Shown here one piece after another: positions 1 through 64,000 of a DNA stretch of 64,000 bases; the stretch's first letter is position 1, and the number at the start of each line of letters is the position of its first letter. The stretch comes from Phytoactinopolyspora halotolerans (GTDB taxonomy: Bacteria > Actinomycetota > Actinomycetes > Jiangellales > Jiangellaceae), in assembly GCF_010550675.1 (NCBI RefSeq), contig NZ_JAAGOA010000017.1, forward strand, positions 1-64,000. Direction: 5' to 3'. Under the pieces are notes generated by a model. It did not search any database. It had not been told where the DNA came from and saw only the letters and a program-made list of their open reading frames with translations. The translations under genes and the position numbers were made by a program.

Positions 1-1
1 C

Positions 2-583
2 ATCCAGATCGATACGACGAATGTGTTGTTCATTGTGGGTGGGGCGTTTGCTGGGTTGGATGAGATCATTCAGCAGCGGGTCGGTTCGCGTGGGTTGGGG
101 TTCGCGGCGGATATCGGTGCTAAGTCCGAGCGTGATGCGGCGGATGTGTTTTCTCAGGTGATGCCTGAGGATTTGTTGAAGTATGGGTTGATTCCGGAGT
201 TCATCGGTCGGTTGCCGGTGTTGACGACGGTGAGTCCGTTGGATCGGGATGCGTTGATCCGGATCATCTCCGAGCCTCGCAACGCCCTGGTCAAGCAGTA
301 CAAGAAGACGTTCGAGATCGCCGACAACGTCGAGCTGGAATTCACCCCCGAGGCGATCGAGGCGGTTGCGGACCAGGCGCTGATGCGCGGTACCGGGGCT
401 AGAGGTACCCGCGCCGTCATGGAAGAAGTGCTGCTGGACGTCATGTATGAGGTGCCGAGCCGGGAGGACATCGGCCGCGTCGTCATCGACAGGGACACCG
501 TCCTGCAGAACGTGTTGCCGACCTTGGTGCCGCGGGACGCGCCCCATCGGGGCCGCCGTGAACGCCGGGAGAAGTCGGCCTAG
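2..583 (+). CDS. clpX: ATP-dependent Clp protease ATP-binding subunit ClpX, C-terminal part
   Basis: This is the last 193 codons of ClpX, the AAA+ unfoldase that feeds substrates to ClpP in the cytoplasm. The frame is open from the window edge, so the zinc-binding domain and Walker A lie outside. Visible are the sensor-1/beta-strand stretch [10 protein letters not shown], the RGLGF motif of the pore-2 region, the arginine-finger segment [10 protein letters not shown] and the sensor-2 helix start GARGTRAV. After sensor 2 comes a short charged tail ending in RREKSA, which is normal for actinobacterial ClpX. Codon use changes sharply near base 265: upstream codons are rich in TTG, GGG, GAT and ATT, and downstream ones in CTG, GAC and ATC. 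Identity is secure; only the amino end is missing. Confidence 0.96.
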
Positions 584-711
584 CGTCAGCGGTTGGTTGA
601 GGCCGACGAGCCACAGCCGATCGTCTTGGCCCCAGGGACAAGTCGGAAGACTCGCGGCGCTGTCTATTCTTGCCCCAGCCGGACCGGATCCGGGCCGGGA
701 TGGGAGCGCGG

Positions 712-2271
712 ATGACACAGACGGTGGTGTTACGGGGCGGCACCGTGTTCGACGGGCTTGGTTCGCCCGGCTCGGTCGGCGATGTCCTGGTTGCGGACGG
801 CCGGATCGGTGCTGTCGGCGACCTCGGGGACGTGGCCGGCGCCCGCGAGATCGACTGCGCCGGTCTGTTCGTCGCCCCGGGGTTCATCGATGCGCATTCG
901 CACAGCGACGTCGTTCCGTTCATGCCCGATCCGCAGCCGTTCAAGCTGCTGCAGGGCGTCACGGCCGAGATCGCGGGTAACTGCGGGTTCAGCTTCGCTC
1001 CGGTGACGTCAGATTCGGCCCAGCTCGTCGAGTCGATGTATGAAGGGCTCGCCTGCGGAACCGACGTCGTATCGGCGTCATTCGCGCAGTTCCTCACCCG
1101 GGTGGAGGGACGCGGACTCACCAATCACATGGCGTTTCTGGTGGGCCACCACACGCTGCGCCTGGCCGCCAACGGTGCCGACGACGAGCTGCGCCCTGGC
1201 GCCCTCACTCAGATGTGCCGCCAGGCCGCCGAGGCGTTCGACGCCGGCGCCGTCGGCTTCTCCACCGGGTTGATCTACCCGCCGGGCTGCTTCGCGCAAT
1301 ACTCCGAGCTCGCGGCGATCGCCCAGGTCGCCGGCGCCTACGGCCGGGTGTACGCGACGCACATGCGGGACGAAGGCGAGTACGTCGAGGACGCCATCGA
1401 CGAGGCCGTGGCCGTCGCCCGCGCGGGCGGGCTACGGTTGCAGATCTCCCACTGCAAGGCAGCCGGGAAGGCGGCGCACGGCAAGGCCGGCGCACTGCTC
1501 GCCCGCATCGAACGGGCGCGACTCGACGGCGTGGACGTCGTGGGTGACCAGTACCCGTACCTGGCCGGCGGCACGGTGATGCTGGCGCTGCTGCCCAACC
1601 GCGCCACGGTGGGCGGCTCAGCTGCGATGGTCGAGCGGCTGACCGACCCGGGACTGCGCGCGGACCTGCGGGAGCAGGCGGCGCACGGGCGGCCGGGAGA
1701 CGGGATGTGGGCGAGCACCGAACCGTCGAAGATCATCATCACCGAACACAAGGATCCCGGAGTCGTCGGGCGGACGATCGCCGACGTGGCCGACGGGAGC
1801 GACCCCTTCGATACCTTATGTACGCTGCTCACCGGCGACCCAGCCGCCATGATCGTCCTGGAGATGATGGCCGAGGAGGACGTCCGGCGGATCATGTCCA
1901 GCCCTCTGGTGGGGATCGGTTCGGACAACGGCCCGCCGCTCGGGCTGCAACATCCTCGTACGTATGGCTGCTTCCCCCGTTTCCTCGGCACCTACGTCCG
2001 TGAGGAACAGCTGCTCACCTGGGAAGAGGCGTTGCGCAAGGCGACATCCCTGACGGCTCGCCAGTTCGGCCTCGCCGGACGCGGCGTCGTCGTGCCCGGT
2101 GCACACGCCGATGTCACCGTCTTCGACCCGGACCGGATCGGCCACGCGGGCACGTACGTGCGGCCCGACGTGCCGGTCGAGGGTGTGCACACGGTGATGC
2201 TCGGCGGCGAGGTGGTGGTCGACGACGGGAAGTTCACCGGAGCGCGGGCAGGGCAGGTACTGAGGGGCTGA
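712..2271 (+). CDS. N-acyl-D-amino-acid deacylase (D-aminoacylase), amidohydrolase superfamily
   Basis: Predicted cytoplasmic zinc hydrolase of 519 residues that removes the acyl group from N-acyl-D-amino acids. Family hallmarks are the metal-binding HxH at His62 and His64 (GFIDAHSHSD), the metal-bridging cysteine Cys91 in GNCGFS, GAVGFSTGLIYPPG, YATHMRDEG, LQISHCK, and the late Asp in GIGSDNGPP. The closing GAHADVTVFD strand is typical of the composite beta-domain. I chose ATG 712 because GGGAG (702-706) sits five bases upstream; TTG 670 and ATG 700 are possible but less well placed. It is followed after 6 bases by a second amidohydrolase and heads the peptide and D-amino-acid gene cluster. 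Exact acyl/amino-acid preference (neutral, D-Glu or D-Asp) cannot be read from the sequence. Confidence 0.88.
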   Translation: MTQTVVLRGGTVFDGLGSPGSVGDVLVADGRIGAVGDLGDVAGAREIDCAGLFVAPGFIDAHSHSDVVPFMPDPQPFKLLQGVTAEIAGNCGFSFAPVTSDSAQLVESMYEGLACGTDVVSASFAQFLTRVEGRGLTNHMAFLVGHHTLRLAANGADDELRPGALTQMCRQAAEAFDAGAVGFSTGLIYPPGCFAQYSELAAIAQVAGAYGRVYATHMRDEGEYVEDAIDEAVAVARAGGLRLQISHCKAAGKAAHGKAGALLARIERARLDGVDVVGDQYPYLAGGTVMLALLPNRATVGGSAAMVERLTDPGLRADLREQAAHGRPGDGMWASTEPSKIIITEHKDPGVVGRTIADVADGSDPFDTLCTLLTGDPAAMIVLEMMAEEDVRRIMSSPLVGIGSDNGPPLGLQHPRTYGCFPRFLGTYVREEQLLTWEEALRKATSLTARQFGLAGRGVVVPGAHADVTVFDPDRIGHAGTYVRPDVPVEGVHTVMLGGEVVVDDGKFTGARAGQVLRG

Positions 2272-2277
2272 CGAGGA

Positions 2278-3492
2278 ATGCCAGAACGCGGGACACGGAC
2301 GGTGTTCGTCGGTGGCGAGGTGTTCGACGGATCACGCGCGGCACCGGTGGCGGCAGACGTCGTCATCGAAGGCGGCCGCATCGTGGCCGTCGGCGCCGGC
2401 CTGGACGGTGACGTGGCGGTGGACGCGACCGGCCGTGCCATCCTGCCCGGGCTGATGGACTGTCACGTCCATGTGATGGTCGACAGCGTGGACCTGATGG
2501 CACACCTGCAGCGCCCGTTCTCGTACGCGTTCTACCTGGCGATCGGCCACTTGGCCGCGATGCTTGACTGCGGGATCACCACGGTGCGCGACGCCGGAGG
2601 AGCCGACCTCGGAGTCAAGCAGGCGGTGGAGGACGGATTGATCGAGGGGCCCAGGATGAAGACCGCGATCTCCATCCTGGGGCAGACCGGCGGCCATACC
2701 GACGGCTGGCAGCCCAGCGGGATCGACGCGTCGCTCTTCCCGCCGCATCCGGGGCGCCCGGATCCGATCGTGGACGGCCCGGACGAGATGCGGCGTAAGG
2801 TACGCGAACTCGTGCGTGCCGGCGCGGACGTGATCAAGATCTGCACCTCGGGTGGGGTGGTGTCCCCTCGGGACGATCCTCGTCATGCGCATTTCGGCGC
2901 GGATGAGCTGGGTGTCTGCGTGGCCGAGGCGTCGGCGGCGGGCATCTCGGTGATGGCCCATGCCCAAGGAGCCGCCGGCATCAAGAACGCCATCCGCGCC
3001 GGCATCCGGTCGATCGAGCACGGCATCTACCTCGACGACGAGGCCATCGACATGATGCTCGATGCCGGCACGTTTCTGGTGCCGACGTTGTCCGCCCCGC
3101 AAGCGGTGATCGATGCGGCAGCGGCGGGGGCAGCTCTGCCCGACGTCGTCGTGGCGAAGGCGCACGAGGTCGTCACGGTGCATCGGGAGTCGTTCGCCAA
3201 GGCCGTCGCCGCGGGTGTGCGGATCGCGATGGGCACCGACAGTGGCGTGGGACGGCACGGAGACAATCTGACGGAGCTCGCGCTGATGACGGGTGCCGGC
3301 ATGAAACCGGACGAGGTGCTGGTGGCGGCGACACGTACCGCCGCCGAGCTGCTCGGCGTCGATCGCGAGCTGGGCACCATCGAGCCGGGAAAGCGCGCCG
3401 ACCTGGTGCTGGTGGACGGTGATCCTTTCGACGTGGCAGCCCTCAAGTCGAACATCTCCGCGGTGTACAAGGACGGTCGCCGAGTGCGCTGA
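2278..3492 (+). CDS. Metal-dependent amidohydrolase, prolidase/Xaa-Pro dipeptidase-like (Met_dep_hydrolase_A type)
   Basis: A 404-residue amidohydrolase-superfamily enzyme. The beta/alpha-barrel metal ligands are visible in order: HxH at His63/His65 (DCHVHV), Lys187 in VIKICTSGG (the lysine usually carboxylated), His228 in VMAHAQG, His248 in IEHG, and Asp321 in MGTDSG. The C-terminal GTIEPGKRADLVLVDGDP strand completes the small beta-domain. Relatives with this motif set hydrolyse Xaa-Pro or Xaa-Arg/Lys dipeptides or N-acyl amino acids, which fits a neighbour role in peptide use. ATG 2278 is preceded by GAGGGG at 2262-2267 (10-base spacing). GTG 2302 is a shorter alternative. It is probably co-transcribed with the upstream D-aminoacylase. 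Substrate is inferred, not seen. Confidence 0.8.
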   Translation: MPERGTRTVFVGGEVFDGSRAAPVAADVVIEGGRIVAVGAGLDGDVAVDATGRAILPGLMDCHVHVMVDSVDLMAHLQRPFSYAFYLAIGHLAAMLDCGITTVRDAGGADLGVKQAVEDGLIEGPRMKTAISILGQTGGHTDGWQPSGIDASLFPPHPGRPDPIVDGPDEMRRKVRELVRAGADVIKICTSGGVVSPRDDPRHAHFGADELGVCVAEASAAGISVMAHAQGAAGIKNAIRAGIRSIEHGIYLDDEAIDMMLDAGTFLVPTLSAPQAVIDAAAAGAALPDVVVAKAHEVVTVHRESFAKAVAAGVRIAMGTDSGVGRHGDNLTELALMTGAGMKPDEVLVAATRTAAELLGVDRELGTIEPGKRADLVLVDGDPFDVAALKSNISAVYKDGRRVR

Positions 3493-3734
3493 ACCGCGCC
3501 GCCCTCCCGTCATCATCAACCGTGAGCCACACGATGATGCGCCGAGCCGACGTGCTGAACCAGCGGCGCCGCCCCGCCCCGGCTCCAGGTGGAACCGGGA
3601 TCACCTCACCGACGGCGAGATGACCGTTAGGTAGATGCGACAAATTCTCTGGGGCCAACTCGTTCATCCGGCCAAAGACTGCGAACGTGATCCAGGCCAC
3701 GCTTACCAGAACGCCGGCCCTCGAAGGAGTTGTC

Positions 3735-5372
3735 ATGCGCATCAGACCAAAGCACGCGGCCGCCGGATCCGCCCTTACGGCACTGACGCTGCTCGTCGCG
3801 GCCTGCGGTGCGGACAGCGCCACCGGCGGCGACGACGGCGGCGGTGGTGGTGACGGAAGCACGGGCGCTGGTGCGGAACTCGCCGTGGACGGGACGTTCA
3901 CGACCTCCGTCACGGCAGACCCCGGAAACCTGCATCCGCATCTGACGGTCCTGTCGGCGACCCGCACCGTCGATGCGTACATGTACGACAAGCTCGTGTA
4001 CTTCAGCCAGGCCGGCGAGGAACTCCCGTGGCTGGCCGAATCTTGGGACGTCCAGCCCGACTCGGTCACCTACACCCTGTCCGAGGGTGTGACGTGCTCC
4101 GACGGGTCACCGTTGACGGCCGGCGACGTCGCCGCCAACTTCGAGTTCGTCACCGACGAGGCCAACGAATCACCGGTCCGTGGCGCTCTGGTTCCAGCGG
4201 AGATCGATGTCTCGTTCGACGACGACGCCCGGACGGTGACGCTCGCCGTCGACGAGCCCGACCCGTTCCTGCTGCACAGTACCGGCGAACTCTTCATCGC
4301 CTGCCGGGCCGGGCTGGACGACCCCTCGTTGCTCGAACGGGAGGGCATCGGCACCGGCATGTACGAGCTGACCGAAGCCGTGGCCGACGACCACTACACC
4401 TTCGAACGCCGCGACGACTACACCTGGGGCCCGGGCGGCGTCGCGGCCTCCGAACCCGGGACCGCCAAGACGATCACGCTGCGGGTGATCGCGAACGAGT
4501 CGACCGCCGTCAACCTCTTCCTCTCCGGTGAGCTCGATGCCGTCGAGGCGGTCGGCCCCGACCGGCAGCGGCTGGAGGGTCAGTACGAGCAGGTCTCCAT
4601 GCGTGGCGTGGTGGGGGAGCTCTTCTTCAATCAGGCCGACGGGCGGCCCGGGCAGGACCCCGAGGTGCGGGCGGCACTCGCCCAAGCTCTGGACTTCACT
4701 GAGCTGATGTCGGTGATCACGGGCGGCTACGGCGAGATGTCCCGGATGGCCGCTGCCATACAGCCGGCGGCGTGTGACTACGACGCCGTCGCCGGCCACC
4801 TGCCCGCAGCGGATCCGGAGGCGGCTGCCGCAGCGCTCGACGCGGCCGGGTGGGCAACGGGATCAGGCGGAACGCGGACGAAGGACGGCTCCGAACTCTC
4901 GGTGCAGCTGATCTACAACAGCACCCGCGGCGACAGCACGGCCGCGGCCGCGGAGCTGATCGCTCAGAAATGGAACGAGATCGGGGTCGCCACCACCGCG
5001 CGGGGTATGCCACCGACCGAATACAACGAGGTCGTGTTCGGTACCGGTGAATGGGACGCCGCGCTGCTCCCGATCAACCTGCGGCTCCCCAGCCAGCTGG
5101 TGCCGTTCGTGTCCGGACCCACGCCGGCCGACGGCGGAGTCAACCTGGCGCATCTGCAGAACGAGGACTATACGGCCGCGGTCGGCGAGGCGATGGCCAT
5201 TCCCGGTGCCGAGAGCTGCGAGAAATGGCAAGAGGCCGAGGAAGCACTACTCGAGGCGCGCGATGTGGTGCTCTTCGCCGACGAGGTCATCCCGACCTTC
5301 CTGAACGGTCTCACGGTCGAGCGCGGCGGTGACGGACTGGTAGCCCCGACCATCAGGCTGCAGGCGCAATGA
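3735..5372 (+). CDS. Peptide ABC transporter substrate-binding lipoprotein (SBP family 5)
   Basis: A 545-residue extracytoplasmic solute-binding protein of the DppA/OppA class. The start at ATG 3735 has AAGGAG (3724-3729) five bases upstream and gives a clean lipoprotein signal: MRIRPKH, a hydrophobic stretch, then the lipobox LVAAC with Cys24. A Gly/Asp-rich linker follows, then the family-5 body (DGTFTTSVTADPGNLHPHL; YTLSEGVTCSDGSPLTAGDV). It captures oligopeptides or related solutes at the membrane surface for the permeases that follow. The stop overlaps the next ATG by four bases (ATGA), so translation is coupled. An upstream gap of 242 bases holds no gene and may carry a promoter. Ligand is unknown; context suggests D-amino-acid-containing peptides. 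Confidence 0.92.
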   Translation: MRIRPKHAAAGSALTALTLLVAACGADSATGGDDGGGGGDGSTGAGAELAVDGTFTTSVTADPGNLHPHLTVLSATRTVDAYMYDKLVYFSQAGEELPWLAESWDVQPDSVTYTLSEGVTCSDGSPLTAGDVAANFEFVTDEANESPVRGALVPAEIDVSFDDDARTVTLAVDEPDPFLLHSTGELFIACRAGLDDPSLLEREGIGTGMYELTEAVADDHYTFERRDDYTWGPGGVAASEPGTAKTITLRVIANESTAVNLFLSGELDAVEAVGPDRQRLEGQYEQVSMRGVVGELFFNQADGRPGQDPEVRAALAQALDFTELMSVITGGYGEMSRMAAAIQPAACDYDAVAGHLPAADPEAAAAALDAAGWATGSGGTRTKDGSELSVQLIYNSTRGDSTAAAAELIAQKWNEIGVATTARGMPPTEYNEVVFGTGEWDAALLPINLRLPSQLVPFVSGPTPADGGVNLAHLQNEDYTAAVGEAMAIPGAESCEKWQEAEEALLEARDVVLFADEVIPTFLNGLTVERGGDGLVAPTIRLQAQ

Positions 5373-6385
5373 CGACAGCATCCGCGCCACTCACCACGGC
5401 GAGGGGCGAGGCCGCCCTCGGCCGCGTCAGCTGGGTGCGGAACCCGTGGGTCGTCTTTCTCGCCAGGAGGCTGGGACGGCTGCTCGTGTCGGTGGCGTTC
5501 CTGGTCACGCTCGCGTTTCTGATGATCCACCTGATTCCCGGCGATCCGGTGCGCGCGGCTCTCGGGATCAGTGCGCCCCCGGAGCTGGTCGCGGCCAGGC
5601 AGGAGAGCCTCGGTCTCAACGACCCGATCGTCGTGCAGTACGTGAACTACGTGAAGGCCTTGTTCAGCGGTGATCTCGGGGTCTCGATGACCTCGGGCGT
5701 CGCTGTTTCGGAGACGATCGGGCAGCGCCTGCCGGCGTCGGCCGGCCTCGCGGCCGGCGCGTTCACCGTCGTCATGATCGTCTCGATCCCGCTCGGCCTG
5801 TGCATGGCGGTGCTCACCCGGGGCGGCCGGCGGCGTGGAACCGAGCTCGGATTCACCTCCACCAGCGCCGTGGTCGCCGCCATCCCGGAATTCCTGCTTG
5901 CCGTCGGGCTGGTCTTCGTCTTCGGCGTGACGCTCGGTTGGCTTCCGGTCGCCGGGCGGGATGGCCTGTCGTCCTACATCCTGCCGGTGCTCGCGCTCTC
6001 GCTCGGCCCGGCGCTGCTGATGGCGCGCATCGTGCGGGTCGAGGCGCTGAGCGTCCTGGAGCAGGACTTCGTCCGCACGGCGCGCGCCAAACGGCTGCCG
6101 CACTGGCGGGTGTACCTGCGGCACGTGTTTCCCAACGCCCTCACCTCGACGTTGACCATCGGCGGGCTATTGCTCAGCGCGATGATCGTGGGAACGGTGC
6201 TGGTGGAGAACGTCTTCGCCTGGCCCGGAATGGGCATGACCATCGTCCAGTCGATCCTGTCCAAGGACTACCCCCTGGTCCAGGGCATCGTTCTGGTCTA
6301 CGGGGTGGCGGTACTGCTGGTGAACCTGCTGGTCGATCTCATGCTTGCCGTCGTCGACCCGCGCTCCACCATCCGGGAGGCGTGA
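5369..6385 (+). CDS. Peptide ABC transporter permease, DppB/OppB type
   Basis: Inner-membrane permease of 338 residues, a little longer than most DppB because of a 25-residue cytoplasmic lead. The first membrane segment is LVSVAFLVTLAFLMIHLIPG, followed by the periplasmic GDPVRAALG region typical of DppB. Five further hydrophobic helices follow. The EAA coupling loop DFVRTARAKRLPHWRVYLRH docks on the ATPase. ATG 5369 overlaps the stop of the binding protein (ATGA), and ATG 6387 of the next gene starts one base after this stop. It forms the translocation pore together with the permease half of the next, fused protein. Confidence 0.93.
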   Translation: MTTASAPLTTARGEAALGRVSWVRNPWVVFLARRLGRLLVSVAFLVTLAFLMIHLIPGDPVRAALGISAPPELVAARQESLGLNDPIVVQYVNYVKALFSGDLGVSMTSGVAVSETIGQRLPASAGLAAGAFTVVMIVSIPLGLCMAVLTRGGRRRGTELGFTSTSAVVAAIPEFLLAVGLVFVFGVTLGWLPVAGRDGLSSYILPVLALSLGPALLMARIVRVEALSVLEQDFVRTARAKRLPHWRVYLRHVFPNALTSTLTIGGLLLSAMIVGTVLVENVFAWPGMGMTIVQSILSKDYPLVQGIVLVYGVAVLLVNLLVDLMLAVVDPRSTIREA

Positions 6386-6386
6386 G

Positions 6387-8285
6387 ATGCGACTGGAACA
6401 CTGGCGCAGCGCAATGCGCAGCCCGGTGGGCGCGGTAGCCGCCACATTGTTGGCGGCGTTCGCCGTGCTGGCCGTCATCGCGCCCATGATCTGGGGCGAT
6501 GCGGCCGAGGAAACCGAGCCGGCCGCCCTGTCGCAGGGGTCCAGCTCGGAACACCTGCTCGGTACCGACGCGCTGGGCCGGGATATCGCACTGCGGGTCC
6601 TGGTGGCCACCCGGTTCTCGCTCGGCCTCGCCCTGATGGCCACGTCGATCTCGGTGGTGATCGGCATCATCCTGGGGGTGCTGCCCGCGGTGCTCGGGCG
6701 GCGGACCGGCCGGTTGGTGGTGGCCGTGGTCAACCTGGCGGTCGCCTTCCCGGCGCTGCTGCTGGCGCTGGTCTTCGCGGTGGTATTCGGCATCGGCTCA
6801 CACGGTGCGGTCCTCGCGATCGGAGCCGCCGGCGCCCCGTCGTTCGCCCGGCTCGTGCAGACCAATGTCGCGTCCGTGGCGGGCCGGGACTACGTCTCTG
6901 CCGCACGCGTGGCCGGTGTGAGCCGGCTGCGGCTGGTGGTCCGGCACCTGTTGCCGAACATCGGTGAGCCGCTGGTGGTCAACGCCACGGTGATGGCCGG
7001 TACCGCGCTGCTCGCCTTCGCGGGCCTGTCCTTCCTCGGCCTCGGTGTGCAGCCACCGTCGTACGACTGGGGCCGGTTGCTCGGGGAAGGGCTGGACCGG
7101 ATCTATCTCAATCCCGCGGCGGCACTGGCGCCGGGGGTGGCCGTCGTCCTGGCCGGTCTGGCGTTCACCCTGATGGGAGAGGCGATCGCGCAGGTGGTAG
7201 GGATCCGGACGGGCATGTTCCGGACGCTGGATGCTGCGCCTGTTCCCGTCGCCCGCGCCGAGTCGGCGGGTGACGACGACGCGGTGCTGGTGGCCGAGGA
7301 CCTTCGCGTCGCCTTCCCCGCCGCCGGCGACGGCTGGACCCGTCCGGTGGACGGAGTGAGCCTGACCGTTCGGCGCGGAGAGACGGTGGGCATCGTCGGC
7401 GAGTCGGGGTCCGGGAAGAGCCTGACCGCCCTGGCTCTGGCCAGGCTGACGCCGGAGAACGCGGCGGTGTCGGCCACCCGGCTGGAGTTCGCCGGCGAGC
7501 CGTTGCTCGGCCGCTCCGACGCCGAGGTCGGCCGGCTTCTCGGCACCTCGCTGGCGATGGTCTTCCAGGACCCCATGACCTCGTTCAACCCGTCGATGCG
7601 GGTGGGCGCGCAGCTTGCCGAGGTCACTCGTACCCATGAGGGGCACAGCCGCGAGGAGGCACTGGAGCGTGCGGTCGACCGGCTGCGGAAGGTGCACATC
7701 CCGGTACCTGAGCGGCGTGCGCGACAGTACCCGCACGAGTTCTCCGGTGGAATGCGCCAGCGGGCCATGATCGGTATGGGGTTGATGAGCACTCCCTCGC
7801 TGATCATCGCCGACGAACCGACCACCGCGCTGGACGTGACGGTGCAGCGGCAGGTGCTGCGTCTGCTCCGCGACGTCCAGCGCGACTCGGGCGCGGCAGT
7901 GGTGCTGATCTCGCACGACATCGCTGTGGTGTCGCAGATGTGTCAGCGCATCGTCGTCATGTACGCCGGACGGATCGTGGAGGAGCTGCCGGTGGACCAG
8001 CTGGCGTCGGCGGCCCATCCGTACACCCGTACGCTGTTCGGGTCGGTACCGGACATGACCACGGACCGGGAGCGGCCGCTGGCCACCATCCCCGGGCGGC
8101 CGCCGGATCCGGGTGCGCGGCCCGGTGGCTGCGCCTTCGCGCCGAGATGCACATTCGCCGACGAGCGATGCGCCGAGGCGCCGGAACTCGCCGTGGTGGG
8201 TGCCCGTCAGCGGGCGGCGTGCTGGCATCCACGGCAGGAACCGGTGCCTGTGACGGCCGCGGCGGAGACGGGAGACCGGATATGA
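6387..8285 (+). CDS. Fused peptide ABC transporter permease (DppC type) and ATP-binding protein (DppD type)
   Basis: A single 632-residue polypeptide joining two transporter parts usually made separately. Residues 1 to about 285 form a DppC-like permease: N-terminal helix AAFAVLAVIAPMIWG, the LLGTDALGRDI motif, EAA loop DYVSAARVAGVSRL and GLSFLGLGVQPP. After a short linker comes a complete DppD-type ATPase: Walker A GESGSGKS (from residue 338), signature EFSGGMRQRAMIG, Walker B LIIADEPTTALD, and the C-terminal peptide-transporter extension with a Cys cluster (GGCAFAPRC). ATG 6387 has GGGAGG at 6375-6380. The stop overlaps the next ATG (ATGA). Permease-ATPase fusions of this type are known in actinobacterial Dpp systems. 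No frame break or internal stop is present at the junction. Confidence 0.93.
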   Translation: MRLEHWRSAMRSPVGAVAATLLAAFAVLAVIAPMIWGDAAEETEPAALSQGSSSEHLLGTDALGRDIALRVLVATRFSLGLALMATSISVVIGIILGVLPAVLGRRTGRLVVAVVNLAVAFPALLLALVFAVVFGIGSHGAVLAIGAAGAPSFARLVQTNVASVAGRDYVSAARVAGVSRLRLVVRHLLPNIGEPLVVNATVMAGTALLAFAGLSFLGLGVQPPSYDWGRLLGEGLDRIYLNPAAALAPGVAVVLAGLAFTLMGEAIAQVVGIRTGMFRTLDAAPVPVARAESAGDDDAVLVAEDLRVAFPAAGDGWTRPVDGVSLTVRRGETVGIVGESGSGKSLTALALARLTPENAAVSATRLEFAGEPLLGRSDAEVGRLLGTSLAMVFQDPMTSFNPSMRVGAQLAEVTRTHEGHSREEALERAVDRLRKVHIPVPERRARQYPHEFSGGMRQRAMIGMGLMSTPSLIIADEPTTALDVTVQRQVLRLLRDVQRDSGAAVVLISHDIAVVSQMCQRIVVMYAGRIVEELPVDQLASAAHPYTRTLFGSVPDMTTDRERPLATIPGRPPDPGARPGGCAFAPRCTFADERCAEAPELAVVGARQRAACWHPRQEPVPVTAAAETGDRI

Positions 8286-9424
8286 GGGAGTTGGTGTTTC
8301 GGGACGTCACCGTCCGGTTCGGCTCCGGTCATGGCGCCATCAACGCCGTCGACGGCGTGGACCTCGCCGTCCCGGCGGGTACCGTCGTCGGGCTGGTGGG
8401 CGAATCCGGGTCGGGGAAGTCGACTCTGGCCAAGGCCGCGGTCGGTCTGGTTCCCACGGCCGGCGGTGAGATCCTCCTGGACGACGTCGTGATGAGGCGT
8501 GCCCGGGACCGCCGTCGGCTGCAGATGGTCTTCCAGGACCCCTACTCGTCGCTGGACCCGAGGATGACGGTCGGCGACTCGATCGCCGAGGCCCTGCCGG
8601 GCCGCCGGGGCCGGGCGGCGCGCCGCTCCGAGGTAGCCCGACTGCTGGAGCTGGTGGACCTGGACCCGGCACGAGCCACCGAACTGCCGTCCGGTCTGTC
8701 CGGCGGGCAGCGCCAGCGGGTGGCGCTGGCCCGCGCCCTGGCAGCCGACCCGGAGGTGATCCTCGCCGACGAGGTCACCTCGGCGCTGGACGTGTCCGTC
8801 CAGGGCGCGGTGCTGAACCTGATCCGCGACCTGCAACGACGTCTAGGCCTGAGCATCCTGTTCATCTCGCACAATCTCGCCGTGGTGCGGTACGTGAGTG
8901 ACCTGATCGCCGTGATGTATCTGGGGCGGATCGTGGAGGTCGGCCCGGCCGCTGACGTGCTGAGCGCTCCGCAGCATCCGTACACCAGGACGCTGCTGGA
9001 TGCCGCGCCGCGGCTGGGCGCCTCGCTCGATGACGCCGTCCCGGCCGACAACGAGATCCTCGACGAGGAACCGCCGTCCCCGCATGACCCGCCGCCGGGG
9101 TGCCGGTTCCATCGCCGTTGCCCGATCGGCCCGCTGGTCGTCACCGACCGCACGATCTGCGCTGAGCAGGATCCGCACATCGACGCGGTCTCCCGGCCGC
9201 ACCGCGCCGCGTGTCACTTCGCCGGAGGCGAACATGTGAATGGTGCCGGAGGCGAACATGTGGATGGTGCCGGAGGCGAACATGTGGATGGTGCCGGAGG
9301 CGAACATGTGGATGGTGCCGGAGGCGGACGTGTGAATGGTGCCGGAGGCGGACGTGTGGGCGGTGCCGGAAGCGAAGACGCGAGCAGTGCCGGAAACCAG
9401 GTTCGGGAGGTGCCGACTCGATGA
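8282..9424 (+). CDS. Peptide ABC transporter ATP-binding protein, DppF/OppF type, with repeat tail
   Basis: A 380-residue ATPase subunit. Walker A GESGSGKST lies near residue 40, the signature LSGGQRQRVALARAL near 139, and Walker B reads LADEVTSALD, with Val where Pro is usual (DEPTSALD). The oligopeptide C-terminal Cys region PGCRFHRRCP is present. After residue 313 the protein ends in a low-complexity tail made of an eight-residue repeat (consensus HVDGAGGE), encoded by a 24-bp tandem array and not part of the ABC fold. ATG 8282 overlaps the previous stop (ATGA), and its own stop overlaps the next ATG (ATGA), so five genes from 3735 on are translationally linked. It pairs with the ATPase half of the preceding fusion. 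Confidence 0.92.
   Translation: MRELVFRDVTVRFGSGHGAINAVDGVDLAVPAGTVVGLVGESGSGKSTLAKAAVGLVPTAGGEILLDDVVMRRARDRRRLQMVFQDPYSSLDPRMTVGDSIAEALPGRRGRAARRSEVARLLELVDLDPARATELPSGLSGGQRQRVALARALAADPEVILADEVTSALDVSVQGAVLNLIRDLQRRLGLSILFISHNLAVVRYVSDLIAVMYLGRIVEVGPAADVLSAPQHPYTRTLLDAAPRLGASLDDAVPADNEILDEEPPSPHDPPPGCRFHRRCPIGPLVVTDRTICAEQDPHIDAVSRPHRAACHFAGGEHVNGAGGEHVDGAGGEHVDGAGGEHVDGAGGGRVNGAGGGRVGGAGSEDASSAGNQVREVPTR
9221..9400 (+). repeat. 24-bp coding minisatellite (about 7.5 units) at the 3' end of the DppF-type gene
   Basis: Units start at 9221, 9245, 9269, 9293, 9317, 9341 and 9365, with a partial unit from 9389. The first four are almost identical. Units 5 and 6 carry GGACGTG in place of AACATG, and unit 7 is decayed. 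Each unit encodes eight residues near HVDGAGGE, so copy-number changes keep the frame. The array is open in several frames. Confidence 0.95.
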
Positions 9425-12400
9425 CCCGTCGACTGACTGCGGACGACCTGTTCCGGCTGGAGGTCCCGGCGCAGCCGGCGATCTCGCCGGATGGATCCAC
9501 CGTGGTCTATGTGCTCACCTCGGCCGACCGCGAGGCTGACGAGAACCGCTCGGCGCTGTGGGCGGTGCCTTCCACGGGTGACGCCCCGCCGCGGCGGCTG
9601 ACGCGCGGCCCGGCTGACTCGTCGCCCGCGTGGTCTCCGGACGGTACGCACGTCGCGTTCCTGCGCGCGGACGACGGGCCGGCCCAGCTGTGGGTGCTGC
9701 CCGTCCACGGCGGTGAGGCCGAACGCCTGACGTCGCTCCCGGCAGGAGCCGGCGCTCCGGTGTGGAGTCCCGACGGGACTCGGATAGCCTTCGCCGCGGC
9801 CGTCGATACGTACGCCCTGGCCGGTGAGGACGACGCGGCACGGCAGCGCCGGTCCACCGCGCCGATCGTCATCGACCGGCTCGGTTACCAGGCCGACGGA
9901 GCGGGCCTGCTGCGCGGCCTGCGCACGCACGTGTTCGTCGTCGACGTCGACGTCGACACAGGCGTCGGCACCGGCGACGGAAACAGCAACGGCAGCGGCG
10001 ATGGAACCGGCGCCGTACGGCAGGTCACCTCCGGAGACTGGCACGCGAGCTCCCCGGCGTGGTCGCCGGACGGAGGGCGGCTGGCGTTCTCCGCCGCGAT
10101 GGCGCCGGACGCCGACCTCACCGCCGAGGCGGCCGTCTACGTCGCAGATCTGGGCGACGACGCCACCGAGCCGGTCTGGCGCGTCGTGGGGGACCCGCAC
10201 GGCCTCGCCGGCCCGGTAACCTGGTTTCCGGGCGGCGACGCTGTGCTCGTGGTCGGCCGTCGCGAGGTCGGCATCGGGCATGATCGGCTGCTGCGGGTAC
10301 CGCTCGACGGCGGTGAGACCGTCGACCTCACCGCGGGCTTCGACCGCAACGTGATGCCCGGCGGCCCCGGCTACCCGGGCGGGCTGCCGCAGTTCACCGC
10401 CGACGGCTCTCGTATCGTCTTCTGTGCCCGGAATCGTGGCTGCACTCATGCGTATGCCGTCGACGCCGACGGAGGCGAGCCGCGCCTCGTCGTCGGCGGA
10501 GGCGACCGTGTGGTGTCGGGACTCACGGTGGCGGGCGCCGCCGGCGGGTCCGCCGCCGTGGTGGTCGCGTCGCCGGATTCGTACGGTGAGGTCGCGGCGG
10601 TCGATCTGGACACCGGTGAGGAGACGATCGCGACCGATCACGCCGTCGCCGACGTCGAGCTGTTCGTGCCCGAAGAGCGGGTCTTCACCGTTTCCGACGG
10701 CACCGACGTCCACGGCTGGTTGATCCGCGATCCGGACGCGCCGACGCCCGCTCCGCTCCTGGTCGACGTGCACGGCGGCCCGCACAACGCGTGGAGCCCG
10801 GTGCCGGACCGCGGCCATGTGTATCACCAGCTGCTGGCCGCCCGCGGCTGGACCGTTCTGCTCCTCAATCCGCGCGGCAGCGACGGCTATGGCGAGGACT
10901 TCTTCACCGCCGCCGTCGGCGCCTGGGGGCTGGCCGACGAGCGCGACTTCCTGGACCCCGTCGATGAACTGGTGGCCGACGGCGCCGCCGACCCGGCGCG
11001 GCTGGCCCTCTGCGGCTACAGCTACGGCGGGTACATGACCTGCTGGCTGACCGGGCGTACCGGCCGGTTCGCCGCGGCCGTCGCGGGCGGAGTGGTATCC
11101 GATCTGGCCAGCATGGCGGGCACGTCGGACATGGGGCACCTGCTGGTGAAGCTGGAGACGGCGTTGCCGTTCGAGGACCCGGAGCGGTGTGCCGCCCAGT
11201 CGCCGTTCGTCAACGTCGCGAAGGTGACGACACCCACCCTGATCCTGCACGGCCTGGCCGACGACCGCTGCCCACGCGGCCAGGCCGAGCAGTGGTACGG
11301 CGCGCTGCGGGCTCGTGGCGTACCGTCCCAGCTCGTCCTCTATCCCGGAGCGTCGCACCTGTTCATCCTCGACGGCAGGCCGTCACACCGGCTGGACTAC
11401 GCACGCCGCATCGTCGACTGGATCACCCGGCACACCACCGAGACCACGACACAGACCACCACGAAGGAGAGGCCCATGACCAGCACCGCACTCGACCAGG
11501 AACACTGGGAACGGCGCCTCGCCGAGCTGGCGAAGAAGTACAACGTGCCCGGTGCCGCGCTGGGCATCGGCCGCGGCGAGGAAACGCTCGAGGCAGCGTA
11601 CGGCGTCACCAACGTGGACACCGGCGTGGAGGTCACCACCGACACGCTCTTCCAAATCGGTTCGATCACCAAGGTGTGGACGGCGACGGTCGTCATGGCG
11701 CTGGCGGATGCGGGCAAGCTGGACATCGACGAACCGGTGGTGACGTATCTGCCGGAGTTCGCGCTCGCCGACGACGACGTGACCCGACGGGTTACCATGC
11801 GCCACCTGCTGACCCATACCAGCGGCATCGACGGCGACTTCTTCTTCGACTCCGGACGTGGCGACGAGTGCCTGGAGCGCTACGTCGAGGCGCTGGCCGG
11901 TCTGCGGCTGAACCATCCGCTCGGGGCGACCTGGTCCTACTGCAACGCCGGCTTCACGACGGCGGGACGGGTGATCGAGAAACTCACCGGCCAGGTGTGG
12001 GACGCGGCGATGAAGGAGCTGCTGTTCACGCCGCTGGGCCTCGGCCACACGGTGACGTTGCCGGATGATGCGCTGCTGTACCGGACGGCGGTGGGCCACG
12101 TCCACGAGGGCGACGAGGAGCCGCGCCGGGCCCCGGTGTGGGTGTTGCCCCGGTCCGCGGGGCCGGCCGGGTTGATCGCGTCGACCGTCGGCGACGTGCT
12201 CACCTTCGCCCGGATGCACCTGTCCGGTGGGGCGGCGGCGGACGGCACGCGGGTGCTCTCGGACGAGTCCACCGCGGCGATGCAGGCCGACGAAGTGCGG
12301 CTGCCCGACCCGTACACCCTCGCCGACTCGTGGGGTTTGGGCTGGTTCCGGCTGGACTGGAACGGCACCCGGCTGGTCGGCCATGACGGCAACACCATCG

Positions 12401-12849
12401 GCCAGTCGGCGTTCCTGCGGATCTTGCCCGAGCAGAACATGGCCGTCACCTTGCTGGCCAACGGGGGTGCCACCCGAGACCTGTACGAGACACTCATTCG
12501 CGAGGTGTTCCGGGAGGTCGCCGGGGTGGAGATGGCGACGCCGCTGGTCCCGCCGGACGAACGGGTGGACGCTGACATCACGCCGCATGTGGGCACGTAC
12601 GAACGCACCAGCGTGCGCATGGACGTCTGGCAGGGCGACGAAGGGCCGCGGCTGCGGCTGACCGACACGCATGATCTGGCCGGCCTGGAACGCGAGGTGA
12701 AGGAGCTCGATCTGGTGCCGGTACGGGAGAACCTGTATCTGGTACGGTTCCCCGGCGCGGAGACCTGGATGCCGGTCACCTTCTACGCGCTGGACGACGG
12801 CACGCCGTACATGCACCTCGGCGCTCGGGCCACCCCCAAGTCCGCATGA
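9421..12849 (+). CDS. S9-family prolyl oligopeptidase-type peptidase fused in frame to a serine beta-lactamase-fold hydrolase
   Basis: One open frame of 1142 residues holds two enzymes. Residues 1-685 are an S9 acylaminoacyl-peptidase-like protein: an N-terminal beta-propeller with TolB-like ISPDGS and WSPDGT blades, then an alpha/beta-hydrolase with the triad Ser534 (CGYSYGGYM), Asp614 (ADDRCP) and His646 (GASHLF). A threonine-rich linker (HTTETTTQTTTKERP) leads to residues 686-1142, a class-C/D-aminopeptidase-like beta-lactamase-fold domain. Counted from its own Met, it has Ser63xxLys66 (GSITK), Tyr155 in WSYCNAG, and HDGNTIG near 303. No stop separates them, yet a strong ribosome site and ATG at 11476 could start the second domain alone. 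ATG 9421 overlaps the transporter stop. Likely role is peptide trimming after import; the second domain may act on D-residues, esters or amides. True antibiotic resistance is not implied. Confidence 0.88.
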   Translation: MTRRLTADDLFRLEVPAQPAISPDGSTVVYVLTSADREADENRSALWAVPSTGDAPPRRLTRGPADSSPAWSPDGTHVAFLRADDGPAQLWVLPVHGGEAERLTSLPAGAGAPVWSPDGTRIAFAAAVDTYALAGEDDAARQRRSTAPIVIDRLGYQADGAGLLRGLRTHVFVVDVDVDTGVGTGDGNSNGSGDGTGAVRQVTSGDWHASSPAWSPDGGRLAFSAAMAPDADLTAEAAVYVADLGDDATEPVWRVVGDPHGLAGPVTWFPGGDAVLVVGRREVGIGHDRLLRVPLDGGETVDLTAGFDRNVMPGGPGYPGGLPQFTADGSRIVFCARNRGCTHAYAVDADGGEPRLVVGGGDRVVSGLTVAGAAGGSAAVVVASPDSYGEVAAVDLDTGEETIATDHAVADVELFVPEERVFTVSDGTDVHGWLIRDPDAPTPAPLLVDVHGGPHNAWSPVPDRGHVYHQLLAARGWTVLLLNPRGSDGYGEDFFTAAVGAWGLADERDFLDPVDELVADGAADPARLALCGYSYGGYMTCWLTGRTGRFAAAVAGGVVSDLASMAGTSDMGHLLVKLETALPFEDPERCAAQSPFVNVAKVTTPTLILHGLADDRCPRGQAEQWYGALRARGVPSQLVLYPGASHLFILDGRPSHRLDYARRIVDWITRHTTETTTQTTTKERPMTSTALDQEHWERRLAELAKKYNVPGAALGIGRGEETLEAAYGVTNVDTGVEVTTDTLFQIGSITKVWTATVVMALADAGKLDIDEPVVTYLPEFALADDDVTRRVTMRHLLTHTSGIDGDFFFDSGRGDECLERYVEALAGLRLNHPLGATWSYCNAGFTTAGRVIEKLTGQVWDAAMKELLFTPLGLGHTVTLPDDALLYRTAVGHVHEGDEEPRRAPVWVLPRSAGPAGLIASTVGDVLTFARMHLSGGAAADGTRVLSDESTAAMQADEVRLPDPYTLADSWGLGWFRLDWNGTRLVGHDGNTIGQSAFLRILPEQNMAVTLLANGGATRDLYETLIREVFREVAGVEMATPLVPPDERVDADITPHVGTYERTSVRMDVWQGDEGPRLRLTDTHDLAGLEREVKELDLVPVRENLYLVRFPGAETWMPVTFYALDDGTPYMHLGARATPKSA
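11464..11478 (+). promoter_or_regulatory. Internal ribosome-binding site and ATG inside the S9/beta-lactamase frame
   Basis: AAGGAG at 11464-11469 lies six bases before ATG 11476, which is exactly in frame with the upstream peptidase. It is as good as the best Shine-Dalgarno sequences in this window and lies where a separate beta-lactamase gene would begin. The cell could therefore make both the 1142-residue fusion and a free 457-residue hydrolase. Confidence 0.6.
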
Positions 12850-13012
12850 GCGGCGAGACGCCGAGCGAGTGGAGTGGACGGCGGAGCGAGGAACGAGCGG
12901 AGGCGTCCGTGGAGCGAGCGAGAAGTCGAGCGCGACTAGAAAACATGAGCGGCGAGACGCCGAGCGAGCGGAGCCGTCCGTGGAGCGAGCGAGAAGTCGA
13001 GCGCGGCCAGAG
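12845..13012 (+). repeat. GAGCG-rich dispersed repeat, two copies in direct orientation
   Basis: Copy 1 starts at 12845 and overlaps the stop of the fused hydrolase gene. Copy 2 starts at 12944 and runs to the M20 start. Both begin CATGAGCGGCGAGACGCCGA and share a later block ending in GAGAAGTCGAGCGCG. Copy 1 has about 29 extra bases in the middle. The core GGCGAGRCGCCGAGCGAG also recurs in the array near 35.7 kb. The stretch is otherwise non-coding. Confidence 0.85.
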
Positions 13013-14140
13013 ATGATGAGCACAGACCGACCGGACCTCGAGGCGATGGTGGCCGACCTCGGCTCCCTGGTCGGGTGCGAGTCGCCGTCGTCGGACCTGA
13101 CGGCGGTGGCTCGCGGCGCCGACGTCGTCGCGGAGCTAGGTTGCCGGCTGACCGGTGCCGCGCCAGAGCGGCTGATTCTGGACGGCTGCACTCACCTGCG
13201 GTGGAGCTTCGGCGAGGGTGACCGGGTACTGCTGCTCGGCCACCAGGACACGGTGTGGCCGATCGGTTCGTTGGCGGACCATCCTTGGCGGGTCCAGGAC
13301 GGCGTGGCCTACGGGCCGGGCTGCTTCGACATGAAGGCCGGCCTGGTGCAGTTGTTCCACGCACTGGCGTCGCTGTCGTCGCTCGACGGTGTCACCGTCC
13401 TGATCACCGGCGATGAGGAACTCGGTGCGCCGACGTCGCGCCGGCTGATCGAGGAGGAGTCGCGCCGGGTGGCTGCGGCCCTCGTCCTCGAAGGCAGCGC
13501 GGACGGCGGCGCGCTGAAGACGTCGCGGAACGGCATCGCCCAGTACGAGCTGCGGGTACACGGCCGCGCGGCGCACGCCGGACTGGAGCCGTGGAACGGG
13601 GTCAACGCCTCGGTCGAGCTGGCGCACCAGATTCTCGCGCTCACCGCCCTCGACGGCGGATCCGCGGGCGGCGCCACGGTCACGCCGACCGTCGTCGCCG
13701 GCGGCACCACCATGAACACCGTGCCGGCCGAGGCCTCGGTCCGGGTCGACGTGCGTGTGCCCACCGGGGCGGAAGCGCGCCGGGTCGACACCGCGATCCA
13801 CGCGCTGGCGCCGCGACTGCCGGGGGCGCGGCTGGAGGTCATGTCCGGTCCCAGCCACCCGCCCCTGGAGGCTGCGGCGTCAGCCGAGCTGTACCGGCTG
13901 GCCGAGGAGCTGGCCGCCGCGCATGGGATGCCGCCGCTGGGAGGGGCGCACGTCGGCGGTGCCTCGGACGGCAACATCGCCGCCGGGGTGGGAACGCCGA
14001 CACTGGACGGCCTGGGCGCTGTCGGCGGGGGAGCGCATGCCCCCGGCGAGCACGTGCGGGTGGCGGAGATGCCGCTGCGCGCAGCGCTCCTGGCGGACCT
14101 GGTCGTGAGGCTACAGAAGGAACGGAGCGTGCAGCGATGA
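13013..14140 (+). CDS. M20-family metallo-amidohydrolase, probable N-succinyl/acyl-L-amino-acid deacylase
   Basis: A 375-residue zinc hydrolase of the M20 clan (carboxypeptidase G2/ArgE/DapE relatives). Di-metal ligands can be read in order: GHQDTVWP (His and catalytic Asp), DMKAG (bridging Asp), TGDEELG (general-base Glu and ligand Glu), and the late His in HAPGEH. The dimerisation-domain His is in RAAHAGLEPW. Two adjacent ATGs (13013, 13016) follow a weak ribosome site donated by the repeat upstream. The stop overlaps the GNAT start by four bases (ATGA). In a three-gene run with a GNAT enzyme and an N-succinylamino-acid racemase, the likely job is release of L-amino acids from their N-succinyl form. 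A general peptidase or acylase function is the alternative. Confidence 0.85.
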   Translation: MMSTDRPDLEAMVADLGSLVGCESPSSDLTAVARGADVVAELGCRLTGAAPERLILDGCTHLRWSFGEGDRVLLLGHQDTVWPIGSLADHPWRVQDGVAYGPGCFDMKAGLVQLFHALASLSSLDGVTVLITGDEELGAPTSRRLIEEESRRVAAALVLEGSADGGALKTSRNGIAQYELRVHGRAAHAGLEPWNGVNASVELAHQILALTALDGGSAGGATVTPTVVAGGTTMNTVPAEASVRVDVRVPTGAEARRVDTAIHALAPRLPGARLEVMSGPSHPPLEAAASAELYRLAEELAAAHGMPPLGGAHVGGASDGNIAAGVGTPTLDGLGAVGGGAHAPGEHVRVAEMPLRAALLADLVVRLQKERSVQR

Positions 14141-15084
14141 GCGACGGATCGAGGCCGGCCACCGTCGACGCGGTACGGCTGGAGCCGGGAGCCGGGATCT
14201 CCACGTCCGTCGTGGCTCAGGCCGCCGAGTCGGCGCACCGGGCGGCGGAACGGTCGGGGGTAGAGGTACGGGTCCTGCACGAACTTGTCGAGCTGACCAG
14301 CGTCGTCGATCTGTTCGACCGGATCTGGCGGCCGGACGGCAACAGTCCGCTGGTCAACATCGAGCAGTTACGGGCGTTGAGCCACGCCGGGAACTATCTG
14401 GCCGGTGCGTTCGACGACGGCCGGCTGGTGGGAGCGTGTGTCGGCTTCTTCGCTGCGCCGCCGGGCGTCGGCCTGCATTCGCATATCGCCGGGGTGGCCG
14501 GAGAGGCGCAGGGCCGCAGCGTGGGCTTCGCGCTCAAGCTGCACCAGCGGGCGTGGGCCCTGGAACGGGGCCTTGCCGAGATCACCTGGACCTTCGATCC
14601 GTTGATCCGGCGTAACGCGTACTTCAACCTGGTCAAGCTCGGCGCCCGCCCACGGGAGTACCTCGTCGACTTCTACGGCCAGATCGATGACGCCATCAAC
14701 GCCGGTCAAGGCACCGATCGGCTGCTCGTGGCATGGGACCTCACCGCTGACGTCGTCGTGCGGACGTGTTCCGGCGACCGGTCCGAGCTGGATCAGGCGC
14801 GCCTGCAGGCGGACGGCGCCGTCATCGGCCTGTCCGAGGACGGCACGGGCGGGCCGGCGACGGCACCCGCGGCGGTCCGGCGCGACGCGGCCACCGTCCT
14901 GGTCCGCACACCACCGGACGTGGAGGCGCTCCGGCGCTCGGATCCGGAGACCGCGCGCCGATGGCGGTTCGCCCTCCGGGACGTCCTCGGCGAGCTGCTC
15001 GACGACGACGCGCAGGTGACCGGGTTCTCCAGAGCGGGCTGGTACGCGGTGCACAGACCGAGACACGCCAGGAGGCCGTCGTGA
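14137..15084 (+). CDS. GNAT-fold acyltransferase, candidate D-amino-acid N-succinyltransferase
   Basis: A 315-residue protein of the large GNAT type (COG3375-like), about twice the size of a minimal GNAT. The acyl-CoA-binding region is recognised in GEAQGRSVGFALKLHQRAWA, and the conserved block ITWTFDPLIRRNAYFNLVKL follows. ATG 14137 overlaps the M20 stop (ATGA), with GGAG at 14124-14127. The stop overlaps the GTG of the racemase gene (GTGA). Proteins of this kind sit next to N-succinylamino-acid racemases. In a characterised Geobacillus pathway a GNAT enzyme succinylates D-amino acids from succinyl-CoA. That role is inferred here from the gene order and family only. Confidence 0.8.
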   Translation: MSDGSRPATVDAVRLEPGAGISTSVVAQAAESAHRAAERSGVEVRVLHELVELTSVVDLFDRIWRPDGNSPLVNIEQLRALSHAGNYLAGAFDDGRLVGACVGFFAAPPGVGLHSHIAGVAGEAQGRSVGFALKLHQRAWALERGLAEITWTFDPLIRRNAYFNLVKLGARPREYLVDFYGQIDDAINAGQGTDRLLVAWDLTADVVVRTCSGDRSELDQARLQADGAVIGLSEDGTGGPATAPAAVRRDAATVLVRTPPDVEALRRSDPETARRWRFALRDVLGELLDDDAQVTGFSRAGWYAVHRPRHARRPS

Positions 15085-16205
15085 AACTCACCGGGTTCGA
15101 ACTGATCCGGGTCGCCATGCCGCTGGTGGCGCCGTTCCGGACGTCGTTCGGCGTCGAGCATGAACGAGACGTGCTGATGGTGCGGGCGGTGACGCCGGAC
15201 GCCCATGGCTGGGGTGAATGCGTCGCGATGAGCGAGCCGCTGTACTCGTCCGAGTACGTGGACGGCGCCGCCGACGTGATCCGCCGGTTCCTGGCGCCGC
15301 GGCTGCTGGCGGCCGGAGAGCTCCACCCGCACCAGGTGTGCGACCTGCTGGAGCCGATGAAGGGGCACCGGATGGCGAAAGCGGCGTTGGAGACCGCCGT
15401 TCTGGACGCGTGGCTGCGGGAGCGGGGCGAGTCCTTCGGCGCCCACCTCGGGGCGGTGCGCGACCGGGTGCCGGCCGGGGTGTCCGTCGGGATCATGGAC
15501 ACCATTCCGCGGTTGCTGGATGCCGTCGACGGCTACCTGGCGCAGGGGTATCTGCGGATCAAGCTGAAGATCGAGCCCGGCTGGGACGTCGAACCGGTGC
15601 GGGCGGTCCGGGAGCGGTTCGGGGATGAGCTGCTGCTTCAGGTGGATGCGAACGCCGCCTACACGCTGGCGGACGCCGCCACCCTGGCTCGCCTGGACGC
15701 CTTCGACCTGCTGCTGATCGAGCAGCCGTTGGCCGAGGACGACCTGCGACAGCACGCCGAGCTGGCCCGGCTGGTCCGCACCCCGATCTGCCTGGACGAG
15801 TCGATCGTGTCGGCCAAGGTGGCCGCGGACGCGATCGCCCTGCGGGCTACCCGGGTGATCAACATCAAGCCGGGCCGCGTCGGCGGATACCTGGAGGCGC
15901 GCCGGATCCATGACCTGTGCCAGGCGCACGGGATCCCGGTCTGGTGCGGCGGGATGCTGGAGACCGGGATCGGGCGGGCGGCGAACGTGGCGCTGGCCGC
16001 ACTGCCCGGGTTCAGCCTGCCGGGTGACACGTCGGCGTCGGACCGGTACTACGCACAGGACATCACCGAGCCGTTCGTGCTCGGCCCGGACGGGCACGTC
16101 GAGGTGCCGTCCGGCCCCGGGATCGGTATCGAGCCGGTGGCCGACGTGCTGCGTGCCCGGACCACGAGTTCGCAATGGCTGGGAGCCGGCGACCTGGGTT
16201 CGTAA
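15081..16205 (+). CDS. N-succinylamino-acid racemase / o-succinylbenzoate synthase-family enolase
   Basis: A 374-residue enolase-superfamily enzyme of the muconate-lactonising subgroup. Catalytic and metal residues fall at Lys161-x-Lys163 (RIKLKIEPG), Asp189 (VDANAAY), Glu214 (LIEQPL), Asp239 (LDES) and Lys263 (INIKPGRVGG). This matches the Lys163/Asp189/Glu214/Asp239/Lys263 pattern of the Amycolatopsis racemase. Arg266 after Lys263, a marker of the NSAR/OSBS subfamily, is also present. GTG 15081 has a perfect AGGAGG (15070-15075) and overlaps the GNAT stop. It should epimerise N-succinyl-D- to N-succinyl-L-amino acids. Because no other men genes are nearby and GNAT and M20 partners are, racemase is preferred over a menaquinone role. 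Confidence 0.88.
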   Translation: MKLTGFELIRVAMPLVAPFRTSFGVEHERDVLMVRAVTPDAHGWGECVAMSEPLYSSEYVDGAADVIRRFLAPRLLAAGELHPHQVCDLLEPMKGHRMAKAALETAVLDAWLRERGESFGAHLGAVRDRVPAGVSVGIMDTIPRLLDAVDGYLAQGYLRIKLKIEPGWDVEPVRAVRERFGDELLLQVDANAAYTLADAATLARLDAFDLLLIEQPLAEDDLRQHAELARLVRTPICLDESIVSAKVAADAIALRATRVINIKPGRVGGYLEARRIHDLCQAHGIPVWCGGMLETGIGRAANVALAALPGFSLPGDTSASDRYYAQDITEPFVLGPDGHVEVPSGPGIGIEPVADVLRARTTSSQWLGAGDLGS

Positions 16206-16206
16206 G

Positions 16207-17859
16207 ATGCTGCAGATGGTGCACCGGCCGCGCGCAACGCTCAGCCGCGTCATGGACGATCTCGGGTCGACGCTGCTGGAGGTCGTCGCGGGCCGGGTCG
16301 ATCCGGCCACCGGTGTGGGCGGCGTCGTCTTCCACGATCCGCTGGATCCGCCGGACCTCGCGGAACGAGCACTGGTGCTCGGTGTCGGATTGGCGGGAGC
16401 CGAGGAGATCGCGTCGGTGATCCGGGAGATCGGCAAGGCCGATGCGGCGGGCCTGGTGGTGCGGGTGCCGGTGGAGACCTCGCGCGCGGTGCGCGATGCC
16501 GTGCGCGACACCGGGGTCGTCCTGTTCGGGCTCACCAGGGGAGCGTCCTGGGCACAAGTGGCGACGCTGCTGCGCTCGTTACTCGCGGTGGACGACCTCG
16601 GCGGCGGTGACGACGGCGAAACGCTGGCCGGAGCGGCCGCGGGGGATCTGTTCGCCCTGGCCGGGGCTGTCTCCGAGCTGCTGGGTGGTCCGGTGACCAT
16701 CGAGGACCTCAACTCCCGGGTGCTGGCGTTCTCCGCGGACCAGGGCCGGGCGGACGAGCCGCGCAAGGAGACCGTGCTGGGCCGGCAGGTACCGGAGCGG
16801 TACACCCGGGAGCTGGAGCGGCGCGGAGTCTTCCGGGCGCTGTACGGTTCGGACCAGCCGGTCTACGTCACGGGTTTGGCCGGCGTCGACCTTCCCCGGG
16901 TCGCGGTCCGGATCCGCGCCGGCGACGAGGTGCTGGGGTCGATCTGGGCCGCGGTCACCGGGCCGTTGTCCCGGGAGCGCGAGCAGGCGTTCATCGACTC
17001 GGCGAAGCTTGTGGCGTTGCATATCCTCCGACAGCGGGCCGGTGCCGACGTGGAGCGGCGGCTGCGCGCCGAGTTGGTCGCCACCTTGCTGGAGGGCGGT
17101 CCGAGCGCGACGGAGGCCGCCGGCCGGCTCGGGCTTGCGGCGGGTTCGAGTTGTGTGCTCGCGCTCACGGTGCGCGAGCACGGTGATGCGTCGCGCCTGG
17201 AAGCCGAACTGCAGCGGATCCGCGGTGCGTTCGCGCTGCATCTGGCCGCCGTGCATCCGCGTTCGGCGGCGGCGCTGGTGGGTGGCGTGGTCTACGGCGT
17301 CATCCCGCTGGCCGCGAACGACGCCGCCGCGGACCGGCGGGCCGTCGCCGTGGCGCGCGAGTTTCTGGGCCGGATCCGAGACCACGACGCCGTTGTCATC
17401 GGTATCGGCCGGATCGCGCAGGACGCGTCGGAGCTTCCGCGGTCGCGGGCCGATGCGGACCGGGCACTCCGGGTCCTCCGGCACGGCCAGGTGCCCTCGC
17501 AGGTGGCGCGATCCGAAGACGTCTGGGCGGCGTCCATCCTGCTGGAGCTGGGCGATCTGTTGGCGGCCGAGCGGCAGGAGCCGTCCGGGCCGGTGGCCCG
17601 GCTGGCCGCCTACGACGTCAGGCACCGCGGCGTGCTGGTGGAGACCCTGCGCGCGTGGCTGGACGCGTTCGGCGACGTCCGTCGCGCGGCGGCGGCGCTG
17701 CATGTCCATCCGAACACCTTCCGGTACCGGCTGCGCCGGATCGGTGAGGTCGGTGGGATCGACCTGGAGGATCCGGAGGCACGGTTCGCCGCCATGCTGG
17801 AGCTGCGGTTGAGCCCTCGAACCCAGCGGTACCGAGAACCGTCGTGGTTTTCGGTATAA
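16207..17859 (+). CDS. PucR-family transcriptional regulator
   Basis: A 550-residue regulator. The last 60 residues hold the PucR C-terminal helix-turn-helix (AAAALHVHPNTFRYRLRRIG). The middle has the GGDEF-like/CdaR-type block seen in PucR proteins, and the N-terminal 250 residues form a sensory region. It begins two bases after the racemase stop in the same direction, so it probably senses a metabolite of the cluster and controls it. Start choice is uncertain: ATG 16207 has no close Shine-Dalgarno, and ATG 16216 or 16252 are possible. The family usually regulates purine, amino-acid or polyamine degradation. The ligand is not visible. Confidence 0.85.
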   Translation: MLQMVHRPRATLSRVMDDLGSTLLEVVAGRVDPATGVGGVVFHDPLDPPDLAERALVLGVGLAGAEEIASVIREIGKADAAGLVVRVPVETSRAVRDAVRDTGVVLFGLTRGASWAQVATLLRSLLAVDDLGGGDDGETLAGAAAGDLFALAGAVSELLGGPVTIEDLNSRVLAFSADQGRADEPRKETVLGRQVPERYTRELERRGVFRALYGSDQPVYVTGLAGVDLPRVAVRIRAGDEVLGSIWAAVTGPLSREREQAFIDSAKLVALHILRQRAGADVERRLRAELVATLLEGGPSATEAAGRLGLAAGSSCVLALTVREHGDASRLEAELQRIRGAFALHLAAVHPRSAAALVGGVVYGVIPLAANDAAADRRAVAVAREFLGRIRDHDAVVIGIGRIAQDASELPRSRADADRALRVLRHGQVPSQVARSEDVWAASILLELGDLLAAERQEPSGPVARLAAYDVRHRGVLVETLRAWLDAFGDVRRAAAALHVHPNTFRYRLRRIGEVGGIDLEDPEARFAAMLELRLSPRTQRYREPSWFSV

Positions 17860-17885
17860 CCGCTGATGCGGCGGTGCTGTGACCG

Positions 17886-17898
17886 TAAGATCATCGTG
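17886..17898 (+). promoter_or_regulatory. Candidate -10 element for a leaderless vitamin-K-carboxylase-like gene
   Basis: TAAGAT at 17886-17891 ends six bases before the GTG start at 17898, and no Shine-Dalgarno sequence lies between. That spacing places transcription start at or next to the start codon. No clear -35 box is visible. Confidence 0.4.
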
Positions 17899-19325
17899 TG
17901 GCGGTCGGCACGGAACTGCGCGCCGCGGCGACATGGCGGGAAGCCGCGGCACGGCCGGTCAACGGCGCAAGCGCCGCGTTCTTCCGGATCGCCTTCGGCA
18001 TCGCGATGCTTGTCAACGTCCTGCTCTACCTGCCCACCCTGGTGCACGAGTACTACGTCGACACGTCGTTCCATTTCTCCTATGCGTGGTTCGACTTCAT
18101 CAAGCCGCTGCCCGGGTTCGGCATCCACGCCGTGTATGTGGTGCAGGGCTTGCTGGCGATCCTGATCGCGCTCGGGCTGTGGTACCGGCGTGCCGTCGCA
18201 GGTTTCTTCGTCCTGCACACGTACGTCGTCCTGATCGACTCGACATACTTTCAGAACCACGAGTACTTGATCTCGCTCGTGTCGTTCCTCATGATCTTCA
18301 TGCCGCTGGAGCGGAGATGGTCGTTGGACGCCTGGCGCCGGCCGGATCTGGCATCGTCCACGATTCCGGCCTGGGTTGTGTGGCTGATCCGGTTCCAGTT
18401 CGGCATCGTGTACTTCTACGGCGGGGTAGCCAAGCTGAATTCCGATTGGCTGCAGGGCGAGCCGCTGCGTATGTGGCTGCATGCGCGCACCGACATCCCG
18501 ATCATCGGCCCGTTGTTCGAGCATGAACCGATTGTCCTGTTCATGACGTACGGATCGCTGATCTTCGATCTCGCGATCACGTTTCTGCTGCTGCACCGCC
18601 GCACCCAGGTGCCGGCCTTCCTGGTGGCCTGTTGCTTCCATCTGCTCAATGTCAGACTGTTCGGCCTGTTCGTGTTCCCCTGGCTGATGATCGCCGCGTC
18701 GACGATCTACTTCCGCCCGGACTGGCCTGAGCGAGTGTGGGCGTGGGTCGTCGCCTTGCGGGCGGCGGCGCCGGTGGCACGCGCGCGGGCGCGTGTGCAG
18801 CGGGTAGCCGCCGGGCGTGGACGCGTCGGCGATGGAGACTCGACGAGCACACTCCGGGCGGAGGGCGGCCCACAGCCGCGGATCTCCTCGACGCTGGCGA
18901 CGTTCCTGGCGGTGTGGGCGGCAGTGCAGATCCTGGTGCCGCTCCGGCATGTCTTGATTCCCGGCTCGCCGAACTGGACGGAGGAAGGTCATCGCTTCTC
19001 CTGGCATATGAAGCTGCGGGACAAACAGGGAACCGGCGTCTTCTACGTCACGGAGAACGGCGCGACGTGGAGAGTCGAAGCATCCGAGCATCTGAACGCG
19101 CTGCAGGAGTTCCGGTTGTACGGTCACCCGGAACGGCTGGTGCGGTTCGCCCATTACCTCTCTGATCAGCATGACGGAGCCGAGGTACGAGCCGTGACGT
19201 CGGTCTCGCTGAACGGGCGTGCGCCGGCTCCGATCGTCGACCCGAAGATCGACCTGGCGTCGGCGCAACTCGTCTGGTGGGGGCACGCTGACTGGATCCG
19301 CCCGCTCGACACGCCACTCCCGTGA
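17898..19325 (+). CDS. HTTM-domain membrane protein, vitamin-K-dependent gamma-carboxylase homologue
   Basis: A 475-residue membrane protein. An N-terminal helical half (FFRIAFGIAMLVNVLLYLP, GLLAILIALGLWY, VSFLMIFMPLERRWSL, FQFGIVYFYGGVAKLNSDW) is the HTTM domain shared with animal gamma-glutamyl carboxylase. The catalytic lysine of human GGCX lies in AGVKKLDADW; here the matching GGVAKLNSDW keeps it as Lys179. The second half continues past the HTTM domain with a GGCX-like luminal region (NWTEEGHRFSWHMKLRD) and a soluble tail, so this is close to a full-length homologue. Residues 258-285 are a low-complexity Arg/Ala/Gly insert. Activity could be vitamin-K-linked carboxylation, epoxidation or another quinol-driven reaction. 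The gene stands alone, and no substrate is obvious next to it. Confidence 0.82.
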   Translation: MAVGTELRAAATWREAAARPVNGASAAFFRIAFGIAMLVNVLLYLPTLVHEYYVDTSFHFSYAWFDFIKPLPGFGIHAVYVVQGLLAILIALGLWYRRAVAGFFVLHTYVVLIDSTYFQNHEYLISLVSFLMIFMPLERRWSLDAWRRPDLASSTIPAWVVWLIRFQFGIVYFYGGVAKLNSDWLQGEPLRMWLHARTDIPIIGPLFEHEPIVLFMTYGSLIFDLAITFLLLHRRTQVPAFLVACCFHLLNVRLFGLFVFPWLMIAASTIYFRPDWPERVWAWVVALRAAAPVARARARVQRVAAGRGRVGDGDSTSTLRAEGGPQPRISSTLATFLAVWAAVQILVPLRHVLIPGSPNWTEEGHRFSWHMKLRDKQGTGVFYVTENGATWRVEASEHLNALQEFRLYGHPERLVRFAHYLSDQHDGAEVRAVTSVSLNGRAPAPIVDPKIDLASAQLVWWGHADWIRPLDTPLP

Positions 19326-19431
19326 TCAACGACGGCGCGACCGGTCATGGTCCGGCCGAGCGTCGGTGATCACCAGTAAGCGGGTGCGAGATCGTAGGCT
19401 GGTGAGTGCTGCCTACACCCGCGGGGGTTGA

Positions 19432-20871
<1,440 letters not shown>

Positions 20872-20897
20872 CCCCCGCAGGCGCCCTGACCTGAAGC

Positions 20898-20933
20898 ACG
20901 CCCCCGGCGGCGCGATCGTTCCGCCGGGGGCGT
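20898..20933 (+). terminator. Rho-independent-like terminator after guaB1
   Basis: A perfect 13-bp inverted repeat, 20898-20910 and 20921-20933 (left arm ACGCCCCCGGCGG), encloses a 10-base loop. It lacks a T-run, as is common in GC-rich actinobacteria. It lies 27 bases after the guaB1 stop and upstream of the copper ATPase promoter. Confidence 0.8.
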
Positions 20934-20990
20934 TCGTGTGTCACAAAACCGCGAGCCGCGGGAATTTTTCGCGCCTTCCGGTGTTGGTGG

Positions 20991-21010
20991 ATACCCGTAT
21001 GGGGTATAAC
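20991..21010 (+). promoter_or_regulatory. CsoR-like copper operator overlapping the copper-ATPase promoter
   Basis: ATACCCGTATGGGGTAT (20991-21007) is a near-perfect dyad of the TACCC-N-GGGGTA form bound by CsoR copper-sensing repressors. TATAAC at 21005-21010 can serve as the -10 box, with TGTTGG at 20982 as a weak -35. A bound repressor would therefore block the promoter, and copper would release it. The ATPase ATG is 18 bases on, with GGAGG at 21017-21021. Confidence 0.7.
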
Positions 21011-21027
21011 TGACGCGGAGGTGCCAG

Positions 21028-23199
21028 ATGCCTGAGGAACACTCGCACGTACACCAGCACGGAGCCACAGTGCAGGATGAGCATGGCGCAACAGCTCGAC
21101 ACCCGCGCCACACCGGCGATGCGGACCACGCCGCGCAACACGGAGATCATGGCAGTCACGGTGCGCACGGTGGGCGTGGTGGGCACGACAAGCATGCGGG
21201 GCACTCGCCGGCGATGTTCCGGGACCGGTTCTGGCTGAGCCTCCTGCTCGCCATTCCGGTCGTCCTCACCAGTCACATGATCATGGATTGGTTCGGCTAC
21301 GAGCTCGACTTCACCGGCATCGACTGGGTCGGGCCGGTCCTCGGCACGGTGATCTTCTTCTACGGCGGGTGGCCCTTCGTCGTCGGCGCCATCGCCGAAG
21401 CGCGCAGCCGCCAGCCGGGCATGATGCTGCTGATCGGGATGGCGATCACGGTGGCGTTCGTGGCCAGCTGGACCGCCACCCTCGACTGGTTCGACGTCGA
21501 AGTCTGGTGGGAACTGTCGCTGCTGATCGTCATCATGCTGCTCGGTCACTGGATGGAGATGCGGGCGATCGGCCAGGCACAGGGTGCGCTGGCGGCGCTC
21601 GCGGAGCTACTGCCGGACGAGGCTGATCGGGTCACCGCGGACGGCGACGTCGAGACGGTGAAGATCGCCGAGCTCGCCGTGGGCGACGTCGTCCTGGTCC
21701 GCCCGGGGGCGCGCGTCCCGGCCGACGGCACCATCGTCGACGGTACGGCGGAGCTGGACGAGTCGATGATCACCGGGGAATCGAACCCGGTCGCCAAGAG
21801 CGAGGGCGACCCGGTGGTGGCGGCCAGCGTCGCCGCCGACGGTTCCATCCGGGTGCGGGTCGACGCGATCGGCGACGACACGGCGCTCGCGGGCATTCAA
21901 CGGCTGGTGGCCGAGGCACAGGAGTCCAAGTCGCGCAGCCAGGTCCTGGCTGACCGTGCCGCGGCGCTGCTGTTCTACGTCGCCATCGTCGTCGCCGCGA
22001 TCACGGTCGTCGTCTGGGCGCTCCTCGGTGACCCCGACCATGCCGTGACGCAGTCCGTCACGGTGCTGATCATCGCCTGCCCGCACGCCCTCGGCCTGGC
22101 CATCCCGCTGGTGACGTCGATCTCCACGTCGAAGTCGGCGAGGAACGGGATCCTGGTCAAGGACCGGCTCGCACTCGAGCGGATGCGCAACGTCGACGCG
22201 GTCCTGTTCGACAAGACCGGCACGCTCACCAAGGGTGAGCACGCCGTCACCGGCGTCGCCGCCGCTGAGGTCGCCGGGGCCGACGGTGCCGGCGCCGCCG
22301 ACTCGGTGCTGGCCGTGGCCGCCGCCGTGGAGGCCGACAGCGAGCACCCGCTGGCCCGGGCGATCGTCGCCGCTGCCCGCGAGCGCTCACTCGATGTCCC
22401 GAGCGCCGCGGGCTTCCGGTCGATGACCGGCCGCGGAGTCCAGGCGGACGTCGACGGCGCGACCGTCGCCGTCGGCGGTCCGGCCATGCTCCGTGAACTG
22501 CAGGTCGACGTTCCGGCGGAGCTCGGCGGGACGATCGAGGAGTGGCAGGGACGCGGTGCGGCGGTCCTGCACGTGTTCCGGGACGGTTCGGTGATCGGCG
22601 CGCTCGCGCTGGAGGACCAGATACGTCCCGAGTCCCGTGCGGCGGTGGAGGCCCTACATCGACTCGGGGTCAAGGTGGCCATGATCACCGGAGACGCCCG
22701 GCAGGTGGCCGATGCCGTGGCCAAGGAGATCGGCATCGACGAGGTCTTCGCCGAAGTGCTGCCCGAGGACAAGGACTCCGCCGTCATCGACCTGCAGCGG
22801 CGGGGCCACACGGTCGCGATGGTCGGGGATGGCGTGAACGACGCTCCCGCCCTGGCCCGGGCCGACGTGGGCATTGCGATCGGCGCCGGCACCGACGTGG
22901 CGATGGAATCCGCCGGCATCGTGCTCGCCTCGGACGACCCGCGTGCCGTCGTCGCCGTGCGCCGGCTCTCCGCGGCCAGCTACCGCAAGATGCTGCAGAA
23001 CCTGTGGTGGGCCGCCGGCTACAACCTGGCCGCGATCCCGCTCGCGGCGGGTGTGCTGGCCTGGGCAGGATTCGTGCTGCCGATGGCCGTCGGCGCGGTG
23101 TTGATGAGCCTGTCCACCATCGTCGTCGCCGCGAACGCTCAGCTGCTCCGCCGCGTCGACCTGCGGCAACGGGACGAGTCCGTGCCGCAGCCCGCCTGA
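21028..23199 (+). CDS. copB: Copper-transporting P1B-type ATPase, CopB-like (CPH motif)
   Basis: A 723-residue heavy-metal P-type ATPase with no N-terminal GMxCxxC domain. The first 60 residues are instead extremely His-rich (HVHQHG, HGDHGSHGAHGG). Key sites are TGES in the actuator domain, the membrane metal-binding Cys351-Pro-His353 (IACPHALGLAIP), the phosphorylated Asp395 in DKTGTLT, HP in SEHPLARA, and GDGVNDAPAL. CPH instead of CPC marks the P1B-3/CopB group, linked to Cu(II)/Ag(I) export. The start at ATG 21028 has GGAGG at 21017-21021. It is preceded by a CsoR-like operator, but no csoR or copper chaperone gene lies in the window. It is expected to be a plasma-membrane copper efflux pump. 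Confidence 0.92.
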   Translation: MPEEHSHVHQHGATVQDEHGATARHPRHTGDADHAAQHGDHGSHGAHGGRGGHDKHAGHSPAMFRDRFWLSLLLAIPVVLTSHMIMDWFGYELDFTGIDWVGPVLGTVIFFYGGWPFVVGAIAEARSRQPGMMLLIGMAITVAFVASWTATLDWFDVEVWWELSLLIVIMLLGHWMEMRAIGQAQGALAALAELLPDEADRVTADGDVETVKIAELAVGDVVLVRPGARVPADGTIVDGTAELDESMITGESNPVAKSEGDPVVAASVAADGSIRVRVDAIGDDTALAGIQRLVAEAQESKSRSQVLADRAAALLFYVAIVVAAITVVVWALLGDPDHAVTQSVTVLIIACPHALGLAIPLVTSISTSKSARNGILVKDRLALERMRNVDAVLFDKTGTLTKGEHAVTGVAAAEVAGADGAGAADSVLAVAAAVEADSEHPLARAIVAAARERSLDVPSAAGFRSMTGRGVQADVDGATVAVGGPAMLRELQVDVPAELGGTIEEWQGRGAAVLHVFRDGSVIGALALEDQIRPESRAAVEALHRLGVKVAMITGDARQVADAVAKEIGIDEVFAEVLPEDKDSAVIDLQRRGHTVAMVGDGVNDAPALARADVGIAIGAGTDVAMESAGIVLASDDPRAVVAVRRLSAASYRKMLQNLWWAAGYNLAAIPLAAGVLAWAGFVLPMAVGAVLMSLSTIVVAANAQLLRRVDLRQRDESVPQPA

Positions 23200-23222
23200 G
23201 CGCCGGCGTTCATGGTCCGCGA

Positions 23223-23257
23223 CGGGGATGCGGCGATACAGCCACGCCGCATCCCCG
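23223..23257. terminator. Bidirectional hairpin between convergent copB and aldo/keto reductase genes
   Basis: A perfect 13-bp stem, 23223-23235 and 23245-23257 (left arm CGGGGATGCGGCG), with a nine-base loop sits midway between two converging stop codons. It can end transcription from both sides. Confidence 0.8.
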
Positions 23258-23278
23258 CGCCCGGCTCCACATGCTGTC

Positions 23279-24229
23279 CTACGCGGCGTCGGCGGCGATG
23301 CCGTCGAGCAATGCGAGCTCGTCGTCGGTCAGCTTGAGGCTGCCGGCGGCGATGTTCTCCTCCAGGTGCGCCGGGTTGCCGGTGCCGGGGATCGCCAGGA
23401 CGTGTGGGCCGCGGTGCAGGGTCCATGCCAGCCGGACCTGTGTCGGTGTGGCCTCGTGCGCCTCCGCGACCGCGGCGATCTCCGCCTTGCCCACCTCGTC
23501 CGCGCTGCCGCCCGGCACCGCGCCGGGCACGCCGGCGCCCATAGCGAAGAACGGCACGAACGCGATGCCATGCCGGCGGGTGAGTTCGACGAGGTGGTCG
23601 TCCTGCCGCTCGGTCAGGCCGTAGCGGTTCTGCACGCACACCACATCAGCGACGGTCATCGCCTCGGTGAGCTGTTCTGCACTGATGTTGGAGATGCCGA
23701 TGTGCCGGATCAGGCCCGCGTCGCGCAGCTCGCTGAGGGCACCGACGTGTTCGGCTACGGAGCCGGATTCCTTGCCCAATCCCGTGCCCCAGCGCAGATT
23801 GACCACGTCGATGTGGTCCCGGCCGAGCTGGCGGATGTTCTCCTCCACCTGGCTGCGGAGCTGGTCGGGCCGGGCCATCGGTTCGAACTCGCCCTCGCGG
23901 GAACGGGTCGGACCGACCTTCGTGGTGATGACCAGGTCGTCGGGGTAGGGTTGGAGCGCGGTGCTGATCAGCTCATTGGCCGATCGGGTGGGGACGAAGT
24001 AGAACGCGGCGGTGTCGATGTGATTCACGCCGAGCTCGATCGCGCGGCGCAGGACGGTGATCGCGTCGTCCCTGCTCCGTGGCTTCTCGTCCCAGGGCAT
24101 GCCGCCCAGGCGCATGGCGCCGAAGCCCATCCGGTTGACGGTGAGATCGCCGAGCTGCCAGGTGCCGGCGGAGTCCGCGGTCGGGGTGCTCGTGGGTGTG
24201 CGGGTCGTGGTGCTCTGTTCGGTGGTCAT
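23279..24229 (-). CDS. Aldo/keto reductase (YdbC/pyridoxal-reductase-like group)
   Basis: A 316-residue NADPH-dependent TIM-barrel oxidoreductase. Features seen are GFGAMRLGG at the barrel start, the catalytic Asp and Tyr in HIDTAAFYF, the catalytic Lys in VITTKVG, RHIGISN, and VQNRYGL. The usual catalytic His position (IHW) reads NLRWG. That is also the case in the YdbC/pyridoxal 4-dehydrogenase-like branch, so it is likely a subfamily trait and not damage. I chose ATG 24229; a longer reading to 24301 adds an unlikely tail. It faces away from a LuxR-type regulator across 104 bases, a layout typical of a regulator controlling its divergent neighbour. Physiological substrate is unknown. Confidence 0.9.
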   Translation of the reverse strand: MTTEQSTTTRTPTSTPTADSAGTWQLGDLTVNRMGFGAMRLGGMPWDEKPRSRDDAITVLRRAIELGVNHIDTAAFYFVPTRSANELISTALQPYPDDLVITTKVGPTRSREGEFEPMARPDQLRSQVEENIRQLGRDHIDVVNLRWGTGLGKESGSVAEHVGALSELRDAGLIRHIGISNISAEQLTEAMTVADVVCVQNRYGLTERQDDHLVELTRRHGIAFVPFFAMGAGVPGAVPGGSADEVGKAEIAAVAEAHEATPTQVRLAWTLHRGPHVLAIPGTGNPAHLEENIAAGSLKLTDDELALLDGIAADAA

Positions 24230-24269
24230 GTCCTCAGCCTGGCCGGGCACGCACCGGAATGCTCGATGC

Positions 24270-24285
24270 TGGCAGCTTGTTGCCA
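24270..24285. promoter_or_regulatory. Dyad in the divergent reductase/regulator promoter region
   Basis: TGGCA-N6-TGCCA (24270-24285) is a short symmetric element in the 104-base space between the aldo/keto reductase and the helix-turn-helix regulator. It is a candidate operator for the latter. Symmetry is the only evidence. Confidence 0.3.
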
Positions 24286-24333
24286 AGATCAGCCGATTCA
24301 ACCGGATCTGTCGGGCGAGGGAGACACAGGGGT

Positions 24334-24993
24334 ATGCCGACCACCGAGACTGTCACCATCGTGCGCGGAGAGCACGAGGTGTTCCGCCGTACGGCGCATC
24401 TGTTCGCGAACGCGACCGACATCACGTGCGCCGCCAACAACCTCGCCACCTGGACATTCACGCGCGGCGCGGACCACACGGCCGCCGTGGACCCGCGGCA
24501 GCGCCGCACCGACCTGCGTATCCGTAAGGTCTACCGCGCGGGCATGCTGCTCGAGCCGACCTGGGCGCAGCAGATCGCGGTGGCCCGTGACCGGCATGGC
24601 GCGCAGGTCCGCGTCTCCACCGAGGAGTTGAACGAGACGATCATCCTCGACGGGAAGGTGGTCATCCTGGCCGGCGACGTGCAGGCCGGTGAGCGTAGCT
24701 ACAGCCTCATCACGCGGCGCGAGACCGTCCAAGGCGTGACCTCCCTGTTCGAAGCCGTCTGGCGGTCGGCCGCCGACCTGGCCACCTATGACGCGCAGAC
24801 CGCCGAGATCCGGGAGATCGCGCCGCAGGTGCTGGACCTGCTCGGGCAAGGCGTCAAGGATGAGGCTGCCGCCCGAGCCTTAGGGCTGAGCGTGCGCACC
24901 TACCGCCGCCGGGTCGCCGAACTCATGGCAGCCCTGGGCGCCGAGTCCCGCTTCCAGGCCGGTGTACGCGCCCGGGAGATAGGCCTCATCTGA
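24334..24993 (+). CDS. LuxR/TrmB-like helix-turn-helix transcriptional regulator
   Basis: A 219-residue regulator. The C-terminal 55 residues form a LuxR-type DNA-binding domain (GVKDEAAARALGLSVRTYRR) that scores well for helix-turn-helix. The N-terminal 150 residues resemble the PLD-like/TrmB sensor segment common in streptomycete regulators, with VRGEHEVFRRTAHLFANA and the GERSYSLI strand. It starts at ATG 24334, with purine-rich GAGGGAG and CAGGGG upstream. Its placement back to back with the aldo/keto reductase suggests it controls that gene. The inducer is unknown. Confidence 0.78.
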   Translation: MPTTETVTIVRGEHEVFRRTAHLFANATDITCAANNLATWTFTRGADHTAAVDPRQRRTDLRIRKVYRAGMLLEPTWAQQIAVARDRHGAQVRVSTEELNETIILDGKVVILAGDVQAGERSYSLITRRETVQGVTSLFEAVWRSAADLATYDAQTAEIREIAPQVLDLLGQGVKDEAAARALGLSVRTYRRRVAELMAALGAESRFQAGVRAREIGLI

Positions 24994-25094
24994 CCGGTCC
25001 TCAATGATCAGCGCCGCCACCCACCGCCGGCACGCCTGGCTCCACTAAGGTGTTGTGCACGTAGCCGCTTGGATCTTGACAGGATGTGGTGCCT

Positions 25095-27053
25095 GTGCCC
25101 GATCCACCGCCGCTGGGCGCTGGCGACCCGACACAGATCGGCACATCACGGCTGGTCGGGGTGCTAGGCAGGGGCGGCCAAGGATCGGTCTATCTGGGTC
25201 TGGCGCCGGACGGCCGGAAGGTCGCGGTCAAAGTGCTCCACGACCGGATGGTCATGGATTCCAAGGCAAGGATGCGATTCATCCGGGAAGCCGAGATAGC
25301 GCAGCGGGTGGCCGCGTTCTGCACCGCGCAAGTTCTCGACGTCGGGTTTCAAGCCAACGTGCCCTACGTGGTCAGCGAGTACATCGCCGGGCCGTCCTTG
25401 CACCACTTGGTCACCGAGGACGGCCCTCGGACGGGCAGCAGCCTGGACCGGCTCGCCGTCACCACCCTGACGGCGCTGGCGGCGATCCACCGTGCCGGCA
25501 TCATCCATCGGGACTTCAAGCCGGGCAACGTCATCATGGGTCCGGAAGGACCCGTCGTCATCGACTTCGGTATAGCCCGGTTCGCGGGTCACCATGCGAC
25601 CACCGGCCAGGGCATTGTCGGTACCCCGGCGTACATCGCCCCCGAACAGATCGCCAATCAACCGGCCGGCACCAGATCGGACGTTTTCGCGTGGGCAGCC
25701 ACAATGGTCTTCGCCGCCACCGGGCGGGTGGCTTTCGGCAAGGGCGGCGCAGCGCTTCCGGCGATCATCCATGCCGTCTTGCATGAGGAGCCGGATCTGT
25801 CGGCGGTGCCAGAACGCCTTCGCCCACTGTTGGCGGCCGCGCTGGCCAAGCGGCCAGGGGCGCGGCCGGGCGTACATGATCTGCTGGCCGTTCTCACCGA
25901 TGACGACCGGACACGGGAAGAACCGGAAGCGGACGCTGGCGCTCCGGCCGCGTCATCGACGGCGTCGGTGTCGACGCTGTTCCTCCCCGCCGCGGGAGCG
26001 TCCACGGGCCAGACGGCCGGCACAGCGTCCTCCCCGCCGACTGAGGTCATCCCGCCCTTCGGGCAGCGCGTAGCTGCGGTTTTCAACGGCCGTTCCGGGG
26101 CTGTGACCGCACTGGCCGTCGACGACTCGCGGGGGAGACCGGTCGTCGTCTCCGCTGACGTCGACCGGACGTTATGGGCCTGGGATCTTGTCACTGGGCA
26201 GCCGGTCGGCGAGCCGATGCATGGTCACGCCGACCGCATCACCAAGGTGCTCATCACGTGCGTTGATGGCGCTCCGACGGTGGTCTCCAGTGATCGGAAC
26301 GGGCGGGTGAAGACGTGGGACATGGCATCAGGTGCCTGCGTGCGGGAGTGGGACGAGGTAGGCGACATCGTGACGGTGAGCCGCTGGGAGGGGCGCGCTG
26401 TTCTCATCCGGGGCGGGGGCACCGTCGTAGAGTTTTTCGATCTATCTGATGGTGCATTGATCCGCCGGCCGCTGACGCTTCCGTTCTACCGCTACGACCC
26501 CGGTGCCACGCCGGTCATCAGCCAGCTTGCGGTCGCCGAGTGGGACGGGCGGCAGGTGATCGTCGCCGGATGCCGTGCAGATACGATCCTTCGGCGTGCT
26601 GTGTGGGTGTTCGATCCGGCCTCTGGCGACCTGGCGCCCGCGCCTCGGCGGATGGTCGGTGGCTCGATTGAGTTGATGGGTGTGATCGAGCGTGTCGGCC
26701 AACCGCTCGTGGTGACCTATGGGCGCGCCCCGGTGCTGGGGAGACGGATGATCCGGACCTGGAGTCTGGCAACGGGTGAACAGGCTGTGAAAATCGACCA
26801 GGCTGCCACCTTCCGTCGTGGGACGGATTCACTCGCTGTAGCTCAGCTCGACGGCGGCCCTGCATTGCTGGCGACTGCCCGGGACGCCACCCTGCGAGTA
26901 TGGGATCTGACCACCGGGCGCCGCATCGGTGAGCCCATCCGATGCCGAATCGGCCGGGTCGTCGCGCTGGCCGTGACCCGGGTAGCGGGATTTCCGGTTG
27001 CTGTGGCCGGCGGCGCCGACGGTTCCGTCCACGCATGGAGCCTCGCCTCCTGA
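25095..27053 (+). CDS. Serine/threonine protein kinase with C-terminal WD40-type propeller
   Basis: A 652-residue soluble kinase. Residues 15-275 form the Hanks-type domain: glycine loop GRGGQGSVY, Lys46 in VAVKVL, catalytic Asp140 in HRDFKPGN, Asp157 in DFGIAR, and the activation-segment end GTPAYIAPEQ. A Ser/Thr/Ala-rich linker of about 60 residues leads to WD40-like blades (VVVSADVDRTLWAWDLVTG, TVVSSDRNGRVKTWDM, ATARDATLRVWDLTTGR). No membrane segment or PASTA repeat is present. GTG 25095 is preferred because AGGA (25081-25084) sits 10 bases upstream; GTG 25086 or 25089 are alternatives. TAAGGT at 25046 could be a -10 box. It heads a same-strand set with a membrane protein, a GTPase and a GAP1-like protein. 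Confidence 0.88.
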   Translation: MPDPPPLGAGDPTQIGTSRLVGVLGRGGQGSVYLGLAPDGRKVAVKVLHDRMVMDSKARMRFIREAEIAQRVAAFCTAQVLDVGFQANVPYVVSEYIAGPSLHHLVTEDGPRTGSSLDRLAVTTLTALAAIHRAGIIHRDFKPGNVIMGPEGPVVIDFGIARFAGHHATTGQGIVGTPAYIAPEQIANQPAGTRSDVFAWAATMVFAATGRVAFGKGGAALPAIIHAVLHEEPDLSAVPERLRPLLAAALAKRPGARPGVHDLLAVLTDDDRTREEPEADAGAPAASSTASVSTLFLPAAGASTGQTAGTASSPPTEVIPPFGQRVAAVFNGRSGAVTALAVDDSRGRPVVVSADVDRTLWAWDLVTGQPVGEPMHGHADRITKVLITCVDGAPTVVSSDRNGRVKTWDMASGACVREWDEVGDIVTVSRWEGRAVLIRGGGTVVEFFDLSDGALIRRPLTLPFYRYDPGATPVISQLAVAEWDGRQVIVAGCRADTILRRAVWVFDPASGDLAPAPRRMVGGSIELMGVIERVGQPLVVTYGRAPVLGRRMIRTWSLATGEQAVKIDQAATFRRGTDSLAVAQLDGGPALLATARDATLRVWDLTTGRRIGEPIRCRIGRVVALAVTRVAGFPVAVAGGADGSVHAWSLAS

Positions 27054-27136
27054 TGGTTGCCGGTCGCGCGGCATAGACAAGCCGCGAGCCACCCGGCATG
27101 CTTGTACTCCCTTGATCACGAACCTTGGGGGCGCCC

Positions 27137-27682
27137 ATGGTCGTCATTGTTCTGAGTCTCCTGTTGAATACGCTCCTCGTGCTCAGCGTTCTTGCCTTCG
27201 TCTACCTGCTCTTCCGGCTTGTCACTCAACCAACGAACCTGCAGTATCGGTACTTGCTTGCGGCGATGGTGCTGGTCGGCGGTATGGCGGATCTGGCTGT
27301 CAACGCGTCCGGGCTGACGCTGGCCGGTGCCACTGTCGACGGATTGTCCGACGCCGGCGGCGTGGGCGTTGTGCTCAGCGCCGTCCCGGCCGCCGCCTTC
27401 GGGTACGGCGTCGGATGGTTGCTCACGCGCCGGCGCATCTGGAGAGACAAGAAGCGGGTGGTGCGGATCTTGGTGTTCCTCGGCACCATCGCCACCATCG
27501 AATTCCTGCTTGTGTACGCCCACACGATCCAGGAGGAAGGCCTGTCGTTGGGCCCGTCGATCGTTCCCAATGTCGTGTTCGTCGTGACGGCCATCCTCTA
27601 TCTCGCGCTCTCGTCGGATCCGGAGACCAGGGTGCACACCATCCGCAACCGAGGTCAGGACGGCCCGTTCATTCCCCGGTGA
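27137..27682 (+). CDS. Polytopic membrane protein of unknown function
   Basis: A 181-residue protein I do not recognise by family. It has about five hydrophobic helices: MVVIVLSLLLNTLLVLSVLA, LLAAMVLVGGMADLAV, a segment around GVGVVLSAVPAAAFGYGVGW, VRILVFLGTIATIEFLLVYA, and VVFVVTAILYLALSS. A positively charged loop RRRIWRDKKR lies between helices 3 and 4. ATG 27137 has a G-run (27127-27131) five bases upstream. It stands between the WD40 kinase (83 bases upstream) and the GTPase gene (12 bases downstream), which suggests a membrane anchor or pore component of that system. Confidence 0.7.
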   Translation: MVVIVLSLLLNTLLVLSVLAFVYLLFRLVTQPTNLQYRYLLAAMVLVGGMADLAVNASGLTLAGATVDGLSDAGGVGVVLSAVPAAAFGYGVGWLLTRRRIWRDKKRVVRILVFLGTIATIEFLLVYAHTIQEEGLSLGPSIVPNVVFVVTAILYLALSSDPETRVHTIRNRGQDGPFIPR

Positions 27683-27694
27683 CAGGAGCCTGTG

Positions 27695-28915
27695 ATGTCC
27701 CAGCCGCCGATGAACACCACCCGCACATGCCCCTACTGCGGGCGAGACGTCGTACTGGGCAAACTCCCGATCGTTGCGACGAACTTCGGCGACCGGCTGA
27801 CCGGTGAGCCATTGGACCGGCCGGCCTCAGGCGCCGAGCCGTTGAGATGGGTCGGCGAGTGGCCCGTCGTGGCGGAGGCGCCGTTGCCGGCGAGTCAGAC
27901 CTCGAATCGAGGCCCGATCGGGCGGGCACGCGAGTCGCTGCGCGGCGCGATGCCGTTGCCCCGCCCCACCGAGTTGGCGGCGTTCGAAGACAGCCCCGCC
28001 CGGCTGTGCACCCACGACACATGCCTCACTCCGCTACCGGCGGAGATCGACACCGGACGGATCTTCATCGTTCCGGTGGTAGGTACGGTTGCGGCCGGAA
28101 AGTCGAGCTACCTGACTGTTGTGCTGCAGCAAGCATGGCGAGAGCAGCGGCTCGCTCGGTTCGGATTCGAACAGTTCACCCTCGACGAGCAATCGGTCGA
28201 GACATACCGGCAGGAATATCACCGCCGGCTGTTTCGACGAAAGGAGATCCTGCCGGGCACGCAGTTCGACGAGGACGTGGCGAAGAAGCCGCTGGTGTGC
28301 CGGATCCAATACGAGGGCTCCGACCCGGCGCTGTTGTTCCTGCACGACATCGGTGGGGAAATGCTGATGGACAAGAGTATGCGGCGTCGCTTCGGCGGAT
28401 TCATGCGGCGGGCCGACGCCATCATCTTCCTGATTGATCCGGTCTGCCTCGACCGCCCGGACGGTCGTTCCTGGGCCGAGCGCGGCGTCCTGCACGCCGA
28501 CGACTTGGACTACCCGCAGGGCCCGCTGTTCCGGGCATGCGTGGAGGAGCTGGAACCGGGACGGCGCACGCCGATCGCCGTCACACTGTCGAAGTCGGAC
28601 CTCGTGGCCGACGCCCTGCCCGAGATCGGCCGTTTTCTCAAGGAACCTTCGGATCGCCAGGACGCGGACGAATGGAACCAGGACCTGTCGGACCTGGAAC
28701 AGACGGTGATCCGGGCACTACAGGGTCTCTCGGAGTGGGACTTGCTTAACGCTCAGAGGATGTTAGACCCGGAACTGATCTCCTTTCACGCCGTTGCCGC
28801 CTTGGGATCCAACCCGCAGAACGGTGAAGTAATCGATCTTGCGCCGCAGCGATGTATCGACCCGCTCGCCACGGTCCTGTTCCGGATCCCCGCCCTGACC
28901 GAGCCTGCCACGTGA
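27695..28915 (+). CDS. TRAFAC-clade GTPase-like protein with N-terminal zinc ribbon (double-GTPase type)
   Basis: A 406-residue P-loop protein. An amino-terminal CPYCGRDVVLGK looks like half of a zinc ribbon. The P-loop is GTVAAGKSS (Lys136) after strand IFIVPVV. The Walker-B/switch-II region is LFLHDIGGEM, followed by strand AIIFLIDPV and the guanine-recognition-like VTLSKSDLV, where SKSD replaces the usual NKxD. This layout fits the GTPases paired with GAP1 proteins in predicted bacterial conflict systems. ATG 27695 has AGGAG (27684-27688) six bases upstream. The stop overlaps the next gene (GTGA), so the two are translationally coupled. GTP as nucleotide is inferred. Confidence 0.72.
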   Translation: MSQPPMNTTRTCPYCGRDVVLGKLPIVATNFGDRLTGEPLDRPASGAEPLRWVGEWPVVAEAPLPASQTSNRGPIGRARESLRGAMPLPRPTELAAFEDSPARLCTHDTCLTPLPAEIDTGRIFIVPVVGTVAAGKSSYLTVVLQQAWREQRLARFGFEQFTLDEQSVETYRQEYHRRLFRRKEILPGTQFDEDVAKKPLVCRIQYEGSDPALLFLHDIGGEMLMDKSMRRRFGGFMRRADAIIFLIDPVCLDRPDGRSWAERGVLHADDLDYPQGPLFRACVEELEPGRRTPIAVTLSKSDLVADALPEIGRFLKEPSDRQDADEWNQDLSDLEQTVIRALQGLSEWDLLNAQRMLDPELISFHAVAALGSNPQNGEVIDLAPQRCIDPLATVLFRIPALTEPAT

Positions 28916-31137
28916 AACCGCTCGATCAACTGCTGTTCACCTGGTTCGACGGTGGCTTCCGGCCGGTTGCCGCCACGGGGGAGCTGGCCAAGCCACGGAG
29001 CTGGCTGGCCACCCAGACGCTGCGATTGTGCAGGTACCATGCGCCGGCGGCGTTGGGCCCCGGTGAAGAACCGCCGATTTCGTACGGTTGGTGGACCGAC
29101 GGCTCGACCCGGTGGGTCTTTCGGCGCGGCCACCTCGGCCATGACCCGACTGGCCGGCCCGGCAACTTTTTCGCGCACCTTGTGGTCGGTCACCCGGACG
29201 AGCTGCCGCTGGCGGATGTGGCCGAGCGGTTCGGCTCGTCGCACTGGTGGGATGGCGGAACTGTGCCGCCGCCATTAGGTCCGGTCGAGCTGGCGGACAT
29301 TCCCCCCGCTCCGGTACCGCGGATCGGTCCCGAGCAGCTCGAGGCTGTTCTAGCGACTATCTTGCACGGCCGCGGCGCCATGTGCGCGGTACTACGCGAG
29401 CCGCCTGCCATCACCATCGCGTGTATGGCCGTCCTGTGCCGTCGCCTCCCCGGTCTCTTCGACGGGCTGCAGTTCTCGACGTACGAGGCGCCGCAACATG
29501 CAGCGGGCTTTCACGTCGTCGGCATGCACGCCGCCGACACCGCCCCGCGCGGCGCCGTGACCGAAGAGACGACCCACGGCAGCGGCACCACGGGCGACGG
29601 CTGCCGGATCCTGATATCGGACTCTCCTGAAGATGCCGATCTTGCCGAGATCCTGCTGGCCGCCGCAACGGCCGACGGTTCCGACGGCGCGGTCGAGCGG
29701 ATGGCCGCATTCTTGCCGTCGATCCAGCGACGTGACGTCGACAGTAATGCCATCGATGCGGTGGTGCCACATGTGCTGACGCGGCCGGCACCTACCGAGA
29801 CGCTGCTCAAATACTCCTTTGGCCGACGGTCGGCGGCCCGCTTCCTGGCGGCTGGTCAGCAAGAGGCGTGGTCGGCCTTGCAACTGCTCACCCCCGCCAC
29901 GCAAGCGGTGCTCGGCACTGAGCTGGCATTGGAGAACACCGGTCACCGGCTGTCGGACATGCTCGGCCGGGTGCGGTCCGCCCCGCCGGTCTTTCAGCGC
30001 GCGTTCAGAGCCGCGGTCCTCACCTCTGGTGCCCGCACCAGACTGGGGCGGCTCGGCCTAGAAGACCGGATCGACCTCCTGCGAACGGCTGCGGACCTCC
30101 ACATCAGCGATCACGTCGTCGACGCCCTGCTGGGAAGCGACCGGGCGGAGTCGCTGCGCTTGGTGGATAGCCGTGATGTGCCGATGACATGGCGCGGACG
30201 CGCCCTGGCCAGATTGTTGACGGCCGGTGAGGATCCCACTCCCGCCCTCGACAGATTGTTCCGATATCCCGCACTCGGACCGGTGACCGCGCGCGCACTC
30301 GCAACCTCAGGGCCGTTGATCCGCTTGCTGGCGGATCAACCGCCACACGTCGTGAAGCAGGTGGTGACGGCGACCGTCGACGGCTTCGCCGAAGTAGACC
30401 GCCGGTCCCTGGTCGTGGCCATGCTCGCCAGGCTCAAACCCGCGGAACGGCCGTCCGAACTGGCCGTGCTGTTCACGCGGATCCGGCCCGTCGACCCGCA
30501 ATGGGACGCGATCGTCGCCGATGCGGTGCTCTCCGCCACCAGAGACGCCGTAGAACATGCCAGGCCTCACCTGCCGATATCAGCTGACGTGACATCCGTG
30601 CTGAGCGTTGTCGACGGACGCAGGTCGTCTGCTTTGCTCGCCGTCATCGGTAGTCTGGCGCAAGCCGCACGTGAACAAGACCCGGCGTCGGCGGAGTACG
30701 CGTTGGGTCGGGCTGTGGACGCCGTCGCCCGTACCGAACACCGGTATCTGCTCGCGACTCTGGTGCTCGCTGTCCTGCCGCAGACCGTCGTCGGCCTGGA
30801 GTGCGTCATTCGGGTCGGCGCGCGGATCCGAGCGATGCCATGGCTCGACGACGATGAGTTCGCGGGCGCCCTGTTGCAGCTCGCGAAGCGCGGTGCCGTC
30901 GGCCCCGACTATCTGTCTCCTCTGCCATACCTGGTCCTCGTCACTGAGATGGTGGGCGAACGTCGGCTCGAGCTGACGAAGGGCATGGTGAACCGCCGGC
31001 TCCGGCTTCGGAATCAGGCGTGGCAGCGTAGCGCTGCCGACGCCGCGCGCCGCTTGAGCATCGGCGACAGACGACGAGCCGAGAAGCTAGCTCATCGGGC
31101 GGGCGGGCACGCCGAGCAGTGGTGGTTGTCGCTGTAG
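28912..31137 (+). CDS. GTPase-associated protein 1 (GAP1)-like large protein
   Basis: A 741-residue protein coupled to the GTPase gene by a GTGA overlap. Its N-terminal 150 residues carry motifs typical of GAP1 N-domains: an initial [11 protein letters not shown] strand, [20 protein letters not shown] and [12 protein letters not shown]. The remainder is mostly alpha-helical and Leu/Ala/Arg-rich without a recognisable catalytic site, in line with the middle and C-terminal helical parts of GAP1 proteins. It probably acts with the GTPase as a regulatory or effector scaffold. Family assignment rests on motif memory, so confidence is moderate. It ends 70 bases before valS, where the conserved backbone resumes. 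Confidence 0.6.
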
Positions 31138-31193
31138 ACCCGATCATCTGCCTCCAGCGGGGTTGCGCTGTGCACAGACACGTGAGAAGTCCG

Positions 31194-31208
31194 TAAACTC
31201 TTCCGGCG
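31194..31208 (+). promoter_or_regulatory. Candidate -10 element for leaderless valS
   Basis: TAAACT at 31194-31199 ends eight bases before GTG 31208, and no Shine-Dalgarno precedes the codon. TGCACA at 31171 is a poor -35 at 17-base spacing. Transcription is predicted to begin at or very near the start codon. Confidence 0.4.
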
Positions 31209-33856
31209 TGACCGAATCCACGCCCTCCGCCACGTCGAACGAGTCTCCTGGTTCCGCTGAGCAAGCTCTGCCCACCGTCTACGACCCCGGGGCGGTGGAG
31301 GCTCCGGTATACGAGCGGTGGGTGGAGCGTGGGTACTTCGAGGCCGACGACACCAGCGACAAACCGCCGTTCTGCATCGTGATCCCGCCGCCGAACGTCA
31401 CCGGCAGCCTGCACCTGGGCCACGCCTTCGAGCACACCCTGATCGACGCGCTGATCCGGCGCCGCCGTATGCAGGGGTACGAGGCGCTGTGGATGCCGGG
31501 CATGGACCACGCCGGCATCGCCACCCAGAACGTCGTCGAGCGTGAGCTCGCGAAGGAAGGCGTGTCCCGGCATGACCTCGGCCGCGAGGCGTTCGTCGAG
31601 AAGGTGTGGGAGTGGAAGGAGCGCTCCGGCGGCATGATCCTCGGCCAGATGCGCCGCCTCGGTGACGGCGTGGCGTGGAGCCGGGAGCGATTCACCATGG
31701 ACGACGGGCTCTCCCGCGCCGTCCAGACCATTTTCAAGCGGCTGTACGACGACGAGCTGATCTACCGCGCCGAGCGGATCATCAACTGGTGCGTCCGCTG
31801 CCACACGGCGCTGTCCGACATCGAGGTGGAGCACAGCGACGACGAGGGCGAGCTCATCTCGATCCGCTACAGCGACGACGTGGTCGTGGCCACCACCCGG
31901 GCGGAGACGATGCTCGGTGACACCGCCGTCGCCGTCCACCCCGACGACGAGCGGTACCAGCACCTGATCGGCACCGAGGTGGAGCTGCCGCTGACCGGGC
32001 GGAAGATCCCGGTCATCGCCGACGCGCACGTCGACCCCTCGTTCGGCAGCGGCATGGTCAAGGTGACCCCGGCGCACGACCCGAACGACTTCGAGATCGG
32101 CCGCAGGCACGACCTGCCGCAGCTGACGATCATGGACGAGCGAGGAGTGATCACGGCCTCGGGACCGTTCGAAGGGCTGGATCGATTCGAGGCCCGCCCG
32201 GCGGTCGTCGCCGCGCTGCGCGAGCAGGGCCGGATCGTCTCCGAGAAACGGCCCTACCTGCATGCGGTCGGGCACTGTTCGCGCTGCAAGACCGTCGTCG
32301 AGCCTCGGCTGTCCCTGCAGTGGTGGGTGCGCGTCGGTCCGCTGGCGAAGGCGGCCGGCGACGCCGTCCGGGACGGACGGGTGGCGATCCACCCGAAGTC
32401 GATGGAGTCGCGCTGGTTCGGGTGGGTGGACGACATGCACGACTGGTGCATCTCCCGGCAGCTGTGGTGGGGCCACCGCATCCCGGTCTGGTACGGACCG
32501 GACGGCGAGGTGGTCTGCGTCGGTCCCGACGACGAGCCGCCCAGCGGTGAGGGGTGGCAGCAGGACGAGGACGTGCTGGACACGTGGTTCTCGTCGGCGC
32601 TGTGGCCGTTCTCCACCCTCGGCTGGCCGGACGAGACGCCGGCACTGGCGAAGTTCTATCCGAACCAGGTCCTGGTCACCGGCTACGACATCCTGTTCTT
32701 CTGGGTCGCCCGGATGATGATGTTCGGACTGTACGCGAACGCCGACAACGGCCCCGAGCGCGCGATTCCTTTCCACACCATCGCCCTGCACGGCATGGTC
32801 CGGGATAAGCACGGCAAGAAGATGTCGAAGTCGTTCGGCAACGCGGTGGACCCGCTGGAATGGATGGACGCCTACGGGTCGGACGCGCTGCGGTTCACGC
32901 TGGCCCGGGGTGCCAACCCGGGCGTCGACGTGCCGATCGGCGAGGACTGGGTGCAGGCGTCGCGGAACTTCTGCAACAAGCTGTGGAACGCCACCAGGTT
33001 CGCGTTGATGAGCGGCGCGAAGGTCGGCGAGCTTCCGCCGGCGGAGCAGCTCTCGGCTCCGGATCGGTGGATTCTCTCCCGGCTGCACGCCACCCTTGCC
33101 GAGGTCGATGCCTTCTACGAGGACTACCAGTTCGCCAAGGCCTGTGACGCGCTGTACCACTTCGCGTGGGACGAGTTCTGCGACTGGTACGTTGAGCTGG
33201 CGAAGACCCCGCTGAACGAGGGCGGCGACGCAGCCGAGCGGACGCGGCTGGTGCTGGGCCACGTACTCGATCACCTGCTGCGGATGCTGCACCCGGTCAC
33301 CCCGTTCGTCACCGAGGTGTTGTGGACCACGCTGACCGGGGACGAATCCGTCGTCGTGGCGACGTGGCCGGTTGCGGACGCCGATGCCCATAGCGACGCC
33401 GTGGCCGAGTCCGGTGTCGAGGAGTTGAAGCGGCTGGTCACCGAGATCCGGCGATTCCGCAGCGACCAAGGGCTCAAGCCGGGGCAACGGGTGGCTGCGC
33501 GGCTGGACGGTATGGCCGGCGTGCCGGCCGCGCACGAGGCCGAGATCCGCTCCCTGACACGGTTGAACACGCCGGACGAGGGGTTCACGTCGTCGGCGTC
33601 GCTGACCGTGGGCGGCGTGACCATCGAATTGGACCTGTCCGGGGCGGTCGATGTCGAGGCGGAACGCAAGCGGCTCACCAAGGATCTCGCCGCCGAGCGG
33701 AAGGCCCTCGAGCAGTCCGACCGCAAGCTGGGCAACGAGCAGTTTCTCGCCAAGGCGCCTGAAGCAGAGGTGGAGAAGGTGCGCGCCCGCCGCGCCACCG
33801 CCGAGGCCGAGATCGCTCGCCTCGAGGCTCAGCTAGATCGCCTGGCTGCGCGCTGA
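31208..33856 (+). CDS. valS: Valine--tRNA ligase
   Basis: Class I aminoacyl-tRNA synthetase of 882 residues that charges tRNA-Val in the cytoplasm. The HIGH-type motif is HLGH at residue 69 ([13 protein letters not shown]), and KMSKS lies at 538-542 ([14 protein letters not shown]). Between them are the CP1 editing domain ([20 protein letters not shown]) and the [10 protein letters not shown] region. The C-terminal 70 residues form the tRNA-binding coiled coil ([19 protein letters not shown]). GTG 31208 fits the family and a leaderless start. It is the first gene of the conserved valS-folC-DUF4233 block. Confidence 0.97.
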
Positions 33857-33901
33857 CGGGGGCACGCGCGCACACCCTGCGCACCTGCGTCGGTCGGCGC
33901 T

Positions 33902-33995
33902 GCACCAAGGTTCCACGAGGTTGTGATGATGCCGGTCGAGACAGCACACCGTGGAGGCATGGTGTCGTTGTGCCGGCAGTGTGGAAGCTTGGTGT
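33902..33995. repeat. Three related 15-bp motifs, one inverted, between valS and folC
   Basis: Motif B (33951-33965, GTGGAGGCATGGTGT) and motif C (33981-33995, GTGGAAGCTTGGTGT) are direct near-repeats. Motif A (33902-33916) is an inverted copy whose complement, GTGGAACCTTGGTGC, matches C at 13 of 15 positions. The 205-base gap contains no gene. The motifs could form alternative hairpins in a folC leader or be remnants of a dispersed palindromic repeat. Confidence 0.6.
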
Positions 33996-34061
33996 TGCTG
34001 CGCGAGGCGGGATCGGAGCGAACCGACCGGAACCGACGGTTGTGTGAGAGATTGGTGAGTT

Positions 34062-35393
34062 GTGAGCAAACCTGACTTCGAGGCCGTCCAGCAGGCGCTG
34101 CGGACACGGTGGCCCGAGTCCAAGCTTGAGCCGTCCCTGGACCGCATCCGTGATCTGCTCGACGTTCTCGGTAATCCGCAGCAGGTGTTCTCGACCATCC
34201 ACGTCGCGGGGACGAACGGGAAGACGTCGACGGCGCGGATGGTCGACGAGTTGCTGCGTGAGCTCAACCTGCGGACGGGACGATTCACCAGTCCGCACCT
34301 GGTCTCGGTGACCGAGCGCATCGTCGTCGACGGCGAGCCGATCAGTGAGGAACGGTTTGCCGAGGTCTACGCCGAGGTGGAACCGTTTCTGGGCATCGTG
34401 GACGCGAAGCAGGACGTGCCGCTTTCGTTCTTCGAGGTACTGGTGGCGATGGCGTACGCCGCCTTCGCGGATGCACCGGTCGAGGTTGCGGTGATCGAGG
34501 TGGGCATGGGCGGCACGTGGGACGCCACGAACGTCGCCGACGGCAAGGTCAGCGTCGTCACCCCGATCTCGCTCGATCACATGGACTACCTCGGCGACTC
34601 GATGGAGGCGATCGCCGGGGAGAAGGCCGGTGTGATCAAGCCAGGCTCGTTCACGCTTCTGGCCGGCCAGGAACAGGAGGCGGCCGAGGTGCTGCTGACC
34701 CGGGTCGGGGAGGTGGGCGCAACTGTCGCCCGGGCCGGCGTGGAGTTCGGCGTACGCGACCGGGAGATGGCGGTCGGCGGCCAGATGTTGCAGCTGCAGG
34801 GGCTGACCGGCCCGTACGACGACGTGTTCCTGCCGCTGCACGGTGCGCATCAGGCGGACAACGCGGCGCTCGCGCTGGCGGCCGTGGAGGCGTTCGTCGG
34901 CGGTGGACGGGAAGGGCTTGCGGTCGAGGCTGTGCAAGCCGCTTTCGCCCGGGTGAGCTCGCCAGGGCGGTTGGAGGTGCTCCGGCGCGGGCCAGTGGTG
35001 CTGGTGGACGCCGCACACAATCCGGCCGGTGCGTCGGCACTGGCGGCCTCGTTGTCCGAGGAGTTCGCGACGACCGCATTGGTGGCCGTCGTGGCTGTCC
35101 TGGAAGACAAGGACGTGGAGGGGATACTCGCCGCGTTGGAGCCGGTGGTGCAGTCGGTGGTGGTGACCTCGAACTCCTCGCCGCGCTGCCTGCCGCCGCA
35201 GGCGGTGGCGCGGGTGGCCGTGGACGTCTTCGGCGAGGACCGTGTTCACCAGGCGTCGCCGTTGCCGGAGGCGGTCGATGTCGGGCTGACGCTCGCCGAG
35301 CGGGCCGGTTCACTGGGCGGACACGGAGTGGTGATCACCGGATCTGTTGTCACCGCCGGTGATGCCCGGGCGAGTTTCGGAGTCGAATCGTGA
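34062..35393 (+). CDS. folC: Bifunctional folylpolyglutamate synthase/dihydrofolate synthase
   Basis: A 443-residue Mur-ligase-fold enzyme adding glutamate to dihydropteroate or folates in the cytoplasm. The P-loop is GTNGKT (50-55). SPHLVSVTERI, the EVGMGGTWDATNV loop, SLDHMDYLGDS and the C-terminal VDAAHNPAGASAL motif are all typical. GTG 34062 follows a weak GGTGAG. The stop overlaps the DUF4233 start (GTGA). Confidence 0.96.
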   Translation: MSKPDFEAVQQALRTRWPESKLEPSLDRIRDLLDVLGNPQQVFSTIHVAGTNGKTSTARMVDELLRELNLRTGRFTSPHLVSVTERIVVDGEPISEERFAEVYAEVEPFLGIVDAKQDVPLSFFEVLVAMAYAAFADAPVEVAVIEVGMGGTWDATNVADGKVSVVTPISLDHMDYLGDSMEAIAGEKAGVIKPGSFTLLAGQEQEAAEVLLTRVGEVGATVARAGVEFGVRDREMAVGGQMLQLQGLTGPYDDVFLPLHGAHQADNAALALAAVEAFVGGGREGLAVEAVQAAFARVSSPGRLEVLRRGPVVLVDAAHNPAGASALAASLSEEFATTALVAVVAVLEDKDVEGILAALEPVVQSVVVTSNSSPRCLPPQAVARVAVDVFGEDRVHQASPLPEAVDVGLTLAERAGSLGGHGVVITGSVVTAGDARASFGVES

Positions 35394-35719
35394 ACCGGAT
35401 CGCATCCTCGATCCTCGGTATCGAGATGATCGTGGTGCTGCTGGCCGTGCCGGTGGCGATCAACCTCTCGGATGTCTCGACGACGGCGGGCTGGGTGTCG
35501 GCCGCGATCGTGGCGCTGCTGTGCTTCGCCGGTGCGGCGACGGTGCGACGAGGTCGACGGGGCTACATGATCGGGTCGGCGGCGCAGGTGGGTGCGATCG
35601 CCATGGGCTTCGTGGTGCCGATGATGTTCGTTCTGGGCGGGATCTTCACCCTGATGTGGTTCATGCTGCTCCGGCTGGGCCCGGAGGTGGAACGGCGAAG
35701 CGCCGAGCGAGCGGAGTGA
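35390..35719 (+). CDS. DUF4233 small membrane protein
   Basis: A 109-residue protein with four hydrophobic segments (ILGIEMIVVLLAVPVAI, VSAAIVALLCFAGA, YMIGSAAQVGAIAMGFVVP, FVLGGIFTLMWFMLL). It is the conserved partner located directly after folC in actinobacteria. GTG 35390 overlaps the folC stop and has GGAG at 35379-35382. Function is unknown. The last ten residues, including the stop, are encoded by the first unit of a 91-bp tandem repeat, so the C-terminus may have been rewritten by repeat insertion. Confidence 0.9.
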   Translation: MNRIASSILGIEMIVVLLAVPVAINLSDVSTTAGWVSAAIVALLCFAGAATVRRGRRGYMIGSAAQVGAIAMGFVVPMMFVLGGIFTLMWFMLLRLGPEVERRSAERAE

Positions 35720-35916
35720 ACACCGAGGGACGAGTGTGTTCGCGGAGTGAGTGAGAAGCTGAGCGTGACTGGGGTGGGTGGAACGGCGAGGCGCCGAGCG
35801 AGCGGAGTGAACGCCGAGGGACGAGTGTGTTCGCGTAGTGAGTGAGAAGCTGAGCGTGACTGGGGTGGGCGGAGCGGCGAGGCGCCGAGCGAGCGGAGTG
35901 AACGCCGAGGGACGAG
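35687..35916 (+). repeat. 91-bp tandem repeat array, 2.5 units, GAGCG-rich family
   Basis: Units begin at 35687, 35778 and 35869, each with period 91. Units 1 and 2 are nearly identical, and unit 3 is conserved for its first 48 bases. The core GGCGAGGCGCCGAGCGAGCG matches the repeat at 12845-13012. The DUF4233 stop codon falls inside unit 1. From 35917 to 36067 I see no gene, only more GAGCG-like sequence and a six-bp hairpin (35975-35992). Confidence 0.9.
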
Positions 35917-36067
35917 CGGGCGTTCGCTTCAGTGGGCGCGAGAGCGTCGGCGAGCGCGTTCGTGTAGCGAGCGTGTAGCCCAGCATGGCTACTCTACACA
36001 TGCGGTGTGACCTTCACCGCGCCGTGACATCGCGGTTGACGTATTGTGCATGTTGGATCACGACGAC

Positions 36068-36096
36068 TTGAAGATCAACTAATCGCAGGATAAGGT
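36068..36096 (+). promoter_or_regulatory. Candidate housekeeping promoter for the Tad operon
   Basis: TTGAAG (36068-36073), a 17-base spacer and TAAGGT (36091-36096) form the best sigma-A-like promoter seen in the window, in an unusually AT-rich patch. Transcription would start near 36103, giving a leader of about 27 bases before ATG 36130. Confidence 0.5.
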
Positions 36097-36129
36097 CACG
36101 TTCGCGAAATAGCGAATGACATAGGGAGT

Positions 36130-36861
36130 ATGGCCATAACGACACCGCATGTCGCTGATGAGGCGGCAGACCGTCAACGCGCCCGCGAACAGCGTGGCAT
36201 CCGACGTACAGCCGCTGTCGCGCAGGCCGACCGTCTTCCCGCGCCTCCACGGCAGCGGCGGCCCGCGCTGGCTGCCCTGGCCGTCTTGCTCATCGTGGGT
36301 GGCGCCACGGTCGCTGCCCTCCTCGCCATCCGGGCCGACGAGCGCGTGGGGGTGCTCATCATGGAGCAACCGATCGCGCCCGGCCAGCAGATCACCGAAG
36401 CGCACCTGGGCACAACGCAGGTCGCATCCGAGGGAACGCGTCTCATTCCGGCCTCGCAACTGGACCAGGTGGTGGGAAGTTACACCACCGTCCGGATCGA
36501 ACAGGGTCAGCTTCTGGACACCTCCATGATCGGGGGAAGCGGGATGCTGACCGACGGACATGTCGCCGTCGGTGCGTCGCTGGCCGCCGGCCGGTACCCG
36601 GCCAGCGGCTTGATGGCCGGCGACGTGGTCAACCTCGTCGGCGTCAGTTCTGACGGCTCCGGCGAGGTGATCGCGGAAGAGGTCCGGGTCAGCTCCACCA
36701 CCGGCTCGGAGGGTGATGTGGTCAGCGGTGGCGGCATCATGGCCACCTTCATCATCCCCAGCGCCGATGCGGCCACGGTGGCTGCCCGTGCGTTCAATGA
36801 GAGTCTGGCCGTGGTGCTCGTCGAACGTGGTGGCTCGCTGAGCGACGAGACCGAGGAGTGA
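36130..36861 (+). CDS. SAF-domain protein, CpaB/RcpC-like Tad pilus assembly component
   Basis: A 243-residue membrane-anchored protein. A basic cytoplasmic lead (RRTAAVAQADRLPAPPRQRR) precedes one helix (LAALAVLLIVGGATVAALLA). The SAF domain follows (MEQPIAPGQQITEAHLGTTQ; VASEGTRLIPASQLDQVVG), and a CpaB-like C-terminal segment (GLMAGDVVNLVGV) completes it. It is thought to help assemble or anchor the pilus at the cell surface. ATG 36130 is forced, since no other start is in frame, although GGGAG lies only one base away. It heads a tight same-strand operon. Confidence 0.85.
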   Translation: MAITTPHVADEAADRQRAREQRGIRRTAAVAQADRLPAPPRQRRPALAALAVLLIVGGATVAALLAIRADERVGVLIMEQPIAPGQQITEAHLGTTQVASEGTRLIPASQLDQVVGSYTTVRIEQGQLLDTSMIGGSGMLTDGHVAVGASLAAGRYPASGLMAGDVVNLVGVSSDGSGEVIAEEVRVSSTTGSEGDVVSGGGIMATFIIPSADAATVAARAFNESLAVVLVERGGSLSDETEE

Positions 36862-36867
36862 CGCGGC

Positions 36868-37647
36868 GTGTTGATCGCTTTCGCTTCGGCGAAGGGTGCG
36901 CCGGGCGTCACCACGACGGTCAACGTACTGGGTGACATCTGGCCCACCGATGTCCTGGCGGCGGATCTGGATCCCGCCGGCGGCGATTTCGCACTGCGCC
37001 ACCGTTCACCTGCCGGTGCGCCGATCGATCCGGAGCGCGGAGTCCTATCCCTGGCGGCGGCTGCGCGTCGCGGCGTCGCGCAGACCGAACTCGCGGGACA
37101 TGTGCAGACGATCGACGGCGGACTCGACGTGATCGCCGGTATCTCGCGGCCGGAACAGATGACCGGGTTCGGCCCGGCTTGGCCGGCGATGGCGCACAGC
37201 CTGCGCGGCTCCGGCGTCGACGTGCTCGCGGACTGCGGGCGGGTCACGCCGGGCACGCCGGTGATGCCGGTCCTGTCGGCGGCCGATGCGGTGGTGTTCG
37301 TGACTCGACCGTCGGTCGAGTCCTACGCCCACCTCCGTGAGCGCCTGCGTTGGCTGGCGGAACCACTGCAGATCGGGCGCAGCGGGAGCGTGCCGGTCGG
37401 TGTGATCTTGGTGGCGCCATCCTCGGACTCGACCGCAGAACGTGACCTCGATCGGCTTCTGCAGTACGCGCAGTTGCAGGTCTCCGTGCTCGGCCGGCTG
37501 GCCGAAGATCCGAAGGCCGTGGCGGGGTTGACCGGCCAGTCGAGCCGGCGGCTCGACCGCAGCCTGCTGATCCGATCGGCGCGACAGGTGGTTCTGGCGG
37601 TGCGTGGGTTGGCTTCTCATGGCTTGACGACGGCGGCGGGGAAGTAG
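36868..37647 (+). CDS. TadZ/CpaE-like ParA-family localisation protein with degenerate P-loop
   Basis: A 259-residue MinD/ParA-fold protein. The start FASAKGAPGVTTTVNVLGD aligns with the deviant Walker A (KGGxGKT). It keeps the signature lysine Lys9 but has Val14 where the phosphate-binding lysine belongs. The following strand VLAADLDPAGGDFAL matches the ParA motif A'. Such atypical ATPases (TadZ) place the Tad machine at the cell pole or division site. GTG 36868 has GAGGAG (36853-36858) nine bases upstream. CpaF starts immediately after the stop. Confidence 0.82.
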   Translation: MLIAFASAKGAPGVTTTVNVLGDIWPTDVLAADLDPAGGDFALRHRSPAGAPIDPERGVLSLAAAARRGVAQTELAGHVQTIDGGLDVIAGISRPEQMTGFGPAWPAMAHSLRGSGVDVLADCGRVTPGTPVMPVLSAADAVVFVTRPSVESYAHLRERLRWLAEPLQIGRSGSVPVGVILVAPSSDSTAERDLDRLLQYAQLQVSVLGRLAEDPKAVAGLTGQSSRRLDRSLLIRSARQVVLAVRGLASHGLTTAAGK

Positions 37648-38955
37648 ATGGTTCAGGACCTGGTTCGGCGGTTGCGCGAAGAGGTAGCCGACACGCTCGC
37701 GCGGCAACGCCGCGACGACGCAGCGAACGGTGTCGCGCCGATGACCGCGGAAGACGAGCGCCAGTTCGCTCGCGCGGTGATCGCTCGCGTCATGGAGAGT
37801 CATGCCCGGGCGGAGATCGCCGCCGGCCGGACCCCTCCGAGCGCCGAGGAGGAGGAAGAGATCTCCTCCGGCATCCACGCCGCGCTGTTCGGTGTGGGGC
37901 GGCTGCAGCCGCTGCTCGACGACCCAGAGGTGGAGAACGTCGATATCAATGGCTGCGACAACGTCTTCATCCAGTATGCCGACGGCCGCGAGGTGGTCGG
38001 CGCCCCCGTGGCCGAGAGCGACGACGAGCTGGTCGAGCTGGTGCAAGTGCTGGGCGCCTACTCGGGACTGGCGAGCCGGCCGTTCGACTCCGCGAACCCG
38101 CAGCTCGATCTGCGGCTTCCGGACGGTAGCCGGCTTTCCGCCGTCATGGACGTGTGCGCCCGCCCGGCCGTGTCCATCCGGCGGTCACGGCTGGCCAAGG
38201 TGCACCTGGACGAGCTGCTGTCCTACGGCACGGTGACCGAGGAACTCGCGGCGTTCCTGTCGGCGGCGGTCACCGCGCGGAAGAACATCATGATCGCCGG
38301 GGCGACGAACGCCGGCAAGACCACCCTGCTGCGTGCGTTGGCGAACGAGATCTCGCCGAGTGAACGGCTCATCACCGTCGAGCGTGCCCTGGAGCTCGGG
38401 CTCGGCGAATTCCCCGACCTGCACCCCAACGTGGTCGCGTTCGAGGAGCGGCTGCCCAACTCCGAAGGCATGGGTGCGATCACCATGGCTGAGCTGGTGC
38501 GGCGTAGCCTGCGGATGAACCCGAGCCGGGTGATCGTCGGCGAGGTGCTCGGCGACGAGATCGTCACCATGCTCAACGCGATGAGCCAGGGCAACGACGG
38601 TTCCCTCTCCACCATCCACGCCAACAGCTCGATCGAGGTGTTCAACCGGATCTCCACGTATGCGATCCAGTCGGTGGAGCGGCTCCCGGTGGACGCGACC
38701 ATGATGCTGATCGCCGGGGCGATCGACTTCGTGGTCTTCGTCGAGAAGCGCAACGAATACGCCGAAGGCGGACGGTTGCGCCGGTTCGTGTCCAGCGTCC
38801 GCGAGATCAACGGCGTCGACGGACGGGTCCTGTCCAGCGAGGTCTTCGCCCGGGGGCCGGACGGGGTGGCCGTGCCGGCCGCGCCGGTCAGCTGCCTCGA
38901 CGAGCTGGTAGCCGTCGGATACCAGCCCCAGGTGGCGGTCGAATGGACCGGCTGA
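37648..38955 (+). CDS. cpaF: CpaF/TadA pilus assembly ATPase
   Basis: A 435-residue secretion ATPase of the GspE/VirB11 superfamily that powers Tad pilus polymerisation. An N-terminal helical domain precedes SYGLASRPFD-like and RLPDGSRLSAV strands. Walker A is GATNAGKT (218-225), the Asp-box/Walker-B region is RVIVGEVLGDEIV, and the His-box is LSTIHANS. ATG 37648 abuts the previous stop. The end overlaps tadB by 13 bases. Confidence 0.95.
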   Translation: MVQDLVRRLREEVADTLARQRRDDAANGVAPMTAEDERQFARAVIARVMESHARAEIAAGRTPPSAEEEEEISSGIHAALFGVGRLQPLLDDPEVENVDINGCDNVFIQYADGREVVGAPVAESDDELVELVQVLGAYSGLASRPFDSANPQLDLRLPDGSRLSAVMDVCARPAVSIRRSRLAKVHLDELLSYGTVTEELAAFLSAAVTARKNIMIAGATNAGKTTLLRALANEISPSERLITVERALELGLGEFPDLHPNVVAFEERLPNSEGMGAITMAELVRRSLRMNPSRVIVGEVLGDEIVTMLNAMSQGNDGSLSTIHANSSIEVFNRISTYAIQSVERLPVDATMMLIAGAIDFVVFVEKRNEYAEGGRLRRFVSSVREINGVDGRVLSSEVFARGPDGVAVPAAPVSCLDELVAVGYQPQVAVEWTG

Positions 38956-39827
38956 CACCGACTTTCCTCCTCATCGTCCTCCTCGGCATGGTGGCCGGAG
39001 GGGGCGTGCTGCTGTTGATCGTCGCGATTCGGGGTGTCGAGGTACGGCCCCGCACGTCGCCCGCGAACCGTCGCACGTTGATCGAGCGGCTCGGACGGCA
39101 GAGCCTGCTCGGCGCGGGCACGGCCGTGCTGGTGCTGGTGCTGACGCGGTGGCCGGTCGCCGCCGTGGGCGCGGGCGGGCTGGTCGCGGCGTGGCCGATG
39201 CTCTTCGGCGGCGGCAAGGCCGAGAAGGAGGCGATCTCGCGGCTGGAAGGGTTGGCGTCGTGGACGGAGTCGCTGCGGGACACCATCGCCGGTGCCGTCG
39301 GCCTGGAACAGGCGATCCCGGCGACGGTGTACGCCGCGGCGCCATCCATCCAGCCGCAGTTGCGACTGCTGGCCGATCGGCTCCGGATCCGCGTGCCGAT
39401 GCCCGAGGCACTGCACCGGTTCGCCGACGATCTGGATGATCCCAGCGCCGACCTCGTCGTCGCGTCGCTGATCCTCAACTCTCGCCTGCGCGGTCCCGGC
39501 CTGCGTCATGTGCTGAGCTCGCTGGCCGATTCCGCGCGCGCCGAGCTCGACATGCGGCAACGGGTGTTCGCCGGGCGAGCCAGCACGCGACGGTCCGTGC
39601 AGATCGTCGTGGGGGTCAGCGTGGCGTTCATGGTCGGATTGTCGGTGCTCAACCGCGACTACGTGGAGCCCTACGGCGACCCGGTCGGACAGGTCGTGCT
39701 GGCTATTGTGGTGGCGATGTTCGCGCTCGGCTTCATGTGGATGCGGCGCCTGTCGGACATCGAGGTCCCCGGCCGATTCCTGGTGACCACCGCCGCCGGC
39801 GAGACGGAAGCCAGGGGGCGGTCATGA
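38943..39827 (+). CDS. tadB: TadB-like type II secretion F-domain protein
   Basis: A 294-residue inner-membrane platform protein. N-terminal helix FLLIVLLGMVAGGGVLLLIV is followed by a cytoplasmic stretch, the F-domain helices (WTESLRDTIAGAVGLEQAI), and two C-terminal membrane segments (IVVGVSVAFMVGLSVL; VVLAIVVAMFALGFMWM). It pairs with TadC to form the rotor platform of the Tad machine. ATG 38943 lies 13 bases inside cpaF. The stop overlaps tadC (ATGA). Confidence 0.9.
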   Translation: MDRLTPTFLLIVLLGMVAGGGVLLLIVAIRGVEVRPRTSPANRRTLIERLGRQSLLGAGTAVLVLVLTRWPVAAVGAGGLVAAWPMLFGGGKAEKEAISRLEGLASWTESLRDTIAGAVGLEQAIPATVYAAAPSIQPQLRLLADRLRIRVPMPEALHRFADDLDDPSADLVVASLILNSRLRGPGLRHVLSSLADSARAELDMRQRVFAGRASTRRSVQIVVGVSVAFMVGLSVLNRDYVEPYGDPVGQVVLAIVVAMFALGFMWMRRLSDIEVPGRFLVTTAAGETEARGRS

Positions 39828-40747
39828 CCTTGATTCTGCTGGCGGGAGCCGCGGTCGGCCTCGGTGTCCTGCTGCTGGGCCTGGTCTTCTACCAGCCGAA
39901 GGCGAACCCGGCGGCGACGCTCGCCCGGCTCGACCAGGAGCGTGGGCGTGCCCGTCAGGAACGCATCACGGCGGCGTCGTTCGACCCGCGTCAGCTCCGC
40001 GAGTCGAAGTCGCTACGGAAGTTCGGCGGCAGGCTGCGCGGGATACTCGACGGGATCGGGCTGGACCTGGGCGGACTGCGCAGCGACCTGTCGCTGCTGA
40101 ACCGCACCCTGGAAGCGCACCTGGCCGTGACCGTGCTGGCGGCGCTGGGCGGATTCCTGCTGCCGATCGTGGTGGATGTCCTGCTGGTGGTGTTCGGGAC
40201 GGGCTACGGCTTCACGACCTCGTTCGGGGCAGGCGTCCTGGTCGCGCTCATCGCCGCGGCCGTGCCGACGCTGCAGGTGCGGTCGAGGGCTGCTGATCGT
40301 CGGCGCGACTTCCGGCACGTGGTGGGATCGTTCCTCGATCTGGTCGCCATGAACCTGGCGGGCGGCCGTGGCGTCCCGGAGGCGCTGTCGGCGGCGGCCG
40401 GCCTGAGCGACGGCTGGGCCATGACGAGGATCCGCGACACGCTGCTGACGGCCCGGCTGCACGGGGTCACGCCGTGGGCGGCACTGGGCGAGCTCGGCGA
40501 CGAGATCCGGATCGAGGAGCTGCGCGATCTGGCGGCCGCGCTGGCCCTGGTCGCCGAGGACGGAGCGAAGGTGCGCGAGTCCCTCGCCGCGCGGGCGAGC
40601 TCGCTGCGCCGTCGCGAGCTCGCGGAGGTCGAGGGCAAGGCGGGTGAGCGGTCTCAGTCGATGCTCGTCGCCCAGCTCCTGCTGTGCTTGGGGTTCTTGA
40701 TCTTCCTTCTCTATCCCGCCTTGGTGAGTGTGCTGGAAGGAGCGTGA
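39824..40747 (+). CDS. tadC: TadC-like type II secretion F-domain protein
   Basis: A 307-residue inner-membrane protein, partner of TadB. Segments include LILLAGAAVGLGVLLLGLVF, AVTVLAALGGFLLPIVVDVL, the F-domain (FRHVVGSFLDLVAMNLAGGR) and the C-terminal QLLLCLGFLIFLLYPALVSV. ATG 39824 overlaps the tadB stop, with a GGGGGCGG stretch upstream. A 92-base gap follows before the prepilin gene, possibly with its own control. Confidence 0.9.
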   Translation: MTLILLAGAAVGLGVLLLGLVFYQPKANPAATLARLDQERGRARQERITAASFDPRQLRESKSLRKFGGRLRGILDGIGLDLGGLRSDLSLLNRTLEAHLAVTVLAALGGFLLPIVVDVLLVVFGTGYGFTTSFGAGVLVALIAAAVPTLQVRSRAADRRRDFRHVVGSFLDLVAMNLAGGRGVPEALSAAAGLSDGWAMTRIRDTLLTARLHGVTPWAALGELGDEIRIEELRDLAAALALVAEDGAKVRESLAARASSLRRRELAEVEGKAGERSQSMLVAQLLLCLGFLIFLLYPALVSVLEGA

Positions 40748-40839
40748 CGGAGGGGCTGTCTGCCGTCATTGAGCGGATATCTTCGAGTAACGGCCGGTAT
40801 TACGATCGTTGCACCACAACTTTTCAGGAGAGTCTCAGC

Positions 40840-41073
40840 ATGAGTACATATCTTCCCCCGTCCAGCCCGCACGGCTACCTGGTGCTGCTGCTGCAGGCGA
40901 GGCTCGAGCGGGCACGGGCCTCCTCAGAGCGTGGCGCTTCCGCCATGGAGTTCGTGATCATCACCGCCGTGCTGGTGGCGCTGGCCGCCGCCGTCGGTGT
41001 GATCATCTACAACATGGTGACCGACAAGGCGGAGAACATCGAGATCCCGGATACGCCGGGAGGAAACCCCTGA
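40840..41073 (+). CDS. Flp-type prepilin-like small protein
   Basis: A 77-residue protein with a class III type-IV-prepilin signal. The basic leader ends SERG, cleavage would fall after Gly, and the mature part begins ASAMEFVIITAVLVALAAAV with Glu at position +5 and a continuous hydrophobic helix. The short mature domain (about 43 residues) fits an Flp major pilin or minor pilin. ATG 40840 has AGGAG at 40826-40830. No prepilin peptidase (TadV/CpaA) is in the window, so it must be encoded elsewhere. Confidence 0.8.
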   Translation: MSTYLPPSSPHGYLVLLLQARLERARASSERGASAMEFVIITAVLVALAAAVGVIIYNMVTDKAENIEIPDTPGGNP

Positions 41074-41080
41074 TCCCGTC

Positions 41081-41470
41081 ATGCTGACCCGGCTCCGCTC
41101 GCAGCGTGGTGCTAGCGCCATCGAGATGGCGATCTACACGCCGATCATGTTCTTCGTGATCTTCCTGACGATCCAATTCGCGTTGCACTACCACGGCGGT
41201 CAGGTGGCCCACGCCGCGGCTCGTGAGGGTGCCCGGATAGCCCGGCAATCCGGTGGGGATCTCGCCGCGGCGCAGACTCGCGCCGCAGAGTACGCAGCTG
41301 CGGTGGGAGGCGGTCAGCTGACGGACGTCGAGGTCGACGCCGTGAACGTGGACGGTACCTACGTCCGCGTCGAGGTCTGCGGTCGCGCCAAGGAGATCAT
41401 CAAGGACATCACTCCCCGCGTGTGTCGGCACGCCGAGGGACCGATCGAGGAGTTCCGCCCTGACCTCTGA
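41081..41470 (+). CDS. TadE-like pseudopilin
   Basis: A 129-residue protein with leader RSQRG then ASAIEMAIYTPIMFFVIFLT, which has Glu at +5 after the predicted Gly cleavage site and a hydrophobic helix. The C-terminal domain has the AAREGARIARQ motif common to TadE. It is probably processed by the same peptidase as Flp and acts as a minor pilin. ATG 41081 lies eight bases after the Flp stop, and GGGAGG (41058-41063) is rather distant. It overlaps the next gene. Confidence 0.85.
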   Translation: MLTRLRSQRGASAIEMAIYTPIMFFVIFLTIQFALHYHGGQVAHAAAREGARIARQSGGDLAAAQTRAAEYAAAVGGGQLTDVEVDAVNVDGTYVRVEVCGRAKEIIKDITPRVCRHAEGPIEEFRPDL

Positions 41471-41900
41471 GCGCCTATCCGGAGCAGGCTCGGCGAGCCT
41501 GCGGCGCCGGGAACGAGGCTCGATGGCCGTCGAGGTCGTCCTCCTGGCGCCGGTGCTGGTCGCGGTCATCCTGCTGATCGTCGGCTTCGGCCGCTACGTC
41601 GACCGGCAGGGCGACGTCGATGCCGCGGCTCGAGAGGCCGCCCGCGCCGCGTCGTACGAGCGGGACTTCGCGTCGGCGCAGGCGGCCGCGCGGCAAGCCG
41701 CCATCCGCGCGCTCCCATCCGGTCTCTCCTGTGCGCCGGCCGACCTGAGCGGCAGCGACTTCTCCGCCGGAGGAACGGTGAACGTGCGCGTGAGCTGCCG
41801 GGTGGACTTCTCCGAGCTGGGCTTCGTCGGCTTCCCGGGCAGCGCCACCCTCGAGGGCCGTAGCGCGGCGCCCCTCGACCAGTATCGGAGGACGTCGTGA
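41460..41900 (+). CDS. Second TadE-like pseudopilin, probable CTG start
   Basis: Mature sequence SMAVEVVLLAPVLVAVILLI with Glu at +5 and the AAREAARAASY motif identifies a TadE-like pseudopilin. The only ATG (41523) would start inside the mature part and leave no leader. Reading upstream in frame gives the expected basic leader RRRERG just before the cleavage site. The frame has no ATG, GTG or TTG there, but a CTG at 41460 has GAGGAG (41447-41452) seven bases upstream. It overlaps the previous stop, as elsewhere in this operon. I therefore call 146 residues from CTG. If CTG is not used, the gene product would lack a processing signal. Confidence 0.72.
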   Translation: MTSERLSGAGSASLRRRERGSMAVEVVLLAPVLVAVILLIVGFGRYVDRQGDVDAAAREAARAASYERDFASAQAAARQAAIRALPSGLSCAPADLSGSDFSAGGTVNVRVSCRVDFSELGFVGFPGSATLEGRSAAPLDQYRRTS

Positions 41901-42352
41901 GCGCGCGGTTCGGTCCTGCCCGCCTCGTATCGGACCAGCGAGGTTCGGTGAGCGCGCTGGTCGTCGTGTTGATCGTGATGCTGTTCGCGGTGGCGGGGCT
42001 GGTCTATGACGGCGGCCGGGCGATCAACGCGCGCCAGCAGGCCTTCGACGACGCCGAGCAGGCGGCGCGCGCCGGGGCCGACCAGATCGACGTGGACCTC
42101 TTCCGCGGAAGCGGCATCGTCCGGGTGATCCCTGCCGAAGCCGACGCCGCGGCGCGGGAGTTTCTGGCCAACCTTCCCGGATACAGCTATGACGATATCG
42201 TGATCGAGGTGACCGGCGACAGCGCTGTGCGGGTCGAAGTCGGGCGCACGGTGCCCACCGGGCTGCTGGGTTTGGTCTTCGTTGACAGCTTCGACGTGCA
42301 TGGTTCTGCTGAGGCACAACCTGACGTGGGAATCCTTGGAGGAGGACCGTGA
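41897..42352 (+). CDS. TadG-like pilus assembly protein
   Basis: A 151-residue protein with DQRGSVSALVVVLIVMLFAV followed by AGLVYDGGRAINARQQAFDD, the standard Flp/TadG N-terminal pattern. It lacks the von Willebrand domain of long TadG proteins and has no Glu at +5, so it may keep its helix as an anchor. GTG 41897 overlaps the previous stop (GTGA), with GGAGG at 41887-41891. Its own stop overlaps the LysM-BTAD gene (GTGA). Confidence 0.82.
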   Translation: MSARFGPARLVSDQRGSVSALVVVLIVMLFAVAGLVYDGGRAINARQQAFDDAEQAARAGADQIDVDLFRGSGIVRVIPAEADAAAREFLANLPGYSYDDIVIEVTGDSAVRVEVGRTVPTGLLGLVFVDSFDVHGSAEAQPDVGILGGGP

Positions 42353-45300
42353 ACCAGGTCGACGACCAACTCCCGCCCCCACCACCGCCCCCGCCGCCGG
42401 TAGGCATGGCCGGTACGGCGAGCACGACCGGTAGCGGCGAAGTCCGGGAACGGGGACCGCAGCGGTTCCAACGGGCCGATCCGTCCGCCCGCACGGAACG
42501 CAGCCTGCCCGCGGCCTTCGGCGCGGGCTTCGCGTTGCTGGCCCTGGTGGTCGGGGTGCCGGTCGGGCTGTTGCTTCTGGCAGGTCCGCCTCCGGTGCCG
42601 ACCTCGTGGCCGACCCGGGACGATCTGACCGCGGCCATCGGGGTCGAGCAGCTGGTCGGCGTCCTGATGTGGATCGTCTGGCTGGCGTGGCTGCAGTTCA
42701 CCGTGTGTGTGCTGGTCGAGCTCCGCAGCGCGGTGCGCGGTGTCGGTATCCCCTCCCGGGTGCCGATGTCCTCAGCGTCCCAGCGGATGGCGCGCCTGCT
42801 GGTCGGCGCCGTCATGCTGGCGGTGACCGCGGTGGGTCAGGCCAGTGCCGCCGTTCCGGCGACGATGCCCGAGGCTCCGTCGTCCGTCCAGTCCGCCACA
42901 TACCAGGCCGACGCCGCCGCGACCGCGGACGACTCCGCCGGCGTGCAGGCGACGGTGCACGGCAGCGACGAGCAAGCGGATGCGAAGCAGCGTGACTCCG
43001 GGCCTTCGGACCGCGCGGTGTACCGGCTCGGGGACATGGTGCTGGACCCTGACGACGGCAAGGAGCTGCTCGGGAAGAAGGTGTACGTGGTCCAGCCGCC
43101 GGAGGGCAGGTACCACGACAATCTGTGGGACATCGCGGAACGGACGCTGGGCGAGGGGCGGCGCTATTCGGAGATCTTCGAGCTGAACAAGGGCCGCACC
43201 CAGCCCGACGGGCACGAGTTGTCGCTGGCGCGGCTGATCTACCCGAATTGGCTCATCGTCCTTCCCGAGGACGCCGTCGGCGTCGACACGGTGACGTACG
43301 ACGAGCCGGAGGCCGAGACCGAGCCGGAGGCGGACGCGCCCGTGTCGCCGGAGCGGGCGGAGGGAACGGACGAGACGGACGCGTCCACGTCGGACGGCGA
43401 GCGCGGAGCACATGTCGACCAGGGCGCCGGCGACGGCTCCGGCACGCAGACGGAACGGGACCTGCTCGGTGTCGGGTTCGACCGCACCCCGTCCGAACAG
43501 GGCGCCGAGGGCCAGGTATCGGACGCTGCGGGTGGGTGGACCGCGCACGCCGAGCTGGTGGGCGCCGGTCTGCTCGGGGCCGGGTTGCTCGCCTCGATCG
43601 AGGTGGTGCGGCGTCGCCGCCGGATGCCCGAACCGTCGGGCGACGGTGTGGAAGCCGAGGTGGCGCTGCGGATCGGCGCGGATCCGGACCGCGCGAGGTG
43701 GCTCGATCACGCGTTGCGTTCGTTGGCGGCGGCGTGCCGGGATGCCGGACTCTCGCTGCCCGCGTCGTACGCCGCCGTCGTCGACGATCAGAGCGTGGAG
43801 CTCCTCCTGGCCCCGCCACGTGAGCAGGCACCGCAGCCCTGGAGCGTCGCGGACGGCGGGCGGCGGTGGCTGCTCAGGCGCGAGACGGTGGCCGCCTCGG
43901 CGGAAGGGCGTTCGCGGCCGGGCGCGCCGGCGCCTTACCCCGGTCTGGTCTCGCTGGGCCGGGACGGCGATCGGGACGTCCTGCTCGACCTCGAAGCCGC
44001 GGGTGGACCCATCAGCATCGGCGGCGATCCGGCCGCCGCCTTCGAGGTCGCCACCGCCGTCGCCGTGGAGCTGGCCACGAACTGCTGGTCGGACCGGCTG
44101 CGGGTGACCGCCGCCGCCATGCCTGACGAGCTGACCGTCTTCGACCCGGAACGGCTGCGTGTGGTCGAGGACCTGGCGGAAGCGCTGCCGGAACTCCGGA
44201 CTCGCCGGGCGGCCGGCGAGGCACCGGATGTGTTGAGGGGCCGGCTGCGGCCGGACGGTGACGGCGTCTGGACGGCGGAGTACGTCGTGTCCGGCTCCGC
44301 GCCGGACGGCGAGCTCATGACGGAGCTGGCCGAGCTGACCGACTCGGCCGGCCGGTCCCCGGTGGGTGTGGTGTGTGCGGGTGAGTTCGCCGGTGCACGC
44401 TGGCGGTTGTCCGTCGACTCGGCGGGGTCACTCCAGATCCCCGTGCTCGGTGTGAACGTCCGGGCCAACCGGTTGTCCTGGCGGAGTGTCGAGGCGCTCG
44501 CGGATCTCGTGGCGCCGGCTCCCTCCGGCGACGGGCCTCAGAGCCCTGGCGGCCAGACAGGGTGGCTACCGGATGTGCGCCCGGAGGTCCCCACACCGCC
44601 GGCGGAGCTGGACGTCGCCGATCTGGCCACGGCTCCGGTCCGGGTGTTCATCCTCGGGCCGGCCGAGGTGCAGGCGAACCGTCCGATCGCCGACGACCGA
44701 CGGGAGCTGGCCACCGAGATCGTCGTCTACCTGGCCCTGCACCGCGACGGGGTGCATCCGGCGGTGCTGTCGGCGTCGATCTGGCCACGTGGGGTGGGCA
44801 CCTCGGTGCTGGACGCCACGCTCGACCGGGTCCGGCAGTGGCTGGGCACGGATCCGGAGGGCTCGCCGTACCTGCTCGAGACGCCGGACGGCCGGCTCAA
44901 ACTCAGCGAACGAGCGCTGCTGGACTGGGACGTCGTCTGTAGCCTGCTGCGACGTTCCCGGCGGGCGCAGCGGGTCCAGGAGGAGATCGACCTGCTGAGC
45001 AAGGCCCTGCGGGTCGCCCGCGGCCCGGTCCTGACCGAGCGACCGACCGGTCGTTACTCGTGGCTGGCGCGGGCACGCGTGGAACGGGTCGCCACCGACG
45101 TGCTGGTCGACGCGGCCCACCGGCTGTCCGCCCTGTACTGGGACGGTGGCGATCCCGGTGCGGCGAGCGCCGCCGCGTCGGCCGGTCTGCGGGTTCGGCC
45201 CGGAGAGCAGCTGCTGTGGCGGGATCTGTTGCAGGCGCGGCACGCCGTGGATGGCTCCGGCGGGCTGGCGACGGCCGCCGCCGAGATGTCGGCCATGCTG

Positions 45301-45411
45301 CGGGCTATCGGTGTCGCGGACCTCTCGCCGGAGACGGAGGCGCTACTGGAGGAACTCTCTCCGGGATCGAGCCGTCAGATGTGGGCACCGGATGGCCGTG
45401 ATTCTGCCTGA
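42349..45411 (+). CDS. Membrane-spanning LysM and bacterial transcriptional activator (BTAD) domain protein
   Basis: A 1020-residue protein. After a nine-proline run come three helices (about 55-78, 101-123, 148-168). An external LysM domain follows at about 244-308 (VYVVQPPEGRYHDNLWDIAE), then an acidic spacer and a fourth helix (401-420) followed at once by RRRRR. A large cytoplasmic part ends from residue 764 with a SARP-like winged helix (VRVFILGPAEVQANRP) and BTAD helical repeats (LLSKALRVARGPVLTE). This suggests an envelope sensor tied to an internal regulator or scaffold. GTG 42349 overlaps the TadG stop, with GGAGGA at 42341-42346, so it belongs to the Tad operon. Whether it binds DNA is unproven. 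Confidence 0.82.
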   Translation: MNQVDDQLPPPPPPPPPVGMAGTASTTGSGEVRERGPQRFQRADPSARTERSLPAAFGAGFALLALVVGVPVGLLLLAGPPPVPTSWPTRDDLTAAIGVEQLVGVLMWIVWLAWLQFTVCVLVELRSAVRGVGIPSRVPMSSASQRMARLLVGAVMLAVTAVGQASAAVPATMPEAPSSVQSATYQADAAATADDSAGVQATVHGSDEQADAKQRDSGPSDRAVYRLGDMVLDPDDGKELLGKKVYVVQPPEGRYHDNLWDIAERTLGEGRRYSEIFELNKGRTQPDGHELSLARLIYPNWLIVLPEDAVGVDTVTYDEPEAETEPEADAPVSPERAEGTDETDASTSDGERGAHVDQGAGDGSGTQTERDLLGVGFDRTPSEQGAEGQVSDAAGGWTAHAELVGAGLLGAGLLASIEVVRRRRRMPEPSGDGVEAEVALRIGADPDRARWLDHALRSLAAACRDAGLSLPASYAAVVDDQSVELLLAPPREQAPQPWSVADGGRRWLLRRETVAASAEGRSRPGAPAPYPGLVSLGRDGDRDVLLDLEAAGGPISIGGDPAAAFEVATAVAVELATNCWSDRLRVTAAAMPDELTVFDPERLRVVEDLAEALPELRTRRAAGEAPDVLRGRLRPDGDGVWTAEYVVSGSAPDGELMTELAELTDSAGRSPVGVVCAGEFAGARWRLSVDSAGSLQIPVLGVNVRANRLSWRSVEALADLVAPAPSGDGPQSPGGQTGWLPDVRPEVPTPPAELDVADLATAPVRVFILGPAEVQANRPIADDRRELATEIVVYLALHRDGVHPAVLSASIWPRGVGTSVLDATLDRVRQWLGTDPEGSPYLLETPDGRLKLSERALLDWDVVCSLLRRSRRAQRVQEEIDLLSKALRVARGPVLTERPTGRYSWLARARVERVATDVLVDAAHRLSALYWDGGDPGAASAAASAGLRVRPGEQLLWRDLLQARHAVDGSGGLATAAAEMSAMLRAIGVADLSPETEALLEELSPGSSRQMWAPDGRDSA

Positions 45412-45554
45412 CCTGGACAATCGCGCGCCGGTATAGCGGAATTGTAGTCTGACGTCGGCCGTGTTGTTGTTGCGTGCACATTGACCGGTAAGCTCAGCGC
45501 TGTCACGTCCTGCCGTCTGGGTCGTGACTAACTATCGATATAGGGAGTTTCAAC

Positions 45555-45830
45555 ATGGCTGTAGGCGCAGAGCTGCAGACGCTGCAGGAGCTCTACCGGA
45601 CCTTCAACGCGAAGGCGGAGGACGCGCAGGGCATCAAGGACAGCGTCGACGGCGGGATCGAGGCCACGGTGTGGGAGGGTACCTACGCGACCCAGTTCCG
45701 GGAGGCGTGGGACACCTACAAGAGCAACCTTGACACCCTGCGGCAGGCCCTTGAGGACGCGGCGCAGGACGTGCTCACCAACCACAACAACATGGCCGAG
45801 GCGTTCGGAGAGCCGGACCGCCTTCCCTGA
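45555..45830 (+). CDS. WXG100-family (ESAT-6-like) secreted protein
   Basis: A 91-residue all-helical protein with the hairpin motif Trp40-Glu-Gly42 (TVWEGTY) between two amphipathic helices, the mark of type VII secretion substrates. C-terminal residues NHNNMAEAF are near the usual export-signal position. ATG 45555 has TAGGGAG seven bases upstream. A hairpin separates it from the ATPase gene downstream, consistent with higher expression of the substrate. A 143-base non-coding gap lies upstream. Confidence 0.9.
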   Translation: MAVGAELQTLQELYRTFNAKAEDAQGIKDSVDGGIEATVWEGTYATQFREAWDTYKSNLDTLRQALEDAAQDVLTNHNNMAEAFGEPDRLP

Positions 45831-45864
45831 TATCGCTGTACCCGGGCAGAGTTGTCCGGCAACG

Positions 45865-45899
45865 TCGTGGCCCGTATCCGTTCAGGGTGCGGGCCACGA
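45865..45899 (+). terminator. Hairpin between the WXG100 and FtsK/SpoIIIE ATPase genes
   Basis: A perfect 10-bp stem, 45865-45874 (TCGTGGCCCG) with 45890-45899, has a 15-base loop and no T-run. It probably works as a partial terminator or RNA stabiliser that sets the ratio of WXG100 to ATPase. Confidence 0.6.
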
Positions 45900-45957
45900 T
45901 CGTGCCGATACCATGCTGATGAGTGCTTGAGATCCTTCTTCAGGCAGGGGACGGTAC

Positions 45958-48900
45958 GTGCGGTTATTGCTGAGCGCCATCGCATCGAGGGGCGGAGAAG
46001 CGGTCGACCTCGCGGTCGACTGCGACGAGAACGCCACGGTGCGGGACGTCGCACGCCATATCGCGGCGCAGATCGCTCCGGCCACGACGGAACCACAGAT
46101 CATCCGCACCGTCGGGCACCTGGGTCTGGTCGACGACGGCATGAGCACCGACACCGATCTTGCCGTGCCGCCGGTACTGTACCTGGGCGCCCGGCCGCTG
46201 GACCCGGACCAGCTGGTCAGCGCATCCCCGCTGCGCAACGGTGCGCTGGTTGGGCTCGACTGTCCGCTGACCGACGTCTTCGGCGAGCGCACCGGAGTGA
46301 TCGAGCTCCGCACGGTGTCGGGCATCGGCGCCGGGCAGGTGGACAGCCTGGCGCCGGGCAGCTATACGGTCGGCACCGGACGCGCGTCGGCCGTCAAGGT
46401 GCATGACCCGGACCTCCCGGCCACCGCCTTCAGCCTCGATGTCAGCCTCGACGGCACGGTGACGATCACGCCGGATCCCGCGATCGTCGGCGAGGTCATC
46501 CAGCCACCGGACCGCGAGTTCCGCCTGGACGGACCGATCATCATCCCCAAGCAGGAGGGGGAGCGGAAGAAGAAGCGGAAGCCACGGCGGAAGCGCCGGT
46601 ACAAGAAACTGATGAAGGAGCTCGAGCGGCTCAAGAGCCCGCACCTGACCATCGCGCCCGAGGAGGATCGGCCGTTCGCGCACCTCGACCGGGTCCCGCT
46701 GGACGGGCCCACGGTGTGGAAGCCGGGCACGGCGCTCGTGGTGGGTGAGGTGATGTTCGAGCTTGCCGTCCCGGCCGAGCCGGACGCCTCGTTGTCGGAG
46801 AGCCCCGGCGGCGTCACCCTGGATTACAACCGTCCGCCTCGGCTGTTGCCGCCGCCGCGGCAGACCGACTTCCGATTGCCCAGCGAGCCGCAGAAACCGC
46901 GGAAGTCACCGCTGCCGTGGGCCATGGCGCTCGGCCCGGTGGTCATGGGCGGGACGATGTTCCTGCTGATCCGCTCTCCGTACAGCCTGATGATCATGCT
47001 GCTCGCACCGATCATGTTGATCGCCCGGCAGAGCAACAGCAAGAAGGAACGACGCGGCAGTTACGCGGCGCAGATGGAGAACTACGTCGAGCGGCTGCAA
47101 CGCATCAGCACGCAGGCCTACGAGGCGCTCGTGCGGGAGCGTGGCGCACGCCGCCGGGACATGCCCGATCCGGCGTCCTTGCTGCTGTTCGCCACCGGGC
47201 CGCGCGCACGGCTGTGGGAACGACGGCGGACCGATCCGGACTGGCTGCGGGTACGCGTCGGCACCGCGGACATCCCCAGCGAGGTCAAGCTGACCGATCC
47301 GGCGCGCGACGACCATGAGCGCGACCTGCGCTGGACCGCGCCCGACGTACCGGTGGGTGTGGACATGGCTGCCGCCGGTGTGACCGGGGTCGCCGGACCG
47401 GACGAGAACCGGACGCTGGTGGCGGAGTGGATGGTGGCGCAGGCGGCGGCGCTGCACAGCCCGGCCGATCTCGACATCGTCGTGCTGTCCGATCCTGACG
47501 GAGACGAGGCGTGGAGCTGGGTGCGATGGTTGCCGCATGCGCGCCGGGGCGACGACGCGGACGTCATCGCCGGCGTCGGCGTCGACGAGGAGACCACGAA
47601 CCGACGGGTGTCGGAGCTGATGGCCGTCATGGAGGCACGCAAGGCGGCGCGTGAGGAGAACCGCGGCGGGCTCAGCGGCGGCATCGCCGGCCGCGACGTC
47701 AGTTTCTCGCCGATGCTCGTCGTGCTGGACGGCGCCCGGCGCATCCGGCTGATCCCCGGATTGGTCACGTTGCTGCGCGACGGTCCGTCGGTGGGCATGC
47801 TGTTCCTCTGCATCGACACCGAAGAGCAGCAACTCCCGGAGGAATGCCAAGCGGTGATCCGCGTCGGCCCGGGCAACTCGTCGACGGTGCGGGTCAGCCA
47901 GGCCGAAACCGTCGAAGGCGTCCGGGTCGATCTGGTGCCCGCGGGCTGGTGCGAGCGGCTGGGTCGTGCGCTCGCTCCGATCAAGGACGTCAGCGTGGAG
48001 GACCTGTCCTCCACGCTGCCCGCCTCCAGCCGTCTGCTCGACATCCTGCGCCTGGACCCGGTCACGCCGGACGCGATCGAGCGCTGGTGGACCAGCGTGG
48101 GGCGTGCCACCAGGGTCGCGATCGGGGAGAACGCCGACGGGCCGTTCTCGATCGATGTCAAGGCCGACGGTCCGCACGGCCTGGTGGCCGGTACCACGGG
48201 CTCTGGAAAGTCGGAGCTGCTGCAGACCATCATCGCGTCGCTGGCGGTGGCCAACCGGCCGGACGAGTTCACGTTTGTGCTCGTCGACTACAAGGGCGGG
48301 GCGGCATTCAAGGACTGCAACCGGCTGCCGCACACGGTCGGCATGGTCACCGACCTGGACGGGCACCTGACCACGCGCGCACTGGCCAGCCTCGCCGCAG
48401 AGCTGCACCGTCGCGAGCATCAGCTGGCCGATGCCGGTGCGAAGGACATCGAGGATTACCTGGCGGGCCGAGGGCCCGACGACCCGCCGATGCCGCGGCT
48501 GATGATCGTCATCGACGAGTTCGCCGCTCTGGTCGCTGAGCTGCCGGACTTCGTGAAGGGCCTGGTCGACATCGCACGGCGGGGCCGTTCGCTCGGTGTC
48601 CATCTGATCCTCGCCACGCAGCGGCCGGCGGGGGTGGTGAGCGCGGAGATCAAATCCAACACCAACCTGCGGATCGCACTGCGGGTCACCGACCGGACCG
48701 ACAGCCAGGACGTCATCGAGTCGCCGGAGTCGGCGGAGATCCCCAAATCCCTGCCGGGCCGCGGATATGCCCGGCTCGGACACTCGTCATTGGTCCAGTT
48801 CCAATCGTCGCGGGTGGGTGGCCGGCCGCCGTCGCCCGACGCCTCCGTCTCGATCGGCCTGCGTGAACTCTCCTGGGAGAGCATCGGCCGGCCGGCCCCG

Positions 48901-50631
48901 CCGCAGAAGAGGGGGTCGTCGGAGGAGGACGTCAGCATTCCGACCGACCTGGAGAGCCTGGTCGAGGCGATCAACGAGGCGTCGGACCGCACCGGCGTGA
49001 AGGCGCCGCCGCCTCCGTGGCTGCCGCCGCTGGCCGAAATCATCACCCTCGAGGAGTTGCTGACCGAACAGAACGCGTCGGTCATGTCGGGTACGACGAT
49101 CCGGTTGCCGTTCGGCATGGTCGACATTCCCAGCCAGCAACGTCGCGGCGTCGCGTACTACGACGTGTCCGGCGGCGGGCACCTGTCGATCATCGGCGCG
49201 CCCAGAAGCGGGCGGTCCACCGTCCTGCGCGCGTTCGCCGGTGTGATCGGCCGCGAGGTCTCGCCCAGCGACGTCCACCTGTACGGCATCGACTGCGGCA
49301 ACAACGCGCTACTGCCCATCGTCGGACTGCCGCACACCGGCGCCGTGGTCAGCCGCGACCAGCCCGACCGGCTGGCGCGGCTGACGTCGCGGATCCGTGC
49401 CGAGATCGGGCGGCGGCAACAGTTGCTGGCTGAGCAGGGATTCGCCGATGTCGGCGAGCAGCGCGCGAACACGCCCGCGGAGCGCCGCCTGCCGTACATC
49501 GTGGTGCTGTTCGACCGGTGGGAAGGGTTCAAGCAGGCGTTCGAGAGCTATGACAACGGCAAGCTGCTCGACACCTGGATGCAGATCATGCAAGAGGGCG
49601 CCGGGGTGGGCGTGAAGATCATCATGTCGGCGGACCGGACCGGGCTGGTCGGCCGGCTGGGCACCCTCATGGACGACAAACTCATGCTCCGCATGACCGA
49701 TCTGGCCGACTTCGCCTCGATCGGCATGCCCAGCAAGGAGGTGCCCGAGCACATGCCGCCCGGCCGCGGCTTCCGCGTCGACGGGCTGCACGAGACGCAC
49801 GTCGCCCTCCTGACCGACGACGACGCCGGCACGGCGCAGGTGGCGGCGCTGCAGGAGATCGCCCGGCAGGCGACGGAACGGTACGCCGACCTGCCGCGCC
49901 GTATGCGCCCGTTCCGGGTGGACCCGCTGCCTTCGAAGATCACCCTGACGGAGGCGACCAAGCTGCTGGAGAAGCCGCTGGCCGACACCGAGATCCCCAT
50001 CGCCGTCGGCGGCGACACCCTGGCGCTGCGGACCCTGGACGCGATCGATCACGGTCCGGGCCTGCTCATCCTCGGGCCGCGGCGGTCCGGGCGCAGCGCC
50101 GCCCTCCTCACCATGGCGACATCGGTACTGGACCGTGGGTGGCGCGTGGTGCTTCTCACCCCGCGTCGCAGCCCCCTTCAGGCGCTGGGCACCCGGGACG
50201 GCGTGGAGTCGGTGCTCAACCTGGAGTCGAAGAAGGAAGACGTGCTGGAACTGCTGGAAGGGCTGGTTCCGGCATCGGGGGAGATGCACACCGCGCTGAT
50301 CATCGACGACGTCGAGTTGATCGGTGTGGACGGCTGGCTGGTGGACGGGATCACCAAGCACCTGGCCAAGCTGCGCGATTCAGGCAGCGTCATCATCGCC
50401 GCCGGAACCACGGACGACCTGGGCAGCTCCTACCGCGGGCCGGTCGCCGCGTTGAAGAAGTCGCGCTCCGGCCTGCTGCTGTCGCCCTCGGCGACCAGCG
50501 ACGGCGACCACTTCGGCCTCAAGCTGCCGCGATCCCTCACCGGCGGCATGCCGCCCGGCCGGGGCCTGTACGTCGCCGCCGGTCAGTGGCAGCTGGTTCA
50601 GGTCCCCGAGGTGACCTCAGCGGTGGGCTAG
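45958..50631 (+). CDS. Type VII secretion FtsK/SpoIIIE ATPase, EssC/EccC type with N-terminal FHA-like domains
   Basis: A 1557-residue membrane ATPase. Residues 1-270 hold a ubiquitin-like/FHA-like region (RLLLSAIASRGGEAVDLAVD; APGSYTVGTGRASAVKVHDP) with a basic insert KKKRKPRRKRRYKK. Two membrane helices lie near 317-358. Three FtsK-type ATPase domains follow. D1 has an intact Walker A GTTGSGKS (745) and Walker B MIVIDEFAAL. D2 (GAPRSGRS, 1080) and D3 (GPRRSGRS, 1373) have Arg in place of the P-loop lysine. The N-terminal layout resembles Firmicutes EssC/YukB more than mycobacterial EccC. GTG 45958 has GGGG at 45947-45950. No EccB, EccD, EccE or mycosin lies nearby. Confidence 0.9.
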   Translation: MRLLLSAIASRGGEAVDLAVDCDENATVRDVARHIAAQIAPATTEPQIIRTVGHLGLVDDGMSTDTDLAVPPVLYLGARPLDPDQLVSASPLRNGALVGLDCPLTDVFGERTGVIELRTVSGIGAGQVDSLAPGSYTVGTGRASAVKVHDPDLPATAFSLDVSLDGTVTITPDPAIVGEVIQPPDREFRLDGPIIIPKQEGERKKKRKPRRKRRYKKLMKELERLKSPHLTIAPEEDRPFAHLDRVPLDGPTVWKPGTALVVGEVMFELAVPAEPDASLSESPGGVTLDYNRPPRLLPPPRQTDFRLPSEPQKPRKSPLPWAMALGPVVMGGTMFLLIRSPYSLMIMLLAPIMLIARQSNSKKERRGSYAAQMENYVERLQRISTQAYEALVRERGARRRDMPDPASLLLFATGPRARLWERRRTDPDWLRVRVGTADIPSEVKLTDPARDDHERDLRWTAPDVPVGVDMAAAGVTGVAGPDENRTLVAEWMVAQAAALHSPADLDIVVLSDPDGDEAWSWVRWLPHARRGDDADVIAGVGVDEETTNRRVSELMAVMEARKAAREENRGGLSGGIAGRDVSFSPMLVVLDGARRIRLIPGLVTLLRDGPSVGMLFLCIDTEEQQLPEECQAVIRVGPGNSSTVRVSQAETVEGVRVDLVPAGWCERLGRALAPIKDVSVEDLSSTLPASSRLLDILRLDPVTPDAIERWWTSVGRATRVAIGENADGPFSIDVKADGPHGLVAGTTGSGKSELLQTIIASLAVANRPDEFTFVLVDYKGGAAFKDCNRLPHTVGMVTDLDGHLTTRALASLAAELHRREHQLADAGAKDIEDYLAGRGPDDPPMPRLMIVIDEFAALVAELPDFVKGLVDIARRGRSLGVHLILATQRPAGVVSAEIKSNTNLRIALRVTDRTDSQDVIESPESAEIPKSLPGRGYARLGHSSLVQFQSSRVGGRPPSPDASVSIGLRELSWESIGRPAPPQKRGSSEEDVSIPTDLESLVEAINEASDRTGVKAPPPPWLPPLAEIITLEELLTEQNASVMSGTTIRLPFGMVDIPSQQRRGVAYYDVSGGGHLSIIGAPRSGRSTVLRAFAGVIGREVSPSDVHLYGIDCGNNALLPIVGLPHTGAVVSRDQPDRLARLTSRIRAEIGRRQQLLAEQGFADVGEQRANTPAERRLPYIVVLFDRWEGFKQAFESYDNGKLLDTWMQIMQEGAGVGVKIIMSADRTGLVGRLGTLMDDKLMLRMTDLADFASIGMPSKEVPEHMPPGRGFRVDGLHETHVALLTDDDAGTAQVAALQEIARQATERYADLPRRMRPFRVDPLPSKITLTEATKLLEKPLADTEIPIAVGGDTLALRTLDAIDHGPGLLILGPRRSGRSAALLTMATSVLDRGWRVVLLTPRRSPLQALGTRDGVESVLNLESKKEDVLELLEGLVPASGEMHTALIIDDVELIGVDGWLVDGITKHLAKLRDSGSVIIAAGTTDDLGSSYRGPVAALKKSRSGLLLSPSATSDGDHFGLKLPRSLTGGMPPGRGLYVAAGQWQLVQVPEVTSAVG

Positions 50632-50931
50632 GTCGTTCCGCATCATGCGGGCCACTCCCTCAGACACCTCGGGTTCGAGCTCGCCCTGCCGGGTCTGTAC
50701 GTCACTGACGAGGTCGTTCAGGGCGGATCGGACGGGTTCGGCGTTGGGCGAGAGATAGTCGTCGTGAATCTCGCGCGCCTTGGAACCGGTCCATGCCGGA
50801 CCCTCCCCGATCGACTCGGTGGGGTCGTCCATGTTCGGCGTCTCTTCGACGGCGTTCTCGGTGCGTGTGATCAGACTGTTCATGGCCGACACCATCGGGT
50901 TCGGCACCATGTTCTCCTGATCGTCACACAT
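50617..50931 (-). CDS. Small WXG-like protein, convergent with the secretion ATPase
   Basis: A 104-residue predicted helical protein with AWTGSKAREI, a Trp-Thr-Gly turn like that of WXG100 proteins, followed by an amphipathic helix (NDLVSDVQTRQGELEPEV). ATG 50931 is chosen because GGAG lies six bases upstream on the minus strand; ATG 50943 has no such site and ATG 50910 has AGGAG only three bases away. Its 3' end overlaps the ATPase stop by 15 bases in convergent orientation. Likely a secretion partner or substrate; the family is not recognised with certainty. Confidence 0.68.
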   Translation of the reverse strand: MCDDQENMVPNPMVSAMNSLITRTENAVEETPNMDDPTESIGEGPAWTGSKAREIHDDYLSPNAEPVRSALNDLVSDVQTRQGELEPEVSEGVARMMRNDLAHR

Positions 50932-51018
50932 GTGTATCTCCATGGTTGATCATTGTTGGCTCGATGGACATGATCCTAAGCCATCCGGGCCGTGGCCATC
51001 GGGCTCGGCCGGTCCCCC

Positions 51019-51034
51019 TAGACTCGGCCCCATG
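51019..51034 (+). promoter_or_regulatory. Candidate -10 element for a leaderless lipoprotein gene
   Basis: TAGACT (51019-51024) ends seven bases before ATG 51032, and no Shine-Dalgarno lies between them. This is the usual geometry of leaderless actinobacterial mRNAs. Confidence 0.45.
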
Positions 51035-52330
51035 CTGCGCCGAGTTCTCCCAAGCGGTATCGCACTGACCGTGATCGCCCTGGCCGCCTGTACATCCGAC
51101 TCGGAGCCGACCGATACGGAGTCCGGCTCGGAACGGTTCGAGGTCACCCTGTTGGCCGGCGGGGGAGACCAAGAGGTGTCCGAGGTCCGGGCAGGTCGTG
51201 GCGATGTGCGGCTCGACGGTGCGCTGACGAGTGTGGCGGCCGGGGCTGACGGTGCGGTGTGGGCAGTCTCCGACGGAGTGTCCCTGCTGCGTGTCGACGG
51301 GGAGGGACAGGTCTCACAATGGACGCCCCGGCTGCCGGACGGTGTCGTGGAGATCGCCGACATAGCCCCGGCACCGGGTGGCGAGGTCTACATTCTTCCG
51401 CGGCGCGCGCCGGGTGATCTGGCAGGCGAGGCGTCGGTGTACGTCTTCACCGACGACGGCGGCATCGAGCCGGCGTTCGGCGTGCCCGCCTCCGGCGACC
51501 CGGCCGCGGACGCGATGCCGGCGACGGCCGACGGAGAGCCCGCGGAAGACGCGAGGCTCGGAAGGATCGGAGACATTGCTGTCGTCGACAACGGCAGCAT
51601 CGTGTTCGTCGAAGAGATCGCCGGTGCCGGATACGAGGTAGCCAATCTGGTGCGCCGGGTGGAAGACGGAACTCTGCACACGGTGGCAGGCCTGCCGGCC
51701 GACGCGGAGCGTTCCGACATCACCGAGGGCGAGGTCCATGGCGCATCGTTCCCGGAGGTCGACGTCGCTGCCACATCCGTGCTCGGACAGGTCCTGATCG
51801 CCGCAGGTCGCCAAGGCGACATCGTGCTTCAGACGACGCGGAGCCTCATTGAGGTGGACGAGGACGGCGCGTTGACCGTGCGGGCCGGATCGGAAGCGGG
51901 AACCGTCACGTTGCCTCGGATCTCGGAGCACGGACCGTTGACCGACCCGGTGCTGTCCACGGAGGCTGAGTACCGCTCCAACCTGCGCCACGCCGTGGGT
52001 CCCGCGCTCGCCGTCGACGGCGGGATCCTGGCGACCACGTTCGGCGGGCTCCCGGATGACGAGGACGTCCACCAGCGCTACCTCTGGGACGTCGAGGATG
52101 GCTCGGATCGCGCGCAGGAGATCGCCGACGCGGCCGCCGAAGGCGAGGACCAGGACCTTGCGAGCGTCTATGTGTCTGACGAGGGGCAGGCCGTGACGGC
52201 GAGCGTGTTCGGCACCGGCACGACGATGCTCGACGACGGCACCATCGTGGTAGCGGCGCAGGACCCGGAATCGGGTGAATCGATCATGGTCTCATTCCCC
52301 GCAGCCGTCATGGACGAGGGCGAGGGCTGA
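51032..52330 (+). CDS. Secreted lipoprotein with propeller-like repeats, unknown function
   Basis: A 432-residue lipoprotein. Signal MLRRVLPSGIALTVIALAAC places the lipidated cysteine at 20, followed by an acidic Ser/Asp/Glu linker. The rest has repeated short strands with Asp-Gly turns (VAAGADGAVWAVSDG; IGDIAVVDNGSIVFV; LIEVDEDGALTVRAG) that suggest an NHL-like beta-propeller. I do not recognise a named family. ATG 51032 is chosen over the upstream in-frame start because it gives a clean signal peptide. It lies on the plus strand between minus-strand secretion-linked genes and may be an envelope partner. Confidence 0.75.
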   Translation: MLRRVLPSGIALTVIALAACTSDSEPTDTESGSERFEVTLLAGGGDQEVSEVRAGRGDVRLDGALTSVAAGADGAVWAVSDGVSLLRVDGEGQVSQWTPRLPDGVVEIADIAPAPGGEVYILPRRAPGDLAGEASVYVFTDDGGIEPAFGVPASGDPAADAMPATADGEPAEDARLGRIGDIAVVDNGSIVFVEEIAGAGYEVANLVRRVEDGTLHTVAGLPADAERSDITEGEVHGASFPEVDVAATSVLGQVLIAAGRQGDIVLQTTRSLIEVDEDGALTVRAGSEAGTVTLPRISEHGPLTDPVLSTEAEYRSNLRHAVGPALAVDGGILATTFGGLPDDEDVHQRYLWDVEDGSDRAQEIADAAAEGEDQDLASVYVSDEGQAVTASVFGTGTTMLDDGTIVVAAQDPESGESIMVSFPAAVMDEGEG

Positions 52331-52356
52331 GACGTCAGCTCGGGACCCGCTCGCCC

Positions 52357-54267
52357 CTAGTTCGGCCCGTTCTCGTCCTGGAAGAAGCCATTGGTGGCTC
52401 GCTGCACCGCGGGGTCCTGCAGCCACGCGTTGTAGGCCGCGAGTGCGTCCGGATCCGACGCGATCTCCTCGAACGGGAGGATCCGTCCGCTGCCGTCGGT
52501 GAACTCCCCGCCGTAGTGCTCCTCGTAGAACGCCGGGTCGCCGTCCCAGGTCACGGTGCCGTCGTCGTACGGCTCGATGTCGGGGTTGAGGTACGGAAGC
52601 TCGCTCTTCGTCACACGATCGTTGGCGTAATCCCGCCACCGTTGGTGGTAACCGAAGACGTCGGTCTCGAGCTCCTGGATCTGCTCCTCGTCGAGGTCCT
52701 CCAACCAGCCGTTGACCAGTTCGCCGAGGATACTCTGAGCGATCTCCTTGGGCTTGCCGGTGATGTCCTCGACAGCGCCCTTGGGATCGAACCCGGCGCC
52801 GATGAGCCAGTTGACCATACCCTCGCGGAACTCGTCCCGCTCCTGCTCACTGGCTTCGCGCTCGTTGAGGACATCGTTCCAGTTCGCCAGGAACATGTCG
52901 GACAGCCGACCCGCGATGAAGCCGTCCCAGCCGCTGGCGTCGTGGTCTGGCCCCCGGCCATTCCGGATGTCTCGGATCTCATTGTGAAAGAGCTCGAACG
53001 TTCGCGCCGAGCCTTCCTCGGATCGCATGCCCTCGGTGATGAACGCATCCCAGACCTCGGGGTCGATCTGGTTAATCGGAGGCGTGCCGTCATAGTCACC
53101 GACACCGGCCGGGGACGAGAACGCGTACATGAACTCGTCCCAGTACTGCTCCGTCATGTCGACGAAGACCCCGCGCATCTCGTCGGTGAAGGGGAACGGT
53201 TCGTCGAGTGAGCCGACATTGGTGATCCAGGTGGCGGCGTTCTCCTGGGCCAGGTTCGGTTGATCGTCGTCGTAGATCTGCAGTCGTCCGTAGATCGAGT
53301 CCGCGTCGACCGTGCCGGCCTTGACGAACGCCGTCCACGCCTCGTTCCACTCGTCGGTGGTGGTCACCGGGCCGATGACCTGCGCCTGCTCCCAGACCTG
53401 GTCCGGGTGCGCATGCATGTACTCGGCGGCTGCACGCGGGTTCTTCCCCATGGCGGCGAACAGCCAGGTCGCGCCCTCGCCGGTGAACTGCCCGATGTCG
53501 TCGAACTCACCGTTCAACGCGGTCTCGGCGAACGCCACCATCGACTCGTGGTTCCACTGGCCGCCGTTCTGCATGATGTAGGCCATGTTGTCGGTCAGGT
53601 CGATGTTGGGGATGTCCTGGTCCGCCAAGGGCTGGTACATCGAGGAGATGAACTCGGTGTCGTAATCGATCCGGAAGCTGGCCGTGGAGAAGACCGTCGA
53701 TAGCGAATCGATCGCCCCGTCCGGGAGGTCGTCGTTCATGGGATCCGCGGTCATGAGCAGGTGGCCACGGTCTTCGGGGTTCAAGCCGTTGATGAATGCC
53801 TCGGCGAAATCGGGGTCATGGCCGTACTGTTCCAGCTGCTCCCACACGTCGTCGGGGATGTCTCCGTAGGTGCCGTTGACCTGTTCGGCGAGTTCGCGCC
53901 CGGCCTCCTGCGCGTCCTCGACCGAGTCGAACAGGTCGTTGAGGATATCGGTGCCTTGGATCTCCAGCACGCCGTCGCCGTCCCAGCCGTTGTTCTGGTG
54001 CTCGGCGAGCAACTGCACGGCCAGGCTGTGCCGCCGGCGCATGTCCGGCATGATGTCGTCGAGGTCACGCTTGGCTTCGAGCAGCTTGTTCAGGTTGGAC
54101 ATGTCAACGCCGAAGTACCGGAAGTCCGTCTCCAGGCCGGAGATGCGGTCGGTCAGCCCCGTCAGCGTCTTGTCCAGATCGTCGACGGCCTGCCCGAGGG
54201 CGTCGACGTCCATCGAGCAATACTCCCCGCCGCTGCCGGCGCCTTCGGGGGTGTCCTCATAGGCCAT
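52357..54267 (-). CDS. Large WXG-like N-terminal protein, probable type VII secretion substrate
   Basis: A 636-residue acidic protein without signal peptide or membrane helix. The first 130 residues are helical with heptad-like spacing (ALGQAVDDLDKTLTGLTDRI; LLEAKRDLDDIMPDMRRR) followed by NNGWDGDG, resembling the long-chain WXG/LXG-type export domain. The body contains repeated Asp/Asn/Trp-rich segments (GLNPEDRGHLLMTADPMND, WLFAAMGKNPRAAAEYMHA). It is loosely like actinobacterial DUF6571 proteins; this is a tentative match. No known toxin motif is visible at the C-terminus. ATG 54267 follows AGGAG with nine-base spacing. It is the last gene of a minus-strand cluster. Confidence 0.72.
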   Translation of the reverse strand: MAYEDTPEGAGSGGEYCSMDVDALGQAVDDLDKTLTGLTDRISGLETDFRYFGVDMSNLNKLLEAKRDLDDIMPDMRRRHSLAVQLLAEHQNNGWDGDGVLEIQGTDILNDLFDSVEDAQEAGRELAEQVNGTYGDIPDDVWEQLEQYGHDPDFAEAFINGLNPEDRGHLLMTADPMNDDLPDGAIDSLSTVFSTASFRIDYDTEFISSMYQPLADQDIPNIDLTDNMAYIMQNGGQWNHESMVAFAETALNGEFDDIGQFTGEGATWLFAAMGKNPRAAAEYMHAHPDQVWEQAQVIGPVTTTDEWNEAWTAFVKAGTVDADSIYGRLQIYDDDQPNLAQENAATWITNVGSLDEPFPFTDEMRGVFVDMTEQYWDEFMYAFSSPAGVGDYDGTPPINQIDPEVWDAFITEGMRSEEGSARTFELFHNEIRDIRNGRGPDHDASGWDGFIAGRLSDMFLANWNDVLNEREASEQERDEFREGMVNWLIGAGFDPKGAVEDITGKPKEIAQSILGELVNGWLEDLDEEQIQELETDVFGYHQRWRDYANDRVTKSELPYLNPDIEPYDDGTVTWDGDPAFYEEHYGGEFTDGSGRILPFEEIASDPDALAAYNAWLQDPAVQRATNGFFQDENGPN

Positions 54268-54317
54268 ATTCAATGACTCCTGGTGAGACGTGATGATGTC
54301 ATCGACAAGCCGGAAGC

Positions 54318-55448
54318 CTACGATGCAGCAGGCTGGCCGCTGCCGGTGACCTCGGACCACCCGTCGTCGAAGCCTTCGTCCGGTGCCAGTTCCCCGGTGC
54401 CGCGCCGCGCGGTGCGCACGGTGGCTCCCACCAGGCCGGCGAGCTTGTCGACCTGGTCCTGGTCGATGTCGTCGTGCTTTCTGGCGGCGTCGATCGTGGT
54501 GGCGACCACCACCGGGTCTGCCTCGCTGGTGAACGTGTGCGCGAAATAGGGGTCGTGCTGGTTGCCGTCGAGTTTGGCGATGAGCTTCTTCACGCTGTTG
54601 TGATCAGGACGCGAGGCGAACAAGGTGACCGCCTCTTGGCCGTGTTCCACCGACACACGCGGAGGATGGTGCGATACCCGTCGCTCGTCATAGCTGACCG
54701 GGGGCCGGTTCGGATGAGGCTGACGATCAGGGAGTGTGTGCAGGCCGCCACCGTCCTCGATCTCCTGGGCCAGCGCGAGCCTGCGCCGCAAGCCCGGCAG
54801 CTCGTCGTCGAGCCACGCGGTCACCTGGGCGAAGCGGGGCGCTTCGAGCGCGTCGACTTCGTCCAGGCCGACGTCGACCAGGATCCCGCGCAGTTCCGCC
54901 TCATACTCGGGAATCTGGTCGCGGGCGCGTTCCATAGCCGCGATCAGCATGGTCATCGCCTGGATGTCGATGGACACGACGCCGGGCCTGCGATCGCCAC
55001 CGCCGTCGTCCGGGCCGCCGGGGCCGCCGTCTTCGTCGCCCCCGTCTTGGTTATCGGCGTCGTCCTCCGGTGGGGACGTATCGTCCTCCGGGTCATCGGT
55101 GTCATCGCTGTCCGTCTCGGCGCGGAACGTCGAGTCCGTCTCCGGTCCGTCGGTGCCGTCGTCCTGCACAGCGTCGTCGCCGCTACCGCCGCCGTCCGTG
55201 CCGTCTTCCGTGCCGGGAGCGTCGGTGCTGCCCTCTCCGCTCGTGCCGTCCGAAGACCCGCCCCCGTAGTCGGAGGAGCCGCCGTAGTCGTACGACGATC
55301 CGCCGTCGTCGCTGTAGCTGGACGGCGACGTGTAGGACGCCGCATCGGCCTCCGCGGCGTCGGCGGCGTCGGCCGGGTGATCCAGGCTGCCGACGTTCTT
55401 GCCGCCCGACGGATCGTCATCCAGCCCACCCACGATCTTGCCGGTCAT
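54318..55448 (-). CDS. Acidic low-complexity protein with a helical/C-terminal domain, unknown function
   Basis: A 376-residue protein. Residues 1-155 are disordered and Ser/Asp/Gly/Tyr-rich (SYDYGGSSDYGGGSSDG; DDPEDDTSPPEDDADNQDGG). A helix follows (IQAMTMLIAAMERARDQIPE), then a compact C-terminal part with VSVEHGQEAVTLFASRPDHN and KKLIAKLDGNQHDPYFAHTF. No export signal is seen. ATG 55448 directly abuts the stop of the upstream gene, so the two are coupled. Its place between two WXG-like genes suggests a secretion substrate or partner. I do not recognise the family. Confidence 0.7.
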   Translation of the reverse strand: MTGKIVGGLDDDPSGGKNVGSLDHPADAADAAEADAASYTSPSSYSDDGGSSYDYGGSSDYGGGSSDGTSGEGSTDAPGTEDGTDGGGSGDDAVQDDGTDGPETDSTFRAETDSDDTDDPEDDTSPPEDDADNQDGGDEDGGPGGPDDGGGDRRPGVVSIDIQAMTMLIAAMERARDQIPEYEAELRGILVDVGLDEVDALEAPRFAQVTAWLDDELPGLRRRLALAQEIEDGGGLHTLPDRQPHPNRPPVSYDERRVSHHPPRVSVEHGQEAVTLFASRPDHNSVKKLIAKLDGNQHDPYFAHTFTSEADPVVVATTIDAARKHDDIDQDQVDKLAGLVGATVRTARRGTGELAPDEGFDDGWSEVTGSGQPAAS

Positions 55449-55991
55449 CTAGACACCTGCCTCGGAATCAGCAGGCATGAAAGCCTTGGGTTCCAGTCCG
55501 TGTGTGTTGCGGCGTCGTTGCAGCTCCGCCTCGATGATCTCGACCACACGCTCAGCGGCTTCCGTGGTGATCCGCGCGTTGTCCTCGAGCGCCAGCGAGA
55601 ATTCGTCGCCACTCCGGCTCACCCAGGCGCCGTCCGCCATGGCTTGGAGAGCCGGCTTGAGGATCGCCGCGCAATCCTCCGCGACGAGCTTCGCTCGCTC
55701 CAGCGCGAACTCCAACTCCTCCAGGCTGACACCGTCGTCCTCGGGATGGGGAAGATCCGGCGTCGGAAGGCTGGGAGCAGGGAGATCGGGCGACGAGAGG
55801 TCAGGGGTGGAGATCTCCGGAGACGGCAGGTCCGGAGGCGGAATGTCCTGCGGTGAGTCCGGGCCGGGCATGTCCGGCGGTGGCACATCGGCCGGAGGCG
55901 TGCCGGGTTCGTCGAGGTCCAGCTTCTCCGGACCGGTCCAGAGTTCGCCGTGCTCCGGACCGGCGTGCTCGGCCGCTCGGCCATCAGGCAC
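55449..55991 (-). CDS. Proline-rich WXG-like protein
   Basis: About 180 residues. The N-terminal 90 consist of a Pro-rich repeat with PDLPSP, PDLSSP and PSLPTP units. The C-terminal 90 are two amphipathic helices around DGAWVSRSGDEF, which resemble a WXG100 hairpin without the exact glycine. I prefer GTG 55991, with GGAAGG about 10 bases upstream on the minus strand; GTG 56000 is almost touching that site. The stop is adjacent to the next ATG. Probably a substrate or chaperone of the secretion ATPase. Confidence 0.7.
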   Translation of the reverse strand: MPDGRAAEHAGPEHGELWTGPEKLDLDEPGTPPADVPPPDMPGPDSPQDIPPPDLPSPEISTPDLSSPDLPAPSLPTPDLPHPEDDGVSLEELEFALERAKLVAEDCAAILKPALQAMADGAWVSRSGDEFSLALEDNARITTEAAERVVEIIEAELQRRRNTHGLEPKAFMPADSEAGV

Positions 55992-56079
55992 GGCGCTCAC
56001 CCCTTCCAGGTTCTAGATCCACTCGTAGCGTACAAGTTCCTCGTGAACGCACAAGGACGCCGATAGCGAACACCGCCGG

Positions 56080-57132
56080 CTAGCGCCGTTTCGTCTCCAC
56101 CGTCACCCGGGTCTGGGTCTCGGCGACCGGGATGAGCACGACCGCGTGTGTGGTCTGCGGGTCCAGCGGATCCTGCGGCTCGCCGTTGGCGAACCAGTCA
56201 ACCGTCCAGAAGCTCTCCGCGGTGACCGGTGTGGTCAGGCCGGGCCGGTTCGCACTCGAGCGGCCGAAGATCAGGATGCACTCGCTCTCCGCATCCGGAG
56301 ACCACCTCGTGCCGGTTCCCTCGCAGATGATCGGCTCCGCGGACGGAGCGGAGAACCCCATCGACCTCAGTTCCGCCCGGGCCAGGACCGTGTTGCCGCC
56401 GGCAGCGGCGTTCACCTCTACCTGGACGGGACCGCCCTCCATCCAGACCCACGTCTCGACATTGACCAGGGTGGCGCCGTCGCCGGAGCGCTTCGGATTC
56501 CACGAGATCTCCGGGTCCGGGAGTTGCATATGGTCGAACGCGACGTCGACCAACGCCTCGGGCGGTACGGGAGGCACCGGAGGCTCCTCGTTCATCTCGA
56601 CGAAGACCGCGCCATCGTAGTCGGTGAAGAACCGCTCGGAGTGGTCGAAGAACTCGTGCACGTCTCCGTCGAAGTCGGCGCTGAAACAGGCGCCGTACCA
56701 CCAGCGGCCCTCGTCGTCGTCCTTGTACGTCTCGTAGTCCTCGTACGGTTCGTACACTTCGCCCGTATGTGGATCCGACCAGCGGTCGAGGTCGCCGCTG
56801 TCGATCATCTCGTAGTAGTCCTTGCCGGTCAGACCGGGGATGTACCGGCAGGCGGGCAGTACCCAGACGGTCTCGCGCGGGATCGTGAACCGGCCGTCGT
56901 CCCCGCCGTCGGTTCCGGAGCCCCACACCTCGACGCTCACGCGGCCGTCCTCGGCGTCGGCGTCGCTGCCTCCGCCGTCGTCGTCCGGCGGTGGGCAGCC
57001 GTCGAGGCCGCACCCGGGCGCGACCTCGGCACTGCTGATCGGCGTCGCCCCGAGCAGCGTCAGGGTGAGTGCGCACGCGAGGAGCGCTCCGGGTAATGCG
57101 TCGCGGGAGGACCGGCGGACGGCATTCAGCAT
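56080..57132 (-). CDS. Secreted protein of unknown function, Asp/Tyr-rich
   Basis: A 350-residue exported protein. The signal is MLNAVRRSSRDALPG, a hydrophobic stretch (ALLACALTLTLLGATPI) and a likely cleavage after SSAEVA. The mature part begins with a GCGLDGCPPPDDDGGGSD segment, has an Asp/Tyr-rich zone (EPYEDYETYKDDDEGRWWYG), and ends in a beta-rich domain. The closing strands TTHAVVLIPVAETQTRVTVE resemble an immunoglobulin-like fold. ATG 57132 overlaps the stop of the upstream lipoprotein gene by seven bases. The gene lies in the minus-strand group associated with the secretion ATPase. Confidence 0.75.
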   Translation of the reverse strand: MLNAVRRSSRDALPGALLACALTLTLLGATPISSAEVAPGCGLDGCPPPDDDGGGSDADAEDGRVSVEVWGSGTDGGDDGRFTIPRETVWVLPACRYIPGLTGKDYYEMIDSGDLDRWSDPHTGEVYEPYEDYETYKDDDEGRWWYGACFSADFDGDVHEFFDHSERFFTDYDGAVFVEMNEEPPVPPVPPEALVDVAFDHMQLPDPEISWNPKRSGDGATLVNVETWVWMEGGPVQVEVNAAAGGNTVLARAELRSMGFSAPSAEPIICEGTGTRWSPDAESECILIFGRSSANRPGLTTPVTAESFWTVDWFANGEPQDPLDPQTTHAVVLIPVAETQTRVTVETKRR

Positions 57133-57842
57133 GTCTCCTCCGCGGAGAACACCTCATCGGTGACCTGCCAGCCCGTCTCGGTCCGGTTGAGCTCGGCCCG
57201 GCCGGTGGTCCGCGGGGACTGCTCGACGCCGTCGGCGGGACGTTCGCCGTCGTCGTCGATGACGACGAGTTCGGCGGCATCGATGCAGAACCCGATGGTG
57301 ACGACGTTCTCCGAGGCACCCTCGACGTACGGCTCGACGGTGACCTCGCCGCCGTATCTGATGCCGTGCCGCCGCTGATAGTCGAGTGAACCCTGCAGCC
57401 GGTCTATTCGCGGCTGCGCGGCGAGTCCGCGGAGCCGGTCACTGAGTTGCACGACGCGCAGCGACCGGCGCCACTCCACGAGGTAATCCGTGTACACGTC
57501 CAGAGCCGCTGCCGCGGACTCGTCCGCCACCTCGTCCGGCATGATCACGGTCACGCCGGCCTCGTCGAAGACGCGTACCTCGGGCTGCGGCTCGCGGCCG
57601 GAATCCTGCCCGGACGCCGGAGCCGCCGAACGGTCGCCGCCGCCGGTCGTCGGTGCCGGACCCGGCGAGGCAGTGCCGCCCTGGGTAGAGGCGGTGCTGG
57701 CCTGGGTAGATGCCGACGGCGCCGCTTCCGGTCGCGTCTGGTCCGCCGGCTCCTCGCTCCCGGGCGAGTCGTCCGCGCCGGATCCACACGCGGTGAGAAC
57801 GGCTACCAGTGTGGCTGCGGTCGCCGAGGCGCGCACGTCCAT
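57126..57842 (-). CDS. Putative lipoprotein of unknown function
   Basis: A 238-residue protein with signal MDVRASATAATLVAVLTAC (lipid-modified Cys19) and a Ser/Thr/Ala/Gly/Pro-rich linker of about 65 residues. A compact NTF2-like domain follows (ALDVYTDYLVEWRRSLRVVQ; VVTIGFCIDAAELVVIDDDG; TGRAELNRTETGWQVTDEVF). The strand pattern and the ending GWQVTDE fit the SnoaL/NTF2-like small lipoproteins often found with type VII or peptidoglycan-linked loci. It is the first gene of the minus-strand run and overlaps the next by seven bases. Confidence 0.75.
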   Translation of the reverse strand: MDVRASATAATLVAVLTACGSGADDSPGSEEPADQTRPEAAPSASTQASTASTQGGTASPGPAPTTGGGDRSAAPASGQDSGREPQPEVRVFDEAGVTVIMPDEVADESAAAALDVYTDYLVEWRRSLRVVQLSDRLRGLAAQPRIDRLQGSLDYQRRHGIRYGGEVTVEPYVEGASENVVTIGFCIDAAELVVIDDDGERPADGVEQSPRTTGRAELNRTETGWQVTDEVFSAEETC

Positions 57843-57917
57843 CCCAGCTCCTCGCGCTCGGGGGTGTGACGCGACGTGACTCTACCGCTGACCCACGGTC
57901 ACACGGCCGCCGGCCGC

Positions 57918-58328
57918 TCAGCCGAGATGCGGGAACCAGATGGCGAGCTCGCGCTTCGCCGAGTCAGGTGAATCCGAGGCGTGAACCAGGTTCTCCGACT
58001 TGGAGAGCGACAGGTCACCACGGATGGTGCCCGGTGCGGCCGTACGGCTGTCCGTCGCGCCGTTCATCTGGCGGACCACATCGATCGCCTGGTCGCCCTC
58101 CAACACCAGCGCGACCAACGGGCCGCTGGTGATGAACTCGCGGAGTCCGGGGTAGAACGGCTTGTCGACGTGTTCCGCGTAGTGAGCGTCGGACTGCGAC
58201 GCGTCGATGGTGCGCTGGTCCATCGCGACGATGGCGAGCCCTTTGCGCTCGTAGCGAGAGATGATCTCCCCGACCAGGCCGCGCTGGACGGCGTCGGGCT
58301 TGATCAGGACAAGCGTGCGCTCAGACAC
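57918..58328 (-). CDS. ndk: Nucleoside diphosphate kinase
   Basis: A 136-residue enzyme that passes the gamma-phosphate from ATP to other nucleoside diphosphates. The start [20 protein letters not shown] and the loop [18 protein letters not shown] are canonical. The phosphorylated His lies in [12 protein letters not shown] 58328 is chosen over ATG 58361 because GGGAG lies eight bases upstream and the length then fits the family. It is transcribed opposite to valS-folC, whereas in streptomycetes these genes share one direction. Confidence 0.96.
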
Positions 58329-58489
58329 GGCTGCGGCTCCCAAGAAGTCAGACACGTACATGGCAAGTAGAGCTGAAAGCCTACCGGTGCCTATTCTTGC
58401 TGGCTGCCTTCGGCGGCCGCGTGAAGGGTGTCGCTGGTTCGCGTAGACTCGAAAGCCGTCCCCAATCAGTTTCTGGAGTCAGCGCAATC

Positions 58490-60412
58490 ATGTCTGTGGA
58501 GTCTGTGTTTCCTCGGCTGGAACCGCTGCTGTCGCAGGTCAGCAAGCCGATCCAATACGTCGGCGGAGAACTCAACGCCGTCGCCAAGCCGTGGGATGAG
58601 GCGGCGGTGCGCTGGGCGCTGATGTACCCGGACGCCTACGAGGTGGGCCTGCCCAACCAGGGTGTGCAGATTCTGTATGAGGTCTTGAACGAGCGTGACG
58701 GCGTCCTCGCGGAGCGCACGTACTCCGTATGGCCGGACCTCGAGGCGCTGATGCGGGAGCACGGCATCGGTCAGTTCACTGTGGACGCGCATCGGCCGGT
58801 GGCGGCGTTCGACCTGTTCGGCGTCTCGTTCGCGACCGAGCTGGGCTATACCAACCTGCTGACCGCCCTGGACCTCGCCGGGATCCCGCTGAGCGCGGTC
58901 GACCGGGACGAACGCCACCCGGTGGTGATCGCCGGCGGCCACGCAGCGTTCAACCCGGAACCGATCGCGGAGTTCGTCGATGCCGCGGTCCTCGGCGACG
59001 GCGAGGAGGTCGCACTCGCCATCACTGAGGTGGTGCGCGAGTGGAAGTCCGAGGGCAGCCCGGGCGGACGGGACGAGCTGCTGTACCGGCTCGCCGCCGG
59101 CGGCGGGGTGTACGTCCCGAAGTTCTACGATGTCGACTACCTGCCGGACGGCCGGATCAAGCAGGTCGTGCCGAACCGTCCCGGCGTGCCGGAGCGCGTG
59201 CACAAGCACACGGTGATGGACCTGGACAGCTGGCCCTACCCGAAGAAGCCGCTGGTGCCGCTGGCGGAGACGGTACACGAGCGCTACAGCGTGGAGATCT
59301 TCCGCGGCTGTACCCGCGGCTGCCGGTTCTGCCAGGCCGGCATGATCACTCGTCCGGTGCGTGAGCGCTCCATCACCGGCATCGGTGAGATGGTCAAGAA
59401 CGGTGTGCAGAACTCCGGGTTCGAAGAAGTCGGCCTGCTCTCGCTGTCCAGCGCGGACCACAGCGAGATCGGTGAGGTCGCCAAAGGGCTGGCGGACAGG
59501 TATGAGGGCACCAACACGTCGTTGTCGCTGCCGTCGACGCGCGTCGATGCGTTCAACGTGACGCTGGCCAACGAGCTCTCCCGCAACGGGCGCCGGTCCG
59601 GGTTGACCTTCGCCCCCGAGGGCGGCTCCGAGCGGCTGCGCAAGGTGATCAACAAGATGGTCAGCGAGGACGATCTGATCCAGACCGTGGCGACCGCATA
59701 CGGCAGTGGCTGGCGGCAGGTCAAGCTCTACTTCATGTGTGGCCTGCCGACGGAGACCGATGAGGACGTGCTGGCCATCGCCGAGCTGGCGAAGAAGGTC
59801 ATCGCCAAGGGTCGCGAGGTCTCCGGCCGCAAGGACATCCGGTGCACGGTGTCGATCGGCGGGTTCGTCCCCAAGCCGCACACGCCGTTCCAGTGGGCCG
59901 GCCAGACCCCGCACGAGACGGTCGACGCACGCCTGCACAAGCTGCGCGAGGCGATACGCTCGGATCGCACCTACGCCAAGGCCATCGGCCTCCGCTACCA
60001 CGAGGGCAAGCCCGGGATGGTGGAGGGCCTGCTCTCTCGCGGGGACCGGCGCGTCGGCCGGGTGATCCGGGCGGTCTGGGAAGACGGTGGCCGGTTCGAC
60101 GGCTGGTCCGAACACTTCTCCTTCGACCGTTGGGTGGCGTCGGCGGATCGGGCTCTTGCCGGCGAGCCGGTGGACCTGGACTGGTACACCACTCGGGAGC
60201 GGGACCGGGACGAGGTGCTTCCGTGGGATCACCTCGATTCCGGCCTCGACCGCGAGTGGCTGTGGGAAGACTGGCAGGACGCGCTCGACGAGGTCGAGGT
60301 CGACGACTGCCGCTGGACGCCGTGCTTCGACTGCGGGGTATGCCCGCAGATGGGCACGGAGATCCAGACCGGACCTACCGGCCAGAAGCTGCTCCCGCTG
60401 TCCGTGGTCTGA
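58490..60412 (+). CDS. TIGR03960-family B12-binding-domain radical SAM protein
   Basis: A 640-residue protein. An N-terminal cobalamin-binding-like Rossmann region (YPDAYEVGLPNQGVQILYEV; VIAGGHAAFNPEPIAEF) precedes the radical SAM cluster Cys274-x3-Cys278-x2-Cys281 (RGCTRGCRFCQAG). The barrel motif LTFAPEGGSERLRKV and a C-terminal Cys cluster (CFDCGVCPQ) follow. ATG 58490 has GGAG at 58475-58478. In actinobacteria it is usually followed by a DUF2344 (TIGR03936) partner and then rne; here the partner is missing. Reaction unknown. Confidence 0.9.
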   Translation: MSVESVFPRLEPLLSQVSKPIQYVGGELNAVAKPWDEAAVRWALMYPDAYEVGLPNQGVQILYEVLNERDGVLAERTYSVWPDLEALMREHGIGQFTVDAHRPVAAFDLFGVSFATELGYTNLLTALDLAGIPLSAVDRDERHPVVIAGGHAAFNPEPIAEFVDAAVLGDGEEVALAITEVVREWKSEGSPGGRDELLYRLAAGGGVYVPKFYDVDYLPDGRIKQVVPNRPGVPERVHKHTVMDLDSWPYPKKPLVPLAETVHERYSVEIFRGCTRGCRFCQAGMITRPVRERSITGIGEMVKNGVQNSGFEEVGLLSLSSADHSEIGEVAKGLADRYEGTNTSLSLPSTRVDAFNVTLANELSRNGRRSGLTFAPEGGSERLRKVINKMVSEDDLIQTVATAYGSGWRQVKLYFMCGLPTETDEDVLAIAELAKKVIAKGREVSGRKDIRCTVSIGGFVPKPHTPFQWAGQTPHETVDARLHKLREAIRSDRTYAKAIGLRYHEGKPGMVEGLLSRGDRRVGRVIRAVWEDGGRFDGWSEHFSFDRWVASADRALAGEPVDLDWYTTRERDRDEVLPWDHLDSGLDREWLWEDWQDALDEVEVDDCRWTPCFDCGVCPQMGTEIQTGPTGQKLLPLSVV

Positions 60413-60872
60413 CGCACGGCTGCCGACGCGCAGACTCCGACATTTGCCGACACTTGGTGTAAGCAGGCTCACCTGCTCACTTCTCATGTTCGCCCGGCGG
60501 ATACGGCGTTGCGCGGACGGCGGCGTCATGGCTGTAGACCAATCGTGTGCGATACTCGAAAGTGGTTGGGCGGAACCTACCGCTCAATCCGGCGATGTTC
60601 TCGCCGACGTCCGTGGGGCGCTCGGCACGGTGGCAACGAGCCGATGTTCAGCCGCGAGGCAGGATGCGAGCACTGCAGACTGCCGGCGCGGCGACATTGT
60701 GGCGCGGCCACCGACGCAAGGCCGGTGAGCATCGTCGATGACAGGCTTTTACGTCGGCCAGCGGTGTTCGCACCGGTCGGCGCCAGACAGAGCCCGTGCG
60801 CGGTGGCAGCGCTCACGCAAGATACGCGCAAGAGTGCGCCACGGGAGCCCGGGTTGACGGGAGTACGCATAC
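60413..60872 (+). other. Long non-coding leader region upstream of rne
   Basis: These 460 bases hold no convincing gene. GATACT at 60551-60556 could be a -10 box. A 10-bp hairpin with two G-U wobbles (60564-60573 with 60580-60589) would then stand at the very 5' end of the transcript, leaving a leader of about 310 bases. A smaller hairpin (AGCAGG/CCTGCT, 60462-60477) lies nearer the radical SAM stop. RNase E genes often regulate themselves through long structured leaders. Confidence 0.4.
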
Positions 60873-63800
60873 ATGCAAGAAGAAGAGACCAGCTCGGCCG
60901 CCCTATCGGCTGAGCCAGCAGAGGCTGCCCCTCCTCGCCGAACACCCCGGAAGCGGGCCGCAAGCCGGAAAGCGGGTCCTCCGCAGGAGACGGAACAGCC
61001 GGAATCGCAGGGCGGTGCGGACAGCGGGACCGAGCCGGCAGTCAGCGCGGCCGTCGGCCAGCCGGTCCAGGCCGATGAGCCAGCGGCGTCCGTCGCGGTG
61101 ACGGACGGCGAGCCCGTGGAACGGACAGCGAAGAAGAGCGCCGCCAAGAAGGCGACGAAGAAGTCGGCGGCCAAGAAGCCCGCAGCCAAAAGGTCGGCCA
61201 AGAAATCGGCGGCCACGACCGAGGCGAGTTCCAGCGCGGCGAGCCCGAGTGATGGGGGCCCGAGTGATGCGAGCCCGAGCGCGGCAGAGCCCGACGCCGG
61301 GCTGACCAGAGACGGTCACGCGGAGGACACCGCGGCGCAGCCACCGAAGAAGCGGCCGAGCCGCAGCCGCAAGAAGTCCGTGGCAGCAGCCGAAGCCGCG
61401 GTCGGCGAGAACGCTGCCCTCAGCGAAGACGGACCGGTGCCACAGCCGATGGCGGACGCCGAGTCGGCGGCGAACGCTCCGAACCAGGGTGCGGAATCGG
61501 CCGGTGACTCTGGACCCGATGCGGTGGACGCCGCCGCGTCGGCGGTCCTGTTCCAGCCGCCGACCTTCGATGCGACGCCGTTGTTCGAGCCGCCGACCGT
61601 CACGGGTCGCGGCGCCGAACCCGCGGACGAGTGGAGTGAACAGCAGGATCGGTCGGAGACCGAGGACACGGAGTCGTCCGCCGATGAGGGCCCGGGCGAC
61701 GACGGCGACGACGAGGACTCCGGTTCGCGGCGTCGGCGGCGTCGGCGTGGTGGCCGTGGGCGGCGGAAGAAGCCGGAGGAGACGGCCGAGGACGGCACCG
61801 CGACGCCATCCGCCGACGAGAACGTCGGCGACGACAAGACGGCTGCCCCGACCGACACCGACGCGGAGTCCGCTGAGCAGTCCGAGCAGGAGGACACCGA
61901 TTCGGGCGAGGAAAGCGGTGACGACGGCTCCGAGGGTGGAAGCCGGCGTCGTCGGCGTCGTCGGCGGCGCAAGAGCGAGGGAGACGGAGAGGACGGCCGG
62001 ACCGACGATCCGCCGAACACCGTCGTCCGGGTCCGCGACTCGAAGGAATCCGAGGACGAGGTCAGCGTCGTCAAGGGCTCCACGCGGCTGGAGGCGAAGA
62101 AGCAGCGCCGGCGCGAGGGCCGCGAGGCTGGGCGCCGTCGGCCGCCGATCCTGAGCGAGTCGGAGTTCCTGGCCCGTCGGGAGGCCGTGGAACGGGTGAT
62201 GGCTGTCCGGCAGGAGGGCGATCTCACCCAGATCGCCGTGCTGGAAGACGACATCCTCGTCGAGCACTACGTGAGCCGTGCCTCGCAGCAATCGATGATC
62301 GGCAACGTCTACCTCGGCCGGGTGCAGAACGTGCTGCCGGCGATGGAGGCGGCGTTCATCGACATCGGCCGGGGCCGCAACGCCGTCGTCTATGCCGGCG
62401 AGGTGGACTGGGCCGGGCTGGGACACACCGAGGGCCCGAAGCGGATCGAGGATGTGCTGAAGTCGGGCCAGACCACGCTGGTCCAGGTGACCAAGGATCC
62501 GGTCGGGCACAAGGGCGCTCGACTGACCGGGCAGATCAGCCTGCCGGGCCGGTACGTCGTGTATGTGCCCGGCGGTTCGATGAGCGGGATCAGCCGCAAG
62601 TTGCCCGACAACGAGCGCAACCGGCTGAAGAAGATCCTGAAGAAGGTCGTGCCCGAGGACGCGGGTGTGATCGTTCGCACCGCGGCGGAAGGGGCCTCCG
62701 AGGAAGAGCTCACCAACGACGTCGCCCGGCTGAAGGCTCAGTGGGAGGCGATTCAGAAGAAGACCTCCGGCAGCGCTCCCGCCTTGCTGCACGGCGAGCC
62801 CGACCTTGCGATCAAGGTGGTCCGGGACCTGTTCAACGAGGACTTCACCAAACTGGTCGTCCATGGCAAGCAGGCCTGGGAGGCGATCGACGAGTACGTC
62901 AGCGGCGTGGCATCGTCACTGAAGGACCGGGTGGAGAAGTGGACCAGTCACGAGGACATGTTCGCCTCGCTGCGTATCGATGAGCAGATCAGCAAGGCGC
63001 TCGACCGCAAGGTCTGGTTGCCCAGCGGAGGATCGTTGGTGATCGACCGCACCGAGGCGATGACCGTCATCGATGTCAACACCGGGAAGTTCACCGGGTC
63101 CGGCGGCAACCTTGAGGAGACCGTCACCAAGAACAACCTCGAGGCCGCTGAGGAGATCGTGCGCCAGCTGCGGCTGCGGGACATCGGCGGCATCATCGTG
63201 ATCGACTTCATCGACATGGTGCTGGAGTCGAACCGCGATCTGGTCTTGCGCCGCCTGGTGGAATGCCTTGGGCGGGACCGCACCAAACACCAGGTCGCAG
63301 AGGTGACCTCGTTGGGTCTGGTGCAGATGACCCGCAAGCGTATCGGCACCGGGCTGCTGGAAGCGTTCAGCGAGCAGTGTTCGCACTGCAAGGGCCGTGG
63401 CATCCAGGTGCACACGCATGTGCGCGAAGCGCCCAAGAGCCCGGTTGACGAGACGCCGAGTAAGGCGGAACGGCGAGGCAAGCGCGGCAAGCGCAGCGAG
63501 CCGCAGGAGAAGCCCGCCGAGGCCGCCCTGGCGCCGAAACTCGAGGCCCACGCGGATCCGGGCGAGGCGTCGCCGGCCGACCTGATGCCTGTGGGGCTGC
63601 CGGTTTCGGTCAGTAACGGTACATCGGAGGACGTCGCTGGGGCGGAGACGTCGACGAACGGACGCAGCGTCGGTGCACGTGAGAGCGGCGCGCCGAGCGG
63701 CACCGCAGCGGCCGACAGCGCGGCGACCGGTCCCGGCAGCGCGGCGACCGACTCCCCGACGACCGGCACCACAGCGTCCGACACTCCCGCAACCGGCACC

Positions 63801-63935
63801 GGCACCGGCAGCACGGCGGCCGGCGCCGGGGCGGCCACGGGCGGCGACGGCGCCAAGCCGCCGGCCCGTCGTGGCCGCCGCCGGGCGGAACGGCCGGCGG
63901 GAAGCCCTGACGAGCATGTCACCTCCTCCAGGTGA
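60873..63935 (+). CDS. rne: Ribonuclease E/G (Rne/Rng family)
   Basis: A 1020-residue endoribonuclease. The catalytic core sits centrally (about 420-870), as in actinobacteria. It has an S1 domain (GNVYLGRVQNVLPAMEAAFI), a 5'-sensor/RNase H region, catalytic Asp734 (VIDVNTGKFTG) and Asp778 (IVIDFIDM), and the Zn-link Cys836-x2-Cys839 (CSHCKGRG). These match the spacing of E. coli Asp303/Asp346/Cys404-Cys407. The N-terminal arm contains a histone-like AKKSAAKKATKKSAAKK stretch and basic RRRRRR patches flanked by acidic tracts. The C-terminal arm is Thr/Ala/Gly-rich. ATG 60873 has GGGAG (60858-60862). It cleaves mRNA and rRNA precursors; the arms probably bind RNA or partners. Confidence 0.95.
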   Translation: MQEEETSSAALSAEPAEAAPPRRTPRKRAASRKAGPPQETEQPESQGGADSGTEPAVSAAVGQPVQADEPAASVAVTDGEPVERTAKKSAAKKATKKSAAKKPAAKRSAKKSAATTEASSSAASPSDGGPSDASPSAAEPDAGLTRDGHAEDTAAQPPKKRPSRSRKKSVAAAEAAVGENAALSEDGPVPQPMADAESAANAPNQGAESAGDSGPDAVDAAASAVLFQPPTFDATPLFEPPTVTGRGAEPADEWSEQQDRSETEDTESSADEGPGDDGDDEDSGSRRRRRRRGGRGRRKKPEETAEDGTATPSADENVGDDKTAAPTDTDAESAEQSEQEDTDSGEESGDDGSEGGSRRRRRRRRRKSEGDGEDGRTDDPPNTVVRVRDSKESEDEVSVVKGSTRLEAKKQRRREGREAGRRRPPILSESEFLARREAVERVMAVRQEGDLTQIAVLEDDILVEHYVSRASQQSMIGNVYLGRVQNVLPAMEAAFIDIGRGRNAVVYAGEVDWAGLGHTEGPKRIEDVLKSGQTTLVQVTKDPVGHKGARLTGQISLPGRYVVYVPGGSMSGISRKLPDNERNRLKKILKKVVPEDAGVIVRTAAEGASEEELTNDVARLKAQWEAIQKKTSGSAPALLHGEPDLAIKVVRDLFNEDFTKLVVHGKQAWEAIDEYVSGVASSLKDRVEKWTSHEDMFASLRIDEQISKALDRKVWLPSGGSLVIDRTEAMTVIDVNTGKFTGSGGNLEETVTKNNLEAAEEIVRQLRLRDIGGIIVIDFIDMVLESNRDLVLRRLVECLGRDRTKHQVAEVTSLGLVQMTRKRIGTGLLEAFSEQCSHCKGRGIQVHTHVREAPKSPVDETPSKAERRGKRGKRSEPQEKPAEAALAPKLEAHADPGEASPADLMPVGLPVSVSNGTSEDVAGAETSTNGRSVGARESGAPSGTAAADSAATGPGSAATDSPTTGTTASDTPATGTGTGSTAAGAGAATGGDGAKPPARRGRRRAERPAGSPDEHVTSSR

Positions 63936-64000
63936 TGCGATTCCCGCTCGCTTGTTGAGTTTTGGTTGCGTGTAGGCGTCCCGGTGGATCTCGGGTGTTG
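63936..64000 (+). other. Intergenic start of the next unit at the right edge
   Basis: Only 65 bases are visible after rne. In most actinobacteria rplU (ribosomal protein L21) follows here with a structured leader, so this may be the start of it. No coding start is seen. Confidence 0.25.

Follow-up and report, generated by a model that had tools for sequence, protein, structure and literature searches.

The window analysed here, a stretch of 64,000 nucleotides from Phytoactinopolyspora halotolerans, carries three closely packed genes for an M20 hydrolase, a GNAT-family protein and an enolase of the N-succinylamino-acid racemase (NSAR) type. These genes are embedded in a longer row of genes on the same strand:

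670 to 2271, + strand: D-aminoacylase-like amidohydrolase (start at 670 or 715), matching both D-aminoacylase 1M7J and N-acyl-D-glutamate deacylase 3GIP at ~270 bits, with catalytic motifs kept
2278 to 3492, + strand: Xaa-Pro-dipeptidase-like amidohydrolase (Amidohydro_1; NF051886 at 302 bits, under the cut-off of 500)
3687 to 5372, + strand: peptide ABC transporter solute-binding protein (SBP_bac_5; the true start may lie slightly downstream)
5369 to 6385, + strand: ABC transporter permease of the DppB type, assigned from reading frame and protein sequence and conserved in relatives
6387 to 8285, + strand: ABC permease fused to an ATPase, DppC-DppD type, assigned in the same way and conserved upstream in relatives
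8282 to 9424, + strand: dipeptide/oligopeptide ABC transporter ATPase, DppF/OppF type (ABC_tran and oligo_HPY)
9415 to 12849, + strand: fused S9-S12 peptidase with Peptidase_S9 and Beta-lactamase domains in a single frame and with catalytic motifs kept (S12 part from 11476)
13013 to 14140, + strand: carboxypeptidase-G2-like M20 hydrolase (Peptidase_M20/M20_dimer; best solved relative 1CG2), predicted N-succinyl-L-amino acid desuccinylase
14137 to 15084, + strand: divergent GNAT (Acetyltransf_1, structural model, NSAR-linked homologues in other phyla), predicted succinyl-CoA:D-amino acid N-succinyltransferase
15081 to 16205, + strand: NSAR-type enolase, usually annotated as menC (70% identical to Amycolatopsis 1SJA, with Arg266 among the active-site residues kept)
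16207 to 17859, + strand: PucR-family transcriptional regulator (PucR HTH_30 and GGDEF_2), 1 nt past the enolase stop

The M20 frame extends from an ATG at 13013 to a TGA at 14138-14140, the GNAT frame from an ATG at 14137 to a TGA at 15082-15084, and the enolase frame from a GTG at 15081 to a TAA at 16203-16205. The ATGA and GTGA overlaps named in the preliminary description are thus borne out by the reading frames. Because of these overlaps and the conserved linkage described below, M20, GNAT and NSAR are predicted to lie within one operon, as expected for a pathway of the Geobacillus type. The conserved unit is longer than the trio, and the interval 13013-16205, to which the set had been confined, covers just part of it. 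All genes from 670 to 20871 are on the + strand, and their junctions are short or overlapping save three: the solute-binding protein gene is preceded by 194 nt, M20 by 163 nt and the last gene by 109 nt. The 163-nt gap 5' of M20 allows for a separate transcript.

The enolase is a member of the NSAR/OSBS family of the enolase superfamily. Besides a match to the MR_MLE_C domain, it scored 316 bits against TIGR01928 (cut-off 200.65) and showed full-length similarity to the NSAR/OSBS of Amycolatopsis sp. T-1-60 (PDB 1SJA-1SJD), with 70% identity to 1SJA over 368 residues. The six residues listed in the preliminary description were recovered in 1SJA numbering: the catalytic lysines K163 and K263, the metal ligands D189, E214 and D239, and the second-shell R266, which we take to go with NSAR activity. 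Since the alignment is gapless throughout the active site, these positions are true equivalents; all catalytic residues are identical to those of the Amycolatopsis enzyme, and the six are invariant in 81/81 actinobacterial sequences. A dipeptide (L-Ala-D/L-Glu) epimerase was considered and rejected, as NF041118 gave just 63 bits (cut-off 500), compared to 316 for TIGR01928. At position 323, the window enolase carries Tyr where the Amycolatopsis enzyme has Phe. This Phe-to-Tyr change also occurs, together with G291D, in the engineered NSAR variant G291D/F323Y (PMC7431475, which also covers the Geobacillus NSAR and L-succinylase), and Tyr323 is the commoner natural residue, being found in 62 of the 81 actinobacterial sequences.

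Given that TIGR01928 itself bears the name menC, that NSAR-linked genes carry this annotation and that OSBS activity is frequent among NSAR-family enzymes (PMC4215206), the enolase might instead be the o-succinylbenzoate synthase (MenC) of menaquinone synthesis, with its neighbours being incidental. The same genome, however, encodes a dedicated actinobacterial MenC (454 bits) on a different contig, placed among menG, menF, menD, menB, menE and menA (neighbours identified by sequence, and menD additionally by its model). Because this MenC sits inside a complete menaquinone locus, the window enolase should be dispensable for menaquinone. There is no men gene near the window enolase, its linkage to GNAT and M20 is conserved, and a separate MenC was present in 13 of 15 related NSAR-bearing genomes. 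We therefore rejected the MenC reading as extremely improbable; an enolase acting solely as MenC, the case named in the preliminary description as fatal to its proposal, appears unlikely. In the plasmid search described below, every NSAR entry with an annotated racemase gene named it menC. The ties to D-to-L conversion and peptide uptake, together with a genuine MenC elsewhere, would correct the menC annotation of NSAR genes in many actinobacterial genomes.

In Geobacillus kaustophilus, D-amino acids are reportedly converted to their L-forms by a succinyl-CoA:D-amino acid N-succinyltransferase of the GNAT class, an NSAR and an N-succinyl-L-amino acid hydrolase of the M20 class. The window trio shares with this pathway the three enzyme classes in one operon and the NSAR family. 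The comparison was made by proxy, using NSAR loci on plasmids of Priestia, Lysinibacillus, Cytobacillus, Deinococcus and Sulfitobacter. GNAT homologues adjoin NSAR on the plasmids of Priestia, Lysinibacillus and Sulfitobacter and lie one or two genes apart from it in Deinococcus, so that related GNATs beside NSARs span Bacillales, Deinococcus and Alphaproteobacteria. The NSAR-linked plasmid GNATs exhibited 27-39% identity to the window GNAT (E 1e-23 to 1e-36). For the Bacillales proteins, homology to the window GNAT is reflected by 27-31% identity over ~270 aa, with E-values of 1e-23 (Lysinibacillus) and 1e-36 (Priestia), and the Lysinibacillus plasmid even carries the full set in the gene order of the window, M20-GNAT-NSAR.

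On its own, the window GNAT is a divergent member of its superfamily, its Acetyltransf_1 match being weak (21.6 bits, cut-off 20.7). Modelling of its CoA site had been proposed in the preliminary description. The AlphaFold model, for which 21 sequences were used, is of high confidence (pLDDT 91.4, pTM 0.88), shows the GNAT fold and contains the CoA-binding motif RSVGFA at residues 127-132, but it is compatible with succinyl- and acetyl-CoA alike. In Foldseek, many GNAT structures covered roughly half of the model (best E 1.4e-7, TM by target up to 0.87), indicating that the protein carries an extra C-terminal domain. Neither single-sequence nor profile searches yielded a convincing close solved relative, and the fold search returned generic GNATs only.

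The M20 hydrolase departs from the Bacillales arrangement. Its closest solved relative is carboxypeptidase G2 (1CG2, 121 bits), and its metal-site motifs are kept in 58 sequences. Carboxypeptidase G2 is an N-acyl-L-amino acid hydrolase. Whereas that enzyme acts on folates, the window gene overlaps GNAT and stands in a set with NSAR, which points to N-succinyl-L-amino acids as its substrate. In contrast, the NSAR-linked M20s on the Priestia, Lysinibacillus and Cytobacillus plasmids are M20D aminoacylases (TIGR01891, 260-269 bits), and BLAST of the window M20 and its actinobacterial relatives against these plasmid M20D proteins gave no full-length match. Because the window M20 thus belongs to another subfamily than its counterparts in these three genera, orthology gives no grounds for assigning it the role of L-desuccinylase; the desuccinylase slot appears to be filled by different M20 subfamilies in Actinobacteria and Bacillales. 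Therefore, of the earlier proposal that the trio comprises exactly the partners of the Geobacillus pathway, the notion that it works like that pathway is strongly supported by the NSAR-family enolase, the GNAT homology and the separate MenC, whereas calling its members exactly the partners goes too far.

The choice of acyl group bears on a further reading, in which the D/L racemase role is kept but the trio handles a different acyl group, such as acetyl, or other N-acyl compounds, as in the salvage of environmental N-acylamino acids, with succinyl-CoA not being the donor. NSARs tolerate many N-acyl groups (PMC7431475), the M20 is carboxypeptidase-G2-like and not of the Bacillales type, and a D-aminoacylase-like gene is present in the run. 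The relationship of the window GNAT to the NSAR-linked Bacillales GNATs nevertheless argues against another donor. Since the Geobacillus GNAT is reportedly a succinyltransferase, we regard the other-acyl reading as rather unlikely.

Judging from the encoded families and residues, we consider it likely that the trio encodes conversion of D- to L-amino acids. The GNAT would transfer succinate from succinyl-CoA to a free D-amino acid, yielding an N-succinyl-D-amino acid. The enolase, using its Lys163/Lys263 pair and a divalent metal, would then interconvert the N-succinyl-D- and N-succinyl-L-amino acids, and the M20 hydrolase would strip succinate from the L-isomer only, pulling the sequence forward and rendering it irreversible.

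To see how far the gene set is conserved, we compared 80 actinobacterial NSAR loci, which represent the closest relatives and hence a biased sample. GNAT lies directly upstream of NSAR in 75 of the 80 loci, and the 4-nt overlap between the two recurs in 56 of these 75 relatives. The preliminary description had suggested a search for the trio in related genomes, and this search indeed located M20 just 5' of the GNAT-NSAR pair in 56 of the 76 loci whose sequence extends far enough upstream. Such a trio is nothing special in an actinobacterium, being common and occurring in dozens of genera. For the phylum as a whole, we used 297 evenly sampled Actinomycetota genomes. Here, GNAT was found within 1 kb of NSAR at 51/62 NSAR matches, and NSAR near GNAT at 51/60 GNAT matches. 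Co-occurrence of GNAT and NSAR by genome was 53/7/3/234 (Fisher p = 5e-47, kinship ignored), and by these sequence matches the GNAT-NSAR linkage exceeds chance. M20 also co-occurs by genome (37/60 vs 17/237), but it was near NSAR at just 6 of the 62 places in this sample. The widespread core is therefore GNAT-NSAR, with the strict trio being a feature of certain lineages.

Loci lacking M20 are of particular relevance for the direction of the pathway. If the reactions ran from L to D, the exit would be a deacylase with D-specificity, for which the D-aminoacylase-like enzyme would be a candidate, and the D-amino acids made would go to the cell wall or to secondary metabolites. The window run does open with a D-aminoacylase-like gene, and such a gene lies directly 5' of GNAT-NSAR in two relatives, L034 and L049. 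In Phytoactinopolyspora endophytica, for example, the L034 locus reads D-aminoacylase-GNAT-NSAR. The same genome, however, contains a further locus, L122, in which the whole window run between the solute-binding protein and the HTTM gene, both included, recurs in the same order with 73-89% identity, and the genome harbouring L049 likewise carries an additional M20-GNAT-NSAR locus. More generally, an M20 of the window family was encoded elsewhere in 10 of the 13 genomes whose NSAR locus is without M20. In the regions fetched around such second M20s, the gene adjoins GNAT in 9/9. NSAR comes next in five of these regions, one breaks off within GNAT because the contig stops there, and NSAR was not found within the fetched region in 3/9. 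According to these second M20-GNAT(-NSAR) loci, the loci without M20 are for the most part additional copies, and the three genes M20, GNAT and NSAR form a functional set. The other neighbours of the M20-less loci are mostly transporters, regulators and metabolic genes. The idea that a missing M20 marks a reversed pathway is weakened accordingly, given that most such genomes hold a second locus. Moreover, M20 overlaps GNAT in the window and lies just before it in most relatives, and the surroundings, with transporter and peptidases, look catabolic. We thus hold the L-to-D direction to be very unlikely.

Returning to D-to-L conversion, the genes around the trio suggest where its substrates may come from. 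Unlike the Geobacillus kaustophilus pathway, the window trio is linked to genes for peptide import, for the S9-S12 peptidase and for a PucR regulator. In 36 of 70 relatives, the gene right after NSAR codes for PucR. DppF, S9, S12, M20, GNAT and NSAR recur jointly in 25 of 70 relatives whose flanking sequence is long enough, with PucR directly 3' in 20 of these 25. From sequence comparison, it is a well-supported prediction that the trio represents a variant of the known D-to-L route inside a larger conserved operon for peptide import and digestion, which the PucR regulator probably controls. The trio would make up the 3' part of an operon for peptide salvage, in which the dipeptide ABC transporter imports peptides, and the S9-S12 peptidase and two amidohydrolases, one of them D-aminoacylase-like, free D-residues. 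Solved relatives of the S12 part include DD-peptidase R61, alkaline D-peptidase and D-amino acid amidase, and the S12 catalytic motifs are kept in 40 sequences. The first gene of the run, the predicted amidohydrolase that resembles 1M7J and 3GIP, reached just 168 bits against PRK09061 (cut-off 340). Considering the transporter, the S9-S12 peptidase, the D-aminoacylase-like gene and the relatives of the S12 part, we infer that the operon may import and cut peptides with D-residues and convert the freed D-amino acids to L-forms. Whether such peptides are the source of the D-amino acids has, in our estimate, about an even chance. The complete picture of an actinobacterial salvage operon for D-residue peptides, composed of the S9-S12 peptidase, a D-aminoacylase-like helper and a trio with a recruited carboxypeptidase-G2-like desuccinylase, could equally well prove right or wrong. 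If true, soil actinobacteria would have a nutritional means of recovering D-amino acids from fragments of peptidoglycan and from non-ribosomal peptides, and matched racemase/L-acylase/peptidase sets would be on offer for the production of enantiopure amino acids.

Our literature search, to which primary literature was largely inaccessible, surfaced one unrelated degradome paper and found no description of an S9-S12 fusion or of the whole operon. S9 and S12 share a single continuous frame in the window, as they do in 23 of the 29 loci where the two are linked, and since several fused loci have no start codon near the junction, the fusion is genuine. In the phylum sample, there were only two full-length fusions, that of the window and one in another genome (G036), located ~2.6 kb from the NSAR of that genome. 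At the S9/S12 junction, both the window and J. anatolica have an ATG equipped with a Shine-Dalgarno sequence, from which a free S12 protein could also be made.

The peptidase gene of the window encodes both domains in a single protein:

Window 9415-12849: S9-S12 peptidase fusion, one in-frame protein

Among the 29 actinobacterial loci in which S9 and S12 are both linked to the N-succinylamino-acid racemase-type enolase (NSAR), 23 carry the in-frame fusion. In an even sample of 297 genomes of the phylum, the fusion occurred just twice, each time near an NSAR.

The window NSAR (15081-16205) has a natural Tyr at residue 323 (Amycolatopsis 1SJA numbering), the same residue that the engineered F323Y exchange yields in the Amycolatopsis enzyme (G291D/F323Y variant, PMC7431475). 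Of 81 actinobacterial NSARs, 62 have Tyr at this position and the other 19 have Phe.

The NSAR of Pimelobacter locus L063 lacks an adjoining GNAT gene and is followed by a dipeptidase:

L063, about 8861-10144: M19 dipeptidase gene, just 3' of the NSAR

In locus L113 (about 9040-9240; G000 C34:355040-355240), a short segment with 42% identity to the NSAR C-terminal end is interrupted by two internal stops and is possibly the remnant of a second NSAR copy. Gene order is almost identical in plasmid loci of Stenotrophomonas rhizophila (L109) and Lysinibacillus fusiformis (L106), and their M20 proteins, one from a gammaproteobacterial and one from a Bacillales record, are 99.7% identical. The likeness may stem from a recent transfer, or one of the records may be mislabelled or contaminated.

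The window also contains repeats and, beyond the PucR regulator, a further gene:

Window 12851-13008 and 35686-35916: GC-rich intergenic repeats, related to each other
Window 9221-9376: 6.5 tandem copies of a 24-bp unit, inside the DppF-like ATPase gene
Window 17898-19325: gene immediately 3' of PucR, encoding an HTTM / vitamin K-dependent gamma-carboxylase-like protein

The intergenic repeats are spaced at about 99 nt and 91 nt, and their core pattern gave 13 genome matches, compared to 0 for the reversed control. The tandem repeat encodes an 8-residue repeat within the C-terminal tail of the ATPase. The HTTM gene also lies downstream of PucR in the syntenic Phytoactinopolyspora endophytica locus (L122).
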